A stretch of 64,000 bases of DNA, taken from positions 9,114,001 to 9,178,000 of the forward strand of contig NZ_CP034463.1 of the NCBI RefSeq assembly GCF_003955715.1. Reading direction: 5' to 3'. This document shows, piece by piece, positions 1 through 64,000 of this stretch. Within the stretch, counting starts at the first letter, position 1; the number at the start of each line of letters is the position of its first letter. The stretch is from Streptomyces aquilus. Lineage in GTDB: Bacteria > Actinomycetota > Actinomycetes > Streptomycetales > Streptomycetaceae. A model generated the notes under the pieces. It was not told the origin of the DNA, did not search any database, and worked only from the letters and a program-made list of their open reading frames with translations. Made by a program: the position numbers and the translations under genes.

Positions 1-1132
1 GGGAGATGTTCCAGGCGTAGGCACCCGCCAGCGAGAACAGCACCCGGTCACCGGCCCGCAGCCCGGCGGCGGGCACCCGGCGCGCGAGGGTGTCCTTCGG
101 TGTGCACAACTGCCCGGCCAGCGTGACGTGTTCGCCCTCGGCCGCGGGGCGCGGCCACGGATGCGGCCACGCCTCGACCGGGAGGACCGCGCAGGGCTGG
201 TCGTGGCCCTTCGTCGCCGGGGTCCGCAGGTGGTGGGTGCCGCCCCGGACCACGGCGAACTCCTCGCCGTGACTGTGCTTCACGTCCAGCACCTCCGTGG
301 CGTACCAGCCGCAGTACGCCGTCAGCGCCCGGCCCGGCTCGATCCGCAGCGTCAACTCCGGGTGGGTCTCGGTGAGTCGGGCGAGCCCGCTGCCGTATGC
401 CGCCCAGTCGAAGCGACGCTCGGGAGCGGTGTAGTCGACGTGCATGCCGCCGCCGACGTTGACCTCGGCGAGCGGGACGCCGAGGCCGGTGGCCCAGGCG
501 ACCACCGCCTCGGCCGCAGCGAGGAGCTCGGACGCCTCCAGACCGCTCGCCAAGTGGGCGTGGACGCCGCGGAGTTCGAGGTGCGGGTAGGTGCCGTCGG
601 CGAGCGTGCGCACGACCTCGGCGGCCTGGCCCGGGTCCATGCCGAACGGGGTCGGACGCCCGCCCATCGCCAGTGAGCTGCCCGCCAACGAGCCGTCCGA
701 GAGGGGCAGGTTGACGCGCGGCAGCACCGCGACCCGCCGTCCGCCGCTCCGCGCCAGCTCGGCCAGCATCCGCAGCTCGTACGCGCTCTCGACATGGAAG
801 CGCTCGACTCCCTGTTCCAGCGCCGCCCTCACCTCGTCCGGCGTCTTGCCGGGCCCGCCGAAGGCGAGCGGACGGCCGGGCACGGCCTTGGCGACATGGG
901 CGAGTTCGCCGCCCGAGGAGACCTCGTAGCCGTCGACGTACGGACCGAGCGCGGCGAGGATCTCCGGTTCGGGGTTGGCCTTGGCCGCGTAGTAGAGCTC
1001 CACGCGTTCGGGGAGTGCGTCCCGGACGGTCGCGGCGTGGGCGCGGAGCGCCGCCAAGTCGTAGAGGTAGGCGGGGAGTTCGTCGGGGAGAAGGGAACGG
1101 GCGTGGTCGTGGACCGTGCGGGTCGTCGTCAT
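1..1132 (-). CDS. PLP-dependent decarboxylase, siderophore type (PvsE-like), 3' end off the window
   Basis: Fold-III PLP decarboxylase of the diaminopimelate/ornithine decarboxylase family. The protein starts MTTTRTVHDHARSLL. It carries YYAAKANP, the PLP-lysine segment of this family, near residue 48. A glycine-rich VNVGGGMHVDY loop lies near residue 230, followed by EPGRAL. The start codon overlaps the stop of the upstream NIS synthetase gene as ATGA, so the two are translationally coupled. In vibrioferrin-type pathways a decarboxylase of this class acts on an amino-acid-derived intermediate, serine to ethanolamine in vibrioferrin. That role is inferred from gene order here. The reading frame is open to base 1, so the C-terminus and stop are not visible. 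A true lysA is less likely in this context. Confidence 0.88.
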   Translation of the reverse strand, partial: MTTTRTVHDHARSLLPDELPAYLYDLAALRAHAATVRDALPERVELYYAAKANPEPEILAALGPYVDGYEVSSGGELAHVAKAVPGRPLAFGGPGKTPDEVRAALEQGVERFHVESAYELRMLAELARSGGRRVAVLPRVNLPLSDGSLAGSSLAMGGRPTPFGMDPGQAAEVVRTLADGTYPHLELRGVHAHLASGLEASELLAAAEAVVAWATGLGVPLAEVNVGGGMHVDYTAPERRFDWAAYGSGLARLTETHPELTLRIEPGRALTAYCGWYATEVLDVKHSHGEEFAVVRGGTHHLRTPATKGHDQPCAVLPVEAWPHPWPRPAAEGEHVTLAGQLCTPKDTLARRVPAAGLRAGDRVLFSLAGAYAWNIS

Positions 1133-2826
1133 CGGGTGCTCCCGGTCAGGATGTCCTCGGCGAGCGGGGACGGCAGGCGGACGTACCCGGCCTCACGGTC
1201 GGCCTTGCGCTCCCAGCGGGTGAGCAGGTTGGCCTTCGCGGGCAGCGGGACGCCGGCGAGGAGGGCGGCCAGGCGCGGCGGGCAGCCGTGGCGGTCCGCG
1301 TAGGCCTGGAGCGTCGCCCGCACGCGGTTCCACAACGCGGCCTCCGCCTGCGGGTGCAGGTCGGCGAGGGCTGCGAGCAGCTCGGCCACATGATTGACCA
1401 GCAGGCAGTAGACGACCCGGTCCCAGCCGCGCCGCGCGTCGTACGTCATCGGGGTCGCGACCTCGGGCGGCAGCGCGGCCAGGGTGTCGGCGTGGTGCTC
1501 GGGGATCAGCTTGGTGCCCTCCAGGTCGCGGAAGAGGACCTGGGCGGGCCGGCCGGCGCGGTCCACGCAGACCAGGACGTTCTGGAGGTGGGGTTCCAGG
1601 ACCAGGCCATGGTCGAAGTAGGCGGCCAGGACCGGGGGGATCAGCAGGTCGAGATAGGCCGACCACCAGTCGAGGGCCGCGCGGGCGTCCGGGGTGCCGA
1701 GGAGGCGGGAGATCTGTGCGGCGCTGGTCGGGTACTCGTCGGCCACCGCGGCGGCCAGCAGCGGGGTGGTGCCGGGCGCGAGCCGCGCGGGCAGGCCCTC
1801 GCGGACGATGACGCCGAAGCCCTCGAACAGGGCCCGGTCCGGGGCGCCGTCGGGGCCCGGCAGGGCGAGGGTGCGGTAGGCGGGCTCGCGCAGCACGGCG
1901 CTGCCGGGGAAACGCTGGGCGAGGTCGGCCAGGGCCGGGGCGAGGGCGCGGGTCAGGGCGACGGCGCCGGACAGCTCGTAACTGCTGTTCTTGCGCAGGC
2001 AGTTGGTGATCCGCACGTTCAGGCTGAACTTGAGGAAGGTCTCCCCGTCGTACAGCGTGCGCACGGACGCCGTGGCCGCGAACGGCCGCCCGCCCGGGCC
2101 GAGGTCGAGGACGTCGCCGCGCGCGAGGGCCGCGCGCAGGGTCGGATGGTCGCGGAGGGTTTCGTACTGCCAGGGGTGGGCGGGCAGCAGCCGGTAGCCG
2201 TCCGGGACGTCGGCGCGCGGGCGGTCCAGGGGAGCGACGGCCGACGGCTCGGCGGCCTCCTCGGCGATCAGATGGTCGCGTACGGCGAGATGCCGCAGCG
2301 GGAAGACGGCCCCGGCCTCCGGCGCGTACGCGGACCAGGCGCGCGGGTCGCCGGTGCGGGCCTTGGGGGTGGGATGGAAGCGGTGGCCGAACAGCAGGGA
2401 CTGTTCGGAGGCGAGGTAGGCGTCGGTCGCCGAGGCGCTGGGCGTGGTGAGCGCGGTCGTCACGGACGCGTGGCTGGAGGCGACCTGCTCCAGGAACTCC
2501 TCGTTGCGCACGCCGGTGCGCAGCGACAACTCGTCGTGCGTGTACTCGGCGAGGCGTCGCCAGTCGACCTCGGCCCAGTCGGTGCCGCGCTGCTCGTGGA
2601 CGGGCCCGGTGAAGCGGTGCGCGCCGAGGAGCGAGGTACGGCGCAGGGCGACGCGCAGCAGGACCCCGCGGCGCGGCAGCCGGAGCAGGAGCGTGCCGTC
2701 GGCGACGACGCTCTGGCGTTCGGGCCCGGACACCTCGCGCAGCAGACAGTTGAGGAGGGTGTGGGCCACCACTTCGTCGGCCGTGGGCAGGGTGGCGCGC
2801 TCAGGAGTGGGGGCGAGCGGGGGCAT
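1129..2826 (-). CDS. IucA/IucC-family NIS siderophore synthetase (PvsD-like)
   Basis: A 565-residue NRPS-independent siderophore synthetase. These ATP-dependent enzymes join citrate or another carboxylate to an amine or alcohol. Family signatures are visible: GHRFHPTPKARTG at about 147-159, LLPAHPWQYE at about 213-222, the nucleotide-site stretch KFSLNVRITNCLRKNS at about 266-281, HLQNVLV near 400, and RDLEGTKL after it. The C-terminal FhuF-like part (PAKANLLTRW) is complete, so length is normal. The ATG overlaps the MFS stop by one base (TGATG), and its own stop overlaps the decarboxylase start. It is one of two NIS enzymes in the locus. Which one acts first on citrate cannot be read from sequence. 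Confidence 0.93.
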   Translation of the reverse strand: MPPLAPTPERATLPTADEVVAHTLLNCLLREVSGPERQSVVADGTLLLRLPRRGVLLRVALRRTSLLGAHRFTGPVHEQRGTDWAEVDWRRLAEYTHDELSLRTGVRNEEFLEQVASSHASVTTALTTPSASATDAYLASEQSLLFGHRFHPTPKARTGDPRAWSAYAPEAGAVFPLRHLAVRDHLIAEEAAEPSAVAPLDRPRADVPDGYRLLPAHPWQYETLRDHPTLRAALARGDVLDLGPGGRPFAATASVRTLYDGETFLKFSLNVRITNCLRKNSSYELSGAVALTRALAPALADLAQRFPGSAVLREPAYRTLALPGPDGAPDRALFEGFGVIVREGLPARLAPGTTPLLAAAVADEYPTSAAQISRLLGTPDARAALDWWSAYLDLLIPPVLAAYFDHGLVLEPHLQNVLVCVDRAGRPAQVLFRDLEGTKLIPEHHADTLAALPPEVATPMTYDARRGWDRVVYCLLVNHVAELLAALADLHPQAEAALWNRVRATLQAYADRHGCPPRLAALLAGVPLPAKANLLTRWERKADREAGYVRLPSPLAEDILTGSTR

Positions 2827-4019
2827 CAGCGGCTCCAGCGGGGGGTGATGGAGGGGAGGAGGGTCGCCAGGGCGGTGACGGCGGCAGCGGCGGCCCCGGT
2901 CAGCACGGGTGCGGCCGGGCCGAAGTGGGCGCTGCCCGCGGCGGCGGCGAGGCCCGCGACGACCGCGCCGGCCTTGGAGAAGAACTCCAGGGAGCCGAAC
3001 ATGCCGCCGGGCGCCCGCCCTTTGGCGCACTCCGCGGCCAGGACCTGAAGACACACCAGGCCGAGGGTGAGACCGGCGCCGAGCAGCAGCCGTACGGCGA
3101 TCAGCGCGGGCAGGTGCGCGGCGACGCCGTGTCCGGCGAGACCGAGGGCGATGAGGACGAACCCGAGCACGATCCCGGCCCGGGGACGGTCCCGGAAGGC
3201 GGAGTGCACGGCCAGCGCGGCCACCAGATAGCACAGGTGGGGGAGGGCGAAGAGCACTCCGGACAGGGTCGGCGAGGTGCCCGGCAGCCGCTCGTCGACC
3301 AGGGCGATGAGGTACGGGAAGGAGATGACGGTGGAGAACACGAACGCGAACTCCAGTGTGTACAGCGCCCGGAGCGAGATCACGGGAGCCGTCCGCGGAG
3401 GGGCGACGGCATCGGTCTTCCGCTGCTCGCCGGGCCCCGGTTCCGGCAGCGCCGCGAGCAGCAGCGCGGCCGTCAGCGGCAGTACGGCGAGCAGGGCGTA
3501 CTGGCGGTGCGGGGACAGCCAGCCGGACAGTGTGCCGACCACGATCGGCGCCACCACCAGCGCCGCCCGGGCGCTGCCCTGCATCAGGGTGAGCGCCTTG
3601 GACAGCGCCGGGCCTTCCAGGGCCGCGCCCAGATATCCGTTGGAGGCGGCGAACGTGCCGCCCAGGACACCCTGGAGGACGAGCGCCAGCGTGAAGGTCG
3701 CCAGCGAGTCGGCCCAGCCCGCCAGCAGGAACGCGACGGTGAGCCCCAACTGGGCTCGCAGCAGCAGGCGTTTGCGGCCGTAGCGGTCGGCGAGCCGCCC
3801 CCACAGGGGGGCCGCGAGCGCGCCGAACACGGTCGGCACGACATACAGGACCCCCGCCCAGCGGGCCTGGTGGTCGCCCAACTCCGGGAGGATCGCGGTG
3901 AGATACGGCGGCAGGCCGAGGGCCGCGAAGGAGGCAACGAAGTAGCAGCCCGCCACGGCGTGCACCTGGCCGCGCCCGAAGCCGCCGTGCGGCAGCCGGA
4001 CGGCCTGGGCGGCGCTCAT
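2826..4019 (-). CDS. MFS transporter, probable siderophore exporter (PvsC-like)
   Basis: A 397-residue major facilitator protein with about 12 hydrophobic segments. The first-half loop motif GRLADRYGRKRLL lies at about 73-85. It sits between the two NIS synthetase genes, with a 4-bp overlap upstream (ATGA) and a 1-bp overlap downstream, so it is part of the same transcript. An MFS exporter in exactly this slot is found in vibrioferrin-type operons (PvsC) and staphyloferrin operons, where it secretes the finished apo-siderophore. Export of the local product is therefore an inference from position. Nothing in the sequence gives substrate specificity. Confidence 0.88.
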   Translation of the reverse strand: MSAAQAVRLPHGGFGRGQVHAVAGCYFVASFAALGLPPYLTAILPELGDHQARWAGVLYVVPTVFGALAAPLWGRLADRYGRKRLLLRAQLGLTVAFLLAGWADSLATFTLALVLQGVLGGTFAASNGYLGAALEGPALSKALTLMQGSARAALVVAPIVVGTLSGWLSPHRQYALLAVLPLTAALLLAALPEPGPGEQRKTDAVAPPRTAPVISLRALYTLEFAFVFSTVISFPYLIALVDERLPGTSPTLSGVLFALPHLCYLVAALAVHSAFRDRPRAGIVLGFVLIALGLAGHGVAAHLPALIAVRLLLGAGLTLGLVCLQVLAAECAKGRAPGGMFGSLEFFSKAGAVVAGLAAAAGSAHFGPAAPVLTGAAAAAVTALATLLPSITPRWSR

Positions 4020-5659
4020 GCCGGACCCCCGTTCGTGAGCAGGTAGTTGGGGCCGGTGGTGTAGTGCTTGTTGACGTCGGTGGCGCCCGAACGCTCCTTG
4101 GACAGCAGCGTCCCGGCCGTGACCATCGCCTTCACCGGCAGCCGGGGCGCCCGCAGCACCCGGGTCCGCAGCACCTCCCCGGCGTCGCCGCCGAGCCGGT
4201 CCACCGCCTCCGCCAGCCGGTCCCGTACGAGGTCCAGCACGGCCCGGCGCAGCCACGGCAGCCCGAACGCGTAGGCGCCCGCGCACAGATGGACGGTGAT
4301 GGTGGTGAACACGTCGGCAACCGGCCCGTCGCCGTCGACATAGGTCCGCGCGTCGTCGAAACCCCACGGCCCTGGCAGGACCGCACCCAGCCGTGCGGGG
4401 TTGATCCGAGGCCCGTCGTCGTCCTTGAACAGCAGCCGCAGACTTCCGGGCCGCAGCACCAGCGAGACGTTCTGCTGATGCGACTCCAGCGCGACGCCGT
4501 AGCCGAACAGCGTGGTCTGCCAGTCGAAGAGCAGCGTCAGCAGGGCGTCCAGCAGGGCGAGCGGGTCGCCGCCGTAGAAGCGGTCGGCCAGGTGGTCGAG
4601 GACCAGCCGCCCGTCGGGCGCTTCGGCGAGCAGTGCGGCCAGCGGGACGACCTCGGCGTCGTCCAGCCCGGCCGGGAAACGGCGGCAGAGCACCGCCAGC
4701 AACTCGTGCCCGGCATGGGCGTACGTGGTCTCGTCGGCGTGCAGGATCGTGTCCCGGAACCGGGGTTCACGCGCGAGCACGGCCTCGACGAGCCGCTGTC
4801 CCGCCGCGCCGTCGACGAGGGTGCCGGGCTTGATGGACCGCTTGTTGCGCAGGCCCAACGTGGAGGTGGCGAGGGGGAGTTTCAGGTGGTGCGTGTCGTC
4901 CACGGCCACCGTGCGCATCGACAGGGTCGGTACGACGTCGAGGTGGGCGCGGTCGGCGAACAGGGCACCCTCGGGAAGGCCGGCCTCGCGCAGGGAGGCC
5001 ACGGTCAACGGGTGGACCGGCAGGGGCAGATGACTGCCCTCGGCCGCCGCCAGCCCGAGGTCGGTGCAACTGGGCCAGAACTTCGGGAGCGTTCCGGCGA
5101 GGGTGACGGACTCGCGGGGCACGGCCAGCCAGCGCAGGGCGAACCGTGGGTGGAACTCGGGTGCGTAGGAGCGCAGTTGATCCTCGGTGAGTCCTGCGCG
5201 GCCGCGAGCCGTGGGATACACGGGATGGTCGAGGCGGGCCGCGAGGGCGTCGTACGCGAGTGGTGGCCACCGGGTGGAGTCCGCGTCGAAGTCGACGGGC
5301 GAGGTCGCGTGCAGCCGCATGGTGGCCAGCGTCTGCCGGCACTCCTCGGCGAAGGCGTCGTAGCCGGCACGGTCGACGGGGTCGGCGAGGGCGCGCAGCG
5401 CGCTGAGGACGGTGTCGTACGAGCTGAGTTCCCCGCCGTCCGACTCGCGGACCAGCAGGGGCAGTCGGGCCGCGTACTCGCACTGGAAGCCGTCCTCGAC
5501 GACGGGCAGCAGGAGCGCGTCGCCCTCGGCGGGCAGCCGCAGCCAGGGGCCGTCCGGGCGTTCGACGAGGGTGCTGCGGGTGCGCAGGCCCACGACGTCC
5601 TCGCGGAGCAGGGCGCTGAGGACACGGGTCAGCAGCTGTGCCTCACACGTCGCCGTCAC
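4016..5659 (-). CDS. IucA/IucC-family NIS siderophore synthetase (PvsB-like)
   Basis: Second NIS synthetase, 547 residues. Recognisable segments are DHPVYPTARGRAGLT near 144-158 (the conserved HPxxPxxxxRxG block), a VHPLTVASL block, the ATP-site stretch TSTLGLRNKRSIKPGTLVDG, ESHQQNVSLVL and FKDDDGPRINP. I take the GTG at 5659 as start because it overlaps the stop of the ATP-grasp gene as GTGA; the open frame continues upstream only inside that gene. It differs clearly from the other NIS enzyme, so the two probably make two different bonds. The operon position matches PvsB. Confidence 0.9.
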   Translation of the reverse strand: MTATCEAQLLTRVLSALLREDVVGLRTRSTLVERPDGPWLRLPAEGDALLLPVVEDGFQCEYAARLPLLVRESDGGELSSYDTVLSALRALADPVDRAGYDAFAEECRQTLATMRLHATSPVDFDADSTRWPPLAYDALAARLDHPVYPTARGRAGLTEDQLRSYAPEFHPRFALRWLAVPRESVTLAGTLPKFWPSCTDLGLAAAEGSHLPLPVHPLTVASLREAGLPEGALFADRAHLDVVPTLSMRTVAVDDTHHLKLPLATSTLGLRNKRSIKPGTLVDGAAGQRLVEAVLAREPRFRDTILHADETTYAHAGHELLAVLCRRFPAGLDDAEVVPLAALLAEAPDGRLVLDHLADRFYGGDPLALLDALLTLLFDWQTTLFGYGVALESHQQNVSLVLRPGSLRLLFKDDDGPRINPARLGAVLPGPWGFDDARTYVDGDGPVADVFTTITVHLCAGAYAFGLPWLRRAVLDLVRDRLAEAVDRLGGDAGEVLRTRVLRAPRLPVKAMVTAGTLLSKERSGATDVNKHYTTGPNYLLTNGGPA

Positions 5660-6831
5660 GGCTGGATCTCCCAGCGCAGGCCCGCCAGGAAGTCGGCCGT
5701 CACCCGGTCCACCGTCGGCTGGTCGGTGCCGGTGGCCCGCAGGACGCCGAGGTAGTCGCGGTTGGTGCGGTACAGCTCGTGCCGCTCGCCGGTCGCCCGC
5801 AGCGGACGGTACATCAGGTGTGTGCCGTCCACGGTGAGTTCCGTGGCGGCCGGGGCCGTGGTGAGGAGGCCGGCGCGGTCGGCGCACGGGTACTCCAGGC
5901 GGGCGGCACCGTCACGGCGGGCGCCGAGGTCCGCCGGGAGCGGCTCGCCCAGGTGGGCGCGGAGGATGTGCTCGAAGAGCGGGATCTCCAGGAGCCGGGC
6001 CAGCAGCAGGTCGCACTGGTCGCCGATGGCCCGGTAGTTGACCTCGATGATCCGCGCCCGGCCCTCGTGCACCACGAACTCCGTGTGGCAGGCGCCGAAC
6101 CCGACGCCCAGCGCGTCCAGTTGGGCGAGGACCTGGGCGACCACCGGCTCGGGGTGGGCCGGGACGAAGGTGAGGCGTTCCTCGATGAAGTAGGGCGGGG
6201 GCGACAGCTCGGTGTGGAAGCCGCCGAGGACGTGCCGGACCTGCCTGTCGCCGAGGGTCTCCAGGGTGTAGAGCTCGCCGGGGAGGTACTCCTCCACGAC
6301 GAGGACCGCGTCCGGGCGGCGCTCGAAGATCTCCTTGGAACGGGTGGCCAGCTCCTCGGGACCGTCGACGAGGACGACGTCCTCGCTGGCGACGCCCTCG
6401 CGCGGCTTGACGACACAGGGGTAGGGGGCGTCGGGAAGGGCGGTCGGCGCGGTGATCTCCGTCGACCAGACCGTGTCCACGCCAACGGCGGCGAGCCGGC
6501 GGCGCATCTCCGCCTTGTCCTTGCAGCGCAGCGTGGCCCGCCAGTCCTTGCCGGGCAGGTCGAAGTAGGCGGCGGCCAGGGCGGCCTGGGTCTGGAGGTG
6601 GTCGCTGTTGGTGAAGACGGCGTCGGGGCGGTGGTGGGTGGAGATGCGGGCGACGACGGCCCGGAAGTCTCGGACGTCGCACTCCAGGACCTCGACGTCC
6701 GGATACGTGGCGCGGTGGGCGGCGGGCTGGTCGGTGAGGACGGTGACGTCCAGGCCCAGCCGGTGCGCGGCGGGCAGGAAGCCCTCGGTGACGGAGTCGG
6801 TCGGATTGAGGGCGAGCAGGTACAGGCGCAT
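5656..6831 (-). CDS. ATP-grasp ligase of siderophore biosynthesis (PvsA-like)
   Basis: A 391-residue ATP-grasp protein. The N-terminus (MRLYLLALNP) is the preATP-grasp Rossmann-like part. The ATP-grasp body has the lysine strand YPCVVKPREGVASEDV, the VVEEYLPGELYT segment, and the metal-binding end ARIIEVNYRAIGDQ. Such ligases form amide bonds through an acyl phosphate. In vibrioferrin operons the equivalent gene is first of five and is thought to join a keto acid to an amino acid; the same job is inferred here. It is the first biosynthetic gene after the ABC transporter block, 87 bp behind it, and overlaps the next gene by 4 bp. Part of the 87-bp gap is a strong hairpin. Confidence 0.88.
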   Translation of the reverse strand: MRLYLLALNPTDSVTEGFLPAAHRLGLDVTVLTDQPAAHRATYPDVEVLECDVRDFRAVVARISTHHRPDAVFTNSDHLQTQAALAAAYFDLPGKDWRATLRCKDKAEMRRRLAAVGVDTVWSTEITAPTALPDAPYPCVVKPREGVASEDVVLVDGPEELATRSKEIFERRPDAVLVVEEYLPGELYTLETLGDRQVRHVLGGFHTELSPPPYFIEERLTFVPAHPEPVVAQVLAQLDALGVGFGACHTEFVVHEGRARIIEVNYRAIGDQCDLLLARLLEIPLFEHILRAHLGEPLPADLGARRDGAARLEYPCADRAGLLTTAPAATELTVDGTHLMYRPLRATGERHELYRTNRDYLGVLRATGTDQPTVDRVTADFLAGLRWEIQP

Positions 6832-6871
6832 GAGGGAGAAGGAACTTCCGCTAGCGGGTGGGGGGTTGACG

Positions 6872-6905
6872 GGGGCGGGCCCGGCCGGGGGCCATGGCCC
6901 GCCCC
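6872..6905 (-). terminator. GC hairpin between transport and biosynthesis parts of the siderophore operon
   Basis: A perfect 10-bp stem, GGGGCGGGCC at 6872-6881 and GGCCCGCCCC at 6896-6905, with a 14-base loop. There is no T run after it on the leftward transcript. It may be a partial terminator or an RNA stabiliser that sets a lower level for the biosynthetic genes than for uptake. This is inference from structure alone. Confidence 0.45.
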
Positions 6906-6918
6906 GGTTCAGCGGGAG

Positions 6919-7938
6919 TTACTTGGCGGGGAGCTCGACGCCGGTGGCCTTGGCGACGTCCGCGAGCATCTGCTCCGCGGCCTGCACACCGATGCCGGAC
7001 ATCCAGGTCTCGTCCGGCACCTCGAAGACCTTGCCGTCCTTGACGGCCGGAAGGTCCTTCCACACCGGGTTGGAGGTGACCTGCTTCTTCTGGGTCTTGT
7101 CGTCGACGTCCGCGGAGGTGACGAAGATCAGGTCGGCGTCGGCCTGGTCGATCTCCTCCGGGCTCACGTCCTTCATCGTGACCTCGGGGTCGTCGGAGAC
7201 CTGCGAGGACGGCCGCTTGAAACCGATGTCGTTCAGGACGACGCCGCTGTAGGAGTTGGACTGGTACAGCCGGGTCGGACCGGCGATGAAGCGGACCACG
7301 GACGCGGTCGGCATGGTGCCGCCGTCCTTCTTCTTGATGGCCGCACCGAGCGCCTTGGCCCGCGTCTCGTACTCCTTGAGCTTGGCCGCGGCCTCCTTCT
7401 CCAGGCCCAGCGCCTCGGCGTGGACCTTGAGGTTCTCCTTCCAGACACCGCCGGTGGTCTCGGTGAAGACGGTCGGGGCGATCGCGCTGAGCTTGTCGTA
7501 GACCTTCTCGTGGCGGACCTTCGAGGACAGGATCAGGTCCGGCTTGAGGGAGGCGATCTTCTCCAGGTTGGGCTCCAGGAGCGGACCGACGTCGGCGGTG
7601 TCCTTCAACTCGCCCTTGAGATACGTCGGGAAGCCGCCCTCGGTCTTGAAGTGCGGGGCGACCGCGCCGACCGGGTCGATGCCGAGCAGCGTGACGTCGT
7701 CCAGCTCACCGGTGTCGAGGACGACGACCCGCTTGGGCTGGGACGGGATCTTCACGTCGCCCATGACGGTCTTGAGGGTGCGCGGGAAACCGGCCGCGTC
7801 GGCGGCGGGCTTGGCGGCGGAGTCGTCGGAGTCGGAGTCGGAGCCGCCGCAGGCGGCCAGGGCTGCCGTACCGAGTATCACGGCGAGCAGGGTGGCCAGA
7901 ATCCTTCTGATTCCGGGCAGGGGGAAGCGCTGGAACAT
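6919..7938 (-). CDS. Iron-siderophore ABC transporter substrate-binding lipoprotein
   Basis: A 339-residue FecB/FepB-class (type III) periplasmic-binding-type protein. The signal peptide ends in the lipobox LAAC with Cys30, followed by a serine/aspartate-rich linker. The mature part has the family opening KRVVVLDTGELDDVTLLGI, then a long interdomain helix and a second lobe. Its role is to catch ferric siderophore outside the membrane and hand it to the two FecCD permeases encoded upstream. It lies 32 bp after the ATPase gene and before the ATP-grasp gene. Which siderophore it binds is unknown, though the product of this locus is the obvious candidate. Confidence 0.93.
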   Translation of the reverse strand: MFQRFPLPGIRRILATLLAVILGTAALAACGGSDSDSDDSAAKPAADAAGFPRTLKTVMGDVKIPSQPKRVVVLDTGELDDVTLLGIDPVGAVAPHFKTEGGFPTYLKGELKDTADVGPLLEPNLEKIASLKPDLILSSKVRHEKVYDKLSAIAPTVFTETTGGVWKENLKVHAEALGLEKEAAAKLKEYETRAKALGAAIKKKDGGTMPTASVVRFIAGPTRLYQSNSYSGVVLNDIGFKRPSSQVSDDPEVTMKDVSPEEIDQADADLIFVTSADVDDKTQKKQVTSNPVWKDLPAVKDGKVFEVPDETWMSGIGVQAAEQMLADVAKATGVELPAK

Positions 7939-7970
7939 GGGGGGTTGTTCTTTCTGGGTAGGTGAGCGGG

Positions 7971-8804
7971 TCAGGCGGTCGCGGCGGAGCGCCGGGCCGC
8001 GCTGCTTCTCGGGACGACCAGCGGGGTGCCGGTCTCCGGGTCGGGGACGACCCGGCAGTCCACGTCGAACACGGACTTGACCAGCTCCGCGTCGAGGACG
8101 TCCGCCGGGGCACCGGCGGCGGCGAGCCGGCCGTCCTTGAGGACCACCATGTGGTCCGCGTAACGGGCGGCCTGTCCGAGGTCGTGCAGCACCATCACCA
8201 CGGTACGGCCCGCCTCGGCGTGCAGTTCGGCGACCAGGTCGAGCACGTCGAGCTGGTGCCTGAGGTCGAGGAAGGTGGTGGGTTCGTCGAGCAGGAGCAG
8301 CTCGGTGTCCTGTGCCAACGCCAGGGCGATCCAGGCGCGTTGCCGCTGACCGCCGGAGAGCCGGTCCACGGCCTGGTCGCGCAGGGACGTGGTGCCGGTG
8401 CGCTCCAGAGCCTCGTCGACCGCCTTCTGGTCGGCCGCCGACCAGGGGCTGAGCAGCCGCTGGTGCGGGTAGCGGCCCAGCCGTACGAGGGCCTCGACGG
8501 TGATCGCCTCGGGCGTGACCGGCTGTTGCGGCAGCAGACCCATGCGCAGGGCCAGGGCCTTCGCGGGCATGCGGTGGATGTCGGAGCCGTCGAGGGTGAC
8601 GGTGCCGGCCGACGGGGCCAGCAGGCGGCTCAGGCCGCGCAGCAGCGTCGACTTGCCGCAGGCGTTGGGGCCGACGATCGCGGTGACGGCGCCGCCGGGA
8701 AGGGTGAGGTCGAGGCCGCCGACGACGAGCCGGTCGCCGTAGCGGAGGTCGAGGCCCTCGGTGGCGAGCTGGTTGGGCGTGTTCACGGGCGTCTTCGCGG
8801 TCAT
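7971..8804 (-). CDS. Siderophore ABC transporter ATP-binding protein (FecE/FhuC type)
   Basis: A 277-residue ABC ATPase. The Walker A is GPNACGKST at about 45-53, the Q-loop is LLPQQ, the signature is LSGGQRQRAW, the Walker B is LLLLDEPTTFLD, and the switch histidine is in VLHDLGQAARYAD. This set, including the RLGRYPHQ segment, is typical of ferric-siderophore importers. The ATG at 8804 overlaps the permease stop as ATGA. The C-terminal tail (RSSAARRSAATA) is slightly longer and more basic than usual. Confidence 0.95.
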   Translation of the reverse strand: MTAKTPVNTPNQLATEGLDLRYGDRLVVGGLDLTLPGGAVTAIVGPNACGKSTLLRGLSRLLAPSAGTVTLDGSDIHRMPAKALALRMGLLPQQPVTPEAITVEALVRLGRYPHQRLLSPWSAADQKAVDEALERTGTTSLRDQAVDRLSGGQRQRAWIALALAQDTELLLLDEPTTFLDLRHQLDVLDLVAELHAEAGRTVVMVLHDLGQAARYADHMVVLKDGRLAAAGAPADVLDAELVKSVFDVDCRVVPDPETGTPLVVPRSSAARRSAATA

Positions 8805-9811
8805 GCGTGGCTCCTCTGGACGGGCGAGCTCTGCCGGAACATCAGCACCAGCAGCCAGGGCGCGCCGAGCGTGGCCGTCACCGCGCCGACGGGCAGCCCC
8901 TCGATCGGCAGCAGGTGCTGCACCACCAGGTCGGAGGCGAGCAGCAGCACCGCCCCCGTGAGTCCGGCGAGGGCGAGGGACACGGCGGTCGGCGGCCCGG
9001 TGAGGAACCGCACGATGTGCGGCACGGCGAGCGCGACGAAGGTCACGGGGCCGGCGAGCGAGGCGGCCAGGGAGGCCAACACGACGGCCAGGACCAGGAG
9101 TTGGAGGCGTGCCGTGGCCGTGTTGAGACCGAGGGCGCCCGCCGAGTCGTCCCCGAGATCGAGCACGGCCAGCCTGCGGTGCAGGACGAACGCGGCGGCG
9201 AGTGCGACCAGCAGGGCGCCGCCCGCACCCCACACCTCCGTCCACGTCCGCCCGTACACCGAACCCGTGGTCCATTGCAGCGCCGACCCGGCGAGCTCGG
9301 CCGGGAAGCGCACGATCATCAGGTTCACGGCGGCGGCGAGGCCCGCCTGGACCGCGAGGCCGGTGAGTACAAGGCGGGTGACGGAGAGCCCGGAACCCCA
9401 GGCGAACACGCCGAGCAGCAGGGCCGACAGGAGCCCACCGGCCAACGCGCCCAAGGGGATCAGGGTCTGCGAGGCGCCGGCCGCGAGGAGGGCGACCGCG
9501 CCCAGCGAGGCCCCGCCGGTCACCCCCATGACGTCCGGGGACGCCAGCGGATTGCGGAACAGCCGTTGCAGGACACAGCCCGCGACCCCGAGCCCGGCAC
9601 CGCCGGCGATCGCCGCCACCGAGCGGGGCGCCCGGAACTGCTGCACCACCAGTACGTCACCGCCGTCGCCGAGCCCGACGAGGGCGCGCAGGGCCGTGCC
9701 GGCCGGGATGCGCATCTCGCCGGTCGTCAGGGAGACGGTGAGCAGCGCGAAGAGTGTCAGAAGCCCCAGGAAGGCGAAGACCAGGACCCGGGTACGAACA
9801 CCGCTCGTCAT
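8801..9811 (-). CDS. FecCD-family siderophore ABC permease
   Basis: A 336-residue permease with about nine to ten hydrophobic helices. It contains the typical FecCD stretches FRNPLASPDVMGVTGGASLGA and GPVTFVALAVPHIVRFLTG, which couple to the ATPase. It is the second of two tandem permeases, which pair to form one importer. The start at 9811 overlaps the stop of the first permease as ATGA, and its own stop overlaps the ATPase start. An upstream in-frame extension of more than 300 codons lies inside the first permease gene and was discarded. Confidence 0.94.
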   Translation of the reverse strand: MTSGVRTRVLVFAFLGLLTLFALLTVSLTTGEMRIPAGTALRALVGLGDGGDVLVVQQFRAPRSVAAIAGGAGLGVAGCVLQRLFRNPLASPDVMGVTGGASLGAVALLAAGASQTLIPLGALAGGLLSALLLGVFAWGSGLSVTRLVLTGLAVQAGLAAAVNLMIVRFPAELAGSALQWTTGSVYGRTWTEVWGAGGALLVALAAAFVLHRRLAVLDLGDDSAGALGLNTATARLQLLVLAVVLASLAASLAGPVTFVALAVPHIVRFLTGPPTAVSLALAGLTGAVLLLASDLVVQHLLPIEGLPVGAVTATLGAPWLLVLMFRQSSPVQRSHA

Positions 9812-10836
9812 CGGGCCACCTTCCGGGCCAGCAGCGCCAGGAGGGGCGCGCCCAGGAACGCGGTCACGATGCCGACCTCCAGCTCCGAGGGGCGCAGCAC
9901 CATCCGGCCGAGCACATCGGCCGACAGCAGGAGCAGCGGGCCCGCGATCAGACAGCCGGGCAGCAGCAGCCGGTGGTCGGCGCCGAGCAGCGGTCGTACG
10001 AGATGGGGGGCGGCCAGGCCGATGAAGGCGACCGGTCCCGCCACCGCGACCGCCGACCCGGCGAGCAGGACGACCGCGATGCCGCCCGCGAGCCGGATGC
10101 GGGCCACCGGGACACCGAGGGACTGGGCCGAATCGTCGCCCAGGGCAAGGGCGTTGAGGGCGGGGGAGACGGCCAGCGCGACGACGATCCCGAGCAGCAG
10201 CGTCGGCAGGACCGGCCACAGCGTGTCGAGCGGGCGCCCGGCCAGGGAACCGGCGAGCCAGAAGCGGGCCTCGTCGAGCGTGCGCTGGTTCAGCAGCATC
10301 ACCGCCGACGTCCAGGACAGCAGCACGAGTTGGAGCACGGTGCCGCCGAGCGCGAGCCGTACCGGATCGATGTCCCCGGCGCGGCGGGCCAGCGCCTGGG
10401 CGAACAGCGCCGCCGCGGCGGCACCGGCGAACGCGAACCACACATATTCGACCGGGTCGTTGAGCTTCAGCGCGAAGATCGCGACGACGACCGCGAAGGA
10501 CGCGCCCGCGTTGATGCCGAGGGTGGTCGGCGAGGCGAGCGGGTTGCGGGTGATTGCCTGCGCAACGGCACCGGCGACGCCCAACGCGGCGCCGACCACG
10601 AGGCCGATGACGGTCCGCGGCAGCCGCAGCCCGGTCACGACGAGCGCGTCCCGCCCGTGGGCATCGCCGAAGAGGGCTTCGACCACCGTGGGGAGCGGTA
10701 CGGAGCGGGTGCCGAGCGCGAGGCTCAGTGCGGTGCACAGGGTCAGGGCGGCGAGGCCGGTCAGGAGGAGCGGTATGTGCCTGAAGGCACGGAAGGGCAC
10801 ACCTGTGGGGGGTGCGCCCCGTTGGGTCGCAGTCAC
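9808..10836 (-). CDS. FecCD-family siderophore ABC permease, first gene of the operon
   Basis: A 342-residue FecCD permease with the ITRNPLASPTTLGINAGASFAV and GPVAFIGLAAPHLVRPL blocks. Start is GTG at 10836 (MTATQRGAPPTG). No Shine-Dalgarno is visible, and the iron box ends only 12 bp upstream of this codon. The transcript may therefore be leaderless or have a very short leader. As first gene it defines the promoter of the whole leftward run of nine genes, all linked by overlaps or gaps below 90 bp. Expression should rise when iron is scarce. Confidence 0.93.
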   Translation of the reverse strand: MTATQRGAPPTGVPFRAFRHIPLLLTGLAALTLCTALSLALGTRSVPLPTVVEALFGDAHGRDALVVTGLRLPRTVIGLVVGAALGVAGAVAQAITRNPLASPTTLGINAGASFAVVVAIFALKLNDPVEYVWFAFAGAAAAALFAQALARRAGDIDPVRLALGGTVLQLVLLSWTSAVMLLNQRTLDEARFWLAGSLAGRPLDTLWPVLPTLLLGIVVALAVSPALNALALGDDSAQSLGVPVARIRLAGGIAVVLLAGSAVAVAGPVAFIGLAAPHLVRPLLGADHRLLLPGCLIAGPLLLLSADVLGRMVLRPSELEVGIVTAFLGAPLLALLARKVAR

Positions 10837-10847
10837 GAGCGGTGAGC

Positions 10848-10866
10848 TTAGGTGAGGCTTGCTTTA
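10848..10866 (-). promoter_or_regulatory. Iron box (DmdR1/IdeR-type) for the leftward siderophore operon
   Basis: TTAGGTGAGGCTTGCTTTA matches 14 of 19 positions of the actinobacterial iron box TTAGGTTAGGCTAACCTAA. It lies just before the GTG of the first permease gene. Iron-loaded DmdR1/IdeR would block transcription here. Confidence 0.85.
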
Positions 10867-10927
10867 GTTTTCAACCGGCTGTGAGAATGCTTTGACGCCG
10901 CTTGACATGGAGGTCCCTTGATCGAGC

Positions 10928-10946
10928 TAAGGTAAGGCTTGCCTAT
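10928..10946 (+). promoter_or_regulatory. Iron box (DmdR1/IdeR-type) for the FhuF-like gene
   Basis: TAAGGTAAGGCTTGCCTAT matches 14 of 19 positions of the same consensus, with both GGT/GCCT cores intact. It ends 25 bp before the ATG at 10972. The two boxes are 61 bp apart, so the divergent promoters probably each have their own site. Confidence 0.88.
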
Positions 10947-10971
10947 TGAACCTCTCCGTGGGAGCACGTCG

Positions 10972-11853
10972 ATGCCCGTGGCCCTGAAGACCTCACCGGA
11001 CGGTGCCGTCGCCCAAGCGCTCGGTGACGGCTATCGGCGGCTGGCGGCTCTCTGCGAGGCGCTGGACGTGCGCGTCGCGCCCGCGGGGCGAGGGGGCGTG
11101 ACGGCGGCCGAGTTGGCGACCGATCGTGCCGCGCTGGAGGCCTTCGTCGAGGCGGAGGCGGCACGCGTTCACGATCGCTACGGTGTGCGCCCCCGCCCGG
11201 ACGTCGCCGCGTCCCGTGCCCTGCACGACTACGCCTGGACCGTCGGCATGCTCATGGGCGGCCCCTGGTACCTCGAACGCCGAGTGCCGGGCATCCGCCC
11301 CGAGGACCTTCGCCTCGACCTCGCCTCGGGGACGTACACCATCACCCCCGGAAGCGAACTCGCCTGTCTGGCCGACGACCCGGTGGTCGGCCTGCCCGGC
11401 GTGCTGACGTTCCCTCAGGAGGAGCAGCTGCGCGCCCAGTTGAGGATGGCGCTCGCCGAACACATGCGTCCCCTGCTCGCCGCGATCGGTCCCGTCACCC
11501 GCCGCCGCTCACGCGCCCTGTGGGGCATGGTCTCCGACGACCTCGTCTCCGCCCTGTGGTACCTCGGGCGGACGCTCGGCCAGGAAGACGCCGCGATCAC
11601 AGCCGCCACCGAGGTGCTGCCGGTGGCCGTACCGCCGTACCCGAGTGGCGCCGACTTCCGCCACCTGGCCGGGTCGGACGGCCGCCGCCATCCCACCCGG
11701 ACCCGTACCGGCTGCTGCATGTTCTACGCGATCCGCCCGGCCGAGGCCTGCTCCACGTGTCCGCGCACCGGTGACGCCGAACGGCTGCGCCGCCTGGAGA
11801 GCCAGGGAAACGTCACGACTCCTGCCGGAGCGGCGGCCTCCGGCCTAGGGTGA
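10972..11853 (+). CDS. FhuF-like siderophore-iron reductase, (2Fe-2S)-binding
   Basis: About 293 residues. The C-terminal part holds GCCMFYAIRPAEACSTCPR, a Cys-Cys-x10-Cys-x2-Cys motif that binds an unusual [2Fe-2S] cluster in FhuF-type ferric-siderophore reductases. The protein would release iron in the cytoplasm by reducing the imported complex. I chose ATG 10972 over an upstream TTG at 10939 because the TTG lies inside the iron box and a GGGAG ribosome site precedes the ATG by 8 bases. It is divergent from the transport/biosynthesis operon and has its own iron box, so it is co-induced with it. Confidence 0.87.
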   Translation: MPVALKTSPDGAVAQALGDGYRRLAALCEALDVRVAPAGRGGVTAAELATDRAALEAFVEAEAARVHDRYGVRPRPDVAASRALHDYAWTVGMLMGGPWYLERRVPGIRPEDLRLDLASGTYTITPGSELACLADDPVVGLPGVLTFPQEEQLRAQLRMALAEHMRPLLAAIGPVTRRRSRALWGMVSDDLVSALWYLGRTLGQEDAAITAATEVLPVAVPPYPSGADFRHLAGSDGRRHPTRTRTGCCMFYAIRPAEACSTCPRTGDAERLRRLESQGNVTTPAGAAASGLG

Positions 11854-11857
11854 GGCG

Positions 11858-12331
11858 ATGACCGCCGCCCAAGAGACCTCCGCGTCCACGCCGTCGACCG
11901 AACCCGACGCCAGCCAAGAGACCCCCGTCCAGGTGCCGTCGACCGAACTCGGCGCCGTCCACGCCTCCACCACCCTGCTGGAACGCCTCGCCGAGAAGCT
12001 CGGCGGCAAGGCCACCGTCAGTGCCGTGTACGGCGCGCCGATCACCGGGGACGGCGTCACCGTCGTCCCCGTCGCCCGGGTCAGCTTCGGCTTCGGCGGC
12101 GGTACCGGGCATGGGAGCGGCACCGCGCGCAGCGGGGAGGGAGGCGGCGGGGGAGGCGGTGTCGACGCCAGGCCGCTCGGCTACATCGAGATCAAGGACG
12201 GTACGGCCGTCTACAAGCCCATCCGCGACCCGTGGGTCGACATCGCGCTCCCGTTCGCAGGCATGCTGGTCGGCATCGTCGGGTCGAAGTCGGTGCGGGC
12301 CCTGGTACGAAGGCGCAACCGCCGCCCCTGA
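11858..12331 (+). CDS. GerW (YtfJ)-family sporulation protein
   Basis: A 157-residue member of the GerW/YtfJ family. The core begins LLERLAEKLGGKATVSAVYGAPI. It then has VVPVARVSFGFGGG, a glycine-rich stretch, and the GYIEIKDGTAVYKPI strand. A C-terminal hydrophobic helix (IALPFAGMLVGIVG) is followed by a basic tail. The first 40 residues are a low-complexity S/T/P/E leader. In Bacillus the family member is needed for lysozyme-type spore germination; in Streptomyces its exact job is not settled. It follows the reductase by four bases, but its codon and function context do not suggest an iron role. Confidence 0.88.
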   Translation: MTAAQETSASTPSTEPDASQETPVQVPSTELGAVHASTTLLERLAEKLGGKATVSAVYGAPITGDGVTVVPVARVSFGFGGGTGHGSGTARSGEGGGGGGGVDARPLGYIEIKDGTAVYKPIRDPWVDIALPFAGMLVGIVGSKSVRALVRRRNRRP

Positions 12332-12431
12332 GCGCGGAGTTCGCTCCACGGGCGGCGGGGTCGGCGGCCAGGGGGAGGCGCCGTACACGGACGGCCGGGT
12401 CGGCGGCCAGAGGAGGCGCCGTGGAGGACGG

Positions 12432-13754
12432 TCACCGCGCTCCCGCCCACAGCCCGTAACCCCTGGTCAGGATGGCGTGCGGGTCGTAGCGCTCCTTGGC
12501 GTGGGCGAGGTCGGCCCAGGCGGGGCCGAAGTGGCTTCGCCAGTCCTCCGGCGTCATCGCCAGCGCGCTCATGGGGTGCAGGACCCCGCCGACGGCTCGG
12601 GCCCGCTCGTACAGTGCGCGATTGGCGGCGACCATGCGGCGGACCGTGTCCGGGGCCGCGGGCGGCGCGGTGCGCATCACGGAGAGCAGACACAGGAGTT
12701 CACCGGCCGGCCTGCGCAGCATCGGCGCGCGCAGCGTACGGCCGTTCAGCGGGCGCAGCTGCACGACTCCACAGGTGCGCAGGCCCTGCTGCTCGGGCTC
12801 GGTGAGCGCACCCGGGACACAGGCTTCGGCCACCTCCTCCGGGAGCAGCAGGCCGAGCCACGGGTGCGGGCGGTCCCACTCGCCGGTGGCGCGCAGCAGC
12901 CGTTCGTCGCGGTCCAGACGATGCAGGTACTCGGCGTACGACAGGTCCTCGATCTCCTGGGTGTCCCGGTCGTGGCCGAGGTCGCCGATCAACAGGTCGT
13001 CGACACAGGGGAGTTCGCCGTCGTGCGGGGCGACCGCCTCGATCATGTAGCGCCAGCCGCCGCCGAGGGCCGGGCGGGCCTGGCCCTCGACATGGGTGAA
13101 CCGGCTGTCGCGGGCGATGCGCCGCTGGTCGGCGAAGTAGGAGCCGGGACCGTCGTGGTAGAGCCGGTAGCGACGGACCCGTTCGGGTGCGGGTACCAGG
13201 CGCAGGACTGCCCGCAGGATCAGCGCGCACTGGCCGAGACCCGCCAGGACCGCCCGGAAGAGGTCCGGGTGCCGTTCGGCGGAGCAGACGAGCCGCTCGC
13301 CGGTGCCCGTGACCACCTCCAACTCCCTTAACCAGTCGGCGACGAGCCCGCACCGGTGACTGGAGGCGCCGAAGCCGCCGGTGCTGAGCACCCCGCCGAC
13401 GCTGGCGCCGAGATGGTCGGGGAGGACGGGGGGTACGAGGCCCACGGCCAGTGTGGCGCGTACGACGTCACCCCAGGTCGCACCCGCCCCGGCGGCCAGC
13501 GTCCGCTCGCCCGGCACGCAGCGCACCTCGTTCAGGGCGCCCATGTCGAGGACGTAACCGCCGTCGGCCTGGCTCTGCCCGTACGGGGCGAGTCCGCGGC
13601 CGCGGGCCGTGACCGGCAGCCGGTGCCGGTCCGCGAAGGCGACCAGGCCCTGGACCTCTGCACCGGAGCGCGGCGAGAGGACGTCGAGCGGCCGGGACTC
13701 GACGATGTGGCCGAAATCGTGCGCGGCGAATGCCCTGTCGCGGATTGCATTCAT
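12432..13754 (-). CDS. Cytokinin oxidase/dehydrogenase-like FAD flavoprotein
   Basis: A 440-residue FAD-linked oxidase. The PCMH FAD-binding half has RGRGLAPYGQSQADGGYVLDM (about 51-71) and GGVLSTGGFGASSHRCGL. The C-terminal half carries the cytokinin-dehydrogenase family features WLGLLLP, HPMSALAMTPEDWRSHFGP and the closing AKERYDPHAILTRGY. Cytokinin dehydrogenases cleave the isopentenyl side chain of adenine cytokinins. The start at 13754 overlaps the isopentenyltransferase stop as ATGA, which ties the two functions. One oddity: plant enzymes have a His in a GHS motif that binds FAD covalently, and here the aligned residue is Leu55 (GLA). Flavin would then be non-covalent. The function is inferred from family and pairing. 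Confidence 0.82.
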   Translation of the reverse strand: MNAIRDRAFAAHDFGHIVESRPLDVLSPRSGAEVQGLVAFADRHRLPVTARGRGLAPYGQSQADGGYVLDMGALNEVRCVPGERTLAAGAGATWGDVVRATLAVGLVPPVLPDHLGASVGGVLSTGGFGASSHRCGLVADWLRELEVVTGTGERLVCSAERHPDLFRAVLAGLGQCALILRAVLRLVPAPERVRRYRLYHDGPGSYFADQRRIARDSRFTHVEGQARPALGGGWRYMIEAVAPHDGELPCVDDLLIGDLGHDRDTQEIEDLSYAEYLHRLDRDERLLRATGEWDRPHPWLGLLLPEEVAEACVPGALTEPEQQGLRTCGVVQLRPLNGRTLRAPMLRRPAGELLCLLSVMRTAPPAAPDTVRRMVAANRALYERARAVGGVLHPMSALAMTPEDWRSHFGPAWADLAHAKERYDPHAILTRGYGLWAGAR

Positions 13755-14521
13755 GCTGCACGCTCCACTGCCGTCGCCCCGGAACCGGAATCCATTGTTC
13801 GGCCGTCGAAAATTTCGGAGAACACCCGGTGCTGGAGAAATCCGTGCTCGGCGTGCCGTTCGGCGATCAGCGTGGCCATGCGGTCCAGAACGTGCGCGGA
13901 AATCGGCTGTTCGCCGATGGTCGGCACGTCGATTCCGTACTTGGCGCAGCATTCGAGGACCGCCTCGAAGCCGTTCACGGACGCCGCGAGCCACCGCTGC
14001 CGGGGCTCGCGCCAGAGCGCGGCGAGTTCGTCGAGGAGGCTGCGGCCGGGCGGGTCCGGGACGAGCATCTCGTGGGCCCGGCGGGTGAGGTTCGCGACGT
14101 ACTCGGCCCGGTCGGGCGGCGCGAGCAGCTGGACCGTCAGCCGCCAGTCCAGCGCGGTCCGCCGGGCGGCGAGCTCCCGCAGCAGGGAGATCGAACCACC
14201 CTCGACGATCACCAGGCGGTGCCGGTGGCCGAGCCGCTCCACCAGCGCGACCAGCGCGTCCGTGGCCGCCGCGGCACACAGGTCGCCGTCGGCGAAGGTA
14301 CGGTCCCCGAGCCAGTGGCGGCGCACACCCGGTACGTCGGCGCCCGCGCGGGCGCTGGTGGTGGCCAGGTCGGTGAAGCACTGCAACCGGTCGGCGACCA
14401 CGACCGGGGCGCCGGTTTCCCGGGCCAGCGCGGTGGCCGCCGCGCTCTTGCCGACACCGGTCGGCCCGGCGATGAGGCGGACGCACGGACGAGCTGCGGA
14501 ACGCGGGTCGCTGTGGACCAT
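13751..14521 (-). CDS. ipt: Isopentenyltransferase (IPT) for cytokinin biosynthesis, Tzs/FasD type
   Basis: A 256-residue adenylate dimethylallyltransferase. The P-loop GPTGVGKS is at 19-26. ADRLQCF (43-49) matches the agrobacterial Ipt/Tzs DRVQCC block. VEGGSISLLRELA matches the Ipt EGGSISLL motif, and LWREPRQRW matches its LWNEPRLRP segment. Length (Ipt about 240) and motifs separate it from tRNA-modifying MiaA, which is longer and has a DSMQVYR-type block. It would move an isopentenyl group from DMAPP or HMBDP to AMP. ATG 14521 is preferred over GTG 14569 because GGAAGGGGA lies about 10 bases upstream. It is coupled to the dehydrogenase gene. No LOG phosphoribohydrolase gene is visible in the window. 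Confidence 0.85.
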   Translation of the reverse strand: MVHSDPRSAARPCVRLIAGPTGVGKSAAATALARETGAPVVVADRLQCFTDLATTSARAGADVPGVRRHWLGDRTFADGDLCAAAATDALVALVERLGHRHRLVIVEGGSISLLRELAARRTALDWRLTVQLLAPPDRAEYVANLTRRAHEMLVPDPPGRSLLDELAALWREPRQRWLAASVNGFEAVLECCAKYGIDVPTIGEQPISAHVLDRMATLIAERHAEHGFLQHRVFSEIFDGRTMDSGSGATAVERAA

Positions 14522-14776
14522 GACGGGATGTCCCCTTCCACTCCGGCTGCGGGGCGAGCCAGCGTCCACCTAAGCGCGAAAGGACACGGCGAAGAACCAG
14601 GCAGGGATCTGGACCGGGCAAAGAGAGAGCCACATTCCTGTGGACTTGTTAAAGGTTGAATTTCACGGGGTGAACGGCCCGGGCGAAGGGAATCCAGAAC
14701 CCCATGAGAAACCGTCGAGTTATTCCTGACGGGTTCTTGACGCCTTTACGAGAAATCCTCACCCGGAGGTCGTTCC
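14522..14776. promoter_or_regulatory. Divergent promoter region between ipt and the transketolase-like gene
   Basis: A 255-bp non-coding stretch with a lower GC share than the flanking genes, especially at 14640-14760 (for example tgttaaaggttgaatttcac). It must hold the promoters of the cytokinin pair and of the rightward gene. I found no convincing palindrome and do not assign -10/-35 boxes. Confidence 0.4.
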
Positions 14777-15358
14777 GTGCAGTCCGACATGCTCCTCGCC
14801 GCCACCGAGTCCCTCCCGCAGGACGGCCCCGGCGGTGGCACCCTCCTCCTGGGCTACGGCGCCGAGGAGGAACTGAATCGGTTCGCGGCCACCCCCGGAT
14901 GGACCGTGCACGTGCCGGGGCACCCCGACGAGGTGCGCAGGGCCGTGCTGGGCGCGGTGCGGGAGGGGGAGCGGGCGTACGTGCATGTCTCCGCCGAGTC
15001 CAACGCCGAGCCGCGCGGCGGCGGGGAGGGCTTCGAGCGCGTACGGGACGGGCTCGGCGGTGTGGTCCTCGCGGTCGGCGCCACGCTCGACCCGGTGCTG
15101 CGCGCCACCGCCGGGCTGGACGTGACCGTGCTCTACGCGACCACCGTCCGTCCCTTCGACGAGATCGGCCTGCGGACGGCCGCCCTCGCCGCCGACCGCG
15201 CGGACGTCGTCCTGGTCGAACCCGGCCGCCCGGGGATCTTGGCGGGGCACGTCGCCGAGACCCTGATCCATGTACCGCACCGGCTGCTGGTCCTGGGCGC
15301 GGCGGACACCCGCGACGAGCCGGCGCTCGGCCGGGCCGTACGGGACTTCCTGACCTGA
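14777..15358 (+). CDS. Transketolase C-terminal half-like protein (short)
   Basis: A 193-residue protein that matches only the last part of the transketolase/pyruvate dehydrogenase beta chain. Residues 1-75 look like the end of a pyrimidine-binding domain (PGHPDEVRRAVLGAVREGERAYVHVS). Residues 90-193 are the C-terminal domain with VVLAVGATLDPVLRA, VLYATTVRPFD and ADVVLVEPGRPGILAGHVAE. The thiamine-pyrophosphate binding chain is absent, so it cannot be a complete enzyme by itself. Start is GTG 14777, with GGAGGT 7 bases upstream. The frame is clean, so it may be a functional remnant or partner. Plant-pathogen fas loci carry transketolase-like FasB/FasC next to ipt and ckx, which makes the neighbour suggestive. 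Known short Streptomyces transketolase-like proteins are another explanation. Confidence 0.72.
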   Translation: MQSDMLLAATESLPQDGPGGGTLLLGYGAEEELNRFAATPGWTVHVPGHPDEVRRAVLGAVREGERAYVHVSAESNAEPRGGGEGFERVRDGLGGVVLAVGATLDPVLRATAGLDVTVLYATTVRPFDEIGLRTAALAADRADVVLVEPGRPGILAGHVAETLIHVPHRLLVLGAADTRDEPALGRAVRDFLT

Positions 15359-15448
15359 GCCCGGAGGGCTCCGCTCCCGTGCCGTTACTGATCGGTTACC
15401 CGTAGGGTCGGGGGAGAACCGACAGGGCCGAAGGAAGGGTTCACCACC

Positions 15449-16534
15449 ATGGCGCAGGAAGTACGCGGCGTGATCGCACCGGGCAAGGACGAGCCGGTCC
15501 GGGTGGAGACGATCGTGGTGCCCGACCCGGGACCGGGCGAGGCCGTGGTGCGGATCCAGGCGTGCGGCGTGTGCCACACCGACCTGCACTACAAACAGGG
15601 CGGCATCAGTGACGACTTCCCCTTCCTGCTGGGCCACGAGGCCGCGGGAGTGGTCGAGTCGGTGGGGGAGGGCGTCACGGACGTCGCCCCCGGTGACTTC
15701 GTGATCCTCAACTGGCGTGCGGTGTGCGGGCAGTGCCGGGCCTGTCTGCGCGGACGCCCCTGGTACTGCTTCAACACCCACAACGCGAAGCAGAAGATGA
15801 CCCTGACCGACGGCACCGAGCTGTCGCCCGCCCTGGGGATCGGCGCGTTCGCGGAGAAGACGCTGGTCGCGGCGGGACAGTGCACCAAGGTCGACCCCTC
15901 GGTGTCCCCGCAGGTCGCGGGCTTGCTCGGCTGCGGGGTGATGGCCGGCATCGGCGCCGCGATCAACACCGGCAACGTCGGCCGGGGTGACACCGTCGCC
16001 GTCATCGGCTGCGGCGGCGTCGGAGACGCGGCGATCGCCGGGTCGAACCTCGCGGGCGCGGCGCGGATCATCGCGGTGGACATCGACGACCGCAAGCTGG
16101 AGAAGGCCCGCACCATGGGCGCCACCCACACGGTCAACTCGCGTGAGACGGACGCCGTGGAGGCGATCCGCGAACTGACCGGAGGCTTCGGCGCCGACGT
16201 CGTCATCGAGGCGGTCGGCCGCCCGGAGACCTACCAGCAGGCCTTCTACGCCCGTGACCTCGCCGGCACGGTCGTCCTGGTCGGCGTGCCCACCCCGGAG
16301 ATGAAGCTCGAACTGCCGCTGCTGGACGTGTTCGGCCGCGGTGGCGCGCTGAAGTCCTCCTGGTACGGCGACTGCCTGCCCAGCCGCGACTTCCCCATGC
16401 TGATCGACCTGCATCTGCAAGGCCGCCTGGACCTGGAGGCGTTCGTGACCGAGACCATCGAACTCACCGACGTGGAGAAGGCGTTCGAGCGCATGCACCA
16501 CGGCGACGTCCTGCGCTCGGTGGTGGTGCTCTGA
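15449..16534 (+). CDS. mscR: S-(hydroxymethyl)mycothiol dehydrogenase / S-nitrosomycothiol reductase
   Basis: A 361-residue zinc alcohol dehydrogenase of the mycothiol-dependent class. [14 protein letters not shown] and GHEAAG give the catalytic zinc ligands. [15 protein letters not shown] gives the four-cysteine structural zinc site. The Rossmann motif is [12 protein letters not shown]. The [20 protein letters not shown] stretch is characteristic of the mycothiol enzymes. It oxidises the formaldehyde-mycothiol adduct in the cytosol. GAAGGAAGGG lies upstream of the ATG. The next gene starts on the last base of its stop (TGATG), and that metallo-hydrolase is the usual partner. Confidence 0.9.
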
Positions 16535-17163
16535 TGACCGCCCGCATCGAACGCCTCGTCACCTCCGGCCAGTTCAGCCTCGACGGCGGTACCTGGGACG
16601 TGGACAACAACGTGTGGATCGTCGGCGACGACCACGAGGTCGTCGTCATCGACGCCGCGCACGACGCCCGGGCGATCGCCGAAGCCGTGGGCGAGCGCCG
16701 GCTGACGGCGATCGTGTGCACCCACGCCCACAACGACCACATCGACGCCGCGCCCGAACTGGCGGACCTCACCGGCGCCACCATCTGGCTGCACCCCGAC
16801 GACCTGCCGCTGTGGAAGCAGACCCACCCCGACCGCGACCCCGACGCCCACCTCCAGGACGGCCAGGTCATCGAGGCCGCGGGCGCCGACCTGCGGGTCC
16901 TGCACACCCCCGGGCACGCGCCCGGCGCGGTCTGCCTCTACGACCCCGGGCTCGCCACGGTCTTCACGGGCGACACGCTGTTCGCCGGCGGACCGGGGGC
17001 GACGGGTCGGTCGTACAGCCACTTCCCGACGATCATCGACTCCATCCGCGACCGGCTGCTGGAGCTGCCGCCGGAGACGAAGGTCCTGACCGGGCACGGC
17101 GACTCCACGACCATCGGGGCGGAGGCCCCGCAGCTGGAGGAGTGGATCGCCCGGGGCCACTGA
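16534..17163 (+). CDS. MBL-fold metallo-hydrolase, partner of the mycothiol dehydrogenase
   Basis: A 209-residue metallo-beta-lactamase fold protein with THAHNDHIDAA (the HxHxDH metal motif, about 65-75), HTPGHAPGA, FTGDTLFAGG and the final TGHGDSTTIG. These give the glyoxalase-II-like dinuclear metal site. It is co-transcribed with the dehydrogenase and in this setting is taken to hydrolyse the S-formylmycothiol product to formate and mycothiol. That assignment rests on synteny. Length is normal for a small glyoxalase-II-like enzyme. Confidence 0.88.
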   Translation: MTARIERLVTSGQFSLDGGTWDVDNNVWIVGDDHEVVVIDAAHDARAIAEAVGERRLTAIVCTHAHNDHIDAAPELADLTGATIWLHPDDLPLWKQTHPDRDPDAHLQDGQVIEAAGADLRVLHTPGHAPGAVCLYDPGLATVFTGDTLFAGGPGATGRSYSHFPTIIDSIRDRLLELPPETKVLTGHGDSTTIGAEAPQLEEWIARGH

Positions 17164-17208
17164 AAATCCCCGGAGCGCCGTGGCGGGGCACGGCTAGGCT
17201 CGCCTGTC

Positions 17209-17583
17209 ATGACCACTGACGAACTCGTGAACCTCCATGGCGTCACCGTGCTGCGCTGCACGCCCGACGGACCCGCGCTCGACGGCGAGCGTGCCGCGCT
17301 GGATCTGATCGGAGACGCCATGGGGCGGGGTGCCGACGTGGTCGCCGTGCCCGCCGAGCGCGTCGCGGAGGAGTTCTTCCGGCTGCGGTCGGGGGTCGCC
17401 GGAGCGGTCATGCAGAAGTTCGTGAACTACCGGGTGCGACTCGCCGTCGTGGGGGACGTCTCCCGCCACCTGGACGACAGCGCGGCGCTGCGCGACTTCG
17501 TGCGCGAGACCAACCAGGGCGGGCACGTGTGGATCGTCGCGGACGACGACGAACTGGGCGAGAGGTTGCGCCCGGCCGGGTGA
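17209..17583 (+). CDS. DUF4180-domain protein
   Basis: A 124-residue protein matching the DUF4180 pattern. It has an N-terminal strand with GVTVLRCTPDGPAL, then VVAVPAERVAEEFFRLRSGVAGAVMQKFVNYRVRLAVVGD, and a C-terminal ALRDFVRETNQGGHVWIVAD. The fold resembles STAS-like alpha/beta proteins. No enzymatic motif is visible and the cellular role is unknown. It is monocistronic, 45 bp after the hydrolase gene, and has no clear link to it. Confidence 0.8.
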   Translation: MTTDELVNLHGVTVLRCTPDGPALDGERAALDLIGDAMGRGADVVAVPAERVAEEFFRLRSGVAGAVMQKFVNYRVRLAVVGDVSRHLDDSAALRDFVRETNQGGHVWIVADDDELGERLRPAG

Positions 17584-17686
17584 CCCGGACGGGACAACGC
17601 GACAGCGGATTCAAAAGGCGACAGAAGATGTCCGGCTTACCGGAGACCGTGGAATCGACACCAACGGTCGTACAGGAGGTTCGGAC

Positions 17687-18604
17687 ATGGCAGCACAGCC
17701 ACTGAAGGGCAAGGTCGCGCTGGTCGCCGGGGCGACGCGGGGAGCCGGAAGGGGCATCGCCGTGGAGCTCGGGGCGGCCGGCGCCACCGTGTACGTCACG
17801 GGACGCAGCACGCGCGAGCGCCGCTCGGAGTACGACCGCCCCGAGACCATCGAGGACACCGCCGACCTGGTGACCGAGGCGGGCGGCACGGGGATCGCCG
17901 TCCCCACCGACCACCTCGAACCGGCGCAGGTCCGCACGCTGGTCGACCGCATCGCCGACGACCAGGGGCGCCTGGACGTCCTCGTCAACGACGTCTGGGG
18001 CGGCGAGCGGCTCTTCGAGTGGGAGAGCCCGGTGTGGGAGCACGACCTCGACAACGGACTGCGGCTGCTCAGGCTCGCCGTCGAGACCCACGCGATCACC
18101 AACCACTTCGCCCTGCCCCTGCTGCTGCGGCACCCCGGCGGCCTGGTCGTCGAGATGACCGACGGCACCGCCGAGTACAACGCCACGAACTACCGCGCCA
18201 CCTTCTTCTACGACCTGGCCAAGTCCTCCGTCCTGCGGATGGCCTTCGCGCTCGGCCACGAACTGGGCCCGCGCGGGGCCACCGCCGTCGCCCTGACGCC
18301 GGGCTGGCTGCGCTCGGAGATGATGCTCGAAGGCTTCGGAGTGCGCGAGGACAACTGGCGCGACGCCCTCACCCAGGTCCCGCACTTCGCCATCTCCGAG
18401 ACCCCGCGCTACGTCGGCCGAGCGGTCGCGGCCCTCGCCGCCGACCCGGACGTGTCCCGCTTCAACGGACAGTCCCTCTCCAGCGGCGGCCTCGCCCAGC
18501 TCTACGGCTTCACCGACCTCGACGGCAGCCGCCCCGACGCCTGGCGCTACATCGTCGAGGTCCAGGACGCGGGCAAGCCGGCCGACGTGACCGGCTACCG
18601 CTGA
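17687..18604 (+). CDS. Short-chain dehydrogenase/reductase (SDR), extended C-terminus
   Basis: A 305-residue SDR. The cofactor motif is AGATRGAGRGIAVE (TGxxxGxG type). VTGRSTRERRSEYDRPETIE is a longer second strand than in classical SDRs. NDVWGG stands in the NAG position, and the active-site pair is in FYDLAKSS (Tyr-x3-Lys). The protein is about 50 residues longer than the classical 250. The ATG at 17687 follows AGGAGG with ideal spacing. The substrate is unknown. Homologues of this length are common in Streptomyces and often sit alone. Confidence 0.88.
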   Translation: MAAQPLKGKVALVAGATRGAGRGIAVELGAAGATVYVTGRSTRERRSEYDRPETIEDTADLVTEAGGTGIAVPTDHLEPAQVRTLVDRIADDQGRLDVLVNDVWGGERLFEWESPVWEHDLDNGLRLLRLAVETHAITNHFALPLLLRHPGGLVVEMTDGTAEYNATNYRATFFYDLAKSSVLRMAFALGHELGPRGATAVALTPGWLRSEMMLEGFGVREDNWRDALTQVPHFAISETPRYVGRAVAALAADPDVSRFNGQSLSSGGLAQLYGFTDLDGSRPDAWRYIVEVQDAGKPADVTGYR

Positions 18605-18632
18605 CGGGCGGGGCCGCCTACGGTTCGGCCGC

Positions 18633-19424
18633 ATGACACGTTTCCAGGGGTACGGAGTTCTCCTCACCGGCGCAGCCCGCGGCATCGGCGCCGCCACCGC
18701 CCGGCGGTTCGCCGCGGAAGGCGCGCGCGTGCTGGTCACCGACCGGGACACCGAGGCGGCGGAGAAGACCGCGGCGAGCCTGCGGGACGAGGGTCTGGCG
18801 GCGGAGGCGTACGGCTGCGACGTGGCCGACCGGGCGGCGGTCGAGGCGGCGGTCGCCCACGCGGCCGCCGCCTTCGGCACCCTCGACGTCCTGGTCAACA
18901 ACGCCTTCCACTGCACGCCGGACGCCCCGCTGTTCGAGGACGAACCCGACGACGAGTGGACGGCCGACCTCGACATCACCCTCACCGGCGCCTACCGCTG
19001 CTGCCGGGCCGCCCTTCCGCACCTGGCCGCCTCCGGCCGCGGCGCGATCGTCAACGTCGGCTCCGTCAACGGCCTCGCGGACTTCGGCAACCACGCCTAC
19101 AGCGCGGCCAAGGCGGGCCTCGGCTCCCTCACCCGCACCCTCGCCGGGCACGCCGCCGAGCGGGGCGTCCGCGTCAACCTCGTCGCGCCCGGCACGGTCC
19201 GCACCACCGCCTGGGAAGGCCGCGACGACGAACTCGCCCTCCTCACCCCGCTGTACCCTCTCGGCCGCGTCGGCGAGCCGGAGGACATCGCCGCCGCCAT
19301 CACCTTCCTCGCCTCCCGCGACGCCTCCTGGATCACCGGCACGACCCTCGTCGTGGACGGTGGTCTCACCGTCGGCGACAGCGGGTTCCGGCGCGCCCGG
19401 CGCATGCCCCCGACTGCGAAGTAG
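18633..19424 (+). CDS. Short-chain dehydrogenase/reductase (SDR), classical
   Basis: A 263-residue classical SDR with LTGAARGIGAATARRFA, a VTDRD end to the second strand (suggesting NAD preference), VNNAF, the serine block GSVNGLADFG, and the catalytic YSAAKAG. The C-terminal loop VAPGTVRTTAW and the tetramer motif GTTLVVDGGLTVG complete the fold. It lies 28 bp after the first SDR gene, so the two may be co-transcribed. The substrate is unknown. Confidence 0.9.
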   Translation: MTRFQGYGVLLTGAARGIGAATARRFAAEGARVLVTDRDTEAAEKTAASLRDEGLAAEAYGCDVADRAAVEAAVAHAAAAFGTLDVLVNNAFHCTPDAPLFEDEPDDEWTADLDITLTGAYRCCRAALPHLAASGRGAIVNVGSVNGLADFGNHAYSAAKAGLGSLTRTLAGHAAERGVRVNLVAPGTVRTTAWEGRDDELALLTPLYPLGRVGEPEDIAAAITFLASRDASWITGTTLVVDGGLTVGDSGFRRARRMPPTAK

Positions 19425-19489
19425 CGCTTAACTTTCGCTGTAGATCTTTTCACTTGTCCTGCGCGGACGGCGTCGGGCAGCGTTCTCGT

Positions 19490-20803
19490 GTGCCCGACAC
19501 CCAGCCCGACGCCAGCACCCGGCCCGACGCCGACCTCCCCGCCCTGCCCGACTCGCCTTGGCGCGCCGCCGACTTCCGCACCCTCTTCGCCGCGAGCGCC
19601 CTCAGCCAGCTCGCCACGAACGTCAGTTACGTCGCCGTCCCCCTGATCGCCGTCACCGCCCTCGACGCGGGCCCCGGACAGGTCGGCGCGCTCGCCACCC
19701 TCAGCACGCTGGCGTTCCTGCTCATCGGGCTGCCCGCCGGGGCCTGGGTGGACCGGATGCGGCACCGCCGGGTGCTGATCCTGGCGGACCTGGCCCGTGC
19801 CGTCCTCTACGCCTCCGTCCCCGTCGCCTGGTGGACGGACACGCTCACCCTCGGCCAGCTCTACGCCGTCGTCCTGCTCAACGGCGCCGCGACCGTGTTC
19901 TTCGACGTGACCTCCCAGAGCACACTGCCCCGTCTCGTGGGCCGCGAGGCCCTCGTGCCCGCCAACGCTGCCATGGTCGGCCTTCAGGCCGTGGGCAACG
20001 TCGCCGGACGCGGCGCGGGCGGCGCCCTGGTCCAGCTGCTCAGCGCCCCCGTGGCCGTGCTGTGCACCGCGGTGACCTACCTGGCCTCCGCGCTCCAGCT
20101 CACCCGGATCCGGCAGTCGCGGGAACCGGCGGGACCGGAACGGCCGGCGACCCTGTGGGCGCAGATCGCCGAAGGCCTGCGCCATGTCTTCGGCAACCCG
20201 GAACTGCGCGCCCTCGCACTCACCGCCGCCCTCACCAACGTCGGCATGCAGATCGTCAACACCATGCTGCCCGTCGTGTTCGTCCGTGAACTCGACCTGC
20301 CCGCCGGCGCCTTGGGGCTGTTCTGGGCGGCGGGCGGCCTCGGCCTCCTGCTCGGTGCCCGCTGCGCCCGCCCCCTCGCCGGACGGCTGGGCTACGGCCG
20401 GTCCCTCGGGCTGGCGGGTGTCGCCCTCGCGCCCGCCGCGCTGCTGGTGCCCCTGATCGACCGGGGCGGGTGGCTGTGGCTCGCGGGCGCGGGCTGGACG
20501 CTGGCCCTGTTCAAGACCGGTACGGACAACGTCCTCGGTGTCAGCCTGCGCCAGCGGATGACCTCGGACGAGCTGCTCGGCCGGATGAACGCGACGTTCC
20601 GCTTCGTCCTGACCGGCGCGCTCGCGCTCGGTGCGGCGGTCTCCGGCGCACTCGGTGAACTGGCCGGTGTGCGGGTCACGTTGTGGGCCGGCGGGGCGCT
20701 GCTGGCGACGGCCTTTCTGCCGGTCTTCCTCTCGCCGGTCCGCGCCCGCCGCGACCTCCCGGACCGTGCCCCGGTCACCGCACCCGTGTCACAGCCCCGA
20801 TGA
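19490..20803 (+). CDS. MFS efflux transporter
   Basis: A 437-residue major facilitator of the MFS_3/DHA-like group. After a 25-residue hydrophilic leader it reads WRAADFRTLFAASALSQLATN, then GLPAGAWVDRMRHRRVL (loop 2-3 motif). About 12 hydrophobic helices follow. I start it at GTG 19490 because upstream in-frame codons lie within the SDR gene and an untranslated AT-rich stretch (19425-19470). Its 3' end overlaps the convergent decarboxylase gene by 29 bp. Likely drug or metabolite export; specificity unknown. Confidence 0.85.
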   Translation: MPDTQPDASTRPDADLPALPDSPWRAADFRTLFAASALSQLATNVSYVAVPLIAVTALDAGPGQVGALATLSTLAFLLIGLPAGAWVDRMRHRRVLILADLARAVLYASVPVAWWTDTLTLGQLYAVVLLNGAATVFFDVTSQSTLPRLVGREALVPANAAMVGLQAVGNVAGRGAGGALVQLLSAPVAVLCTAVTYLASALQLTRIRQSREPAGPERPATLWAQIAEGLRHVFGNPELRALALTAALTNVGMQIVNTMLPVVFVRELDLPAGALGLFWAAGGLGLLLGARCARPLAGRLGYGRSLGLAGVALAPAALLVPLIDRGGWLWLAGAGWTLALFKTGTDNVLGVSLRQRMTSDELLGRMNATFRFVLTGALALGAAVSGALGELAGVRVTLWAGGALLATAFLPVFLSPVRARRDLPDRAPVTAPVSQPR

Positions 20804-22160
20804 TCCGGTCCACGTCGTCCGCCGATGTACGCCAGTTGCTGAACGCCGCCCGCAGCCCGGGGGTGCCGTCGTAGACGGTCGGGGTCACGAAGACCTCGCC
20901 GGTCTCGGCGAGCGCGTGCGCCAGCTCGGCGACCCGCTCCCGCGTCGGATCCTCAGCCAGGGTGAAGCAGACGACGTTCAGCCGGACCGGCGCCAGCAGC
21001 CGCAGTCCGTCGAGCCCGGCGATCCGCTCACCGAGGTCACGGGCCAGCGCCACGTTCCGCTCGACGATCTCGCGGTGCCCCTCGCGGCCGTACGCGACCA
21101 GCGAGAACCACGCCGGCAGGGCGCGCAGCCGCCGGGAGTTCTCGGGGGTGAGGTGCACGAAGTCCGGTTCGCCGACCGGCAGTCCGAGATACGGCGACGC
21201 GTTGTGGAACACGGCCACCTGAAGGTCCCGGCGCCGGGTGAACTGGACGGCCGCGTCGTACGGCACGTTCAGCCACTTGTGCAGGTCGACACAGACGGAG
21301 TCGGCGGCGTCGAGGCCGTCGACGAGCGCGGCGTACGACGGGGAGAGCGCGGCGAACCCGCCGAACGCGGCGTCCACGTGCAGCCAGAAGTCGTGCCGCT
21401 CCTTGAGCGCCGCGATGGCCCGCAGATCGTCGAAGTCGACGGTGTTCACGGTGCCGGCGTTCGCCACCACGATCGCCGGGCGACCGTCCAGCTCGGACAG
21501 GGCCCGGTCCAGGGCGGCGACGTCCACGGCCTCCCGGTTGCCGGGCAGCACGGGCACCGAGCGGAGCCGGTCGCGGCCGATGCCGAGCACGGACAGGGCC
21601 TTGCCGATGCTGGAGTGCGGGCTGCCGGACAGCACCTCGACCCGGCCGAGAGCGGCGGTGCCGTCGCGGGACACGGACACGCCGAGCCGCTCGCCCAGCC
21701 ACTCCCGGGCGATGGCCAGGCCCACGGTGTTGGACGTGGTGGCCCCGGTGACGAAGGCGCCGCTGTGCGCCGCGCCCAGCCCGAACAGCTCCCGCAGCCA
21801 GCCGACCGTCTCGCGTTCCAGCGCCGTCGCCCAGGAGCCGGCCGCCCCCGAGCCGTTCTGGTCGTAGGCGCCGGTCAGCCAGTCCCCGGCGACCGAGGCG
21901 GGCGTCGCGCCACCGGTCACGAAGCCGAGATAGCGGGGCCCGGCGGAGCCGGAGAACCCGGGCGCCCACCGCTCGGCGAACCGCGCGAGCGCCGCCTCGC
22001 CTCCGGCCCCGATGCCGGGCAGCGCCTCGGGATCGGGCGCCTTGTCGAGCCGTACGACCGGCCGCTCGGCCAGTCCGGCCAGCTCCTGGACGGCCAAGTC
22101 GCGAGCGGTGGAAAGGAGTTCGGGGAGCCGGGAGAGGTCGTCGGCGAGAGTGCGGTGCAT
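20775..22160 (-). CDS. PLP-dependent group II amino-acid decarboxylase
   Basis: A 461-residue protein of the aromatic-amino-acid/glutamate decarboxylase family. It has GFVTGGATPASVAGDWL, then FVTGATTSNTVGLAIAREW, IVVANAGTVNTVDFD, and HVDAAFGGFAALSP (the Asp that contacts the pyridine nitrogen). CVDLHKWLNVPYD holds the PLP lysine. The start is ATG 22160, 36 bp from the MocR operator. The target amino acid cannot be told from these motifs. The divergent MocR-type regulator is its most likely controller. Confidence 0.87.
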   Translation of the reverse strand: MHRTLADDLSRLPELLSTARDLAVQELAGLAERPVVRLDKAPDPEALPGIGAGGEAALARFAERWAPGFSGSAGPRYLGFVTGGATPASVAGDWLTGAYDQNGSGAAGSWATALERETVGWLRELFGLGAAHSGAFVTGATTSNTVGLAIAREWLGERLGVSVSRDGTAALGRVEVLSGSPHSSIGKALSVLGIGRDRLRSVPVLPGNREAVDVAALDRALSELDGRPAIVVANAGTVNTVDFDDLRAIAALKERHDFWLHVDAAFGGFAALSPSYAALVDGLDAADSVCVDLHKWLNVPYDAAVQFTRRRDLQVAVFHNASPYLGLPVGEPDFVHLTPENSRRLRALPAWFSLVAYGREGHREIVERNVALARDLGERIAGLDGLRLLAPVRLNVVCFTLAEDPTRERVAELAHALAETGEVFVTPTVYDGTPGLRAAFSNWRTSADDVDRIIGAVTRVR

Positions 22161-22196
22161 GGAGGGGAGCGTAGGGGAGGGGAGGCGACCGAAGGC

Positions 22197-22222
22197 TGGT
22201 CCACTTGAGCGAAACTGGACCA
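22197..22222 (+). promoter_or_regulatory. Inverted repeat, probable operator of the MocR regulator
   Basis: TGGTCCA at 22197-22203 and TGGACCA at 22216-22222 form perfect 7-bp arms around 12 bases. The site lies between the divergent decarboxylase and MocR genes and touches the MocR ATG. MocR-family regulators often bind such GGTCC/GGACC repeats at divergent promoters. Confidence 0.65.
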
Positions 22223-23977
22223 ATGACAACCGGCCAGCCCCCGAGCCCCAGCGACCACCCCGCACCGGTGACGTCCGGCGCGGCTTCGGGCTCCAGCGAC
22301 CGCCCGGCGCGGGTGGGGGTTGGTCCGGCTTCGGGCTTCAGCGGCCGCCCGGCGCGGGTGGCGTCTGGTCCGGCTTCGGGCTTGAGCGACCGTCCGGCGC
22401 GGGTGGCGTCTGGTCCGGCTTCGGGCTTGAGCGACCGTCCGGCGCGGGTGGCGTCTGGTCAGGCTGCGAGCTCAAGCGACCGCCCCGCGCCGATGGGGGC
22501 TGGTCCGGCTTCAGGCCGCAGCGAGGGCCCCGCACCGGTGACAACGGGCCCCGCCCCGACCGCCAGCGACCGCCCCGCACCACCGCCCCCGGGCTTCGCC
22601 ACCGTCCTCGGCCCCTGGCGGGACCGGCCCGGCCCGCTCGCGAGGTCCCTCTCCGCGGCCGTCCGTGAGGCCGTCGTCGACGGTCGGCTGCCCGCCGGTA
22701 CCCGGTTGCCCTCCGAGCGGGAGCTCTCCCGTGTCCTCGGTGTCAGCCGCGGCACCGTCGTCGCCGCCCTCACCCAGCTCCGCGACGACGGCTGGCTGCA
22801 CACCCGCCACGGCAGCGGCAGCCACGTCCGTCTCCCGGCCCGACTCACCGAGCGCACCACCCCCTGGTCCCTGGACCGCGGGGGAGCGGGTGACGCCGAC
22901 CTCGACCTCACCCTCGCCCTGACGTCCGCACCCCACGACGCCTACCTCGCCGCCCTCGCCCGGGCCACCGAGCGCAGCGCCGCCCTGCTCGTCGACTCGG
23001 GCGCCGCCACGGCGGGCCTGCCGCGGCTGCGGGAACTGCTGGCCGACCGGTACACCCGGGACGGCCTCGCGACCCGTCCGGAACAGATCCTCGTCACCTC
23101 CGGAGCGCAGGCCGCACTGACTCTGCTCCTCGACCAGCTCCACACCGACCGCCGTCGGCCCGTCGCCGTGGAGAGCCCGTCGTACCCGGGCGCGCTGGCG
23201 GTCCTGCGTGCCCGCCGCACGCGTCTCCTCCCGGTGCCCGTGACGTCGGAGGGCGGCTGGGACACCGGGCACCTCGCCGCGGCCGTACGCACCCGGAGCC
23301 CCCAACTCGCCTATCTCGTCCCCGACTTCCAGAACCCCACCGGCGCCCACATGGACGCCGCCACCCGCGCGGAGATCGCCCGGCTGCCCCTGACCGTCAT
23401 CGCCGACGAGACCCTGCGCGACCTCGACCTCAGAACACCGCCCGGCAGCGAACCCCACCTCGCCGGGCCGCGCGTGGTCCAGATCGGCTCGGCCAGCAAG
23501 ACCCTGTGGACCGGCCTGCGGATCGGCTGGATCAGGGCCACCGCCGATCTCGTACGACAGCTGCGGCGCAACCCGCTCCAGGCGCAACTGTCGCCACCGC
23601 CGCTGGAACAGCTCATCGCCACCGAACTGCTCGGCGAGGGGCTGTCCGCGGTGCTGGCCGACCGCCGGTCCCGGCTGCGCGCCCAGCGCGATCACCTGGC
23701 AGGCCTCCTCGACGGCACCGGATGGACGTACACGGTCCCGGACGGCGGGCTGTCCCTGTGGCTGCATCTCGGCACGACACCCGCGACGGAGCTGGCGGCC
23801 CGCGCGGCCCGGCACGGGCTCGCGGTGACACCCGGCCCGCACTTCGCCGCCGACCGCGCCACGCTCACCCATCATCTGCGGCTGCCGTTCACCGCCACCC
23901 CGGACGTCCTCGGCCGTGCGGTCGAGCTGCTGCGCCGCTGTGACGAGCTGGAAGTTCACCGTTTCGTCACAGCCTGA
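22223..23977 (+). CDS. MocR/PdxR-type regulator: GntR wHTH fused to aminotransferase-like domain, with repeat-rich N-terminus
   Basis: About 584 residues. Residues 5-125 are a low-complexity run of about eight 15-residue repeats (core SDRPARVASGP). The GntR winged helix follows (LPAGTRLPSERELSRVLGVSRGTVVAALTQL and HTRHGSGSHV). The rest is a fold-I aminotransferase-like domain with EQILVTSGAQAALTLLLDQL, VPDFQNPTGAHM and the PLP-lysine block QIGSASKTLWTGLRIGWI. It senses PLP or a PLP adduct. ATG 22223 is the first codon after the operator, but a start after the repeats would also give a full regulator. Most MocR proteins lack such a leader. Confidence 0.85.
   Translation: MTTGQPPSPSDHPAPVTSGAASGSSDRPARVGVGPASGFSGRPARVASGPASGLSDRPARVASGPASGLSDRPARVASGQAASSSDRPAPMGAGPASGRSEGPAPVTTGPAPTASDRPAPPPPGFATVLGPWRDRPGPLARSLSAAVREAVVDGRLPAGTRLPSERELSRVLGVSRGTVVAALTQLRDDGWLHTRHGSGSHVRLPARLTERTTPWSLDRGGAGDADLDLTLALTSAPHDAYLAALARATERSAALLVDSGAATAGLPRLRELLADRYTRDGLATRPEQILVTSGAQAALTLLLDQLHTDRRRPVAVESPSYPGALAVLRARRTRLLPVPVTSEGGWDTGHLAAAVRTRSPQLAYLVPDFQNPTGAHMDAATRAEIARLPLTVIADETLRDLDLRTPPGSEPHLAGPRVVQIGSASKTLWTGLRIGWIRATADLVRQLRRNPLQAQLSPPPLEQLIATELLGEGLSAVLADRRSRLRAQRDHLAGLLDGTGWTYTVPDGGLSLWLHLGTTPATELAARAARHGLAVTPGPHFAADRATLTHHLRLPFTATPDVLGRAVELLRRCDELEVHRFVTA
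22241..22600 (+). repeat. Eight degenerate 45-bp tandem repeats inside the MocR gene
   Basis: In-frame 45-bp units encode SGLSDRPARVASGPA and variants. Units three to five (about 22331-22465) are nearly identical at DNA level; the outer units have diverged. The period is a multiple of three and the reading frame is kept, which points to slippage expansion under coding constraint. Several units contain TGGTCC, the same as the operator half-site. Confidence 0.85.
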
Positions 23978-24053
23978 GCCGGCATACAACCGCCACCCCC
24001 GTGCACCGGTCAAACAGGGAGATCGCACCGGACACGGAAAGGCATGGCACATC

Positions 24054-24749
24054 ATGGGGGACATACGCAGACGAGGGGCCGTCGCCCTCGCAGTCGCCGG
24101 ACTGGCCGCACCGCTCACCCTCGCGCTGGGCACCGCGCCCGCGCAGGCGGCGAGCTGCACGACACAGACCGGCCCGTACCAGAAGCAGGTCGAGAAGTTC
24201 CTCGGCCTCACGGTCGACGGCAAGCAGTCGACGACCGACTGCAAGGCCATCCAGGCCTTCCAGAACAAGCACGGCATCAAGCCGAACGTCGGCTACGCCG
24301 GTTCCGTCACCTGGGGTGTGATGGACCTGATGAAGAAGCAGAAGGCCGTCGGCAACAACCCCAACAAGGAAGGCAAGTGCCCGACCAACAAGGGTCGGAT
24401 CGCCTGCGTCAACCTCACCCTCCAGCTGAGCTGGATCCAGGACGGCGACAGGCTGGTCTACGGGCCGGTCCCGGTGCGCACCGGACGCGACGGCTACGAG
24501 ACCCGCACCGGTCTGAAGAAGATCTACTGGCGGGACATCGACCACGTCTCGAACATCTACAACGTGCCCATGCCGTACAGCCAGTTCTTCGACGGCGGCC
24601 AGGCCTTCCACTCGGTGAACCTCAGCATGTGGAACCCGCCGGGCTCGCACGGCTGCACCAACATGACCAAGAAGGACGCCAAGAAGTACTGGTCGCTGCT
24701 GAAGAAGGGCGACGACGTCTTCATCTACGGCCGCAAGCCGGGCACCTGA
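24054..24749 (+). CDS. Secreted L,D-transpeptidase (YkuD) with peptidoglycan-binding domain
   Basis: A 231-residue exported protein. The signal peptide spans about 1-32 (cleavage near AQAAS). A PG_binding_1-like domain runs about 40-95 (VEKFLGLTVDGKQSTTDCKAIQAFQNKHGI). The YkuD domain runs about 115-228, with the catalytic SHGCTNM motif (His and Cys). It would make 3-3 cross-links in peptidoglycan or anchor proteins. ATG 24054 is chosen for the GGAAAGG site 11 bases upstream; the ATG at 24044 opens a different, non-coding frame. Confidence 0.9.
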   Translation: MGDIRRRGAVALAVAGLAAPLTLALGTAPAQAASCTTQTGPYQKQVEKFLGLTVDGKQSTTDCKAIQAFQNKHGIKPNVGYAGSVTWGVMDLMKKQKAVGNNPNKEGKCPTNKGRIACVNLTLQLSWIQDGDRLVYGPVPVRTGRDGYETRTGLKKIYWRDIDHVSNIYNVPMPYSQFFDGGQAFHSVNLSMWNPPGSHGCTNMTKKDAKKYWSLLKKGDDVFIYGRKPGT

Positions 24750-24757
24750 TCGGCCAC

Positions 24758-24778
24758 CCGGCCTGCGGCACAGGCCGG
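24758..24778. terminator. Hairpin between convergent genes
   Basis: A perfect 8-bp stem, CCGGCCTG and CAGGCCGG, with a 5-base loop. It sits exactly in the short gap between the L,D-transpeptidase stop and the oxidoreductase stop, so it can serve both transcripts. Confidence 0.65.
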
Positions 24779-25978
24779 TTACCGCGGTGCGTCCCCGAAG
24801 TCCGGGATCTCCAGCCGTACCCCACCCTGCCGCGCGGACTCGTGCGCGATGATGCCCGGCAGGGTGTAGCGGGCCGCCACCCAGGCGTTGACGGACGGCA
24901 GCGTGCGGGAGTTGACCGCGGTGACGAAGTCGTCCACCAGGAAGTGGTGGCTGCCCTCATGGCCGTTGTGCAGGTGGTCGAACTCCCGCGGCAGCCGCGA
25001 GCGGTCGTGCACCGGCGCCGAGCCGGAGGTGAAGGCGGCCCGAAGGTCCGGCGCGATGTGCTGGAGTGACGGGTCGTCAGGCGACAGTGTCGGCTTGGGC
25101 TCCAGGAGTTCGCTGATGTCCTTGACGCCCTTCTTGTCCTGCCACAGCGCGTAGGTGGCGAGCTGCTCCATGCTCGCCTCCGTGCCGAAGAAACGGAAAC
25201 GGGACTCGCGGATGTGGGACGGGTAGCCCACCCGCCGGAACTCGTTCGTACGGAAGGACCCGCCGCCCGCGACCTCGAACAGGGCGGTGGCGTTGGAGAA
25301 GTCGTTGCCGAACTGACTGACCTCCTTGTCGAAGACCCCGTCGCCCCGGTCGTCGACCACACCGATCGCGGACACGCTCACCGCGTGCGTCTGCCAGGCG
25401 CCGAGCACCCCGCCCACCGAGTGCGTCGGGTACAGCAGCGGGGGATAGCTGGCGGTCGCCTTCCAGTTGTCGCCGCCGCTGTACTGGTACGCCTCGTAGA
25501 AGCCGAGATCCATGTCGTGGACGTAGTCGCCCTCGGCGTAGAAGAGCCGCCCGAAGGCGCCCTCGGCGATCTGGTTGCGGGCGTGCACGGTCGCCGGGTT
25601 GTACTGGCTGGTCTCGCCCATCATGTACGTCAGCCCGGTCGCCTTGACCGCGTCGATGATCGCCGCGATCTCCTCGGTGGTGATCGCCATGGGGACCGCG
25701 GAGTAGACGTGCTTGCCGGCGTTGAGGCCCTGGAGGACCAGCGGGCCGTGCGTCCAGCGCTGGGTGAAGATCGCGACCGCGTCGACGGCCTCCGACTCCA
25801 GCATGGCCTGGTACGACGGGAAGGTCCCCGACAGGCCCTCGGCGGCGGCGAGTTGCTCGGCCCGCTCGGGCAGGAGGTCGGTGACGTGGACGTCGCGGAC
25901 ACCGGGGTGGGCCAGGAACAGCTTGGCGAACTGGCCCGAGAACTGCCCGGCGCCGACGATGCCGAGGGAGAACGTCAT
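24779..25978 (-). CDS. Gfo/Idh/MocA-family oxidoreductase
   Basis: A 399-residue NAD(P)-binding oxidoreductase of sugar or inositol type. The Rossmann opening is LGIVGAGQFSGQFA at 5-18. The central region GETSQYNPATVHARNQIAEGAFGRL leads into the C-terminal beta-sheet domain. In most relatives the motif after GKHV contains EKP with a catalytic lysine. Here residues 94-96 read AVP, so that lysine is missing. The start follows the binding-protein gene by 14 bp, so it is the last gene of the transporter operon. It probably works on the imported sugar or derivative. Confidence 0.87.
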   Translation of the reverse strand: MTFSLGIVGAGQFSGQFAKLFLAHPGVRDVHVTDLLPERAEQLAAAEGLSGTFPSYQAMLESEAVDAVAIFTQRWTHGPLVLQGLNAGKHVYSAVPMAITTEEIAAIIDAVKATGLTYMMGETSQYNPATVHARNQIAEGAFGRLFYAEGDYVHDMDLGFYEAYQYSGGDNWKATASYPPLLYPTHSVGGVLGAWQTHAVSVSAIGVVDDRGDGVFDKEVSQFGNDFSNATALFEVAGGGSFRTNEFRRVGYPSHIRESRFRFFGTEASMEQLATYALWQDKKGVKDISELLEPKPTLSPDDPSLQHIAPDLRAAFTSGSAPVHDRSRLPREFDHLHNGHEGSHHFLVDDFVTAVNSRTLPSVNAWVAARYTLPGIIAHESARQGGVRLEIPDFGDAPR

Positions 25979-25992
25979 GGAGGATGTGCCTT

Positions 25993-27336
25993 TCACTGGC
26001 CGAGGATGAAGTTGATCTGGTCGTTGGTCTTGGTCAGTCCGCTCACGGGGGCGCCGTTGGCGAAGACGTCCTGCATGGCCGGCCGCATCAGCGCGTACAC
26101 GTCCGCCGCGTAGTCGGTGACCGGGAAGGAGAACGTCCGGGCGTGCCGCTTGTCGGTGACCGGTTCGGTGAAGGCGGACACGTCGATGCCCTTCTTCCGG
26201 TACGCCGCCACGGCCGCCGCGGTGCCGTCGGGGGTGGCCGGGAAGACGATGCCGTAGCCGCCGACGGTCTTCTGGCACTCGTCCGAGGCCAGGTACTTCA
26301 CCCACTTCTTCGCGCCCTCCTTGTTGCGGGCGTTCTTGGTGACCGAGTCGGCGAGGCCGTTCATCATGGTGGCCCGCTTGCCGCTCGGGCCGGTGGGGGT
26401 GACGGCGGTGCCGACGTCGAGGCCCTTGGTGCCGTAGTACGTCGAGATCATCCAGGCCCCGTCGAAGGCGGTCGCCGCCCTGCCGGAGGCCACCTGGGCG
26501 TTGGCCGGGTTGGCGCCGTCGGTGTAGTCGGTGTAGGGCGCGAGATAGCCCTTCTTCGCGAGCCCGAAGTACCAGTCGATCACCGACTGGAAGGTCTTGC
26601 TGTCGTACGCGTAGGAGTCGCCCCAGCGGGCCTTGTCCGTGTAGTTCCAGCCCGCCGAGGCGGTGAACGGGCTCCAGGTGGTCTGCCCGTCGCTGTCGCC
26701 CGCGCCGCCCGTGGCGAGGCCGTACACCTTGACGTGGTTCTTGTCGAAGCCCGGTTCGTCGCCGCGCCTGCCGTCGCGGTCGACGGTCAGATGCGCGATG
26801 GCCTTCTCGAAGGTGCCGCCGCCCTTCGGGTTCCAGGACAGGGAGTTGAGCCGGTCGGCGGTGAGGCCGGCGGCCTCGGTGAGCTTCTTGTTGTAGAAGA
26901 GGGCGACGGTGTCCCAGTCCTTGGGGGCGCCGTAGCGGTGGCCGTCCTGGCCGATCCAGTTCGCGCCGAGCCCGGCCTGGTAGGCGGAGTCGTCGATGCC
27001 CAGGTCGTCCAGCGGTTCGAGCACGTCGAGGTCGGCGAACTGGCCGAACTTCTGGATGTGGTCGGTGAAGACGTCCGGCTGGGTGCCCGCGATGAAGCTC
27101 GCGGTGAGCTTGGTCCAGTAGTCGGCCCAGCCCATCTGCGTGATCTTGACGTCGAGGCCCGGATTCTCCCTCTCGAAGCCCTGCGCGCAGGCCTGGTAGG
27201 CGGGCAGCTGGTTGGCGTCCCACAGCCAGTACGTCACGGAGCCGGCGCCCGAGCCGGCCGCGCCGCCTTGCGCGCACCCGGAGACCAGGGACAGCGTCAG
27301 CGCTCCGGTGAGCGCCACCACGGTTCGAATTCGCAT
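25993..27336 (-). CDS. Sugar ABC transporter substrate-binding lipoprotein
   Basis: A 447-residue family-1 extracellular solute-binding protein. The lipobox ends at Cys21 (SLVSGC). The mature part begins VTYWLWDANQLPAYQACAQGFERENPGLDVKI, typical of carbohydrate binders. AATAFDGAWMIS lies near the second lobe hinge. It captures an oligosaccharide or sugar for the two permeases encoded upstream. No ATPase gene is present locally, so a shared MsiK-type ATPase elsewhere is expected, as is common in Streptomyces. Confidence 0.92.
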   Translation of the reverse strand: MRIRTVVALTGALTLSLVSGCAQGGAAGSGAGSVTYWLWDANQLPAYQACAQGFERENPGLDVKITQMGWADYWTKLTASFIAGTQPDVFTDHIQKFGQFADLDVLEPLDDLGIDDSAYQAGLGANWIGQDGHRYGAPKDWDTVALFYNKKLTEAAGLTADRLNSLSWNPKGGGTFEKAIAHLTVDRDGRRGDEPGFDKNHVKVYGLATGGAGDSDGQTTWSPFTASAGWNYTDKARWGDSYAYDSKTFQSVIDWYFGLAKKGYLAPYTDYTDGANPANAQVASGRAATAFDGAWMISTYYGTKGLDVGTAVTPTGPSGKRATMMNGLADSVTKNARNKEGAKKWVKYLASDECQKTVGGYGIVFPATPDGTAAAVAAYRKKGIDVSAFTEPVTDKRHARTFSFPVTDYAADVYALMRPAMQDVFANGAPVSGLTKTNDQINFILGQ

Positions 27337-27346
27337 CCCGGTCCCC

Positions 27347-28282
27347 TTACTTGACGCCGGTGAAGCTGATGGTGCTGACGATGCGGCGCGCGAAGACGCC
27401 GAAGAGCAGCAGCATGGGAAGGGCCGCGATGAGCGTGGCGGCCATCAGCCCGGACCAGTCGTAACCGGTCTGCGGGGTCTGTGCCCGGAAGATGGCGAGC
27501 GCCACGGTCAGCACCCGCGAGCTGTCGCTGTACGACACCATCAGCGGCCAGAAGTAGTCGTTCCAGGAGGTGATGTACGTCAGCACGCCGAGCGTGAGGA
27601 TCGGCGTGGACGCCATCGGCAGCATCACCCGGAAGAAGATCCTGACCTTCCCGGCGCCGTCGAGCAGCGCGGCCTCCTCGACCTCGCGGGGCACGTTCAT
27701 GAAGAACTGCCGCAGGAAGAACACCGCGAACGGCGTCATGAACATCGTCGGCAGGGCGATGCCCAACAGGTTGTCGATCAGGCCGAGTTGCTTGATGAGC
27801 ACGAAGTTCGGCAGCAGGGTGAAGATGGTCGGCACCATCAGCCCGGCCAGGAACAGCCCGAAGACCTTGTCCCGGCCGCGCCAGCGCAGCCGGGCGAAGG
27901 CGTAGGCGGCCATCGCGGAGCAGAAGATCTGGCAGACGGTGATCAGGGTCGAGACGACGACCGAGTTGATCAGATAGCGCCAGAACTTCAGCCCGCCGGC
28001 CGCACCGCCCTGGGCGATCGCCTCCTTCGTGGACTGCAGTCCGAGCGCCCGCTCGAAGCCACCGGTGGTGAAGTCGACGGGCAGCGGGTCGCCGGGGTGG
28101 GCGGCCAGCGCGGTGTTGGAGGACAGCGCGGTGCGCAGGATCCAGTAGAACGGCAGCAGGGTCACGAGCACGATCGCGGCCATCACCACCCAGGCCGCGA
28201 CCCGGCCCACGGAGGGCCGGCGCCTGAGCGGTCGTACGGACACGGGACTCGTCCTGGTCGGCGGAGCGGTCACAGCGGCCAT
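27347..28282 (-). CDS. Carbohydrate ABC transporter permease (MalG type)
   Basis: A 311-residue inner-membrane permease with six main hydrophobic helices. The EAA loop reads REVEEAALLDGAGKVRIFFRVMLPM, the site that docks the ATPase. It sits between the second permease gene upstream and the binding-protein gene downstream, with gaps of 19 and 10 bp. It would form a heterodimer with the MalF-type partner. Confidence 0.94.
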   Translation of the reverse strand: MAAVTAPPTRTSPVSVRPLRRRPSVGRVAAWVVMAAIVLVTLLPFYWILRTALSSNTALAAHPGDPLPVDFTTGGFERALGLQSTKEAIAQGGAAGGLKFWRYLINSVVVSTLITVCQIFCSAMAAYAFARLRWRGRDKVFGLFLAGLMVPTIFTLLPNFVLIKQLGLIDNLLGIALPTMFMTPFAVFFLRQFFMNVPREVEEAALLDGAGKVRIFFRVMLPMASTPILTLGVLTYITSWNDYFWPLMVSYSDSSRVLTVALAIFRAQTPQTGYDWSGLMAATLIAALPMLLLFGVFARRIVSTISFTGVK

Positions 28283-28301
28283 GTCGGTGTCTCCTCTCTC
28301 C

Positions 28302-29267
28302 TCAGCCCAGGTCCGTCTGACCGGCGCGGGTGATCCGGTACTGGAGCACGGTGATCGCGCTGAGCACCACGAGCAGCGCCACCGACATCGCGGAGGCGTA
28401 GCCGAACTGGAAGCGGCCGAAGGCGGAGCCGTAGATGTAGAACTGCAGGACGTTGGTGGCGTTCGCCGGACCGCCGTTGGTCGCCACGGCGACCGTGTCG
28501 AACACCTGGAACGATCCGATCACCGTCATGATCAGCACGACCGCCAGGACCGGACGCAGCAGCGGCAGCGTGATCCGCCAGAACATGCGCCATTCGCTCG
28601 CGCCGTCCACCTTCGCGGCCTCGTACATGTCGTTCGGGATGGCCTGGAGCCCCGCGAACAGCAGCAGGGCGGTGTAGCCGACGTGCCGCCACACGTTGAT
28701 CAGGGCGATCGTCGGGATCGCCCAGGTCTCGTCGTTGAGGAACGGGATGCGGTCGAAGCCGAGGCCCGCGATGATCTCGTTGCCGATGCCGAGCTGGGTG
28801 TCCAGGACCCAGAGCCAGACGATGCCCGCGACGACGTTCGACATCAGATACGGCGTGAGCACGATGCCGCGCAGCACCGCCGACTGGGTCAGCCGCTGGA
28901 GCAGCACGGCGATGGCGAGCGCCGACACCGTCTGCACCCCGATGTTGATGACCACGTAGACGACGGTGACCCGCAGCGAGTCCCAGAAGATCGGGTCGTG
29001 GACCATCCGGTCGTAGTTGTCGAGACCCACCCACTGCGCGGGCGTCAGCAGGTTGAAGCGGGTGAAGCTCAGATAGATGCCCCGCAGCGTCGGCCAGAGC
29101 AGGAAGACCAGGAAGCCCAGCAGCGCCGGTGCCAGGAACACCGCGGCGAGCCGGCCGTCCCCGCCGCCTTCCCGGGCTTTCGCTGCCCTCGTCCTCGGTG
29201 TCGTCCGTGCGCCCTCGGCGCCGCCCACGGGGAGGCGCGACGGAGGGCTGCTGGAGGCGATGGTCAT
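28302..29267 (-). CDS. Carbohydrate ABC transporter permease (MalF type), first gene of the operon
   Basis: A 321-residue permease. After a basic N-terminus, the first helix is LAAVFLAPALLGFLVFLLWPTL. The EAA loop reads NDMYEAAKVDGASEWRMFWRITLPLL. ATG 29267 follows GGGAG with good spacing, so I prefer it to the alternative start ten codons upstream. It heads a four-gene operon (two permeases, binding protein, oxidoreductase) facing away from a ROK repressor. Confidence 0.93.
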   Translation of the reverse strand: MTIASSSPPSRLPVGGAEGARTTPRTRAAKAREGGGDGRLAAVFLAPALLGFLVFLLWPTLRGIYLSFTRFNLLTPAQWVGLDNYDRMVHDPIFWDSLRVTVVYVVINIGVQTVSALAIAVLLQRLTQSAVLRGIVLTPYLMSNVVAGIVWLWVLDTQLGIGNEIIAGLGFDRIPFLNDETWAIPTIALINVWRHVGYTALLLFAGLQAIPNDMYEAAKVDGASEWRMFWRITLPLLRPVLAVVLIMTVIGSFQVFDTVAVATNGGPANATNVLQFYIYGSAFGRFQFGYASAMSVALLVVLSAITVLQYRITRAGQTDLG

Positions 29268-29307
29268 CGGGAGACTCCCTCGTCTGCGGCGGCTCATCCT
29301 CGGGTCA

Positions 29308-29332
29308 CTTACTTTTGTGGCGAAAGAATAAG
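29308..29332. promoter_or_regulatory. Imperfect dyad, candidate ROK repressor operator
   Basis: CTTAcTTT and AAAgaaTAAG arms around TGTGGCG form an imperfect inverted repeat in an AT-rich patch between the ABC operon and the ROK gene. ROK repressors of this type usually bind such sites in their own divergent promoter. Confidence 0.5.
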
Positions 29333-29401
29333 GGCGTCAAGAGGTGTGCAATCATCTTTTCCCAGCCACTCACTCCCTCCTAGACTGGTCATATTGCTTC
29401 C

Positions 29402-30601
29402 ATGGCAAAAGAAAACGAGCGGGGGATACTGACCGTCATGACCGCAGCAGCCGCCAGCTGGCACCCCCTGAGTCCCGGTGAGCGCTCGGTGGCGATCGAG
29501 GTACTCGTCCACGGGCCGCTGTCGCGCTCTGAGCTCGCGCGCCGCCTCGACCTGTCCGCGGGCAGCCTCACCCGGCTCACCAAGCCGCTCATCGAGTCCG
29601 GGCTGCTGATCGAGGTCCCCGAGGCGGGCGGCCCCGCCGAGGTGCGCCAGGGCCGCCCCTCGCAGCCGCTCGACGTCGTCGCCGACTCCCGTTCCTTCAT
29701 CGGCTTCAAGGTGACCGGTGACATGGTCTACGGCGTCGTCACCACCCTGCGCAGCGAGATCGTCGCCCGCCACGACCGCGCTCTCACCACCCACGACCCC
29801 GCCGAAGTCGCCGACGTGCTCGCGGAGATGGCCGACGAGCTGTCCCGCGCCCACCCCTCGCGGGTCGCCGGAATCGGCATCGGCGTGGGCGGGCTGGTCC
29901 AGGGGCGGGCCGTCGTGGGGGAGTCGCAGTTCCTGGGCTGGCGGGACGTCCCGCTCGCCGAACTCGTCGAGGACCGCACGGGGTTGCCGGTCGTCGTGGA
30001 GAACGACGTCGCCGCGCTCGTCGAGGCGGAGACCTGGTTCGGCGCCGGCCGCGGCCTCGAGAGGTTCGTCGTGCTCACCATCGGCGCCGGCGTCGGCTAC
30101 GGACTGGTGCTGAACGGACGGCGGGTGCCCTACGCCGAGGAGGACCGCGGCTTCGGGCGCCACTGGATCGTCACCCCCAACGGCCCGCTCACCCCCGAAG
30201 GCGAACGGGGCAGCGCCGTCTCCCTGTTGGCCATCCCCAACATCCGCTACCAGGTGCGGGCCGCGACCGGCCGCGACCACACCTACGAGGAGATCCTCGC
30301 CCTCGCCGCCGCGGGCGAGCCCATGCCGGCCCGGGTCATCGACGAGGCCGCGCGGGCGCTCGGCACCCTGATCGCCCAGATCGCCAACTTCGCGATGCCG
30401 CAGAAGATCCTGCTCGCCGGTGAGGGCGTCGGCCTGATGGACGTGGCGGGCAAGGTCGTGGACGGCACCATCCGCTTCCACCGGCATCCCCTGGCCGCGC
30501 CGATCGACCTGGAGACCAAGGTGTCCGACTTTCACGACTGGGCGCGCGGAGCGGCTGTCCTGGCCATCCAGGTCCTGGTGCTCGGCACCGCGGAAGCGTG
30601 A
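29402..30601 (+). CDS. ROK-family transcriptional repressor
   Basis: About 399 residues. The N-terminal winged helix reads ERSVAIEVLVHGPLSRSELARRLDLSAGSLTRLTKPLIESGLL. The sugar-kinase-like ROK domain has GIGIGVGGLVQG, VENDVAALVEAETWFGAG and LTIGAGVGYGLVLNG. It probably senses the sugar carried by the divergent transporter and controls both promoters. Two starts are possible: ATG 29402 and ATG 29438. The second has a GGGGGA stretch upstream and would remove 12 residues without touching the DNA-binding domain. Confidence 0.9.
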   Translation: MAKENERGILTVMTAAAASWHPLSPGERSVAIEVLVHGPLSRSELARRLDLSAGSLTRLTKPLIESGLLIEVPEAGGPAEVRQGRPSQPLDVVADSRSFIGFKVTGDMVYGVVTTLRSEIVARHDRALTTHDPAEVADVLAEMADELSRAHPSRVAGIGIGVGGLVQGRAVVGESQFLGWRDVPLAELVEDRTGLPVVVENDVAALVEAETWFGAGRGLERFVVLTIGAGVGYGLVLNGRRVPYAEEDRGFGRHWIVTPNGPLTPEGERGSAVSLLAIPNIRYQVRAATGRDHTYEEILALAAAGEPMPARVIDEAARALGTLIAQIANFAMPQKILLAGEGVGLMDVAGKVVDGTIRFHRHPLAAPIDLETKVSDFHDWARGAAVLAIQVLVLGTAEA

Positions 30602-30738
30602 GTTCCACCACGTCTGAGCTGGGCGAACTCCCTGACCGGGGTGGACAGATGGACGTGATCAGCAACACGGTCCGAAATGTCCGTATTGCTCGTACTTACT
30701 CACGGCGCCTTCACTTCGGGGCCCGTATGCTTCACATC

Positions 30739-30903
30739 ATGTCCACCAGTGTTGAACCCGCCTCCGACAGGTCGGCTGACGAGGTCAACGAGGAGATCCG
30801 GGCCCTGTGGTTCCGGTCGGGCGGGACACTGAGCGGCGAGCAGCGCGAGGAGTACCAGCGGCTCGTCCTGGAGTGGGCCGCCGCGGCCCCCCAGCCGGCC
30901 TGA
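30739..30903 (+). CDS. Small acidic conserved protein, function unknown
   Basis: A 54-residue protein. MSTSVEPASDRSADEVNEE is acidic, then IRALWFRSGGTLSGEQREEYQRLVLEW forms a probable helical pair. I start at ATG 30739 because the longer open frame upstream shows no coding look and contains a TATGCT -10-like box at 30726-30731. That is close enough for a leaderless or short-leader transcript. A strong terminator follows. Small proteins of this kind are common in Streptomyces. No domain is recognised. Confidence 0.65.
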   Translation: MSTSVEPASDRSADEVNEEIRALWFRSGGTLSGEQREEYQRLVLEWAAAAPQPA

Positions 30904-30935
30904 CATCCAGCCTCGGAAGACACTCAACGCCACCT

Positions 30936-30965
30936 GAGGCACCCGTTTCCACGGGTGCCTCTTTT
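30936..30965. terminator. Rho-independent terminator after the small ORF
   Basis: An 11-bp perfect stem (GAGGCACCCGT / ACGGGTGCCTC) with a TTCC loop is followed by TTTT on the + strand. It ends 13 bp before the stop of the convergent protease gene. Confidence 0.9.
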
Positions 30966-30978
30966 CTCCTGTCCGGCA

Positions 30979-32358
30979 TCAGCCCCAGGTCGCCGAGTAG
31001 TACCGCTGGTACGCCTTGCGGTCCTGCTCCGCCCGGATGTACCGGGTCGCCACCAGCGCGATCAGACTGCCCCCGACGACCAGCAGCCCCGGGCCGACGT
31101 TACGGGTGTCCGTGAGCCGGGCCAGCAGCGTCTCGCCCTCCGCGCCACCGCCCGTCGCGGGCGCCGAGGACCCCGGCGTGGCCGCACCCGGAGCGGCCGC
31201 GCCCTGGGGGGCGGAGGCGGACGGAGTCGGTGCGCCGCTCTGCTGCCCGCCGCCCGCGGGAGCCGACACCAGCAGCTGCACCCCGAGCTGGTTCAGCGCC
31301 GCCGTCACCGGCTGGAAGAACGTCGTACCGCCCGACGTGCAGTCACCGCTGCCGCCCGAGGTCACCCCGAGCGCGATCCCCTCGGAGAACAACGGGCCAC
31401 CGCTGTCCCCGGGTTCGGCGCACACGTTCGTCTCGATCAGCCCGGTCACCGTCCCCTCGGGGTAGTTGACCGTCGCGTTGAGCCCCGTCACCTGACCGTC
31501 GCGCAGCCCGCTGGTGCTGCCGCTGCGGAACACCCGCTGCCCGACGGCCGGATCGGCCGCGCCGGTGATCAGCACGCCCTTGCCACCGCCCACGGACACC
31601 ACCGCCGCGCCGTCGCCCGCCCGGCCGCTGTCGTACTTGACCAGGGAGAAGTCGGCGCCGGGGAAGTTCTGCACGGTCGTCTCGCCGAGCTGGGTCCGGC
31701 CCCGGTTGTCCGCGAACCAGACCGACCCGGTGGGCCCGCAGTGCCCGGCGGTGAGGATGAAGTCCTGCTGCCCGTCGGTCACGTTGAACCCCGCCGAACA
31801 GCGCCCGCCCGTCGACAGGATGGGCAGCGCGCCGTTGATGCGCGGGGTGAAGGTGCCCTCGGTGCGCTCCATGCGCACGAAACCGCCGATGCGCTCGGCG
31901 ACTTGGGTGAGCCGCTGCCAGTCGGCGGCGGACACGGTGCTGTCGGCCCGTACCACCACCTCGTTGGTCCGGTAGTCGACGGCCCACGCCGTCCCCGCCA
32001 CCCGGGGCGCCGAACGCAGCGTCCCCGTAGCCGACTTGAGTTCGTCCATGTTGTGCGGGACGACCTTCGCCGTGGCACCCGCCTTGCGCACCTGCGCGGC
32101 GGCGTCCTGGTCGGTGACGGCGACGACCTCGCGGCCGTCGTCCCCGATCCAGCTGCCCGCCGTACGGGAGGTGCCCAGCCGCGACACCAGCTCGGTGCCG
32201 GTCTGCGCCGCGGACGCCGCGGTCGTACGGGGCAAGGCGGAGGGGCCCGCGGGTTCGCTCGCGACGGCGCGGGTGACCATGGTGCCGCCCAGCAGGAGTC
32301 CGCCGACCGCGGCCAGCCGTGTCACTCGCCGGACCATCCGTCGTCGTGCGTGCCTCAT
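30979..32358 (-). CDS. Streptogrisin-like S1 serine protease with C-terminal membrane anchor
   Basis: A 459-residue secreted protease. A basic signal sequence runs to about residue 34, followed by a propeptide. The chymotrypsin-like domain has the triad His206 (TAGHC), Asp236 (GADFSLVKYD) and Ser319 (EPGDSGGP). Unlike soluble streptogrisins it continues with an A/P/S/G-rich linker (about 365-408) and a hydrophobic helix (about 421-438). A short basic cytosolic tail (RYIRAEQDRKAYQRYY) ends the protein, so the domain should stay tethered to the outer membrane face. Disulphide cysteines (C187/C207, C313/C340) are present. The target is unknown. Confidence 0.88.
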   Translation of the reverse strand: MRHARRRMVRRVTRLAAVGGLLLGGTMVTRAVASEPAGPSALPRTTAASAAQTGTELVSRLGTSRTAGSWIGDDGREVVAVTDQDAAAQVRKAGATAKVVPHNMDELKSATGTLRSAPRVAGTAWAVDYRTNEVVVRADSTVSAADWQRLTQVAERIGGFVRMERTEGTFTPRINGALPILSTGGRCSAGFNVTDGQQDFILTAGHCGPTGSVWFADNRGRTQLGETTVQNFPGADFSLVKYDSGRAGDGAAVVSVGGGKGVLITGAADPAVGQRVFRSGSTSGLRDGQVTGLNATVNYPEGTVTGLIETNVCAEPGDSGGPLFSEGIALGVTSGGSGDCTSGGTTFFQPVTAALNQLGVQLLVSAPAGGGQQSGAPTPSASAPQGAAAPGAATPGSSAPATGGGAEGETLLARLTDTRNVGPGLLVVGGSLIALVATRYIRAEQDRKAYQRYYSATWG

Positions 32359-32469
32359 GCATGGCTCCCGAACCCCGAACGTGCGGCGGCAACACCGCGG
32401 GGCCTCGGGGAAGTCGAGTGCCCTCCCTTCATACGCGCCCCACGCCTGCCGTGTTCACCACGGCAGGGA

Positions 32470-33291
32470 TCACTTCTTGCGGCCGACCCCGCCGTAGAGC
32501 GCCACCTCGGCAGGCTCGGACCCGTGCGCGCCCTCGGCCCGCCACCGCGAGCACGACACCACTCCCGGCGCCAGCACCTCCAGACCCTCGAAGAACCGCG
32601 CCACCGCCTCGGGCGAGCGCTGGGTCAGCCGGGGCGTGCCGTGCGCGTTCCAGAACCGGACGGCCGCGTCCACGTCGGGCATCGCCGGATGGACCACGGT
32701 GTGCGACAGGACGAGGTGGCTCCCGGCGGGCAATGCGTCCATGAGGCGGCGCACGATGCCGTACGGGTCCTCGTCGTCCCCGAGGAAGATGACCACGCCG
32801 AGCAGCATCAGCGCGACCGGGCGGGTGAAATCCAGGGTGGCGGCGGCCCGTTGGAGGATCGCGTCCACGTTGCGCAGGTCCTCGTCGAGGTGGTCGGTGC
32901 GGCCCTCGGGCGTACTGGTGAGCAGCGCGCGGGCATGGGCCAGGACGAGCGGGTCGTTGTCGACGTAGACGACCCGCGCGTCCGGGGCGAGACGCTGGGC
33001 GACCTCGTGGGTGTTGTCCGCGGTGGGCAGGCCGGTGCCTATGTCCAGAAACTGCCGGACGCCCGCCTCGACGACGAGATGGCGCACCGCGCGGCCCAGG
33101 AACAGCCGGTCGGCGCGGGCGTACTCGTCGATGGCCGGGTGGAGTTCACGGATGCGGTCGCCCGCCACCCGGTCCACCTCGTAGTAGTCCCCGCCGCCCA
33201 GCCAGTAGTTCCAGATCCGCGCCGTGTGCGGCTGCAGGGTGTTGATCCGGCCACGCAGGGACGCGGCGGCGGTCGGCGAGTGGTCCGTCAC
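32470..33291 (-). CDS. DUF574-family SAM-dependent methyltransferase-like protein
   Basis: A 273-residue member of the actinomycete DUF574 group. The entry segment is RIWNYWLGGGDYYEVDR. The SAM loop is FLDIGTGLPTADNTHEVA at about 81-98. VVYVDNDPLVLAHA holds the acidic ribose ligand, and the late MLLGVVIFLGDDEDP strand is family-typical. These proteins are abundant in Streptomyces and often lie near small regulators. The methyl acceptor is not known. The start is ATG 33291. Confidence 0.88.
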   Translation of the reverse strand: MTDHSPTAAASLRGRINTLQPHTARIWNYWLGGGDYYEVDRVAGDRIRELHPAIDEYARADRLFLGRAVRHLVVEAGVRQFLDIGTGLPTADNTHEVAQRLAPDARVVYVDNDPLVLAHARALLTSTPEGRTDHLDEDLRNVDAILQRAAATLDFTRPVALMLLGVVIFLGDDEDPYGIVRRLMDALPAGSHLVLSHTVVHPAMPDVDAAVRFWNAHGTPRLTQRSPEAVARFFEGLEVLAPGVVSCSRWRAEGAHGSEPAEVALYGGVGRKK

Positions 33292-33342
33292 GGGGCTCTG
33301 TTCTCCTGGAGTGCCGGCTCGGATACTGCGTCAAGGCGCAAT

Positions 33343-34395
33343 CTAGACCGCGAAGTTGACGTCTGCCGAGGGTGCGGGGGCAACTCCGTCCACCGGGCCC
33401 GGCCAGAGCACCGCCCAGCTGCGCCCGTCGCCCCACACCGACGTCGGCCCCACATAGGGGCGCAGCAGCTCCACGAGCACCGGATCGACATGGCCGTTGA
33501 GCACGTCGGAGGCGACCTTGCGGGCGATGCCCGCGAGGAAGTCGGCCAGCTGGATCCGCGGATCCCACCGCGCCTGGACCAGCTCCATGCCCTCGAACCC
33601 GGCCCCGGCCCGCACCGCCTGCCGCTCGATCCAGGCGATGCGCTGCTCGGTGAGCATGTTCTGCCGGTCGTGCACCACCCGCACCGTCCGCCCGCCCGCG
33701 CTCCAGTGCGCGACCGTGTGCACGATGGCGGGCAGCAGCGGATTCAGCACGGGAATCAGGGGCGGCCCTTCGAGCAGCCGCGCACGGTAGGCGTCGGCGC
33801 GGGGCCGGGCGGTCGCGAGCCGCTCCAGGATCTGCGACCGAGGCCGAGCGCTCCGCAGGTCGTCCACCGTACGGAAGAAGCCGTCGACGGCACCGTCCGC
33901 CTCCCCGTCGAGCCGCACCCGCAGCAGCCGGTTGGCGGCGTCGAGGAAGCCCCGCCACCGCTGCGCGCCGACCGCCGGCCGGTCCTCCCGGTACAGGGCG
34001 AGCGCCTCGGTCCCGTCGCCGAGCAGCAGGTCGACGGTCCGGTTGACGACGAAGTACGCCTTCTCGGTGAGATGGACATGGGCGTGGCCGTCGATCGGAC
34101 CCGAGGGCGAGAGCAGCCACTCCAGGACGTCCCGGTGCTTCTCCCGCAGCAGATGACCCGCCTTGTACTCGGTGGCGGGCGAGCGGATCCGGTCCCGGAC
34201 CTCCTGGACGTACGCGGCGGCGACCTCCAGCGGCAGCGACACACTGCCGTGCGCGAACACATCGGTGTTGCCGCCCGTGAGGTTCTCCCCGTCCGACCCC
34301 GACTCGTCGCAGACGACTTCCAGCGGGCCCCGTACGCCGTGCTCAGGATTCCAGGTCACGCACAAGCCCCCTGTCCGGTCCGTCACCCCCAGCAT
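33343..34395 (-). CDS. DUF3800-like protein (possible RNase H-fold hydrolase)
   Basis: A 350-residue soluble protein. VVCDESGSDGENLTGG near 27-42 resembles the DESG start of DUF3800 proteins. Later come VRVVHDRQNMLTEQRI and WDPRIQLADFLAGIARK, which resemble the family's conserved C-terminal acidic block. These acidic residues could form an RNase H-like metal site, but catalysis is not shown. It lies upstream of the DUF574 gene with a 51-bp gap, so the two may be co-transcribed. Function unknown; the DUF3800 link is moderate. Confidence 0.65.
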   Translation of the reverse strand: MLGVTDRTGGLCVTWNPEHGVRGPLEVVCDESGSDGENLTGGNTDVFAHGSVSLPLEVAAAYVQEVRDRIRSPATEYKAGHLLREKHRDVLEWLLSPSGPIDGHAHVHLTEKAYFVVNRTVDLLLGDGTEALALYREDRPAVGAQRWRGFLDAANRLLRVRLDGEADGAVDGFFRTVDDLRSARPRSQILERLATARPRADAYRARLLEGPPLIPVLNPLLPAIVHTVAHWSAGGRTVRVVHDRQNMLTEQRIAWIERQAVRAGAGFEGMELVQARWDPRIQLADFLAGIARKVASDVLNGHVDPVLVELLRPYVGPTSVWGDGRSWAVLWPGPVDGVAPAPSADVNFAV

Positions 34396-34478
34396 CCCCC
34401 GGCCGAAACCGGAGGTGAACCGAATTGTTCGCGCGCCCTGGCGGCGGCGGTCCGGCGCCCGCTGCCTAGACTCCCGCC

Positions 34479-34859
34479 ATGAGTGACACGCCGCTGGAGC
34501 GGCTCGCTGCCGGCAAGTACCTGTTGATCACCAGCTACCGCAAGAACGGCACCCCCGTCCCCACCCCGGTGTGGGTGGTCCGCGACGGGGACGCGCTCGG
34601 TGTGTGGACGGTCGCCGACTCCTGGAAGGTCAAGCGGATCCGGAACCGGGCCGACGTCCTCGTCGGCCCCTGTGACCTGCGCGGCAACCCGACCGGCGAT
34701 CAGGTACCGGCCACCGCCGAGATCTGCGACGCCGGGACCAGCGCCCGGTACCGCACCCTGATCGCACGCAAGTACGGCGTCACGGGCCGGCTCAGCCTTC
34801 TCGGCAGCCGGCTGCGCCGGGGCGTGGACGGCACCGTGGGCCTCCGCATCACCCTGTGA
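34479..34859 (+). CDS. PPOX-class (F420-dependent) oxidoreductase-like protein
   Basis: A 126-residue split-barrel flavin/F420-type protein. LAAGKYLLITSYRKNGTPVPTPVWVVRDGDALGVWT is the first half of the barrel. SWKVKRIRNRADVLVGPCDLRGNP is the cofactor-phosphate region. The small size fits the Rv1155/PPOX F420 group. The substrate is unknown. It is monocistronic and divergent from the DUF3800-like gene, with a strong terminator just after its stop. Confidence 0.85.
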   Translation: MSDTPLERLAAGKYLLITSYRKNGTPVPTPVWVVRDGDALGVWTVADSWKVKRIRNRADVLVGPCDLRGNPTGDQVPATAEICDAGTSARYRTLIARKYGVTGRLSLLGSRLRRGVDGTVGLRITL

Positions 34860-34862
34860 CGA

Positions 34863-34902
34863 CCGAAGGGGGCACGGACCGACTCGTCCGTGCCCCCTTC
34901 GG
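34863..34902. terminator. Strong bidirectional terminator
   Basis: A 17-bp perfect stem, CCGAAGGGGGCACGGAC at 34863-34879 and its complement at 34886-34902, with a 6-base loop. It lies between the converging PPOX and hydrolase genes. Confidence 0.9.
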
Positions 34903-34917
34903 CTGTGTGCGGCCCCG

Positions 34918-37686
34918 TTACGAGGCGTCCAGCACCGTCCCGGTCAGCACCGGGCGGTCCGGCAGCGGCTCGGCGTCGTAGTCGGTGAGCGCGAGACGCA
35001 TCGACTCGGTCGGCTCGGCCACCTGGTCCCGGATCGTCACCACGTCGAAGTCGGTGCTCGTGTGTCCCGCCGGGATGGTGAGCCACACCCACAGGTTCGC
35101 CCGGGACAGCGGCCGCTCCGGGTCCGGTACGTCACCGGAGTAGTCCAGGAGCCACTGCGGGTCCACGTCCTTCGTGGACAGCTCGGCCCCGTCCGTGACC
35201 GGCAGCACCCGCACGGGCTGCCAGATGTCCACGGCCGCGGGCTCGGCCAGCGACAGCCGCCACTTGAGCGTCTCGCCCTCGGTCACCCGGTCGGCGACCG
35301 GGGCCAGCGTGATCACCGGCTCGGGGTCGTCGTTCTGGACGGTGATCCCGCCGCGGTGCGCGCCCACGACGGCGCCCCGCACCGCCTTCACCGCGATGTC
35401 GTGCTGCTTGTCGTAGTCGAAGGTGGTGTCCCCCTTGACCTCGACCGGTACGTCGATGGCGTCGCTCCCGGGACGCACGGTCACCAGCTTCTCGGTGCCG
35501 GAGCCGGTCTCCGGGTCGAGCACGTACACCCGGACCTGGCCGCTGCCGTGACCGGAGATCTTTACCGGGACCCGGTAGGTGACGGTGCCCGAGTCGCCCT
35601 CCTTGACGACCGTGCGGCCGACGTCGACGCGGGGCAGGGCCGCCGCCGTGACCGCCGGGGTACCGGGGGCCCAGCCCCAGGCGTCCATCAGCCAGGCCTG
35701 CCCCGAGCCGGAACGCGGGGTCAGTGCCAGGGACTTGAGGTGCGTGAGGTCGAGCCCCGCGCGGGTCGCCGCGGTGAGCGGTACGCGTACCTCGCGCGCC
35801 CAGTAGGAGGCGGTGCGGTCGGTGCCCGGCAGGCCGTCCACCTGGACGCGGCCGAGGGCGGCCTTGCGTCCGGCGGCGTCGGTGACGGACACGTCGAGCT
35901 TGGTGCCCGTGGTGTTCGGCGGTACGAAGACCCGCAGCGCGAGCTTCTGCGAACCGGCCAGGGACAGCGGCTTGTCCGGGGTGATCCGCGCCGCGGTGCC
36001 CGGCGCCGACCACTTCAGGTCGACCGCGCGGCGGCCCGTCTCCCGCTCGGTCTCCCACCACGCGAAGTGCGGCGACGCCCCCTGCGTGTCCGCGGGCAGA
36101 CAGGCCGCGGCGGGGTCGGGGTCGATCGCCGAGCACAGCCGGGCACCGGTCACCGCGACCGGGCCGTCCGGCAGGAAGCCGCCCGTACGTCGGCCGCCGA
36201 CCGCGTGGGTCAGCACCCGCGCCGGGTCCGCGGACGGGGCCCGCTTGCCGGAGCCGTCCAGCAGCGGGCGCACCTTGTCGTCCCCGGCGAGGAACAGCCG
36301 CGCCGCGGCGGCGATGTAGGTGGCGCCCGCCTTGTGCTGCTGATCGGCGGTCAGTCGGGTGGCCGTGCCCGGATCGCAGACGCGGTCGGGCCGCTCCTCG
36401 TCCTTCCCGAAGTCGTCCCAGGCGGGCGCCTGGGCCTGGCCCGGGGTCCACTCGCTGTTGAAGTAGTTGTGGTTGGCGCCGACCACGTACACCGCGCTGT
36501 GCAGTGCGCGGCCCCGGCTGATCCCGCGCGTCCCGTCGGTGAACACCTCGCCCTGGAGGTCCGACACATCGCCGTCGCAGCCCGGCAGCAGCGTCACCGA
36601 CGGCACGTCCGCCACCGGATTCTGGCCGAAGATCGTCGGTCCGATGAGCACGGTCCCGCGCACCTTCCAGCGCACCGGGCCCCGATAGCCGTCCTGGGCG
36701 GCGGGCGCCGGGTACAGGCTGTCCATGGCGGCCCGGTTGACGCCTTCGCCGCCGCGCGAGTGCCCGACGAGCAGGACACGGGAGAGATCGGCCTTCGCGC
36801 CCTGACGTACGGCGGCCGGAGCGGTGTTCGGCCGGGCGGCCCAGTCGGCCCAGTGGGCGAGGTGCAGGCGCACCAGCGAGGAGCGCGCCTGGGCGCCGGC
36901 GTCGTCGGCGTCCGCGTCCTGGGCGTTGATGCCGTTCGCCGAGACCGACACCGTCACATAGCCCTGGGAGGCCAGGAGCCGCTGGTCGCGCAGGTAACCG
37001 AGATGGCTGGGGATCGGCTTGTACCCGTCCGCGCAGGGCCAGTCGCCGGTCACGTCGTCCTCGGAGCCCGGCTTGTAGCAGGTGGAGTGACGGCCGTGCA
37101 GGAACAGGGCGAGCGGCCGCGCACCGGTGGCACCCTTCGGGGCCACGACCTCGGCCCGCATCTCGATCGGCTCCTTGTAGCCGGGCAGCCGCACCGCGGG
37201 GAGCGAGTACTCCCCGCTGACCGTGCGGTACGAACCGGGCTTGCCCGGGTCGACGGAGTTCGCGGGCAGCGCGGCCGGCTGCCGCGGAGCGGCCCCGGAG
37301 ACCTTGTCCCGGTGACCCGCCGCCGCGTCCAACCGACGTCCCCCGGCCGTCACTTGAAGGTCGGTCAGAGCGCCGGTGGCGGCGTCCGCGAGGTCCAGCC
37401 GGAAGGTGCGACCGTCCTTCGCCGGCCGGGGCACCCCGAGCAGCCGGTCCCCGGCCCGGAACTCGACGCGGGCGTCTCCCATGGGGACGGGCTTCGCGGC
37501 GCGCCAGACCAGCTTCCGCGCCGCCCCCTCCCCGTCGATCCGCCACCCCGGCGGCAGCCCGTTCTCCCCACTCGCACTCAACACCCCCGCATCAGGCGCC
37601 TGTTGCGCCTGTACCGGTCCGGGCGACCCCACGAAGGCCGCCAGCACCGCCACGGCGGTCACACATATTCGCCGGGCACGGATCAA
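34918..37686 (-). CDS. Large secreted alpha/beta hydrolase with C-terminal beta-domains
   Basis: A 922-residue exported protein. The signal peptide runs to about residue 28 (VQAQQA). An N-terminal beta-rich domain is followed by an alpha/beta hydrolase core: LALFLHGRH (oxyanion region, about 192-200), then the nucleophile elbow GHSRGGEG at 308-315 with Ser310, and an HNYFN segment that may hold the catalytic His. A carbohydrate-binding-like jelly roll and a Calx-beta-like repeat region (VKEGDSGTVTYRVPV, VTEGETLKWRL) close the chain. It may be an esterase or lipase acting outside the cell. The natural substrate is unknown. Confidence 0.82.
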   Translation of the reverse strand: MIRARRICVTAVAVLAAFVGSPGPVQAQQAPDAGVLSASGENGLPPGWRIDGEGAARKLVWRAAKPVPMGDARVEFRAGDRLLGVPRPAKDGRTFRLDLADAATGALTDLQVTAGGRRLDAAAGHRDKVSGAAPRQPAALPANSVDPGKPGSYRTVSGEYSLPAVRLPGYKEPIEMRAEVVAPKGATGARPLALFLHGRHSTCYKPGSEDDVTGDWPCADGYKPIPSHLGYLRDQRLLASQGYVTVSVSANGINAQDADADDAGAQARSSLVRLHLAHWADWAARPNTAPAAVRQGAKADLSRVLLVGHSRGGEGVNRAAMDSLYPAPAAQDGYRGPVRWKVRGTVLIGPTIFGQNPVADVPSVTLLPGCDGDVSDLQGEVFTDGTRGISRGRALHSAVYVVGANHNYFNSEWTPGQAQAPAWDDFGKDEERPDRVCDPGTATRLTADQQHKAGATYIAAAARLFLAGDDKVRPLLDGSGKRAPSADPARVLTHAVGGRRTGGFLPDGPVAVTGARLCSAIDPDPAAACLPADTQGASPHFAWWETERETGRRAVDLKWSAPGTAARITPDKPLSLAGSQKLALRVFVPPNTTGTKLDVSVTDAAGRKAALGRVQVDGLPGTDRTASYWAREVRVPLTAATRAGLDLTHLKSLALTPRSGSGQAWLMDAWGWAPGTPAVTAAALPRVDVGRTVVKEGDSGTVTYRVPVKISGHGSGQVRVYVLDPETGSGTEKLVTVRPGSDAIDVPVEVKGDTTFDYDKQHDIAVKAVRGAVVGAHRGGITVQNDDPEPVITLAPVADRVTEGETLKWRLSLAEPAAVDIWQPVRVLPVTDGAELSTKDVDPQWLLDYSGDVPDPERPLSRANLWVWLTIPAGHTSTDFDVVTIRDQVAEPTESMRLALTDYDAEPLPDRPVLTGTVLDAS

Positions 37687-37876
37687 GTCCCTCTCCTCAA
37701 CACCCCGAGCGCAGGCGTCCCGTCGGTCCCGGAAGCCTCTCGCGCCCCGGAGGACGGGTGACAGACGCCTGTGGGTTGTCTGTGCGAGGGGACGGAAAAC
37801 GACCGAACGATGCGATCAAGCCAGCGGAGAGCAGCCGGACTGGTCCGTCAGGTTCCTTACGCGCTCATTCCGGCCG

Positions 37877-38290
37877 TCAGGTCCAGGCGCGGTAGGGCTC
37901 GTCGAGCAGTTGGAAGACGGGCTCGCCGCGGACAGGGTCCTTGGCCGTGGACAGCCGCACCCGGTCGCCGCTGTGGATGCCGATGGGCGGGCCCATGACC
38001 CGGCCGCGGACGACGAAGCCCTCGGCCATCTCGATCATCGACACATTGCGCGCGCCGGGGGTGTTGCGGTGCACCACGGTGGAGTGCCGGACCGTCCCGA
38101 CACCTTCGCTGCGCTCCGTCCGCAGGTCGCTGCCCTGGCAGACCGGACACAGCAGCCGGTGGTACATCGCGGTGCCGCACCAGTTGCAGCGCTGGAAGAC
38201 GATGGCGTTCTGGTCGGGGGCCGTGGGCTCGAGGACGGCCGCCGCGGAACCGGATGACTGATGAGCAACGCTTCCTGAGTAGTGGTACAC
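37877..38290 (-). CDS. DUF35 OB-fold / zinc-ribbon protein (acyl-CoA associated)
   Basis: A 137-residue protein with a rubredoxin-like zinc ribbon (CNWCGTAMYHRLLCPVC) followed by an OB-fold (VGTVRHSTVVHRN, FVVRGRVMGPP, VRLSTAKDP). DUF35 proteins usually partner thiolases or acyl-CoA enzymes, but no such gene is next to this one. GTG 38290 is the start: GGGAG lies about 10 bases upstream, and longer frames run into the promoter. A 15-bp palindrome about 100 bp upstream matches one before the TetR gene, which suggests TetR control. Confidence 0.8.
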   Translation of the reverse strand: MYHYSGSVAHQSSGSAAAVLEPTAPDQNAIVFQRCNWCGTAMYHRLLCPVCQGSDLRTERSEGVGTVRHSTVVHRNTPGARNVSMIEMAEGFVVRGRVMGPPIGIHSGDRVRLSTAKDPVRGEPVFQLLDEPYRAWT

Positions 38291-38390
38291 GCTGGTCAAC
38301 TCCCTGCGCTCGACCGGAATCCCACGTGCGCGGGTCACCCGGGCACGGACGTGCGCGGCGCTCCGTGCGACCGTGCACATCCGCAGCGTA

Positions 38391-38405
38391 TGGCACTCAG
38401 TGTCA
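38391..38405. promoter_or_regulatory. TetR-type palindrome upstream of the DUF35 gene
   Basis: TGGCACTCAGTGTCA is a 15-bp palindrome with one mismatch. The core GGCACTCAGTG recurs upstream of the TetR gene at 39246-39256, so this is a good candidate operator. Confidence 0.6.
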
Positions 38406-38457
38406 TCCGTAAAGGTACTCGGTACCCCAGAATTTCGGAGGCCGGTCGACGGCCGGG

Positions 38458-39213
38458 TCAGCCCTGCTCCGGATCGCGGCCCAGCGTGGCCTCGATCTCC
38501 TGGACGACCCGCCACAGCGGCGCCCCGCGGCGGGAGACGAGGACCACGACGTCCTCGGAGCCGTCGGACCGTCCGGGGTCGGTGGGGGCGGGCGACGGGC
38601 CGAAGGCCGACTGGACGTAGCCGAGCGCGTGGTCCATCTCCGTGCCCACGTCGCCCTTGCCGTCCGAGCGCAGCCACGAGCGCAGCGCGTTGTTGTGCGC
38701 GGCGGCGACGGCCGCCGCGATCACGTCGGCCCGGAGCGACCCGTCGCGCCGCCCGGCGAGGCGACGGCGCAGGTACTCGGCGAACGCCCGCTCATAGCGC
38801 CACACCACGGACAGCTCGTACGCGCGCAGGCCGGGGACCTTCTTGGTGAGCCGGTAGCGCTGCACCGAGAAGGTCGGGTTCTCGGTGTACATCCGCAGCA
38901 CCAGCCGGACCGCCTCGCAGACCCGCAGCACCGGGTCGTCCGCGTCGTCGCCGGCCGCGAGGAACTCGGTGACGTCGGCCAGGCAGCGCTCGTGGTCGGG
39001 GAAGACCACGTCCTCCTTGGAGGGGAAGTAGCGGAAGAACGACCGCCGACCCACGCCGGCCAGCGCCACGATGTCGTCGACCGTGGTCTGCTCGTACCCC
39101 CGCTCCAGGAACAGCTGGAACGCCGCCGCGACCAGGGCGTCACGCATGGGCGGCTTGGCGGCCGCCGTTTCCGTCTTCTCACCGCGCCGGGGCGCCGCGC
39201 TGCTGGAGCTCAT
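38458..39213 (-). CDS. TetR-family transcriptional regulator
   Basis: A 251-residue TetR regulator. The helix-turn-helix runs about 23-70: ALVAAAFQLFLERGYEQTTVDDIVALAGVGRRSFFRYFPSKEDVV. The C-terminal ligand domain is helical and ends in a 30-residue tail (SRRGAPLWRVVQEIEATL). ATG 39213 is chosen as the first codon after the promoter-like palindromes. It lies upstream of, and in the same direction as, the DUF35 gene. The repeated ACTCAGTG motif suggests it controls itself and that gene. Confidence 0.88.
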   Translation of the reverse strand: MSSSSAAPRRGEKTETAAAKPPMRDALVAAAFQLFLERGYEQTTVDDIVALAGVGRRSFFRYFPSKEDVVFPDHERCLADVTEFLAAGDDADDPVLRVCEAVRLVLRMYTENPTFSVQRYRLTKKVPGLRAYELSVVWRYERAFAEYLRRRLAGRRDGSLRADVIAAAVAAAHNNALRSWLRSDGKGDVGTEMDHALGYVQSAFGPSPAPTDPGRSDGSEDVVVLVSRRGAPLWRVVQEIEATLGRDPEQG

Positions 39214-39244
39214 GGACGGGAACGTAGCACCGGTACGTCCTGTA

Positions 39245-39286
39245 TGGCACTCAGTGCGCTTCGACTGGGGGACTGAGTGCACTCCG
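39245..39286. promoter_or_regulatory. Palindromic motifs upstream of the TetR gene
   Basis: TGGCACTCAGTGCGC at 39245-39259 shares the core of the site at 38391-38405. A second copy in inverted sense, ACTGAGTGCACTC, lies at 39272-39284. The cluster starts 31 bp before the TetR ATG, as expected for autoregulation. Confidence 0.55.
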
Positions 39287-39306
39287 AGTGTGTCGACGAC
39301 GTGTGG

Positions 39307-39337
39307 CGATCGTATTGATCGGAAGTGATCGATACGC
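39307..39337. promoter_or_regulatory. Operator-like site of the DeoR/LacI hybrid, own promoter
   Basis: CGATCGTATTGATCGG at 39307-39322 is followed by a second copy in the other direction, TGATCGATACG at 39327-39337. The same 16-bp pattern stands before the transporter (40556) and the lyase (50131), each on the side of a gene start. Confidence 0.6.
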
Positions 39338-39422
39338 TTGTGGGCGTAGAGTGAGCGGCCCGGGATCACGCTCCGCGTCGGCCCCGAGAACGTTCGTCCA
39401 GGCCTCGCACCAGGGGGATTCC

Positions 39423-40517
39423 ATGCGACTGCATGTCGACCAGCGTCATGAGCGAGTGCTCGAACTCGTCCGGCAGCGTGGCAGCCTCCGGGTCGCCGAA
39501 CTCGCCGCCGAGCTGGGGGTGTCCGCGGTCACCCTGCGCCGCGACGTGGAGGCACTGGCCGCGCAGGGGCGGGTGCAGCGGCTGCACGGCGCGGTGGTGT
39601 GGCCGGGGGAGAGCGCGGCCGAGACCCCGGTGCGGCCGGAGCGGGCCCAGGGCGCGGTGATCGGGATGATCGTGCCGAACACCCAGAACCTCTTCGCGGA
39701 CATCGTGCACGGCGCGCGGGAGGCGGCCGCCGCCCAGGGCGCCCGGCTCGTCCTGGGCGTGACCGGATATGTGGAGGCCGAGGACGCGGTACAGGCCGAA
39801 CACCTGGTCGCGGGCGGGGCGGAGGGGCTGATCGTCGCGCCGAGCTGGTTCGACGGTGTCCCCGTGGACGGCCAGGAGAAGTGGCTGCTGGAGCACGGCG
39901 TGCCCGCCGTCCTGGTGGAACGCCTGGCCCCGCCCACCAACCCCGCGGCGGCGCTCGACCGGGTCCGCACCGACCGCGCCCACGGGGCGGCCGTGGCGGT
40001 GAGCCACTTCGCCGCGCTCGGCCACCGCAAGATCACCGCCGTGTTGCAGGAGGGGCCGCACGCCGCGCAGATCACCGCGGGTTATCAGGCCGCCGTGCAG
40101 TCCCTGGGCCTCGACGTCGCGACGGGCGCGCCGACCGTGCGGGAGCACGGCGACTACGAGGCGAGCGTCGACTACCTGGTCGAGGCGGTGAAGAAGCGCG
40201 GTGTCACCGCGGCCCTCGTGCACAGCGACGCCGACGCCATCGTGCTGGTGCCGCGCCTCCAGGCCTGCGGTATCCGGGTGCCCGACGACCTCGCGCTGAT
40301 CGTCTACGAGGACGAGGTGGCCGGCCTCGCCGACGTGCCCCTCACCGCCGTCGCGCCGCCCAAGCGGGCGGTCGGGGAGCTCGCCGCCAAGCTGCTCCTC
40401 CAGCGGCTCGCGGAGCGGTCGGGCGGGGCGGCGGACCCGGCGCCGCGTCAACACCTCGATCTCCTCCCGGAGTTGAAGATCCGTGCGTCCTGCGGAGGCC
40501 GCCGCCCCGCGAACTGA
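39423..40517 (+). CDS. Hybrid regulator: DeoR-type HTH with LacI-type sugar-sensing domain
   Basis: A 364-residue regulator. The N-terminus is a DeoR winged helix (RHERVLELVRQRGSLRVAELAAELGVSAVTLRRDVEALAAQGRVQRLHGAVV, about 8-60). From about 75 on it is a LacI/periplasmic-binding-type sensor: IGMIVPNTQNLFADIVHGAREAA, EGLIVAP, VRTDRAHGAAVAVSHFAALGH. This pairing differs from both classical families, whose partner domains are SIS-like (DeoR) or a LacI HTH. It precedes the sugar transporter and lyase genes and likely represses them until a sugar binds. Confidence 0.87.
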   Translation: MRLHVDQRHERVLELVRQRGSLRVAELAAELGVSAVTLRRDVEALAAQGRVQRLHGAVVWPGESAAETPVRPERAQGAVIGMIVPNTQNLFADIVHGAREAAAAQGARLVLGVTGYVEAEDAVQAEHLVAGGAEGLIVAPSWFDGVPVDGQEKWLLEHGVPAVLVERLAPPTNPAAALDRVRTDRAHGAAVAVSHFAALGHRKITAVLQEGPHAAQITAGYQAAVQSLGLDVATGAPTVREHGDYEASVDYLVEAVKKRGVTAALVHSDADAIVLVPRLQACGIRVPDDLALIVYEDEVAGLADVPLTAVAPPKRAVGELAAKLLLQRLAERSGGAADPAPRQHLDLLPELKIRASCGGRRPAN

Positions 40518-40555
40518 GCGTCCTGAAGTGAAGTGATCGCCTACTGAGCGATGTT

Positions 40556-40571
40556 CGATCGTTTTGATTGT
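40556..40571. promoter_or_regulatory. Operator-like site upstream of the sugar ABC transporter
   Basis: CGATCGTTTTGATTGT, 92 bp before the binding-protein ATG, matches the site at 39307 in 13 of 16 positions. The region around it is AT-rich for this genome and includes TTGACT further down as a possible -35. Confidence 0.58.
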
Positions 40572-40662
40572 ATTGCGCGAACGCTCTTGACTCTGATCGT
40601 CCGCGCACAAAAGATGTCCTGCGACCGCCTCTTCCCGTTCGAGGTCTCGTAGGAGACGTGCA

Positions 40663-41972
40663 ATGACGCGCACTTCACGTTCGTTCCGTACCGCATCTCT
40701 CGCCGCGATCGCGGTGCTGGGCCTGCTGGCCACCGGCACCGCCTGCGGCGGCGACGACTCGTCGGGCGCCGCGTCCGACGGCAAGCCGGTCACCCTGACC
40801 TACTGGACCTGGACACTCGGCGCCAAGTCGACCGTCGAGGCGTTCAACAGAACGCACCAGGACATCCAGGTGAAGCTCGCCGAGATACCGAGCGGCACCG
40901 AGGGCTACAGCAAGCTCGCCAACGCCGTGAAGGCGGGTAACGCGCCCGACGTGGCCACGATCGAGTACCAGATGGTCCCCGAGTTCGCGAGCCAGGGAAA
41001 CCTGATCGATCTGACCAAGTACGCCGGCGAAACGGTCAAGTCGAAGTTCCCGGAGTCCGTTCAGAGCCTGGTGACCTTCGGCGGCAGGACCTGGACCGTG
41101 CCCTACGACGTCGCCCCGCAGCTGTACTACTACCGCACCGACCTGTTCAAGAAGTACGGCATCGAAGTCCCCAAGACCTGGGACGAGTTCAAGGCCGCCG
41201 CGGAGAAGGTCAAGGAGCAGGACAAGAACGTCCGCCTCGCCTCCATGCCGAAGAGCGACCCGGCGCTGCTGGCCGCGCTGTCCTGGCAGGCCGGCGGCAA
41301 GTGGTTCGCGACCGAGGGCGACGCCTGGAAGCCCGGCGTGAACGACGCCGCCACCCAGAAGGTCGCCGCCTACTGGGACGGCCTCGTCAACGACGACCTC
41401 GTGCAGTCCTACGCCGGCTGGAGCCCCGAGGAGACCAAGGCGCGCACCTCCGGCAAGACACTCTCCTTCCTCGGCGCGTCCTGGTCCGCGGGCGGCATGA
41501 AGACCTCCATGCCCGACCTCGCCGGCAAGTGGGCGGTGGCCCCCTGCCCAACTGGGGCACCGCGGCGAGCGGCAACTACGGCGGCACCTCCTACGGCGTC
41601 CTCAAGGGCAGCGACCACGCCGAGGCGGCGACCGAGTTCATCACCTGGCTCACCACGAACAAGGCCGGCGTCGAGGCCCGCCTCGCCGACCTGGAGTCAC
41701 CCAGCAGCGCACTGCCGGCCAACCCGGAGATGCGTGCGGTGGCCGCGGCCAAGTTCGACACCGCGTACCTCAACGGGCAGGACGTCTACGCCCTCGCCTC
41801 CCAGCAGGTCGACACCATCGTCCCCGGCTGGACGTGGGGCCCCGACCAGATGGACGTCTACACCGCGGTCCAGGACACCGCCGCCAAGTCGGGCTTCGTG
41901 GCGGGCGTGAACGCGGGCCAGCAGAAGGCGGAGTCGGGCATCGAGGACCGGGGCCTCAAACTCGCGAAGTAG
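40663..41972 (+). pseudogene. Sugar ABC transporter substrate-binding lipoprotein, frameshifted in this sequence
   Basis: Family-1 solute-binding protein with lipobox Cys28 (ATGTAC) and the mature start VTLTYWTWTLGAKSTVEAFNRTHQDIQVKL. The frame is good up to about residue 293 (GKWAVAPCP) and then turns into an arginine/proline/serine-rich tail. The expected continuation PNWGTAASGNYGGTSYGVLKGSDHAEAATEF is present in the +1-shifted frame and runs to TAG at 41970-41972. Restoring one C in the run at 41540-41544 rejoins both halves as VAPLPNWGT. So either the gene is broken, or one base is missing in the assembly. It is the first gene of the transporter operon, with regulator and permeases intact. 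Confidence 0.88.
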
Positions 41973-42088
41973 CGAGGAGCGCCACTGCATCTCCACGCAC
42001 CGCCGCCACCGGTCCGGCACCCACCCGAGCACCGACACGGGTGGGCGCGGCGGCACCCCGCAAGCGCGGGCCAGCGACACCCACCCCC

Positions 42089-42160
<72 letters not shown>

Positions 42161-42188
42161 CACCACCCCCGCCCGTCAAGGAGCCCCC

Positions 42189-43229
42189 GTGGCACTCCCC
42201 TCCGCCCGCCCCGCGAGCCGGCAGGCCATGCGGCGCCGGCCCCCGGCCAAGGCCCCTGCCAAAGCGCCGGTCAAGGCCCTTGCCAAAGCGCCGGCCAAAG
42301 CCCCAGCCCAAGCCCCCGCCCCGGGCGCCGCACGGCTCCGCCGCAGTCAGCGTCGTACCGCCGCGCTCTTCATCGTCCCGTTCTTCGTCCTGTTCACCGT
42401 GGTCATGGTGGCGCCGATCGGCTACGCGCTCTGGATGAGCCTGTTCCAGGAACAGTCCTCCGGCCTCGGCTTCGGCGGCGCCCAACGCGTCTTCTCCGGC
42501 CTCGACAACTACACCGACGCTTTGTCCGACGACGGCTTCCGGTCGTCCTTCGCCCACATCGCCCTCTACTGCGCCCTCTACATCCCGGTGATGATCGGCG
42601 GTTCGCTCGCCCTGGCGCTCCTCGTCGACTCGGCCCTGGCCCGCGCCAAGCGGTTCTTCCAGCTCGCCCTGTTCCTGCCGCACGCGATCCCCGGACTGAT
42701 CGCCTCGATCATCTGGATCTACCTCTACACACCCGGCCTCAGCCCCGTGCTCGACTGGATCGGCGCGCTCGGCGGGTCCTGGGACTTCTACCGCGACGAT
42801 CATGTGCTCGCCTCGATGGTCAACCTGTGCGCCTGGCAGTGGACCGGCTACAACATGGTCATCTTCTACGCGGCGTTGCAGGCCGTGCCGCGCGAAGTGA
42901 TCGAAGCGGCCGTCGTGGACGGCGCCGGAGCCCTGCGCACCGCCCTGCGCATCAAGGTCCCGATGATCGCCTCCGCGGTCGTCATGACCGTTCTGTTCAC
43001 CTGCGTCGGCGCGATCCAGATCTTCACCGAGCCGAAACTCCTCAACCAGCGGGGCGCGCCCGCCATCGACACCGAGTGGTCGCCCACGCTCTTCATCTGG
43101 AAGGCCGGGTTCGTGCGGCACGACTACGGACTCGCCGCCGCCGCGTCCCTGCTGCTCGCCGCGCTCGGCATCGCCCTCTCCTATCTCGTCACCCGGCTCG
43201 GCAACCGGTGGAAGGCGGCCACGTCATGA
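42189..43229 (+). CDS. Sugar ABC transporter permease (MalF type)
   Basis: A 346-residue permease. GTG 42189 follows AAGGAG (42178-42183). The first 50 residues are an unusual Lys/Ala/Pro repeat (KAPAKAPVKALAKAPAKAP) before the first membrane helix. The EAA loop is REVIEAAVVDGAGALRTALRIKVPM. It overlaps the next permease by 4 bp (ATGA). It works with that partner and the binding protein encoded upstream. No ATPase is local. The N-terminal repeat is not typical for the family and may come from slippage. Confidence 0.92.
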   Translation: MALPSARPASRQAMRRRPPAKAPAKAPVKALAKAPAKAPAQAPAPGAARLRRSQRRTAALFIVPFFVLFTVVMVAPIGYALWMSLFQEQSSGLGFGGAQRVFSGLDNYTDALSDDGFRSSFAHIALYCALYIPVMIGGSLALALLVDSALARAKRFFQLALFLPHAIPGLIASIIWIYLYTPGLSPVLDWIGALGGSWDFYRDDHVLASMVNLCAWQWTGYNMVIFYAALQAVPREVIEAAVVDGAGALRTALRIKVPMIASAVVMTVLFTCVGAIQIFTEPKLLNQRGAPAIDTEWSPTLFIWKAGFVRHDYGLAAAASLLLAALGIALSYLVTRLGNRWKAATS

Positions 43230-44152
43230 GCACCCTCACCCACGGCACCACACCCACATCCCAGAGCGACACCGCCGCGCGCCCTGGGCCGGCCGAGAGC
43301 CGGCGCCGCACCTCCGCGCACCTCCTTCTCTCCCCGGGCGTCGTCAACGGCATCCTCCTCGTCGCCGCCTTCTACACGCTCATGCCGGTCAGCTGGCTGC
43401 TGTTCGCCGCCACCAAGAACCACCGCGACCTGTTCGCCACCTCGGGCTTCAGCTTCGGCGACTTCAACCTCTTCGCGAACCTCCAGCGGGTCCTGACCTT
43501 CAACGACAGCATCTATCTGCGCTGGTTCGGCAACAGCGTCCTGTACTCCGTCGTCGGCTCCGCCGCCTCCACCCTCCTGTGCGTGGCCACGGGCTACGCC
43601 TTCGACAAGTACGCGTTCCGGGGCAAGGAGAAGCTGTTCGGCGTGGTGCTCGGCGGTGTCCTCGTCCCCACCACCGTGATCCAGCTGCCGATGTACCTGC
43701 TCGCCAGCAAGGCGGGCATCGTCAACACCTACTGGGCGCTGCTGCTGCCGGCCCTGGTCAACCCCTTCGGCGTCTATCTGGCCCGGGTCTTCTCGGAAGG
43801 CTATGTGCCGAACGAGGTCCTGGAGGCGGCCCGCGTCGACGGCGCCGGTGAACTGCGGCTGTTCGCCCGGATCTCGCTGCCCATGCTGGCGCCCGGCTTC
43901 ATGACGATCTTCCTGTTCTCGTTCACCGCCAGCTGGAACAATTTCTTCGGCGCCCTCGTCATGCTCAACGACGACTCGCTCTACCCGGTCAACCTGGGCC
44001 TGTTCATGTGGAACAGCGTCACCCAGCAGCAGCCCGAGTACTACTCGCTCGTCATCACGGGCTCCCTCGTCGCCGTCGTCCCGCTGATCGTCGCGTTCGT
44101 GTGCCTCCAGCGCTTCTGGCGCTCCGGCCTGACGGCCGGTGCGGTCAAGTGA
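43226..44152 (+). CDS. Carbohydrate ABC transporter permease (MalG type)
   Basis: A 308-residue permease with about six helices. The EAA loop reads NEVLEAARVDGAGELRLFARISLPML. The ATG overlaps the previous stop. The C-terminus (LQRFWRSGLTAGAVK) is normal. It completes the transporter of the lyase regulon and is followed directly by the dehydrogenase gene. Confidence 0.94.
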   Translation: MSTLTHGTTPTSQSDTAARPGPAESRRRTSAHLLLSPGVVNGILLVAAFYTLMPVSWLLFAATKNHRDLFATSGFSFGDFNLFANLQRVLTFNDSIYLRWFGNSVLYSVVGSAASTLLCVATGYAFDKYAFRGKEKLFGVVLGGVLVPTTVIQLPMYLLASKAGIVNTYWALLLPALVNPFGVYLARVFSEGYVPNEVLEAARVDGAGELRLFARISLPMLAPGFMTIFLFSFTASWNNFFGALVMLNDDSLYPVNLGLFMWNSVTQQQPEYYSLVITGSLVAVVPLIVAFVCLQRFWRSGLTAGAVK

Positions 44153-44223
44153 CTCGCGTGACTCACGTGACGGTCCCCGCACGCCCGACGCCCCCCACGT
44201 CGCCCGTACCGGAAGGCACCCCC

Positions 44224-45249
44224 CTGAACAGCACCAGCCCCCTGCCGACCGCGCCCCGACCGCAGACGCTGCTCGCCATGGGCGCCGACATCCACCACCG
44301 CCTGCTCACCGAAGGCGCCCTGGACCGACTGTCTTCCGTGGCCCGCGTCGACACGACCACCGCGGTCACCGTGCTGGACGACACGGACCAACTCGCCCGC
44401 ACCGAACTCCTCTTCACCCACTGGGGCGCACCCGAGCTCACCGAGGAGGCGCTGCGCCGACTGCCCCGGCTGCGGGCGGTCGTCCACGCGGCGGGCTCCG
44501 TCAAACACCATGTCACCGAAGCCGTCTGGCGGCACGGCATCAGGGTCTCCTCCGCGGCGGCCGCCAACGCCCTGCCCGTCGCCGAATTCACCCTGGCCGC
44601 CATCCTGTTCGCGGGCAAGCGCGTCCTCGACATCGCCCAGCTCTACGCCACCACCCGCGCCCGACCCGACCTGCTCCCGTACTACAGCGGCCACGGCAAC
44701 TACCGGCGCACCGTGGGCATCGTCGGCGCCTCCCGCATCGGCCGCCGTGTCATCGACCTGCTGCGCCCGCACGACGTCGACGTCCTGCTGCACGACCCGT
44801 ACGTCGACGCCGCCGAGGCCCGCGGGCTCGGGGTGACGCCGCTGCCGCTCGACGAACTCGTCCGGCGCAGCGACGTGGTCTCCGTCCACGCGCCCCAACT
44901 CCCCGAGACCCGGCACATGTTCGACGCCCGCCGCATCGCCCTGCTGAAGGACGGCGCCACCCTCGTCAACACCGCGCGCGGCTCGCTCGTCGACACCGCC
45001 GCCCTCACCGCCCACCTGGTCACCGGCCGTGTCCACGCCGTCCTCGACGTCACGGAACCGGATGTGCCGCCCGCCGACTCGCCCCTGTACGCGCTGCCCA
45101 ACGTCCTGCTCACCCCGCACATCGCGGGCTCCCTCGGCAACGAACTGCACCGGATGACGGACTGGGCCGTCGACGAGGTCGTCCGCTACGCGCAGGGCCT
45201 GCCGTTCGCGTACGAGGTCGGCCCGGAGGAACTCTCCCGCTCGGCCTGA
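44224..45249 (+). CDS. D-2-hydroxyacid dehydrogenase family protein
   Basis: About 341 residues from this start. The nucleotide domain has VGIVGASRIGRRVIDLL. SDVVSVHAPQLPETRHMF, LVNTARGSLVDTAAL and LTPHIAGSLGNELHRM (the catalytic His) are the family blocks. The start is uncertain. GGAAGG at 44211-44216 lies 7 bases before a CTG at 44224, which fits well. GTG codons at 44149, 44158 and 44167 are the conventional choices, and the first overlaps the permease stop as GTGA. The enzyme would reduce or oxidise a 2-hydroxyacid, perhaps a sugar acid from the imported product. The substrate is an inference. Confidence 0.85.
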   Translation: MNSTSPLPTAPRPQTLLAMGADIHHRLLTEGALDRLSSVARVDTTTAVTVLDDTDQLARTELLFTHWGAPELTEEALRRLPRLRAVVHAAGSVKHHVTEAVWRHGIRVSSAAAANALPVAEFTLAAILFAGKRVLDIAQLYATTRARPDLLPYYSGHGNYRRTVGIVGASRIGRRVIDLLRPHDVDVLLHDPYVDAAEARGLGVTPLPLDELVRRSDVVSVHAPQLPETRHMFDARRIALLKDGATLVNTARGSLVDTAALTAHLVTGRVHAVLDVTEPDVPPADSPLYALPNVLLTPHIAGSLGNELHRMTDWAVDEVVRYAQGLPFAYEVGPEELSRSA

Positions 45250-45282
45250 CACGCCAACCCCCCTTACCCGGAAGGACGTTCC

Positions 45283-46728
45283 ATGCAGAGTCGTGTCCTC
45301 GTCGTCGGCATCGACGGCGTACGTCTCGACGTACTGCGCCGCCTGCCCACCCCGCACCTCGCCGCCTTGGCCGCCGACGGCTTCCTCACCCCGGTCGAGG
45401 TGGACGCGGACACCCCCACCATGTCCGGACCGTGCTGGGCGACGATCGTCACCGGCGTCACCGCGGCCAAACACGGCGTGTGGAGCAACGACTTCACCGG
45501 ACACCGCCTCGACGTCTTCCCCGACTTCGCGACCCGGCTCGCCGAACAGGACGGCCGCCGTACGTTCGTCGCCGCGGGCTGGCGCCCGCTGATGCAGGTC
45601 CGCGACGGCGGGCCCCTGTTCCGCGCCCCGTCCCGGAGCGTGTTCATCGAGCCCGTCGCGGACACCCCCAAGTCCTGGGAACGCTGCGACGAACAGATCA
45701 CCGACGCGGCCGCGGCCGTCCTCGCCGTCGACGAGGTGGACGCCTCGTTCGTCTACCTCGGCGCGCCCGACGAGACGGCCCACTTCCTCGGCTGCGGAGA
45801 GGCCTACGAGGCGGCCGTACGACAGGCCGACCGCCGCCTCGGCCGGCTGCTCGCCGCGATCCGGTCCCGCCCTTCGTACGCCGACGAACACTGGACCGTC
45901 CTCGTCGTCACCGACCACGGCCATGTCGACGCGGGCGGCCATGGCGGGCGTACGCCGGAGGAGCGCACGGCGTGGCTGGCCGCGGCCGGTCCGGGGATCG
46001 GCGCCGCACCGCCCGCGCTCCGCCATGTGGACGTCGGCGCCCAGGTGTTCGCGGCCCTCGGCCGCCACCCCGACCGGCACTGGACCCTGGACGGCCGCCC
46101 CTTCGCCGCCGCCCCGCACGCCGTGCTCCTCGACATGGACGGCACTCTGGTCGACACCGAGTCGCTGTGGCTGCGTACGGTCCATGAGACGGTTCCCGGG
46201 GCCGATGCGGCCCACGTCCTGGGCCGCTCGGTCTCCGACACGGCCGCCCACCTCCACGCCCTCACCGGCGACGCCCCGCAGCAGCTCGCCGCCGACCTGG
46301 AGGCACGCTTCCTGGCAGCCGTCCGCGAGGAGGCGACCCCGCTGCCGGGTGCGCTCGAACTGCTCGACCTTCTCCAGGAGTTGGGCATTCCGGCGGCGCT
46401 GGTCTCCGCCTCCTCGCGGCCCGTCGTGGACGCCGTCCTCGGCATCCTCGGCCCCGACCGGTTCCGTACGACCGTCGCCGAGGGCGAGACGCCCCGCACC
46501 AAGCCGGCCGCGGACCCCTACCTCGCCGCCGCCCGCGGTCTCGGCGTCGACCCGGCAGCCTGCCTCGCCGTCGAGGACTCGCCCACCGGCGTCACCGCCG
46601 CCGAGGCGGCGGGGTGCAGGGTCCTCGCCGTCCCGTCGTACGCCTCCGTCACTCCCGCGCCCCGCCGCACCGTGCTCGCCGACCTCAAGGGGATCGGCCG
46701 GCACGAGCTGTGGACGGCAGGTCTGTGA
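45283..46728 (+). CDS. Fusion of alkaline-phosphatase-superfamily phosphodiesterase and HAD phosphatase
   Basis: A 481-residue two-domain protein. Residues 1-280 are a nucleotide pyrophosphatase/phosphodiesterase type: VVGIDGVRLDVLRRL (first metal Asp), TMSGPCWATIVTG (nucleophile Thr/Ser region), and VVTDHGHVDAGGHGG (metal His/Asp). Residues 284-481 are a HAD hydrolase: AVLLDMDGTLVDTES with the nucleophile Asp, VSASSRPVVDAVLG, KPAADPYLAAA and VEDSPTGVTAAEAAG. Both active sites look complete. ATG 45283 follows GGAAGG. It lies in the sugar operon, so it may remove phosphate groups from a sugar phosphate or phosphodiester. This is inference. Confidence 0.87.
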   Translation: MQSRVLVVGIDGVRLDVLRRLPTPHLAALAADGFLTPVEVDADTPTMSGPCWATIVTGVTAAKHGVWSNDFTGHRLDVFPDFATRLAEQDGRRTFVAAGWRPLMQVRDGGPLFRAPSRSVFIEPVADTPKSWERCDEQITDAAAAVLAVDEVDASFVYLGAPDETAHFLGCGEAYEAAVRQADRRLGRLLAAIRSRPSYADEHWTVLVVTDHGHVDAGGHGGRTPEERTAWLAAAGPGIGAAPPALRHVDVGAQVFAALGRHPDRHWTLDGRPFAAAPHAVLLDMDGTLVDTESLWLRTVHETVPGADAAHVLGRSVSDTAAHLHALTGDAPQQLAADLEARFLAAVREEATPLPGALELLDLLQELGIPAALVSASSRPVVDAVLGILGPDRFRTTVAEGETPRTKPAADPYLAAARGLGVDPAACLAVEDSPTGVTAAEAAGCRVLAVPSYASVTPAPRRTVLADLKGIGRHELWTAGL

Positions 46729-46766
46729 CCTGGCGATCCGACATTTTGTTCGACAGGCGCCCGCCG

Positions 46767-46777
46767 CATACGATCGG
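46767..46777. promoter_or_regulatory. Half-site resembling the regulon operator
   Basis: CATACGATCGG, read on the other strand as CCGATCGTATG, matches the first half of the operator at 50131. It lies 39 bp before the ATP-grasp gene. Only a half-site is visible. Confidence 0.3.
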
Positions 46778-46815
46778 CTCCCGCCGTCGAGGAGACAAAC
46801 CGAGGAGAAGCCCGC

Positions 46816-47640
46816 ATGCCGCGCATCCTGTACGTCACCGACCTCGCCTACGAGGCGCGCGGGCGGCGGTACTGCGACGAGGACATCTACCTGACCGCAC
46901 GGCTGCGCGCGGACTTCGACCTCGCCCTGTGCGACCCGCGGGACGCCGTGGCACTGATGGACGCCTTCGACGCGGTCGTCGTACGCAACAGCGGCCCCGT
47001 GCTCACGTACCAGGAGTCCTACGACGCCTTCCGCGAGCACGCGCTGGCGACCGGGGCGCGCGTCTACAACCCGCTCTCCGGCAGGGCCGACATGGCGGGC
47101 AAGCAGTACCTGCTCGACCTCCACGCGGCGGGCTTCCCGGTCATCCCCACCGTCGACCGCGCCGAGGACCTGCACCGGCTGCCGGACACGGACCGGTACG
47201 TCGTCAAGCCGAAGCTCGGCGCCGACTCCATGGGCCTGAGGATCGTCCCGGCCGACGAGGCCCGCGTCCTCGCGACCGGGGACGTCCTGGTCCAGCCCTG
47301 CGTCGACTTCGCCTACGAGGTGTCCTTCTATTTCGTCGACCACGACTTCCAGTACGCCCTCCACGCCCCGCACCCCGACCGGCGCTGGCAGCTGGAGCCG
47401 TACGACCCCACCGCGGAGGACCTGGAGTTCGCGCGCCGGTTCGTCGACTGGAACACCCTCGACCACGGCATCCAGCGCGTCGACGCCTGCCGCGCACCGG
47501 GCGGGGAGCTGCTGCTGGTGGAGTTGGAGGACCTGAACCCCTATCTGTCGCTGGAGGCGCTGGGAGAGGGGACGAGGGACGCCTTCGTCACCGCGATGAA
47601 GACGTCCCTGCGCCGGTTCCTGAAGGTCACCCCAGCCTGA
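46816..47640 (+). CDS. ATP-grasp-fold protein (RimK/glutathione synthetase-like)
   Basis: A 274-residue ATP-grasp-like protein. It opens with the preATP domain (ILYVTDLAYEARGRRYCDEDIYLTARL). FDAVVVRNSGPV is followed by NPLSGRADMAGKQYLLDL. The ATP-lysine strand is RYVVKPKLGADSMG. The metal end is LLLVELEDLNPYLSLEAL. It is followed on the opposite strand by the lyase gene, with a 14-bp overlap of the 3' ends. It may add an amino acid or other acid to a small molecule. The substrate is unknown and no partner amine ligase is nearby. Confidence 0.75.
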   Translation: MPRILYVTDLAYEARGRRYCDEDIYLTARLRADFDLALCDPRDAVALMDAFDAVVVRNSGPVLTYQESYDAFREHALATGARVYNPLSGRADMAGKQYLLDLHAAGFPVIPTVDRAEDLHRLPDTDRYVVKPKLGADSMGLRIVPADEARVLATGDVLVQPCVDFAYEVSFYFVDHDFQYALHAPHPDRRWQLEPYDPTAEDLEFARRFVDWNTLDHGIQRVDACRAPGGELLLVELEDLNPYLSLEALGEGTRDAFVTAMKTSLRRFLKVTPA

Positions 47641-50077
47641 CGGTGATCTTCTGGGTGGCCCCGGTCGTGCCGCTGAGGTCGCCGAACGCCAGCCGGAGCG
47701 AGGAGCCCGTCGTCGCAGAGGTGACGGTGGACGGCTTCGACAGCACGGCGGAGACCGCCCGGTTCCAGGTGAGCGTGAGGCTCGTGCGCATCCGCATCGG
47801 GTCGCTGACGCAGAGCACCGCCGTACCGTCGCTCTTCTCGCTGATCATCACGGAGCAGGGGTCGCTCGCGACGAGGTCGCCGACCGTGCCGCCGAACCAG
47901 AAGTTGACGCCCGTGAACCCCGACGAGGGCACGGTCACGCCCTGTTGGTCGTCGGTGTTGGCGAGCACGGTCAGCCAGCCGGTGGCGGTGGCCCGCGCCT
48001 GGGTCTGCGCGGCCGTGGCGCCCGGCATGAGCAGGTACGCGTATCCGCCGTTCGTGGGGTTCGAGCCGTGATCGACGTACAGCGTCAGGTACTTGCGGTT
48101 GAGGACCGTGGTGGAACCGCCCTTGTTGATGTCGCTCCACTTCCCGTCACGTGCGTCACGGAGCGCGGTGAAGGTCGCGCCGCCGGGGAGGACGTAGCCG
48201 CCCATGCCGCCGATGTGCGCCCAGCGGGCCCCGGTGAACGTCTGTGACCAGGGGTAGGTGGCCGGGTATGCGGTGCCGTCCACGGTGAGGGAATGGCTTC
48301 CGGTCGGGCCGAGGTTGCGGTTCTCGATCGTCGACTCGACCGCGGTGCCGTCGGTGCACTTGATGCCCGCGCCGAGGCAGACGATCGAGTCGTCCACGCA
48401 GAACCACGACTTCTTCGCCATGAGCGTGGACTGAAGTCCCTTGAGATACTGGCCGATCGCGGCCCGCTGGCCGTCCGTGGCCCCGCCGACCCAGTTCACG
48501 TCCGGCAGTGACGCGCCCCAGTCACCGCCGGCCGCGTCCGCGAGTGCCTTGCGGGAGGCCGTGGTGCCGGGCAGGCGGTAGGGGTCGACGGTAGGCCAGA
48601 AGGCGTCGCTGTACTGGCCGTTGGCGTAGGTGTCGCCCCACCAGTAGAGCATTCCGGAGCCGGTGTGCCAGCCGCGCAGGTTCTCGCCGTTGCCGGTCTC
48701 GTAGTACGTGATCCTGCGGTCGGCCATGCTGATCGACGCCGCCCAGCCGGGTCTGCGGTGGGTGGCCCGGGCCATGCCGGTGAACAGGCGGTGGCCGGTC
48801 GGCTCGGCGATCGCGGTGACCGTCGTGTCGTCGACGACGCCCTTGAGACGGGCGAGGCCCGTCAGCCCGAGCGACGGGTCGCTCATCGGCGGGCTGTAGT
48901 AGTCGCGTTGGATCCAGCCCTTCACCAGTCCGCGCCAGCGCGCGTTCTCGGTGGCGCTCGCGCTCTGCCCGAGCAGGACGATCGACGCGAGGATCGGATG
49001 ACCGCGCAGATGGTCGTTCTGCTGGATCTGCTTGGCGTCGGTGGCCGAGACGCCCCGGCTGATCGCCCGGCCCGAGACGCCGTCCATCACCAGCCCGTTG
49101 TAGAGGAAGGGCGCCCACGCGTTCTCCACGGCGTCGAACACGATCTGCCGGTTCGCGTCGGTGACCTGCCAGGTCGACCCGGTGAGCAGCGCGAACAGCA
49201 TCCCGAGCCCGCCGAGCATCACCGAGCCGTACGAGCCCGTGTAGGGCACGGTCGTGTGCTGGACGAACGACCCGTCCTGGTAGAGGCCGTCGCCGCTCGT
49301 GACGTACGGGAAGACGTGGGAGAGGGCGTCCCGGGCCAGCGCGACCTTCGCGGCACTCGCGCCGACGATCCCGCGCAGCGCCAGCACCCGGCACAGGTCG
49401 ACGCGGTTGGCGCCGGTGCTGGTGCCGCTGTAGCTCGCGACCGCCGCATCGGGCACGAAGTGGTCGACGGCGGCCACGTAGTTCGCGATCTGCGTCGCCG
49501 ACAGGGAGTCGTACATCAGCACACACACGTCCAGCAGCGACTGCGGGGCGCCGATCTGCCAGCTGTACCAGTTGCCGTAGCGGGCCTGGCCGGCGTGGTA
49601 GACCTCGCTGTGCAGATGGTCGAGCCCGGTGAGGATCGCGGTCCTGAGCGTCGCGTCGCCGGTGAGGCCGGTGCCTTGTTGGCAGTAGGCCTGGGCCAGC
49701 GTACTGAGCCGGTTGTAGCTGGTGTTGAGGTTGCCCGAGTAGCCGTACGACTCCTGGTCGGTGTCGGGTTCCGGGTCCGCGTACACGAGGTCCGGCCACA
49801 GGGAGCCGGACGCCGGCGCCATGGCGGACCGCAACTGGGCCGCGGTGGCGCCCAGTTCGGTGAGCCGGCTCTTGAAGGGCTCGGCGGTGGGGCTGAAGCC
49901 CTCGCCGAGGATCAGCGTGCGCCACTTCGCCCGCAGGGTCGCGAACTCGTCCGCCTCCGCGGCCCGCACGGCGGACTGAGGAGCGGCGTGCGCCTGGGCG
50001 GGGACGCCGAGCGCGACGGCGGTACCGGTGCTTGCGGCTGCGGCGAGCACGCCGCGACGTGACCAACGAGTCGTCAT
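47627..50077 (-). CDS. Secreted polysaccharide lyase family 8 enzyme (hyaluronate/chondroitin/xanthan lyase type)
   Basis: An 816-residue exported lyase. The signal is Tat-like (TRWSRRGVLAAAAS). The N-terminal alpha/alpha toroid contains NWYSWQIGAPQSLLD and TGANRVDLCRVLALRG, then YQDGSFVQHTTVPYTGSYG, which holds likely Asn/His/Tyr active-site residues. RGISRGVS and ENLRGWHTGSGMLYWWGDTYANGQYSDAFWPTVDPYRLPGTT are PL8-typical. Beta-sandwich domains follow. These enzymes cleave uronic-acid polysaccharides by beta-elimination. ATG 50077 is used; the longer frame crosses the operator region. It is convergent with the ATP-grasp gene, and its promoter has the shared operator. Confidence 0.9.
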   Translation of the reverse strand: MTTRWSRRGVLAAAASTGTAVALGVPAQAHAAPQSAVRAAEADEFATLRAKWRTLILGEGFSPTAEPFKSRLTELGATAAQLRSAMAPASGSLWPDLVYADPEPDTDQESYGYSGNLNTSYNRLSTLAQAYCQQGTGLTGDATLRTAILTGLDHLHSEVYHAGQARYGNWYSWQIGAPQSLLDVCVLMYDSLSATQIANYVAAVDHFVPDAAVASYSGTSTGANRVDLCRVLALRGIVGASAAKVALARDALSHVFPYVTSGDGLYQDGSFVQHTTVPYTGSYGSVMLGGLGMLFALLTGSTWQVTDANRQIVFDAVENAWAPFLYNGLVMDGVSGRAISRGVSATDAKQIQQNDHLRGHPILASIVLLGQSASATENARWRGLVKGWIQRDYYSPPMSDPSLGLTGLARLKGVVDDTTVTAIAEPTGHRLFTGMARATHRRPGWAASISMADRRITYYETGNGENLRGWHTGSGMLYWWGDTYANGQYSDAFWPTVDPYRLPGTTASRKALADAAGGDWGASLPDVNWVGGATDGQRAAIGQYLKGLQSTLMAKKSWFCVDDSIVCLGAGIKCTDGTAVESTIENRNLGPTGSHSLTVDGTAYPATYPWSQTFTGARWAHIGGMGGYVLPGGATFTALRDARDGKWSDINKGGSTTVLNRKYLTLYVDHGSNPTNGGYAYLLMPGATAAQTQARATATGWLTVLANTDDQQGVTVPSSGFTGVNFWFGGTVGDLVASDPCSVMISEKSDGTAVLCVSDPMRMRTSLTLTWNRAVSAVLSKPSTVTSATTGSSLRLAFGDLSGTTGATQKITVRLG

Positions 50078-50093
50078 GACGGCGGTTTCTAGC

Positions 50094-50121
50094 ACGCTAT
50101 CGCTCAAACGCTCAATAGCGT
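50094..50121. promoter_or_regulatory. Inverted repeat upstream of the lyase gene
   Basis: ACGCTAT at 50094-50100 and ATAGCGT at 50115-50121 are perfect 7-bp arms around a direct repeat CGCTCAA/CGCTCAA. It lies within 45 bp of the lyase ATG. Confidence 0.55.
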
Positions 50122-50130
50122 CTACTGAAC

Positions 50131-50146
50131 CGATCGTATCGATCGT
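50131..50146. promoter_or_regulatory. Operator-like site upstream of the lyase gene
   Basis: CGATCGTATCGATCGT shares the CGATCGTxTxGATxG pattern with the sites at 39307 and 40556. It is 54 bp before the lyase ATG. Confidence 0.6.
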
Positions 50147-50237
50147 TTCTTTTCGGCGGACGGTGAGGAACGGATGAACTCCTGAGTCGTCTGACCCGTA
50201 TCCCTACGCGAAGCACGGGGGACGGAAGGAGAACCAC

Positions 50238-50978
50238 GTGTCGACATCGCCCGAGCCCGGGCAGCCGGACGACCGGCCGGTCCTCGAACCGATCCGCGTG
50301 CTGCGCCCGCGCCGCACCGACGCCCTCGCCGAACTCATGAAGGACATGCCCCCGCGCGTCACCGGCTTCGAGTCCGTGGTGATGCCGCGACGACTGTCCG
50401 ACGACGAGGACTTCGGCGCGGAGGACTTCGGCGCGGAGGACTTCGCCGCGGAGGGCGCGACTCAGGAACTGCCGCCCGTCCGCGGCCGTTTCGACGCCGG
50501 GTCACGCGGCACCCGCCGCCCCGTCGGTCACGGCGACGGCTTCGGCTTCGGTCCCGGACTGCGCCGCGCCGCGATCGTGGTCGCCGTCGGCGCCGCGGCC
50601 CTGGTCGGCTTCGGCTGCGCCCTGCTGCTCCCGGGCCGGGCCGACGGCGCCGCCCCCGCACCGTCCCCCACGCCCTCCACCCCCTCCGCCCCGCCGTCCT
50701 CGCCGACCGCGCCCGCCACGACCGACCCCGACCCGGACGGCGCCGGCACCCTGCGCGAAGGCGACAGCGGCCCCGAGGTGACCGACCTCCAACGACGCCT
50801 GCTGCGCATCCCGAACGTCTACGAGAACGGCTCCACCAACGGCACCTACGACCCCGACCTCACCGAGGCCGTCGCCCGGTTCCAGCTCTGGTACGGCATC
50901 CGCGGCGACGAGACCGGCGTCTACGGCGACGACACCCGCCGCGACCTGGAATCCAGGACGAGCACCGGCGGCGGCTGA
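50238..50978 (+). CDS. Membrane-anchored peptidoglycan-binding domain protein
   Basis: A 246-residue protein. The N-terminal cytosolic part is acidic and repetitive (EDFGAEDFGAEDFAAE). A membrane helix runs about 111-130 (AAIVVAVGAAALVGFGCALLL). A P/S/T/A-rich linker leads to a C-terminal PG_binding_1 domain (LREGDSGPEVTDLQRRLLRI and DPDLTEAVARFQLWYGIRGDETGVYGDDT). It would stay in the membrane and touch the wall. GTG 50238 follows GAAGGAG. It may be a wall sensor or anchor. No catalytic domain is present. Confidence 0.83.
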   Translation: MSTSPEPGQPDDRPVLEPIRVLRPRRTDALAELMKDMPPRVTGFESVVMPRRLSDDEDFGAEDFGAEDFAAEGATQELPPVRGRFDAGSRGTRRPVGHGDGFGFGPGLRRAAIVVAVGAAALVGFGCALLLPGRADGAAPAPSPTPSTPSAPPSSPTAPATTDPDPDGAGTLREGDSGPEVTDLQRRLLRIPNVYENGSTNGTYDPDLTEAVARFQLWYGIRGDETGVYGDDTRRDLESRTSTGGG

Positions 50979-51093
50979 CTGCGCGGCGGCCCCTCTCGAA
51001 CGCCGGGTAACGCCCGGCAAAAGCAGCGCGGATGACGTGACGAGGGACGTCATCATGGAGGGTCCAGCGCACCTTGCACCGAAGGCCACGCCG

Positions 51094-51201
51094 ATGACCC
51101 TCTCCCGCGTCCCGGGCCTCGTCCTGCCGACCGTCTTCTTGCTGGCCCTCGTCATCGGCGCGATCTGGTACTGGCGACACCGCGACGACGACGCGCCCTG
51201 A
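51094..51201 (+). CDS. Small single-pass membrane protein
   Basis: A 35-residue protein with MTLSRVPG, a hydrophobic helix (LVLPTVFLLALVIGAIWYW), then a charged end (RHRDDDAP). ATG 51094 follows GAAGG by 8 bases; an in-frame ATG at 51055 would add 13 residues. No family is recognised. It is convergent with the phosphatase gene and lies after the peptidoglycan-binding gene. Small size limits certainty. Confidence 0.5.
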   Translation: MTLSRVPGLVLPTVFLLALVIGAIWYWRHRDDDAP

Positions 51202-51226
51202 CCGGAACCCCCGTCGCCGCGGGACG

Positions 51227-53584
51227 TCAGATCTCGAACTCCGGCACCCGGATGTCCAGCACGCACACGTCGTCGCGCCGCTCCTCTTCGAGCAGGTCCG
51301 TCAGCAGGGGGCGCAGCGAGCCGGGCCCGTCGGCCGGGTGGCTCAGGACCGCCTCCGAGAGCCGCTTCAGTCCCCGGTCGATGCCCTCCGACGGCCGCTC
51401 CACCAGCCCGTCCGTGTAGAGCAGCAGCCGGTCGCCCGGTTCCAGCCGGATGTCGGCCTCCTCGAAGGCCGGTGAGGCACTCGCCCCGAGCAGCATGCCG
51501 CCCGGCCGCTCCAGATAGCGGACCTCGCCGCCGCGGTGCAGCAACGGCGGCGGATGCCCGGCCTGGGCCCACACCAGCCGGTGCTCGGCGGGGGAGTAGC
51601 GGGCCAGGACCATGGTGGCCGTGCCGTGCGAGTCGCGGGAGTGCAGCAGCAGGGTGTTGAGCCGGGCCAGCGCGCCGGTCAGCGAGGAGCCGGTGATGAC
51701 CATGCCCTTGGCGGTGAACCGGAGCTGGGCCATGGTGGCGACGGCGTCGAGGCCGTGCCCGGCGACGTCGCCGACCACGAACAGGGCGTCGCCGTCGGGG
51801 AGTTCGATGGCGCTGAACCAGTCTCCGCCGACATGGACCCCCGACTGGGCGGGCAGATAGGCGACTTCGACGCGCAGCCCGGACAACCGCAGCGGGCGGG
51901 TGGGCAACGGGAGCAGCGCGTGCTGGAGGCTGGCGGCGAGGGTGCGCTCGGCGCGCAGGACGTCGTGCTGCGTGAGCATGGCCTGCTCGCTCTCGACGAG
52001 GGCCAGTTCGGCGCTGCGCTGCGCGGTGAGGTCCTGGAGGAAGCCGTGCACCTCGACCGGGCTGCCGTGCACGTCCGTGACCGCCTCGGCGACGATCCGC
52101 AGGTGCCGGACGCCGTCCGCGGCCCTGATCCGGAAGGGCATGGCGAGCGGTCGGCCGCGGCGCACGAGTTCCCCGACGGCGCGGGCCAGCGCGGGCACGT
52201 CCTCGGCCAGCGCGAGTTCGGGCAGCGCGGTGATCCGCAGCGGGCCGTCGGCGGGATCGCGGTCGAGGACGGCGTAGACCTGGGAGGACCAGCCCACCTC
52301 GTGGGTGAGCAGGTTCCAGTTCGCCCAGCCGAGGTTGCCGAGCCGTTGGACGTCGGCGAGCCGTTGCTCCTGGAGGTCGGAGGAGTCGTGGCGGATCCAG
52401 GTGACGGTGAGCGCGTCGCCCAGTTTCGCCACCCGCACCGTGTAGGTGGACAGTTCGGCGACCCCGGCGACCATCGCCTGCTGGACGAAGGGCTCGCCGT
52501 CGTACGGTTCGCCGGTGGCCAGCGTGTGCAGGCAGCCGTGCCACAGGGGTTCGCCCGCGAGGTCGGGGAAGCACTCCAGGAGCCGCAGGCCGATCAGTTC
52601 GCGGCCGGTGCGGCCGAGTGCGTCGAACGCCTCCGCGGACGCGGCGGCGATGCGGTAGTCCTCGACCTCGCCGGACGTGGCACGCAGCGGGCTGAGCAGC
52701 AGACTGGCGCCGGGCAGTGCGTCGAACACCTCCTGCACGGGGCTGGCGCCGGTCGGCTCGGTGCGGGCGTCGAAGGCGCGCAGCCGGCCGGAGCACAGCT
52801 GGGCGGCCGCCAGGAGGTGCTCCCGTTCGTGCGCGGCGAACGGCCCGCCCCGGGCGCGCAGGAAGCCGATGCAGATCTCGGCCGCCTCCCGCGCGACCAC
52901 GGGCACCCAGGCGCGGGACCGCCAACGCTCGGGAGGGTCGCCGATCAGGAGGTGCCGCCCGCTGTCCGAGCCGAGGTCCTCCAGCCAGAGGGGCTCCCGG
53001 TTCCGGAGCGCTTCGAGTGCGGCGATCCCGCTGACCGGCGGCACCCGGCGCCACTGGGCGGCGAGCCTGTCGTCGATGCCGGCGTGCCCGATCAGTTCCA
53101 GGCCCCCGGCGGGCAGCTGCGCGAAGATCATGATCGCGTCGGCCTCGGCGCCCGGCGACAGGTGTTCCAGCAGGCAGCGGGCCAGGTCCTGAGGAGTGCC
53201 CACGCGGACCAGGGCCTTGCCGAGCCGGCCGAGGTCGGCCGTGCTGCGCAGGGCGAACGGGACCTCGGGCAGGGCGGAACGGGGACCGGGGGCGGGCACC
53301 GCGACGGTCAGCGGCGGCACCAGCTCGCCGAGGGTGAGCCAGCACTCCTCGAGCAGCGTGCGGTGGGCGGCCTTCGCCCGCTTGGCCAGCTCCTCCCCGG
53401 CGGCGTCCGGGGAACAGCCGGTCAGGGCCATCACGGCCCCCTTCGCCCGCTCCACGACCGCCGAGGTCGCAGCCTGGTCCCGCAACCGGTCCATCTCGGC
53501 ACGCTGTCTGGCGACGATCTTGGCCAATGCGACCGTGTCGGGCGTGGAACCGGAATCCGGAGGGATGGCGGGCTCGCTCGTCAC
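51227..53584 (-). CDS. ANTAR-GAF-PAS-PP2C (SpoIIE-type) regulatory phosphatase
   Basis: A 785-residue cytosolic signalling protein. Residues about 20-85 match an ANTAR-like helical RNA-binding module (VVERAKGAVMALTGCSPDAAGEELAKRAK). A GAF-like region follows (about 125-250). PAS-like parts carry TLATGEPYDGEPFV and VHGFLQDLTAQRSAELALVESEQAM. The C-terminal PP2C domain has HVGGDWFSAIELPDGDALFVVGDVAGHG, the metal Asp/Gly block, and GDRLLLYTDGLVERP. It probably dephosphorylates an anti-sigma-factor antagonist. GTG 53584 is used; MVRC at 53614 is the alternative. No antagonist gene is adjacent. Confidence 0.85.
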   Translation of the reverse strand: MTSEPAIPPDSGSTPDTVALAKIVARQRAEMDRLRDQAATSAVVERAKGAVMALTGCSPDAAGEELAKRAKAAHRTLLEECWLTLGELVPPLTVAVPAPGPRSALPEVPFALRSTADLGRLGKALVRVGTPQDLARCLLEHLSPGAEADAIMIFAQLPAGGLELIGHAGIDDRLAAQWRRVPPVSGIAALEALRNREPLWLEDLGSDSGRHLLIGDPPERWRSRAWVPVVAREAAEICIGFLRARGGPFAAHEREHLLAAAQLCSGRLRAFDARTEPTGASPVQEVFDALPGASLLLSPLRATSGEVEDYRIAAASAEAFDALGRTGRELIGLRLLECFPDLAGEPLWHGCLHTLATGEPYDGEPFVQQAMVAGVAELSTYTVRVAKLGDALTVTWIRHDSSDLQEQRLADVQRLGNLGWANWNLLTHEVGWSSQVYAVLDRDPADGPLRITALPELALAEDVPALARAVGELVRRGRPLAMPFRIRAADGVRHLRIVAEAVTDVHGSPVEVHGFLQDLTAQRSAELALVESEQAMLTQHDVLRAERTLAASLQHALLPLPTRPLRLSGLRVEVAYLPAQSGVHVGGDWFSAIELPDGDALFVVGDVAGHGLDAVATMAQLRFTAKGMVITGSSLTGALARLNTLLLHSRDSHGTATMVLARYSPAEHRLVWAQAGHPPPLLHRGGEVRYLERPGGMLLGASASPAFEEADIRLEPGDRLLLYTDGLVERPSEGIDRGLKRLSEAVLSHPADGPGSLRPLLTDLLEEERRDDVCVLDIRVPEFEI

Positions 53585-53684
53585 GCCAAGAGCATCGCAC
53601 ACGCAGCGCACCACGACGGCGGTCTTGCCGGGACCGTCTTCGCTCGACAGCGCCGGCTCGGGGAGCTTTCGCCGACGTGCGGCG

Positions 53685-54068
53685 TCAGCGCCCGGCGCTG
53701 TGGTCGATCAGGGCGCCGGTGACCGCGCGGACGCTGCGCGCGATGTGCTGGAGCTGCATCACTTCTGCCGCGTACAGCTTGATCGTGTGCTCGATGACCG
53801 ACTCGGGCAGTCCGAGCCCCGGCAGGTCGGCGCGGGCCGTCTGCAGGGCGGTGCGGGCGACCCGGATCTCGTGCTGGACCTGGATCTGCGCATGCCGGGC
53901 GAGCAGGACGGGGTGGCGGATGAGCGCCGGGTAGCTGGCGTAGCGCGCCGGCACCAGCTCGCGCAGCCACCGGGCGGCCGAGCGCTCCCAGTCGTAGCTG
54001 CCGGGCGGCTTGACCTGGCAGGGCCAGTCCGGGCTGATGCGTGTCGTCGTCGTCACAGTCATGGTCAT
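53685..54068 (-). CDS. Hypothetical helical protein
   Basis: A 127-residue protein without a recognised domain. It opens MTMTVTTTTRISPDWPCQVKPPGSYDWERSAARWLRELVPARY. The rest is predicted alpha-helical (HAQIQVQHEIRVARTALQTA, ESVIEHTIKLYAAEVMQLQHIARSV). ATG 54068 is favoured; ATG 54062 is in frame and also has GGAAG upstream. It is 100 bp upstream of the phosphatase gene in the same direction, so a link is possible. Confidence 0.7.
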   Translation of the reverse strand: MTMTVTTTTRISPDWPCQVKPPGSYDWERSAARWLRELVPARYASYPALIRHPVLLARHAQIQVQHEIRVARTALQTARADLPGLGLPESVIEHTIKLYAAEVMQLQHIARSVRAVTGALIDHSAGR

Positions 54069-54515
54069 CGCTTCCGGGTGTGCGGCGTCGTGTGGGGTGG
54101 TCCGACGGTTTTTGGGCGGCCCCGGCCTAGGGGATGACCGGGGCCGCCGCCACGGGCGCTCGCGCAGGCGATGCCCGACCGGGCATCCGGGGCGCCGACG
54201 CGGGTAGGAGACGGCGGGCTTCGGATGTCCGTGCTGGAGCCCGGGCCGGCAGACGGTGCCCACGCGGAGGGCGGTGCTGGGTGCGCATGGGCGGACGGTC
54301 GGCTTTCTACGGGCAGGAAATGCGGGGTGTGGCGGCTGTGGGGACGGGGGTGCGGAACGCCTCCCGGGAGCGGCCCGGTCGCGATCCGTGAGCAGTATTT
54401 ATATATGCCGTCCTCTTTGCAAGACGTATGAAAACATTCATGCGTGATATGGGCCGGTTGATCCCTTTGTGAGTTCGTTCGTCGGGAGTGGCCGAAGGGG
54501 CCGGAGAGTGCGGGG
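54069..54515. other. 447-bp non-coding gap with AT-rich patch and a dyad
   Basis: No convincing gene; open frames here have poor codon look. Bases 54395-54450 are strikingly AT-rich (tatttatatatgcc). The inverted repeat CGTATGAA/AACA/TTCATGCG lies at 54425-54444. This may be a promoter or regulatory spot, perhaps for the RpiR-type regulator nearby, but nothing shows what it drives. Confidence 0.5.
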
Positions 54516-55439
54516 TCAGTCCCGCAGGAAGAACTGGTGCTGCTCGGAGATCTGCTCGTACTCCTCGAGCCGCGCCTGGGTGCGCTCGGGGTCGGCGTCG
54601 GTCATGGCCTGGAGCAGCGCGGCGGCCATCACGCCGGGGGCGGCGTAGGAGTCGAAGACCAGGCGGGAGCCGGTGCCGGTGGCGAAGACGACGTCCGCCT
54701 CGTCGGCGACCGGCCCGAGCGCCAGGTCGGTGATGAGCGCGACCTTCAGACCCGCGCTGCGCGCGACCCGCACCGCCGTGAGCGTCTCCTGCGCGTGCCG
54801 GGGCATCGAGAACGCCAGCACCCAGGTGCCGCCCGCCTCACGGGACTGGAGCAGCGCGTCGTAGGCGACGCTCCCGCCCAGCGTCACCAGCCGCACGTCG
54901 GGATGGACGCGCCGGGCCGCGTAGGCGAAGTACTCCGCCAGCGACACCGAGATGCGCACCCCGAGGACGGTCAGCGGTGTCGACGCCGACAGCTCGCGGC
55001 CGATGTGGATGACCTGGTCGGGGTCGGCGAAGTCGCGGCGCAGGTTCTCCAGGTTCTCGATCTCGGCGTCGACCGCGGCCTGGAGTTCGTTGCCGCGGTT
55101 CTCCTCGGCCGCCGCGGGCCCGCCGGCCAGCGTGCCCAGCGCGATCGACTGCAACTTCTCGCGCAGCGCCGGGTAGCCGCTGAACCCCACCGCCGCCGCG
55201 AACCGTGTCACCGAGGGCTGGCTGACGCCGACGCGCTCCGCGAGATCGGTGATCGAAAGGAACGCCGCCTCGGTGATGTGCTCGATCAGATACTGCGCGA
55301 TCCGGCGCTGCCCCGGAGACAGCCGCGGCCGGTCGAAGAGAGTCCTGAGCTGGGAAGTCGGTGCGGCCTCCGCTTCCGGAACCGACTTCCCCGAAGTGAT
55401 CGCGGATGCCTGCGCACGTGCCTGTTGCAGCGACGGCAC
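54516..55439 (-). CDS. MurR/RpiR-family transcriptional regulator
   Basis: A 307-residue regulator. The HTH_6 region is RRIAQYLIEHITEAAFLSITDLAERVGVSQPSVTRFAAAVGFSGYPALREKLQ. The C-terminal SIS domain (about 135-275) reads PLTVLGVRISVSLAEYFAYAARR, AFSMPRHAQETLTAVRVARSAGLKVALITD, and senses phosphosugars. I start at GTG 55439: AAAGGAG precedes it by 8 bases, which makes the upstream GTG at 55463 less likely. No sugar-phosphate enzyme gene is directly next to it. Confidence 0.88.
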   Translation of the reverse strand: MPSLQQARAQASAITSGKSVPEAEAAPTSQLRTLFDRPRLSPGQRRIAQYLIEHITEAAFLSITDLAERVGVSQPSVTRFAAAVGFSGYPALREKLQSIALGTLAGGPAAAEENRGNELQAAVDAEIENLENLRRDFADPDQVIHIGRELSASTPLTVLGVRISVSLAEYFAYAARRVHPDVRLVTLGGSVAYDALLQSREAGGTWVLAFSMPRHAQETLTAVRVARSAGLKVALITDLALGPVADEADVVFATGTGSRLVFDSYAAPGVMAAALLQAMTDADPERTQARLEEYEQISEQHQFFLRD

Positions 55440-55563
55440 GGGTGCGTCTCCTTTGTCTTCCACAGTGCCTCAACATAGCTCACGCACCGCCGTGACCAGG
55501 GGTTGTGGACCGGCCCCCGGAGCCCGGCGGACGCTTGCTCAAGTGGCTCACGAGGGACGGGCG

Positions 55564-57591
55564 TCATCGTCGATAGACCGTGATCGAATGACCAATATGG
55601 TCGATCGAACGGGCGCTGTCGATCAGTTCGGCCAGCCGGCCCGTGGCCTTCGCGGCCGCCGAGTCCGACACGACCAGCAGTCCGCGCACCTCGGCCGCCG
55701 GCACCTTGCGCGGATCGGCCGCCTCGATGCCGTAGTAGGACGGCACTCCGGCGCCCTTGTACACGAGCCAGATCCGCTCGCCCCGGTACCGCTCCCGCAG
55801 CCGGTCGGCGAGCCGCCCCAGATCCTGGCCCCAGTCCACGTTGGAGTCGTGCAGCCGCAGATGCGTCTGGTCCGGACCCCCGAACGCCTCGTTGGAGTAC
55901 GGCAGATAGAAGGGATACGTCCGCAGCGAACTGCCCGCCACGAACAGCACCAGCACCCCGGCCACCGCCGCCGCCCACCGCCACCGCACCGCGAGCACCC
56001 CGGCCGCCGCCACCGCCAGGAACATCGGCACGAAGATCGCGTACCGGGTGCCGAAGTCCCGTGAGCCGGTCATGGCCGCGCCGAGCAGCACGGCGGTGGG
56101 CACCAGCAGATAGGGCGCCGCGGGCCGCAACCGCCGTACCGCCACGACCGCGACGGCACCGGCGGCCCACAGGGCGAGCATGCCGAGGGGCGTCTTCACC
56201 AGCAGCGCGGCCGGCAGGTAGTACCAGAGGGACCCGGTGTAGAGCCGCCCGAACAGGAAGCCCTGCCAGGGATAGTCCTCGAACCCGAACTGCACCCGCA
56301 TCCCGTCCCGGTAGGCCTCCGGGAACGGCAGCAGATCGACGAGCACCGCGCGCAGCCCGTGCACGGCCGGCACCGGCTGCTGCGACGTCCACCGCAGCCG
56401 CGGATCGACCACGAGATACGACGCCCATACGACGACCAGGGCGCCCAGCACGACGACGCCGGCGCCGCCCAAGGCCCGCAGCAGCGTCCGGTGCCGACTC
56501 CGCACGCCCGGCGCGATGCGACCCGCGAGCGGGGTGATGCCATCGGCGGCCGGTGCGATGCCGCTTGCGACTTGCGTGTTGCGATCGGCGGCCGGTGCGA
56601 TGCCGCCTGCGACTTGCCTGTTGCCATCCGCGATCGGCGCGACGCCGCTTGCGCCCGGCGCGATGCCACCCGCGCCCGCGGTGATGCCGTCCCCGTCCGC
56701 CGCCGAGCCGCCCGCGACCGCCGCCACTCCCTCCGCGCCCCCCGTCGCGCGACCCGCCACCGCCGCCGCACCCTCCCCGTCCGCCGCCGAGCCGCCCGCG
56801 CCCCCCGCCGCACCCTCCGCAGCCGGTGCCACGCCCCCCGCGCTGCGTTCCCCAGCGTCGGCGTCGGCGTCCGCGTGCCATACCGACCACGCCGCGAGCG
56901 CCAGCAGCACCGGAACCGCCGCCAGCGTGCTCATCTTCGTGGCCAGCGCGGCCCCCGCCGCCACCCCGGCGAGCGGCACGTACAGCCGGGGGCGGCGTCG
57001 GGCCCGCCACAGCAGCCACACCGACGTCAGCAGGAACCCGGCCGCCGGAACGTCGAGGGTCGCGAGGGAGCCATGGGCGATGAGGTCGGGGGAGAAGGCG
57101 TACAGGGCGAGCGCCACCACCCCGCCCGCCGGGCCCATGAGGTCACGCGCGAACGCGAACGCGACCAGCCCGAACGCCAGCGTCAGCGCGATCACCGGCA
57201 ACCGGGCCCAGAACATCACCCGCCAGGGATCGTTGCCGGACTCGTACAGCAGATGCCGCCCTACCTGCCCCTGGTCGCCGGCGAAGGACGGATCGTAGTG
57301 CGGGTCGGCGATCGCCAGGCCGGCCGCGACGACCAGCTTTCCCAACGGCGGGTGCTCGGGGTTGTAGCGGACGCGGTGCTCGTGGAGATAGTCGGTGGCC
57401 GTGGCCACGTACACGGGCTCGTCGATGGTCGGCGTCTGCTGCACCGCCGTCGTCACCATCGCGACGGCCATCTGGGCGAGCAGCACGCACACCAGGAGCG
57501 GCACGAGCCAGGGCCGCCGTCGCGGTGGGCGCGCGGGGACGGTGGGGAGGGGCTCCCGGTCCAGGACCGTGTGCAGTTCGCGCGCCATCAT
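55564..57591 (-). CDS. GT39-type membrane glycosyltransferase with low-complexity insert
   Basis: A 675-residue integral membrane protein of the PMT/ArnT (GT-C) fold. The catalytic acidic pair lies in PTIDEPVYVATATDYL (Asp57/Glu58) after the first helix. RYNPEHPPLGKL is the family motif. HLRLHDSNVDWGQDLGRLAD is the late extracytoplasmic helix. Glycosylation of exported proteins or lipids with a polyprenyl-phosphate sugar is expected. Residues about 241-365 form a Gly/Ala-rich repeat insert (GGIAPAADRNTQVASGIAPAADG) between two helices, not found in typical members. Start ATG 57591; ATG 57588 is in frame too. Confidence 0.88.
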   Translation of the reverse strand: MMARELHTVLDREPLPTVPARPPRRRPWLVPLLVCVLLAQMAVAMVTTAVQQTPTIDEPVYVATATDYLHEHRVRYNPEHPPLGKLVVAAGLAIADPHYDPSFAGDQGQVGRHLLYESGNDPWRVMFWARLPVIALTLAFGLVAFAFARDLMGPAGGVVALALYAFSPDLIAHGSLATLDVPAAGFLLTSVWLLWRARRRPRLYVPLAGVAAGAALATKMSTLAAVPVLLALAAWSVWHADADADAGERSAGGVAPAAEGAAGGAGGSAADGEGAAAVAGRATGGAEGVAAVAGGSAADGDGITAGAGGIAPGASGVAPIADGNRQVAGGIAPAADRNTQVASGIAPAADGITPLAGRIAPGVRSRHRTLLRALGGAGVVVLGALVVVWASYLVVDPRLRWTSQQPVPAVHGLRAVLVDLLPFPEAYRDGMRVQFGFEDYPWQGFLFGRLYTGSLWYYLPAALLVKTPLGMLALWAAGAVAVVAVRRLRPAAPYLLVPTAVLLGAAMTGSRDFGTRYAIFVPMFLAVAAAGVLAVRWRWAAAVAGVLVLFVAGSSLRTYPFYLPYSNEAFGGPDQTHLRLHDSNVDWGQDLGRLADRLRERYRGERIWLVYKGAGVPSYYGIEAADPRKVPAAEVRGLLVVSDSAAAKATGRLAELIDSARSIDHIGHSITVYRR
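56497..56871 (-). repeat. Degenerate repeats coding the Gly/Ala-rich insert of the GT39 protein
   Basis: About 375 bp of imperfect in-frame repeats. A clear pair is the segment around 56545-56615, in which GGTGCGATGCCGCyTGCGACTTGCsTGTTGC units recur with a period near 51 bp. Other parts are GCC/GCG-rich. The frame is kept through all copies. Confidence 0.75.
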
Positions 57592-57683
57592 CCGCCCCGC
57601 GATGACCGGGGCCGCACGGGAGCGGGAGCGATGCGAGGACGCCTCATGCGCCTACTCTGCATCAGCTCCCGCCCCGCGGGACG

Positions 57684-59618
57684 TCACCGCTTCAGGAGTC
57701 GTACCGACAGACCTTCCGCCGTGTAGACGGGTACGGCCCGCAGCGTCTCGGAGTTCAGCTCCACGCGGTCGAACCGGCCGCGCAGTCCCGCCGCGCTCAG
57801 CACGCGGACCACGCTGCCGGCGGTCGGCGGCTTCTCGGCGTCCAGGTGCAGCGACAGCACGCTGCCCGCGCCGAGCACCGCGCGCCGCGTGACCTCCAGC
57901 GCGGGACCGCGGCCCGAGCGCAGGGTGACGTCGAGCGTGGCGGACTCCTGGGCGTAACCGCCGTGGATCTGGACCGACTTGGCCGTCGCCACCGTCAGCG
58001 TGCCGCCCGAGACGCGGACGCCGCCGTGGCCGAGGGCGTGCGCGGAGGCCGCGGCCAGGACGCCCTCCTTCATGACGGTGCCGCCCGTGTAGCGGTTGTG
58101 GCCGGTCAGGGTGAGCGTGCCGGTGCCCCGCTTGGTCAGGCCGCCGCAGCCGTCGATGTCGTTGCGCCAGCTGTCGGCAGCCTGGAAGCCGCCGGCCGAC
58201 GCGTCGAGCGTGACGGTGACGTCCGTGTCGAAGGAGCCGTAGCCGTCCGCCGCGGCGAACAGGTTGAGGCGGCCCCACTGCTCGAAGCCGTCCAGCAGGA
58301 CGTACCCCGAGGGCAGCGCGGTCGAGCGCAGCACCTCGCGCCGCTGGTCGGCGTCCAGGTAGGGCAGCCGGGTCTCCAGCAGCACCTCGGCGCCCTTGGG
58401 CACGGACAGCGGCTCGCTGCGGCCGTGCCGGGTGAGGACGTACGTCAACTTGGGTGTGACCAGGCGGGCGTTGGCGTCGCGGTCGGCGTAGGCGTCGCCG
58501 GTCTCCGGGTGGGCGTAGGCGAAGAGGGTGTCCGCCGTGGTGCCGGTCTTCGCCTGGAAGTAGGCGAGGGCCTGGGCGCGGGCGGCGGCCTTGAGGTCGG
58601 CGTTCGCCGGGTCGGCCAGCGTGGCCGCGGCGAGGGCGGTGGCCATGATGCGGCCGCCCATGACGTCGACCGTGGAGTGCATGCCCGCCATGATCCGGGT
58701 GTGGCTGAGCTCGAAGGCCCGCGTCACCAGCTCCTGGAAACGCTCCGGTACGGCGTACGCGTAGGCCAGACCCGCCAGGTGGAAGGCGTTGGTGTGGCCG
58801 CTGGGGAAGCCGCCGTCGTCGGTCGGGGAGGTGTTGCGCTGGCGCAGCAGCTGGGGTGCGACGACCACCTCGGAGTCGTACACGGGGAAGCCGAGCGCGT
58901 CCTTCGCCCCGGTGTCGACGACCTCGCTGTCCTCGTTCATGCGCCAGGGACGCGGGTACTGGTAGGCGTACTTGGACGGGTTGCCCGAGGCCCAGTTGCC
59001 GCGCAGTGTGTCGACCAGTTCGGCGACCTTGCCGAGCGTGGAGTCGTGCGAGCCGGCGCCGAGCGCCGAGCCGGCCGGGGCGTCCGCGGGGACCGCGTCG
59101 TCGATCTTGGCGGGCGGTGTGCCGTCCGGGGCGCTGGTGATCGACGTGACGGCCTTGGCGCCCGCCTTGTACAGGTCGGCCAGCGGCCCCAGGCCCGCGA
59201 TCATCGCGTAGCTCTGGTGCTGGCGGTCGTAGAGGAACGCCTCCTTCGCCTGTGCGTCCGTGCGCGCGCCGGTGATGCGGGCGCAGTAGCGCATGTTGGC
59301 GCGCAGGATCTCGGGCCGGAGAGGTGTGCCGGTGTTCCAGGCGCCGCCCGTCTTCCATATCTGCGCGAAGCCGCCGAGCGCACGGACCACCGCGTTGGTC
59401 TCGGGCGTGAGGTTCGTCGGGAGGTTGGTCTTGTAGTCGTCGACGAACGCGAGTGGGGCCGTAGCGGCCTTGGCGTCGGCGGCGCCCAGCCAGGAGGCGA
59501 AGGTGGGCGCGGCCAGCACACCGGCCGAGACGCCCAGGGAGGTGCGGAGGAACCCCCTTCTGCTCGGGGCGAGTTCAGTGGCCGGCGTGTGCGAGCGGGG
59601 CCCGGCGGTGGACGGCAT
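57684..59618 (-). CDS. Tat-exported PAP2-superfamily phosphatase/haloperoxidase with autotransporter-type repeat
   Basis: A 644-residue secreted enzyme. The twin-arginine signal is SRRGFLRTSLG. The PAP2 domain carries GGFPSGHTNAF (His275) and SHTRIMAGMHSTVDV (Arg308, His314, Asp318), the C2/C3 motifs of acid phosphatases and vanadium haloperoxidases. The C-terminal third has an autotransporter-associated beta-strand repeat (TKRGTGTLTLTGHNRYTGGTVMKEG), unusual in a Gram-positive. Dephosphorylation of an extracellular phosphoester is the likely job; the vanadium alternative cannot be excluded. ATG 59618. Confidence 0.85.
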   Translation of the reverse strand: MPSTAGPRSHTPATELAPSRRGFLRTSLGVSAGVLAAPTFASWLGAADAKAATAPLAFVDDYKTNLPTNLTPETNAVVRALGGFAQIWKTGGAWNTGTPLRPEILRANMRYCARITGARTDAQAKEAFLYDRQHQSYAMIAGLGPLADLYKAGAKAVTSITSAPDGTPPAKIDDAVPADAPAGSALGAGSHDSTLGKVAELVDTLRGNWASGNPSKYAYQYPRPWRMNEDSEVVDTGAKDALGFPVYDSEVVVAPQLLRQRNTSPTDDGGFPSGHTNAFHLAGLAYAYAVPERFQELVTRAFELSHTRIMAGMHSTVDVMGGRIMATALAAATLADPANADLKAAARAQALAYFQAKTGTTADTLFAYAHPETGDAYADRDANARLVTPKLTYVLTRHGRSEPLSVPKGAEVLLETRLPYLDADQRREVLRSTALPSGYVLLDGFEQWGRLNLFAAADGYGSFDTDVTVTLDASAGGFQAADSWRNDIDGCGGLTKRGTGTLTLTGHNRYTGGTVMKEGVLAAASAHALGHGGVRVSGGTLTVATAKSVQIHGGYAQESATLDVTLRSGRGPALEVTRRAVLGAGSVLSLHLDAEKPPTAGSVVRVLSAAGLRGRFDRVELNSETLRAVPVYTAEGLSVRLLKR

Positions 59619-59798
59619 GCGGCTGCCTCTCTTGAGTTCTGCTCTTGAGTTCCTCGGCCGTGCGGCCGGGGGAGTCGTGCGAAGGACCGCCGTGCGGCGC
59701 GGGAGGACGGACGGGCCGTATGCGCTTTCTGCGGCGTACGAGCGAAGATCTACGGGCGAGTTGTGTCGGACGGGGGTGGGCCCGGCGTCCGACGGGTG

Positions 59799-60707
59799 TC
59801 ACAGAAGTGAACGCGCCAGCGCCACCGCCCCCTCGACCGGCGGCACCCGCAGCGGCTGGGGCCGCGCTGTCGGGACGCTGTCGGCGAGGGCCGTGGTGAA
59901 GGCGTCGTACAAAAGGGGCTGGGCGAGGATCGTGCCGCCCGCCACCACCACGTCGTCGACCGCGACGCCGCGGGCGGCGAGGCGTGCGACCAGGGCGGCG
60001 AGTGCGCGGCCGCCTTCGGCGATCACCGTGCGGGCGAGGTGCGAACCCGCTTCGGCGGCGGCGAACACGGCCGGGGCGCGCCGGCCCCACTCGGCGGAGA
60101 CGTCCTGGGCGCGTTCGAGCGCCGCGCCGAGTGCCGGTACTTCGGGCACCTCGAAAGCGGCGACGAGCCCGGCGGCGAGTGCGTCGGGCTCCTCCCCGCG
60201 GTCGTGGGCGGCCCATACGGCGCGGGCGGCCTCGCGGACCAGACCGGCCGAGCCGCCCTCGTCGCCGAGGGCCGCGCCCCAGCCGCCGACCTGGACGAGC
60301 GTGCCGTCGGCGGTCCTGCCCACCGCGACCGAACCGGTCCCGGCGACCAGGCCGACGCCCTTGTCCAGGCCCGCCGCGGGCGCGAGGAGTTCGGCGTCGC
60401 CCACGACCAGCGCGGGGACGTCGAAGTGGAGTTGCAGTGCGGTGCGGATCTGGGCGCACTGGCGAGGGGTCTCGCAGGCGTGCCCGCCCACGGCGAGGGC
60501 GGAGGGGCGGACGCCCGGCGGCAGGGCTTCGGCGATCAGCGCGGCCAGCCAGCCGGCGGCGGCCACGGGGTCGTGCGGCCGCCAGCCCACACTGAAACGG
60601 ACATGGTCGGCCACCGGGGTGTCGCCCGCGAGCGCACGCAAGTGCGTCTTGGTGCCGCCCACGTCGATGCCGAGCACGAGAGGGCCGGAAAACGGGGCTT
60701 CCTGCAC
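59799..60707 (-). CDS. BadF/BadG/N-acetylglucosamine-kinase-type sugar kinase
   Basis: A 302-residue ASKHA-fold kinase. The phosphate-1 loop is LGIDVGGTKTHLRA. The phosphate-2 loop is GLVAGTGSVAVGR. GWGAALGDEGGSAGL is the acidic sugar/ATP site of GlcNAc-kinase-like members. VVVAGGTILAQPL is the adenosine motif. It would phosphorylate a hexose or amino sugar with ATP in the cytosol. It is divergent from a ROK repressor, with a perfect palindrome between them. The sugar ABC transporter gene is further right. Confidence 0.87.
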   Translation of the reverse strand: MQEAPFSGPLVLGIDVGGTKTHLRALAGDTPVADHVRFSVGWRPHDPVAAAGWLAALIAEALPPGVRPSALAVGGHACETPRQCAQIRTALQLHFDVPALVVGDAELLAPAAGLDKGVGLVAGTGSVAVGRTADGTLVQVGGWGAALGDEGGSAGLVREAARAVWAAHDRGEEPDALAAGLVAAFEVPEVPALGAALERAQDVSAEWGRRAPAVFAAAEAGSHLARTVIAEGGRALAALVARLAARGVAVDDVVVAGGTILAQPLLYDAFTTALADSVPTARPQPLRVPPVEGAVALARSLL

Positions 60708-61024
60708 GGATCCTCTTTCGTCGTTGCGTGGTGCTGCGACGGCGGGCGAACCGTGCCTGGAGGAAGGGCAGTTCAGGAGCTAGGGAAGCCCCGGGACGGG
60801 CTTCTGACGGACCACGGCAGGCGAGTACCGTGACGTTCGTTAGGAAGTTAACTAACGAAGTACAGTGCGTCAAGAGGCTTCACACGCTCGACCCCTGGGT
60901 AGGCCCGTCCGGGCCGTCGCGGGGGCGGGAACGCGTGCTGCCCGAGCCATACCGTCGCCGCCTCCCGCCGAGTCGATCGAACGCGATCGAACCGGGAGCG
61001 CGGCCCGTGACCTGTGGGGGATAT
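60708..61024. promoter_or_regulatory. Divergent promoter region between kinase and ROK genes (317 bp)
   Basis: No gene is visible. It holds the strong palindrome at 60836-60859 and a direct repeat CGATCGAACGCGATCGAACC at about 60974-60993. The latter may be a second site. Confidence 0.5.
60836..60859. promoter_or_regulatory. Perfect palindrome, likely ROK repressor operator
   Basis: TTCGTTAG at 60836-60843 and CTAACGAA at 60852-60859 are perfect 8-bp arms around GAAGTTAA. It is AT-richer than its surroundings and sits in the divergent kinase/ROK promoter. Confidence 0.75.
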
Positions 61025-62167
61025 GTGGAACACGACGTGGCGATCGCCCCCCGTCTGACCGAGAGCGCGAACGCTGTCTTCACCGTGCTGGCCGAGGCGG
61101 GCAGTGCGACCCGGCCGCAGCTGGCGAGCCTGGCGCGGCTGTCGAAGCCGACGGTGTCCTCCGCCGTCGCGGAGCTGGAGAGCGTCGGGCTCGCCGCCCA
61201 CTCCGGCACCGCGTCCAGCGGCACGGGCCGCAACGCCGCCGTCTACCGGCTCGGACCCGCCGCCGGTGCCGTACTCGCCATCGACCTGGGGCCGGCCCTC
61301 ACCCGGGTTCGTGGCTGCGCCCTGGACGGCTCCCTGCTCGCCGAGGCCACCGGCTCCCGGGCCGACGCCGCCGACGTCGTCCGCGAGGCGCTCTTCACGC
61401 TGCCCGCGGACGCGCCCATCCGCTCCATCGTCGTCGCCGTCGGTGACGTCACCGCGCAGCAGGACGGCGCGGGCATGCGGCCGGCCACCGCCAAGGCCGG
61501 GCCCGTCTTCGACGCCGTGGCCGTCACGCTGCCCCGGGGGGTGCCGGTGCACCTCGAGAACAACGTGAACTGCGCCGCCCTCGCCGAGCTGCACGAGGGT
61601 GCCGCCCAGGGCCGGCACACCTTCGGCTACCTGCGGATCGGCGTCGGTATCGGTCTCGGCATCGTCGTCGGCGGCCGGGTGCTCTCGGGCGCCAACGGGG
61701 CCGCCGGAGAGCTCGCCCGGCTGCCCTACCCCTGGGACGACGACCGCCAGCCCCGCCACGAGGCGCTGGAGGAGTACATCGGCGCCCGCTCCCTGCTGCG
61801 CCGGGCCGCGGAGGCCTGGCGGGACGGCGAGGGGCCCTGCCCGCACACCGCGGAACAGCTCTTCGCGCTGGCCGGCGAGGGGCGGCCCGCGGCCCGCGCG
61901 GTCGTCGACCGGCACGCCGTGGACGTGGGCCGGCTGGCCGCCGCCGTGACCGCAGTGCTCGACCCGGGACTGATCGTCCTCGGCGGCAGCACCGGCTCCG
62001 ATCCGCAGCTCCTGCCCGGGGTGCGCGCCGAGCTGCACCGGCTGAGCTGGCCCACCGAGGTCGTCAGCAGCACGCTCGGCGAGCTGGGCACCGTCGTGGG
62101 GGCCGCACGGCTCGCGGTGGCGCGGGGAGTCCAAACCGTGACCCACACCGTGCGGACGAAGGATTGA
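61025..62167 (+). CDS. ROK-family transcriptional repressor
   Basis: About 380 residues. The winged helix is ESANAVFTVLAEAGSATRPQLASLARLSKPTVSSAVAELESVGLA. The ROK domain has LAIDLGPALTRVRG, HLENNVNCAALAELHEGAAQG and GVGIGLGIVVGG, ending with VIVLGGSTG-like residues (LIVLGGSTGSD). I use GTG 61025; a GGGGGA lies close before it (short spacing), and GTG 61037 is the next candidate. It likely senses the sugar of the transporter encoded 276 bp downstream. Confidence 0.87.
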   Translation: MEHDVAIAPRLTESANAVFTVLAEAGSATRPQLASLARLSKPTVSSAVAELESVGLAAHSGTASSGTGRNAAVYRLGPAAGAVLAIDLGPALTRVRGCALDGSLLAEATGSRADAADVVREALFTLPADAPIRSIVVAVGDVTAQQDGAGMRPATAKAGPVFDAVAVTLPRGVPVHLENNVNCAALAELHEGAAQGRHTFGYLRIGVGIGLGIVVGGRVLSGANGAAGELARLPYPWDDDRQPRHEALEEYIGARSLLRRAAEAWRDGEGPCPHTAEQLFALAGEGRPAARAVVDRHAVDVGRLAAAVTAVLDPGLIVLGGSTGSDPQLLPGVRAELHRLSWPTEVVSSTLGELGTVVGAARLAVARGVQTVTHTVRTKD

Positions 62168-62189
62168 CGGTTTCGCATCGGTCTGCCAA

Positions 62190-62266
62190 TGTCCGGACAA
62201 GCGCTTTCTAAGCCGGTCGGGAACACCGGCTCAGGGTGAGCGTCCCGGCCGTACGTGACGTACGGC
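62190..62266. promoter_or_regulatory. Palindromes in the leader of the right-hand sugar transporter
   Basis: TGTCCGGACA (62190-62199) abuts AAGCGCTT (62199-62206), a LacI-type operator core. GCCGTACG and CGTACGGC lie at 62248-62266. They stand 180-250 bp before the binding-protein ATG. The ROK palindrome is not repeated here. Confidence 0.45.
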
Positions 62267-62443
62267 AGCCGCACGGGGGTGAGCTCGTGCGACGACGGCC
62301 CTCATGGCCGGGGATCCCACCCGTCAAGGCGACGCGGCCGGGCGAGGCCGCGCCCTGGGAAAGCACCCCTTTCTTGCACAATGCACCCGTGCCGCCTCCG
62401 TCGGCGCCGTGCTCCGTCCCCTAACCACGAAATGGGATCGAAG

Positions 62444-63766
62444 ATGACCACTGTGGGTGTGCGGCGCTCTCGCCGACTCGGCCGCGGCGGTGTGCGCCGC
62501 CTGGTTCCCCTCGCTGCCGTGGCCTCGGCAGGTGCCCTGCTGCTGACCGCCTGTGGGGGCGGCTCCGGCTCGGGCGGCACCTCCAAGTCGCTGACGTTCT
62601 GGATCTCCACGGTTCCGGGACAGGACGCGGGCTGGAAGAAGATGGTGGCGCAGTACAAGAAGGAGACCGGCGTCGCCGTCAAGCTCGTCAACATTCCCTA
62701 CGACGGCTACACCACGAAGCTGCACAACGCTGCGCAGGCGAACTCCCTGCCCGACGTCGCCGCCGTCCCGGCCCTGGACCCGATCTGGTCGAGCAAGCTG
62801 CTCGACCTCAAGTCCATCGCCGACAACAAGAGCAACAAGATCAACCAGAACTTCCTGGCGAAGGACTCGTCCGGGAAGGTGCTGTCCATCCCCTCGGACG
62901 TCACCGCGTCCGGCATGTTCATCAACAAGTCGCTGTTCGAGAAGGCCGGCGTCGACTTCCCGACCTCGCCCGACAAGACCTGGACCTGGGACGAGTTCAT
63001 CAAGGCGGCCAACAAGGTCCGCGAGAAGACCGACGCCAAGTACTCCCTGACCTTCGACCAGTCGCCGTCGCGACTGCGCGCCATGGTGTACGAGCTGGGC
63101 GGCAAGTACGTCCACGCCGACGACTCCGGCAAGTTCTCGGTGGACGAGGCGACCAAGAAGGCCGTGAACACCTTCGTCGGCTGGAACGACGACAAGACCA
63201 TGCCGAAGTCGGTGTGGACCTCCGGCGCCGACCCGTCCGCCATGTTCCAGAGCGGTGACGTGGTCGCCTACTGGTCCGGCGTCTGGCAGGTCGCCTCCTT
63301 CGCGGACAGCATCAAGAAGTTCGAGTGGGCGAGCGTCCCGACCCCGGCGCAGCCGGTGCAGGCCAGTGACGTCAACAGCGGCGGCATGGTGGTCGGCTTC
63401 AACAACAACGGCGACGCCGCCAAGGCCGCGACGAAGTTCCTGACCTGGCTGTACGAGCCGGCCCACTACAAGGTGCTGTGCGAGACGTCCGGCTTCCTGC
63501 CGGTCGAGAGCGGTCTGAACCCGCAGTACCCCTTCAAGTCCGAGGCGGCGCAGGCGGCGTTCAAGCTCTACAACGAGGAGATCCCGCTCTACGACCCGAT
63601 CTCCGGCTACTTCAACAACGCTCAGACGGAGTGGGTGCTGAAGGGCAAGAGCCTCACCGAGGACCCGACCAAGACGGAGCTCGGCAAGGCGATCAACGGC
63701 CAGCAGTCGGCCGACAAGGCCCTGCAGAACATCGTGGACGGCTACAACCAGCAGGTCGGCGGCTGA
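62444..63766 (+). CDS. Sugar ABC transporter substrate-binding lipoprotein
   Basis: A 440-residue family-1 solute-binding protein. The lipobox ends at Cys37 (LLTAC), followed by a G/S linker. The mature start is LTFWISTVPGQDAGWKKMVAQYKKETGVAVKLV. The second lobe holds AMFQSGDVVAYWSGVWQVA. I use ATG 62444; ATG 62432 (MGSKMTT) is in frame four codons upstream. It belongs with the permease gene starting at 63891. With the BadF kinase and ROK gene it forms one sugar-use locus. Confidence 0.92.
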   Translation: MTTVGVRRSRRLGRGGVRRLVPLAAVASAGALLLTACGGGSGSGGTSKSLTFWISTVPGQDAGWKKMVAQYKKETGVAVKLVNIPYDGYTTKLHNAAQANSLPDVAAVPALDPIWSSKLLDLKSIADNKSNKINQNFLAKDSSGKVLSIPSDVTASGMFINKSLFEKAGVDFPTSPDKTWTWDEFIKAANKVREKTDAKYSLTFDQSPSRLRAMVYELGGKYVHADDSGKFSVDEATKKAVNTFVGWNDDKTMPKSVWTSGADPSAMFQSGDVVAYWSGVWQVASFADSIKKFEWASVPTPAQPVQASDVNSGGMVVGFNNNGDAAKAATKFLTWLYEPAHYKVLCETSGFLPVESGLNPQYPFKSEAAQAAFKLYNEEIPLYDPISGYFNNAQTEWVLKGKSLTEDPTKTELGKAINGQQSADKALQNIVDGYNQQVGG

Positions 63767-63890
63767 GCGCAGGCCACCAGCGCCCGGGCGGCGGCGTCCT
63801 GACCCCGCCGCCCGGTCCCGACGCCCGCCTGACGCCGGGCTCAGGGCCTGAGCCCGCAGCAATCCCTTCCACCAGCACGGAGACAGGAAG

Positions 63891-64000
63891 ATGACAAAAC
63901 GCGCCTCGGTCGTGTCGGTGAGCTCGCCGAGTCCGCCCAGGAGACGCAGCAAGTACACCCTTGCGCCGCTCGTCCTCATCGCGGCCAACGTCGTGCTCTT
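63891..64000 (+). CDS. Sugar ABC transporter permease, 5' part only
   Basis: Only the N-terminus is in the window: MTKRASVVSVSSPSPPRRRSK, followed by a hydrophobic start YTLAPLVLIAANVVL. GGAG lies 8 bases upstream of ATG 63891. Position directly after the binding protein and the basic-then-hydrophobic start fit a MalF-type permease. No EAA loop is visible yet. Confidence 0.7.
   Translation, partial: MTKRASVVSVSSPSPPRRRSKYTLAPLVLIAANVVL

What the first reader, a model, noticed from the sequence alone, without database searches (positions are those of the whole stretch)
12432..14521. Coupled cytokinin ipt-ckx pair without the rest of a fas operon
Seen: a Tzs/Ipt-type isopentenyltransferase (DRLQCF, EGGSISLL, LWREPR) overlapping by 4 bp a cytokinin-dehydrogenase-like flavoprotein. 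In plant-associated actinomycetes (Rhodococcus fascians, Streptomyces turgidiscabies) fasD and fasE lie side by side in a larger operon with P450, ferredoxin and LOG genes, none of which is seen here. Making and degrading a cytokinin from one mRNA suggests production of a defined or modified cytokinin, or an adenine-derived signal of another kind.
Basis: partly seen in the sequence, partly recalled or inferred. Interest (0 to 1): 0.75.

Follow-up and report, generated by a model that had tools for sequence, protein, structure and literature searches.

The report
Streptomyces relative of fas cytokinin operon
A pair of bacterial genes for making and oxidising a plant-hormone-like molecule turns out to be what is left of a larger gene cluster shared by many Streptomyces, related to but different from the one that lets gall-forming bacteria deform plants.

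Summary
The ipt-ckx pair is real: an IPT (13751-14521, -) overlaps a CKX-like flavoprotein (12432-13754, -) by ATGA, as fasD/fasE do in Rhodococcus fascians. The IPT falls with actinobacterial FasD types, not MiaA.

"Without the rest of a fas operon" is only partly right. The divergent neighbour (14777-15358, +) is a truncated FasC homologue (44% identity). The genome has a LOG, fused to a polyketide-type acyltransferase (LOG-AT), about 468 kb away. No FasA (P450) or FasB homologue lies in the window.

In 27 of 52 named loci from an IPT scan the same layout recurs: short FasC, divergent from IPT-CKX-LOG(-AT)-ABC exporter, with gaps in some. Nearest kin show stepwise loss: S. justiciae has everything; S. 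antibioticus lacks the local LOG-AT but shares the distant one; the window has also lost the exporter.

In 28 distinct cluster CKXs the catalytic Asp is always kept, but the flavin-anchoring set is dismantled: proximal Tyr is His in 28 of 28, the His ligand is lost in 24 of 28. Eighteen CKXs from genomes without such an IPT keep the set. The pair is under purifying selection.

Best reading: a variant fas-type prenyl-adenine locus with a probably non-covalent CKX. Product and activity are untested.

The parts
13751..14521 (-). ipt: FasD-type adenylate isopentenyltransferase, 256 aa
   Evidence: PF01745 179.7 bits; 39.9% to FasD; tree
12432..13754 (-). ckx-like FAD oxidoreductase, 440 aa; catalytic Asp113 kept, flavin-anchoring residues L/H/H instead of H/Y/Y
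   Evidence: PF01565 + PF09265; 40.2% to FasE; model and fold search; residues
13751..13754 (-). 4-base ATGA overlap of ipt stop and ckx start
   Evidence: sequence; same ATGA in R. fascians fasD/fasE
14777..15358 (+). fasC-like: truncated transketolase-type protein, 193 aa, divergent from ipt
   Evidence: 44% to FasC 93-260, E 1e-37; homologue in 10 of 12 fetched genus loci
14522..14776 (.). 255-bp divergent spacer between fasC-like and ipt
14616..14653 (.). conserved 38-bp block with dyad CCACAGGAATGTGG at 14630-14643, possible shared control site (chosen after seeing the alignment)
   Evidence: 83% mean identity over 14 loci against 63% and 65% beside it
11803..12428 (.). place where relatives carry LOG(-AT) and the ABC exporter; here only a small Spore_YtfJ-like ORF (11858-12331, +)
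   Evidence: similarity to L044 stops at 11802 and resumes at 12429, apart from one weak 95-base match to another part of L044; gene orders

Best explanation
The pair is the reduced form of a fas-type cytokinin locus that occurs in many Streptomyces chromosomes and differs from the canonical fas operon. IPT prenylates AMP with a C5 prenyl diphosphate. The LOG half of a LOG-AT fusion encoded about 468 kb away releases the free N6-prenyladenine. The co-translated CKX-like protein oxidises the prenyl side chain of the same product, probably with non-covalently held FAD, and so sets its level. Shown here: families, clade, gene order, conservation, loss steps, residue changes, purifying selection. 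Inferred: every reaction, the in-trans pairing with the distant LOG-AT, non-covalent FAD, and the physiological role.
For: Homologues of FasC, FasD and FasE side by side in the window. Window-type layout in 27 of 52 named loci. IPT tree: window with S. antibioticus and S. justiciae 100/98; actinobacterial rows apart from rhizobial types 100/99. LOG-AT shared with S. antibioticus in largely collinear surroundings. Catalytic Asp kept in 28 of 28 distinct cluster CKXs while proximal Tyr is lost in 28 of 28 and His in 24 of 28. Omega against S. antibioticus 0.23 (IPT) and 0.17 (CKX). CKX fold: the best 34 of 50 Foldseek rows shown are CKXs.
Against: No activity is shown. In maize CKX1 mutation of the FAD-linking His is reported to cost structural integrity, and NoCKX1, which lacks GHS and the Asp, is inactive and FAD-free (PMC8234997; PMC4574047; passages). 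The LOG-AT is far away, and no test links it to the pair. The exporter is lost. Related loci decay repeatedly: L085, L086, L087, L120, G011, G182. FasE is dispensable for R. fascians virulence (PMC7261884, passages).
Confidence: 0.48

Rival explanations
1. Repurposed biosynthetic pathway: the CKX-like protein is no longer a degrader but a tailoring oxidase; with LOG-AT (acyl transfer) and the ABC exporter the full cluster makes and secretes a modified, perhaps acylated, prenyl-adenine, of which the window strain makes a simpler or split version.
For: Cluster CKXs share clade-wide changes at the flavin anchor and in the cytokinin domain (Arg for Tyr in 28 of 28, Gln or Glu for Leu in 28 of 28). 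LOG is fused to an AT with catalytic Ser (24 of 26 rows) and His (26 of 26) but without the Arg of polyketide ATs (0 of 26). A dedicated exporter is full length in 24 of 27 loci.
Against: CKX keeps the catalytic Asp and overall CKX fold, so plain degradation is possible. AT is missing or broken in 10 of 27 loci (one ends with its contig), so acyl transfer is not essential to the cluster. No product is known.
Confidence: 0.28
2. Decaying leftover: the pair is on its way to loss and makes nothing that matters in this strain.
For: Local LOG-AT and exporter gone; kin show deletions and frameshifts in other members (L085, L086, L087, L120); G011 has lost IPT and LOG-AT, G182 IPT. Omega of the FasC-like gene against S. 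antibioticus is 0.54.
Against: Both ORFs are intact; omega 0.17-0.36 for IPT and CKX in all eight window comparisons; the shared distant LOG-AT is intact in two species.
Confidence: 0.19
3. Plain cytokinin turnover: the CKX serves to use or detoxify outside cytokinins and the IPT link is secondary.
For: CKX-type genes (query P0078, E up to 1e-60) occur in 67 of 295 genus genomes, strong IPTs in 12 of 295; G182 keeps CKX-LOG-AT-exporter without IPT.
Against: The 18 CKXs examined from IPT-less genomes, other than the decayed clusters of G011 and G182, keep the canonical site, unlike the window's; in the window CKX overlaps a dedicated IPT.
Confidence: 0.05

Closest known systems
fas operon of Rhodococcus fascians pFiD188 (fasA-F)
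   Same: Homologues of FasC, FasD and FasE; fasD/fasE overlap by ATGA
   Different: Here FasC is truncated and divergent; FasA and FasB are absent from the window; LOG is fused to an acyltransferase and lies elsewhere; CKX lacks the flavin-anchoring residues that FasE has
Canonical fas genes of Streptomyces turgidiscabies Car8 (on the island PAISt according to PMC4057263, passages)
   Same: FasD-type IPT in the same genus
   Different: Car8's fasD is 53% to R. fascians FasD with a FasB homologue (62%) nearby; Car8 also has a second locus, L094, of the window's type
Cytokinin dehydrogenase (CKX; plants, FasE)
   Same: Fold, PF09265, catalytic Asp, DFG, HPW and HFG motifs
   Different: His ligand and both flavinylation Tyr replaced by L, H, H
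IPT-LOG fusion gene of R. fascians A21d2 (PMC4092121, passages; hit H3)
   Same: A fas-less actinobacterial cytokinin gene with a LOG fusion
   Different: There LOG is fused to IPT; here LOG is fused to an acyltransferase and IPT overlaps CKX

Membership tests
Adenylate isopentenyltransferase (PF01745, Tzs/FasD type) | Match to PF01745 over its cut-off and not over the MiaA cut-off | tested here: met
   179.7 bits (cut-off 20); MiaA 29.4 bits (cut-off 148.65)
Adenylate isopentenyltransferase (PF01745, Tzs/FasD type) | Groups with FasD rather than with MiaA | tested here: met
   MiaA rows apart with SH-aLRT 100 (quick tree with one misread row); actinobacterial FasD-type rows together 100/99 against rhizobial types
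Adenylate isopentenyltransferase (PF01745, Tzs/FasD type) | Prenylates AMP, ADP or ATP | not testable with these tools
   needs an enzyme assay
Cytokinin dehydrogenase (CKX) | FAD-binding and cytokinin-binding domains, CKX fold | tested here: met
Cytokinin dehydrogenase (CKX) | Catalytic Asp | tested here: met
   D113
Cytokinin dehydrogenase (CKX) | GHS His that binds FAD covalently, with the Tyr residues of flavinylation | tested here: not met
   L, H, H in the window where FasE has H60, Y118, Y393; hence called CKX-like
Cytokinin dehydrogenase (CKX) | Cleaves cytokinins to adenine and an aldehyde | not testable with these tools
   needs an enzyme assay
fas operon | fasD and fasE side by side | tested here: met
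   39.9% and 40.2%
fas operon | fasC, full length and in the same operon | tested here: not met
   a truncated, divergent FasC homologue is present
fas operon | fasF (LOG) in the operon | tested here: not met
   not in the window; LOG-AT about 468 kb away
fas operon | fasA (P450) and fasB (ferredoxin part) | tested here: not met
   neither in the window; FasB best 37% in the genome; FasA not searched genome-wide

The most novel reading that the evidence does not exclude
The full Streptomyces cluster is a dedicated natural-product pathway in which an IPT, a CKX that has lost its covalent flavin anchor and become a biosynthetic oxidase, and a LOG-acyltransferase fusion build a modified (acylated or side-chain-oxidised) N6-prenyladenine that its own ABC transporter exports; the window strain keeps a split version of it.
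Probability: 0.28. Interest if true: 0.75.

Novelty: new variant of a known kind. Interest (0 to 1): 0.57.

Why it matters
One survey whose passages I read found fas genes among its Streptomyces only in pathogenic S. turgidiscabies and one sister group (PMC10711302). Here a distinct fas-like locus occurs in 27 named loci, many from species that, as far as I recall, are not plant pathogens. If it is active, cytokinin-type chemistry in this genus would be commoner than thought and its role not mainly virulence. The natural series (canonical CKX; CKX without the proximal Tyr but with His; CKX with Q, Y or L) makes it directly testable whether and how a CKX works without covalent flavin. The LOG-AT fusion is a domain pair that none of my paper searches found described.

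Tried and rejected
Rejected: IPT as MiaA. CKX as an alditol or hexose oxidase or another VAO-type protein. 'No LOG in the genome': four PF03641 matches, one of them in the LOG-AT fusion. 'LOG-AT simply cut out of this cluster in this strain': S. antibioticus shares the distant copy, and that copy resembles strain LUP47B's (76%) more than the other cluster copies (66-69%), so it may have been acquired. My first impression, from eight relatives, that loss of the His is universal in the cluster was wrong: 4 of 28 distinct cluster CKXs and 21 of 131 rows keep His with DH. In a first count the 36 cluster rows held eight copies of the same gene from two collections or fetches; I use the 28 distinct ones. 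Rows left out of that count: FasE, L100, L102, L086 (broken), and L068, L157 and L153 (cluster-type CKXs of the IPT-less genomes G182 and G011; QDHH, QDHH, QDHY). The quick IPT tree held a Car8 row read on the wrong strand; one search replaced it. A few rows of the 131-row alignment are odd or misaligned at the Asp column (G or E) and carry no claim. A family not listed by VIA-align is not thereby excluded.

Led nowhere: search for an exporter orthologue in the own genome (best 36%, paralogues only); Pfam on the gene beside the distant LOG-AT (no family); paper searches for a LOG-AT fusion or a Streptomyces ipt/CKX gene cluster (no paper).

Full report

ANOTHER FAS GENE. Tblastn of the R. fascians fas genes against the whole window hits FasD (39.9%), FasE (40.2%) and also FasC, within 14777-15358 on the plus strand; FasA, FasB and FasF give nothing. 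That 193-aa protein aligns at 44% with FasC residues 93-260 (E 1e-37). It scores below Pfam's cut-offs, which may be why it escapes notice. It lacks the part that matches the first ~90 residues of FasC, so much of the pyrimidine-binding domain is missing and thiamine catalysis on its own is unlikely (inference).

RELATIVES IN THE GENUS. In 295 same-genus genomes (G000 included) strong IPT matches (169-184 bits; all weaker ones 33 or less) occur in 12 genomes with 13 genes. I took stretches (10 of about 20 kb, two shorter by contig) around the 12 genes outside the window. Ten of the 12 show the short FasC divergent from IPT-CKX, with LOG or LOG-AT behind and, except in L036, an ABC exporter; genes are broken in L046. 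The two loci of G120 differ (L045: FasC, IPT, LOG, no CKX). L037's gene after CKX has both PF03641 (LOG) and PF00698 (acyltransferase), and the next one PF00664 and PF00005.

NAMED RELATIVES. A scan of named genomes with the IPT alignment gave 52 loci. I count 27 as window type (short FasC beside IPT; L069-L094 and L098). Of these 27 the full-length genes are: CKX in 25, LOG in 23, AT in 17, exporter in 24. The misses are L085 and L086 (CKX); L069 and L085-L087 (LOG); L069, L074, L075, L079, L085-L087, L091, L093 and L098 (AT); L079, L080 and L090 (exporter); L079 ends with its contig. The other 25 loci are: three canonical Rhodococcus operons (L106-L108); two S. cylindrosporus loci with full FasC and FasB divergent from IPT-CKX-LOG (L100, L102); FasC divergent from IPT-LOG without CKX (L095, L096, and L099 on a short contig); 16 loci with IPT, with or without LOG, mostly Lentzea, Nocardia and other genera; and one decayed locus without IPT (L120). 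The S. cylindrosporus loci look like a halfway stage (inference).

LOSSES NEXT TO THE WINDOW. S. justiciae (91% IPT) has the whole set. S. antibioticus (94%) lacks the local LOG-AT and keeps the exporter. The window has neither: DNA similarity to L044 stops at 11802 and resumes at 12429, apart from one weak 95-base match to another part of L044. No exporter orthologue was found in the genome (best 36%). But a LOG-AT fusion of 516 aa lies at G000 9596478-9598025, about 468 kb from ipt. S. antibioticus has it too (92%), about 444 kb from its IPT on the same contig and in largely collinear surroundings, while the one LOG-AT found in S. justiciae is the local one (69%). The distant copy is closest to that of strain LUP47B (76%), so relocation and acquisition are both open. 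LOG-AT (E up to 1e-100) is in 9 of 295 genus genomes, 8 of which have a strong IPT; the ninth, G182, has CKX-LOG-AT-exporter without IPT.

THE CKX. In FasE the flavinylation residues are H60, D117, Y118 and Y393 (PMC4574047, passages; found so in L047). In the window they are L, D, H, H. In 28 distinct cluster CKXs: H60 is Y 12, Q 9, H 4, L 3; D117 is D in 28; Y118 is H in 28; Y393 is H 23, Y 3, L 2. Eighteen CKXs from genus genomes without a strong IPT are HDYY in 18 of 18; they are those among the 30 loci returned by a search with a canonical-type query, and the two other IPT-less genomes among the 30, G011 and G182, hold cluster-type CKXs with Q, D, H in clusters that have lost IPT. In a second set of 131 CKXs all 53 rows with Y118 keep His, and every row without His has lost Y118. 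On a tree of 91 of them, built without these columns, the His state changes at least 7 times (quick tree). The simple reading is that loss of the proximal Tyr came first and freed the His. Two more cluster-specific changes lie in the cytokinin domain, beside a conserved Pro: Arg334 for Tyr (28 of 28) and Gln or Glu at 332 for Leu (28 of 28). The text I read says that FAD is covalent in active CKXs, that mutating the His costs integrity, that one cyanobacterial CKX with apparently non-covalent FAD is nevertheless active (unpublished data cited there), and that NoCKX1, lacking GHS and the Asp, is inactive and FAD-free (PMC8234997; PMC4574047). Here the Asp is kept, so activity is plausible but unproven.

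SELECTION. Nei-Gojobori omega, window against S. antibioticus: IPT 0.23, CKX 0.17, FasC-like 0.54; against S. justiciae 0.32, 0.20, 0.32. The pair is constrained; for the FasC-like gene the evidence is weaker. Pairwise values cannot tell whether constraint continued after the losses.

IPT SPECIFICITY. The position of Tzs Asp173 (counted's alignment; that Asp173 and His214 steer HMBDP use is recalled, and PMC4092121 speaks of such residues and of Ala in FasD, passages) is Asn in the window and Ala in FasD; the His214 position is kept. HMBDP use is thus possible, not shown.

LOG-AT. Over 26 rows (some partial or broken, two of one strain): PGGxGTxxE in 22, a GxSxG-type Ser in 24, the AT His in 26, and the Arg of the AARGRLM motif of polyketide ATs in 0 of 26, mostly Leu. 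That this Arg binds the carboxylate of malonyl-type donors is recalled; its loss suggests another acyl donor. Among the best 120 of 264 protein clusters listed, 58 (P0121-P0178) carry both PF03641 and PF00698, and those whose source names an organism are Streptomyces; the other 62 carry PF00698 without PF03641.

REGULATION. A 38-bp block in the 255-bp divergent spacer is 83% identical over 14 loci against 63% and 65% beside it (17 aligned; S. antibioticus, S. justiciae and L071 left out). The block was picked after seeing the alignment. It suggests shared control of fasC-like and ipt-ckx.

NOVELTY. FasD/FasE genes and Streptomyces fas genes are known. The passages I saw of PMC8234997, PMC4092121, PMC7261884, PMC10711302, PMC8369830, PMC4057263 and PMC4574047 do not describe this second cluster, its CKX changes or LOG-AT; the paper searches were made, over an open-access library only. 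S. turgidiscabies Car8 carries both types. I call it a new variant of a known kind.

Noticed in passing
window 2-10800 (-): Siderophore-type locus: two IucA/IucC synthetases, PLP decarboxylase, ATP-grasp, MFS, periplasmic binding protein, then ABC permease and ATPase-like genes (by eye), with a FhuF_C-type gene at 10972-11853.
   Followed up: partly
window 15470-17163 (+): S-(hydroxymethyl)mycothiol dehydrogenase and an MBL-fold hydrolase beside the locus; homologues lie beside the cluster in most fetched genus loci.
   Followed up: no
L094 and L129 (S. turgidiscabies Car8): Two IPT loci in one genome: a canonical fasD with FasB nearby, and a second locus of the window's type; a further FasB-like gene (55%) lies on contig C124.
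   Followed up: partly
L175 (G011) and L176 (G182): Clusters that kept CKX and exporter but lost IPT (only a scrap left in G011, none found in G182).
   Followed up: partly
genus search: CKX-type genes in 67 of 295 genus genomes, far more than strong IPTs (12 of 295); what Streptomyces does with lone CKXs is open.
   Followed up: no
L049 (Streptomyces sp. NBC_00445 plasmid); L144 (Ensifer adhaerens plasmid): Other IPT contexts: IPT near an egtD-annotated gene, MFS transporters and an alpha/beta hydrolase; P450, idi and IPT on an Ensifer plasmid.
   Followed up: no
L051 11680-11937 (-): Transposase fragment about 1.7 kb from the distant LOG-AT; no similarity to S. antibioticus there over about 11.66-12.43 and 12.90-15.12 kb.
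   Followed up: no
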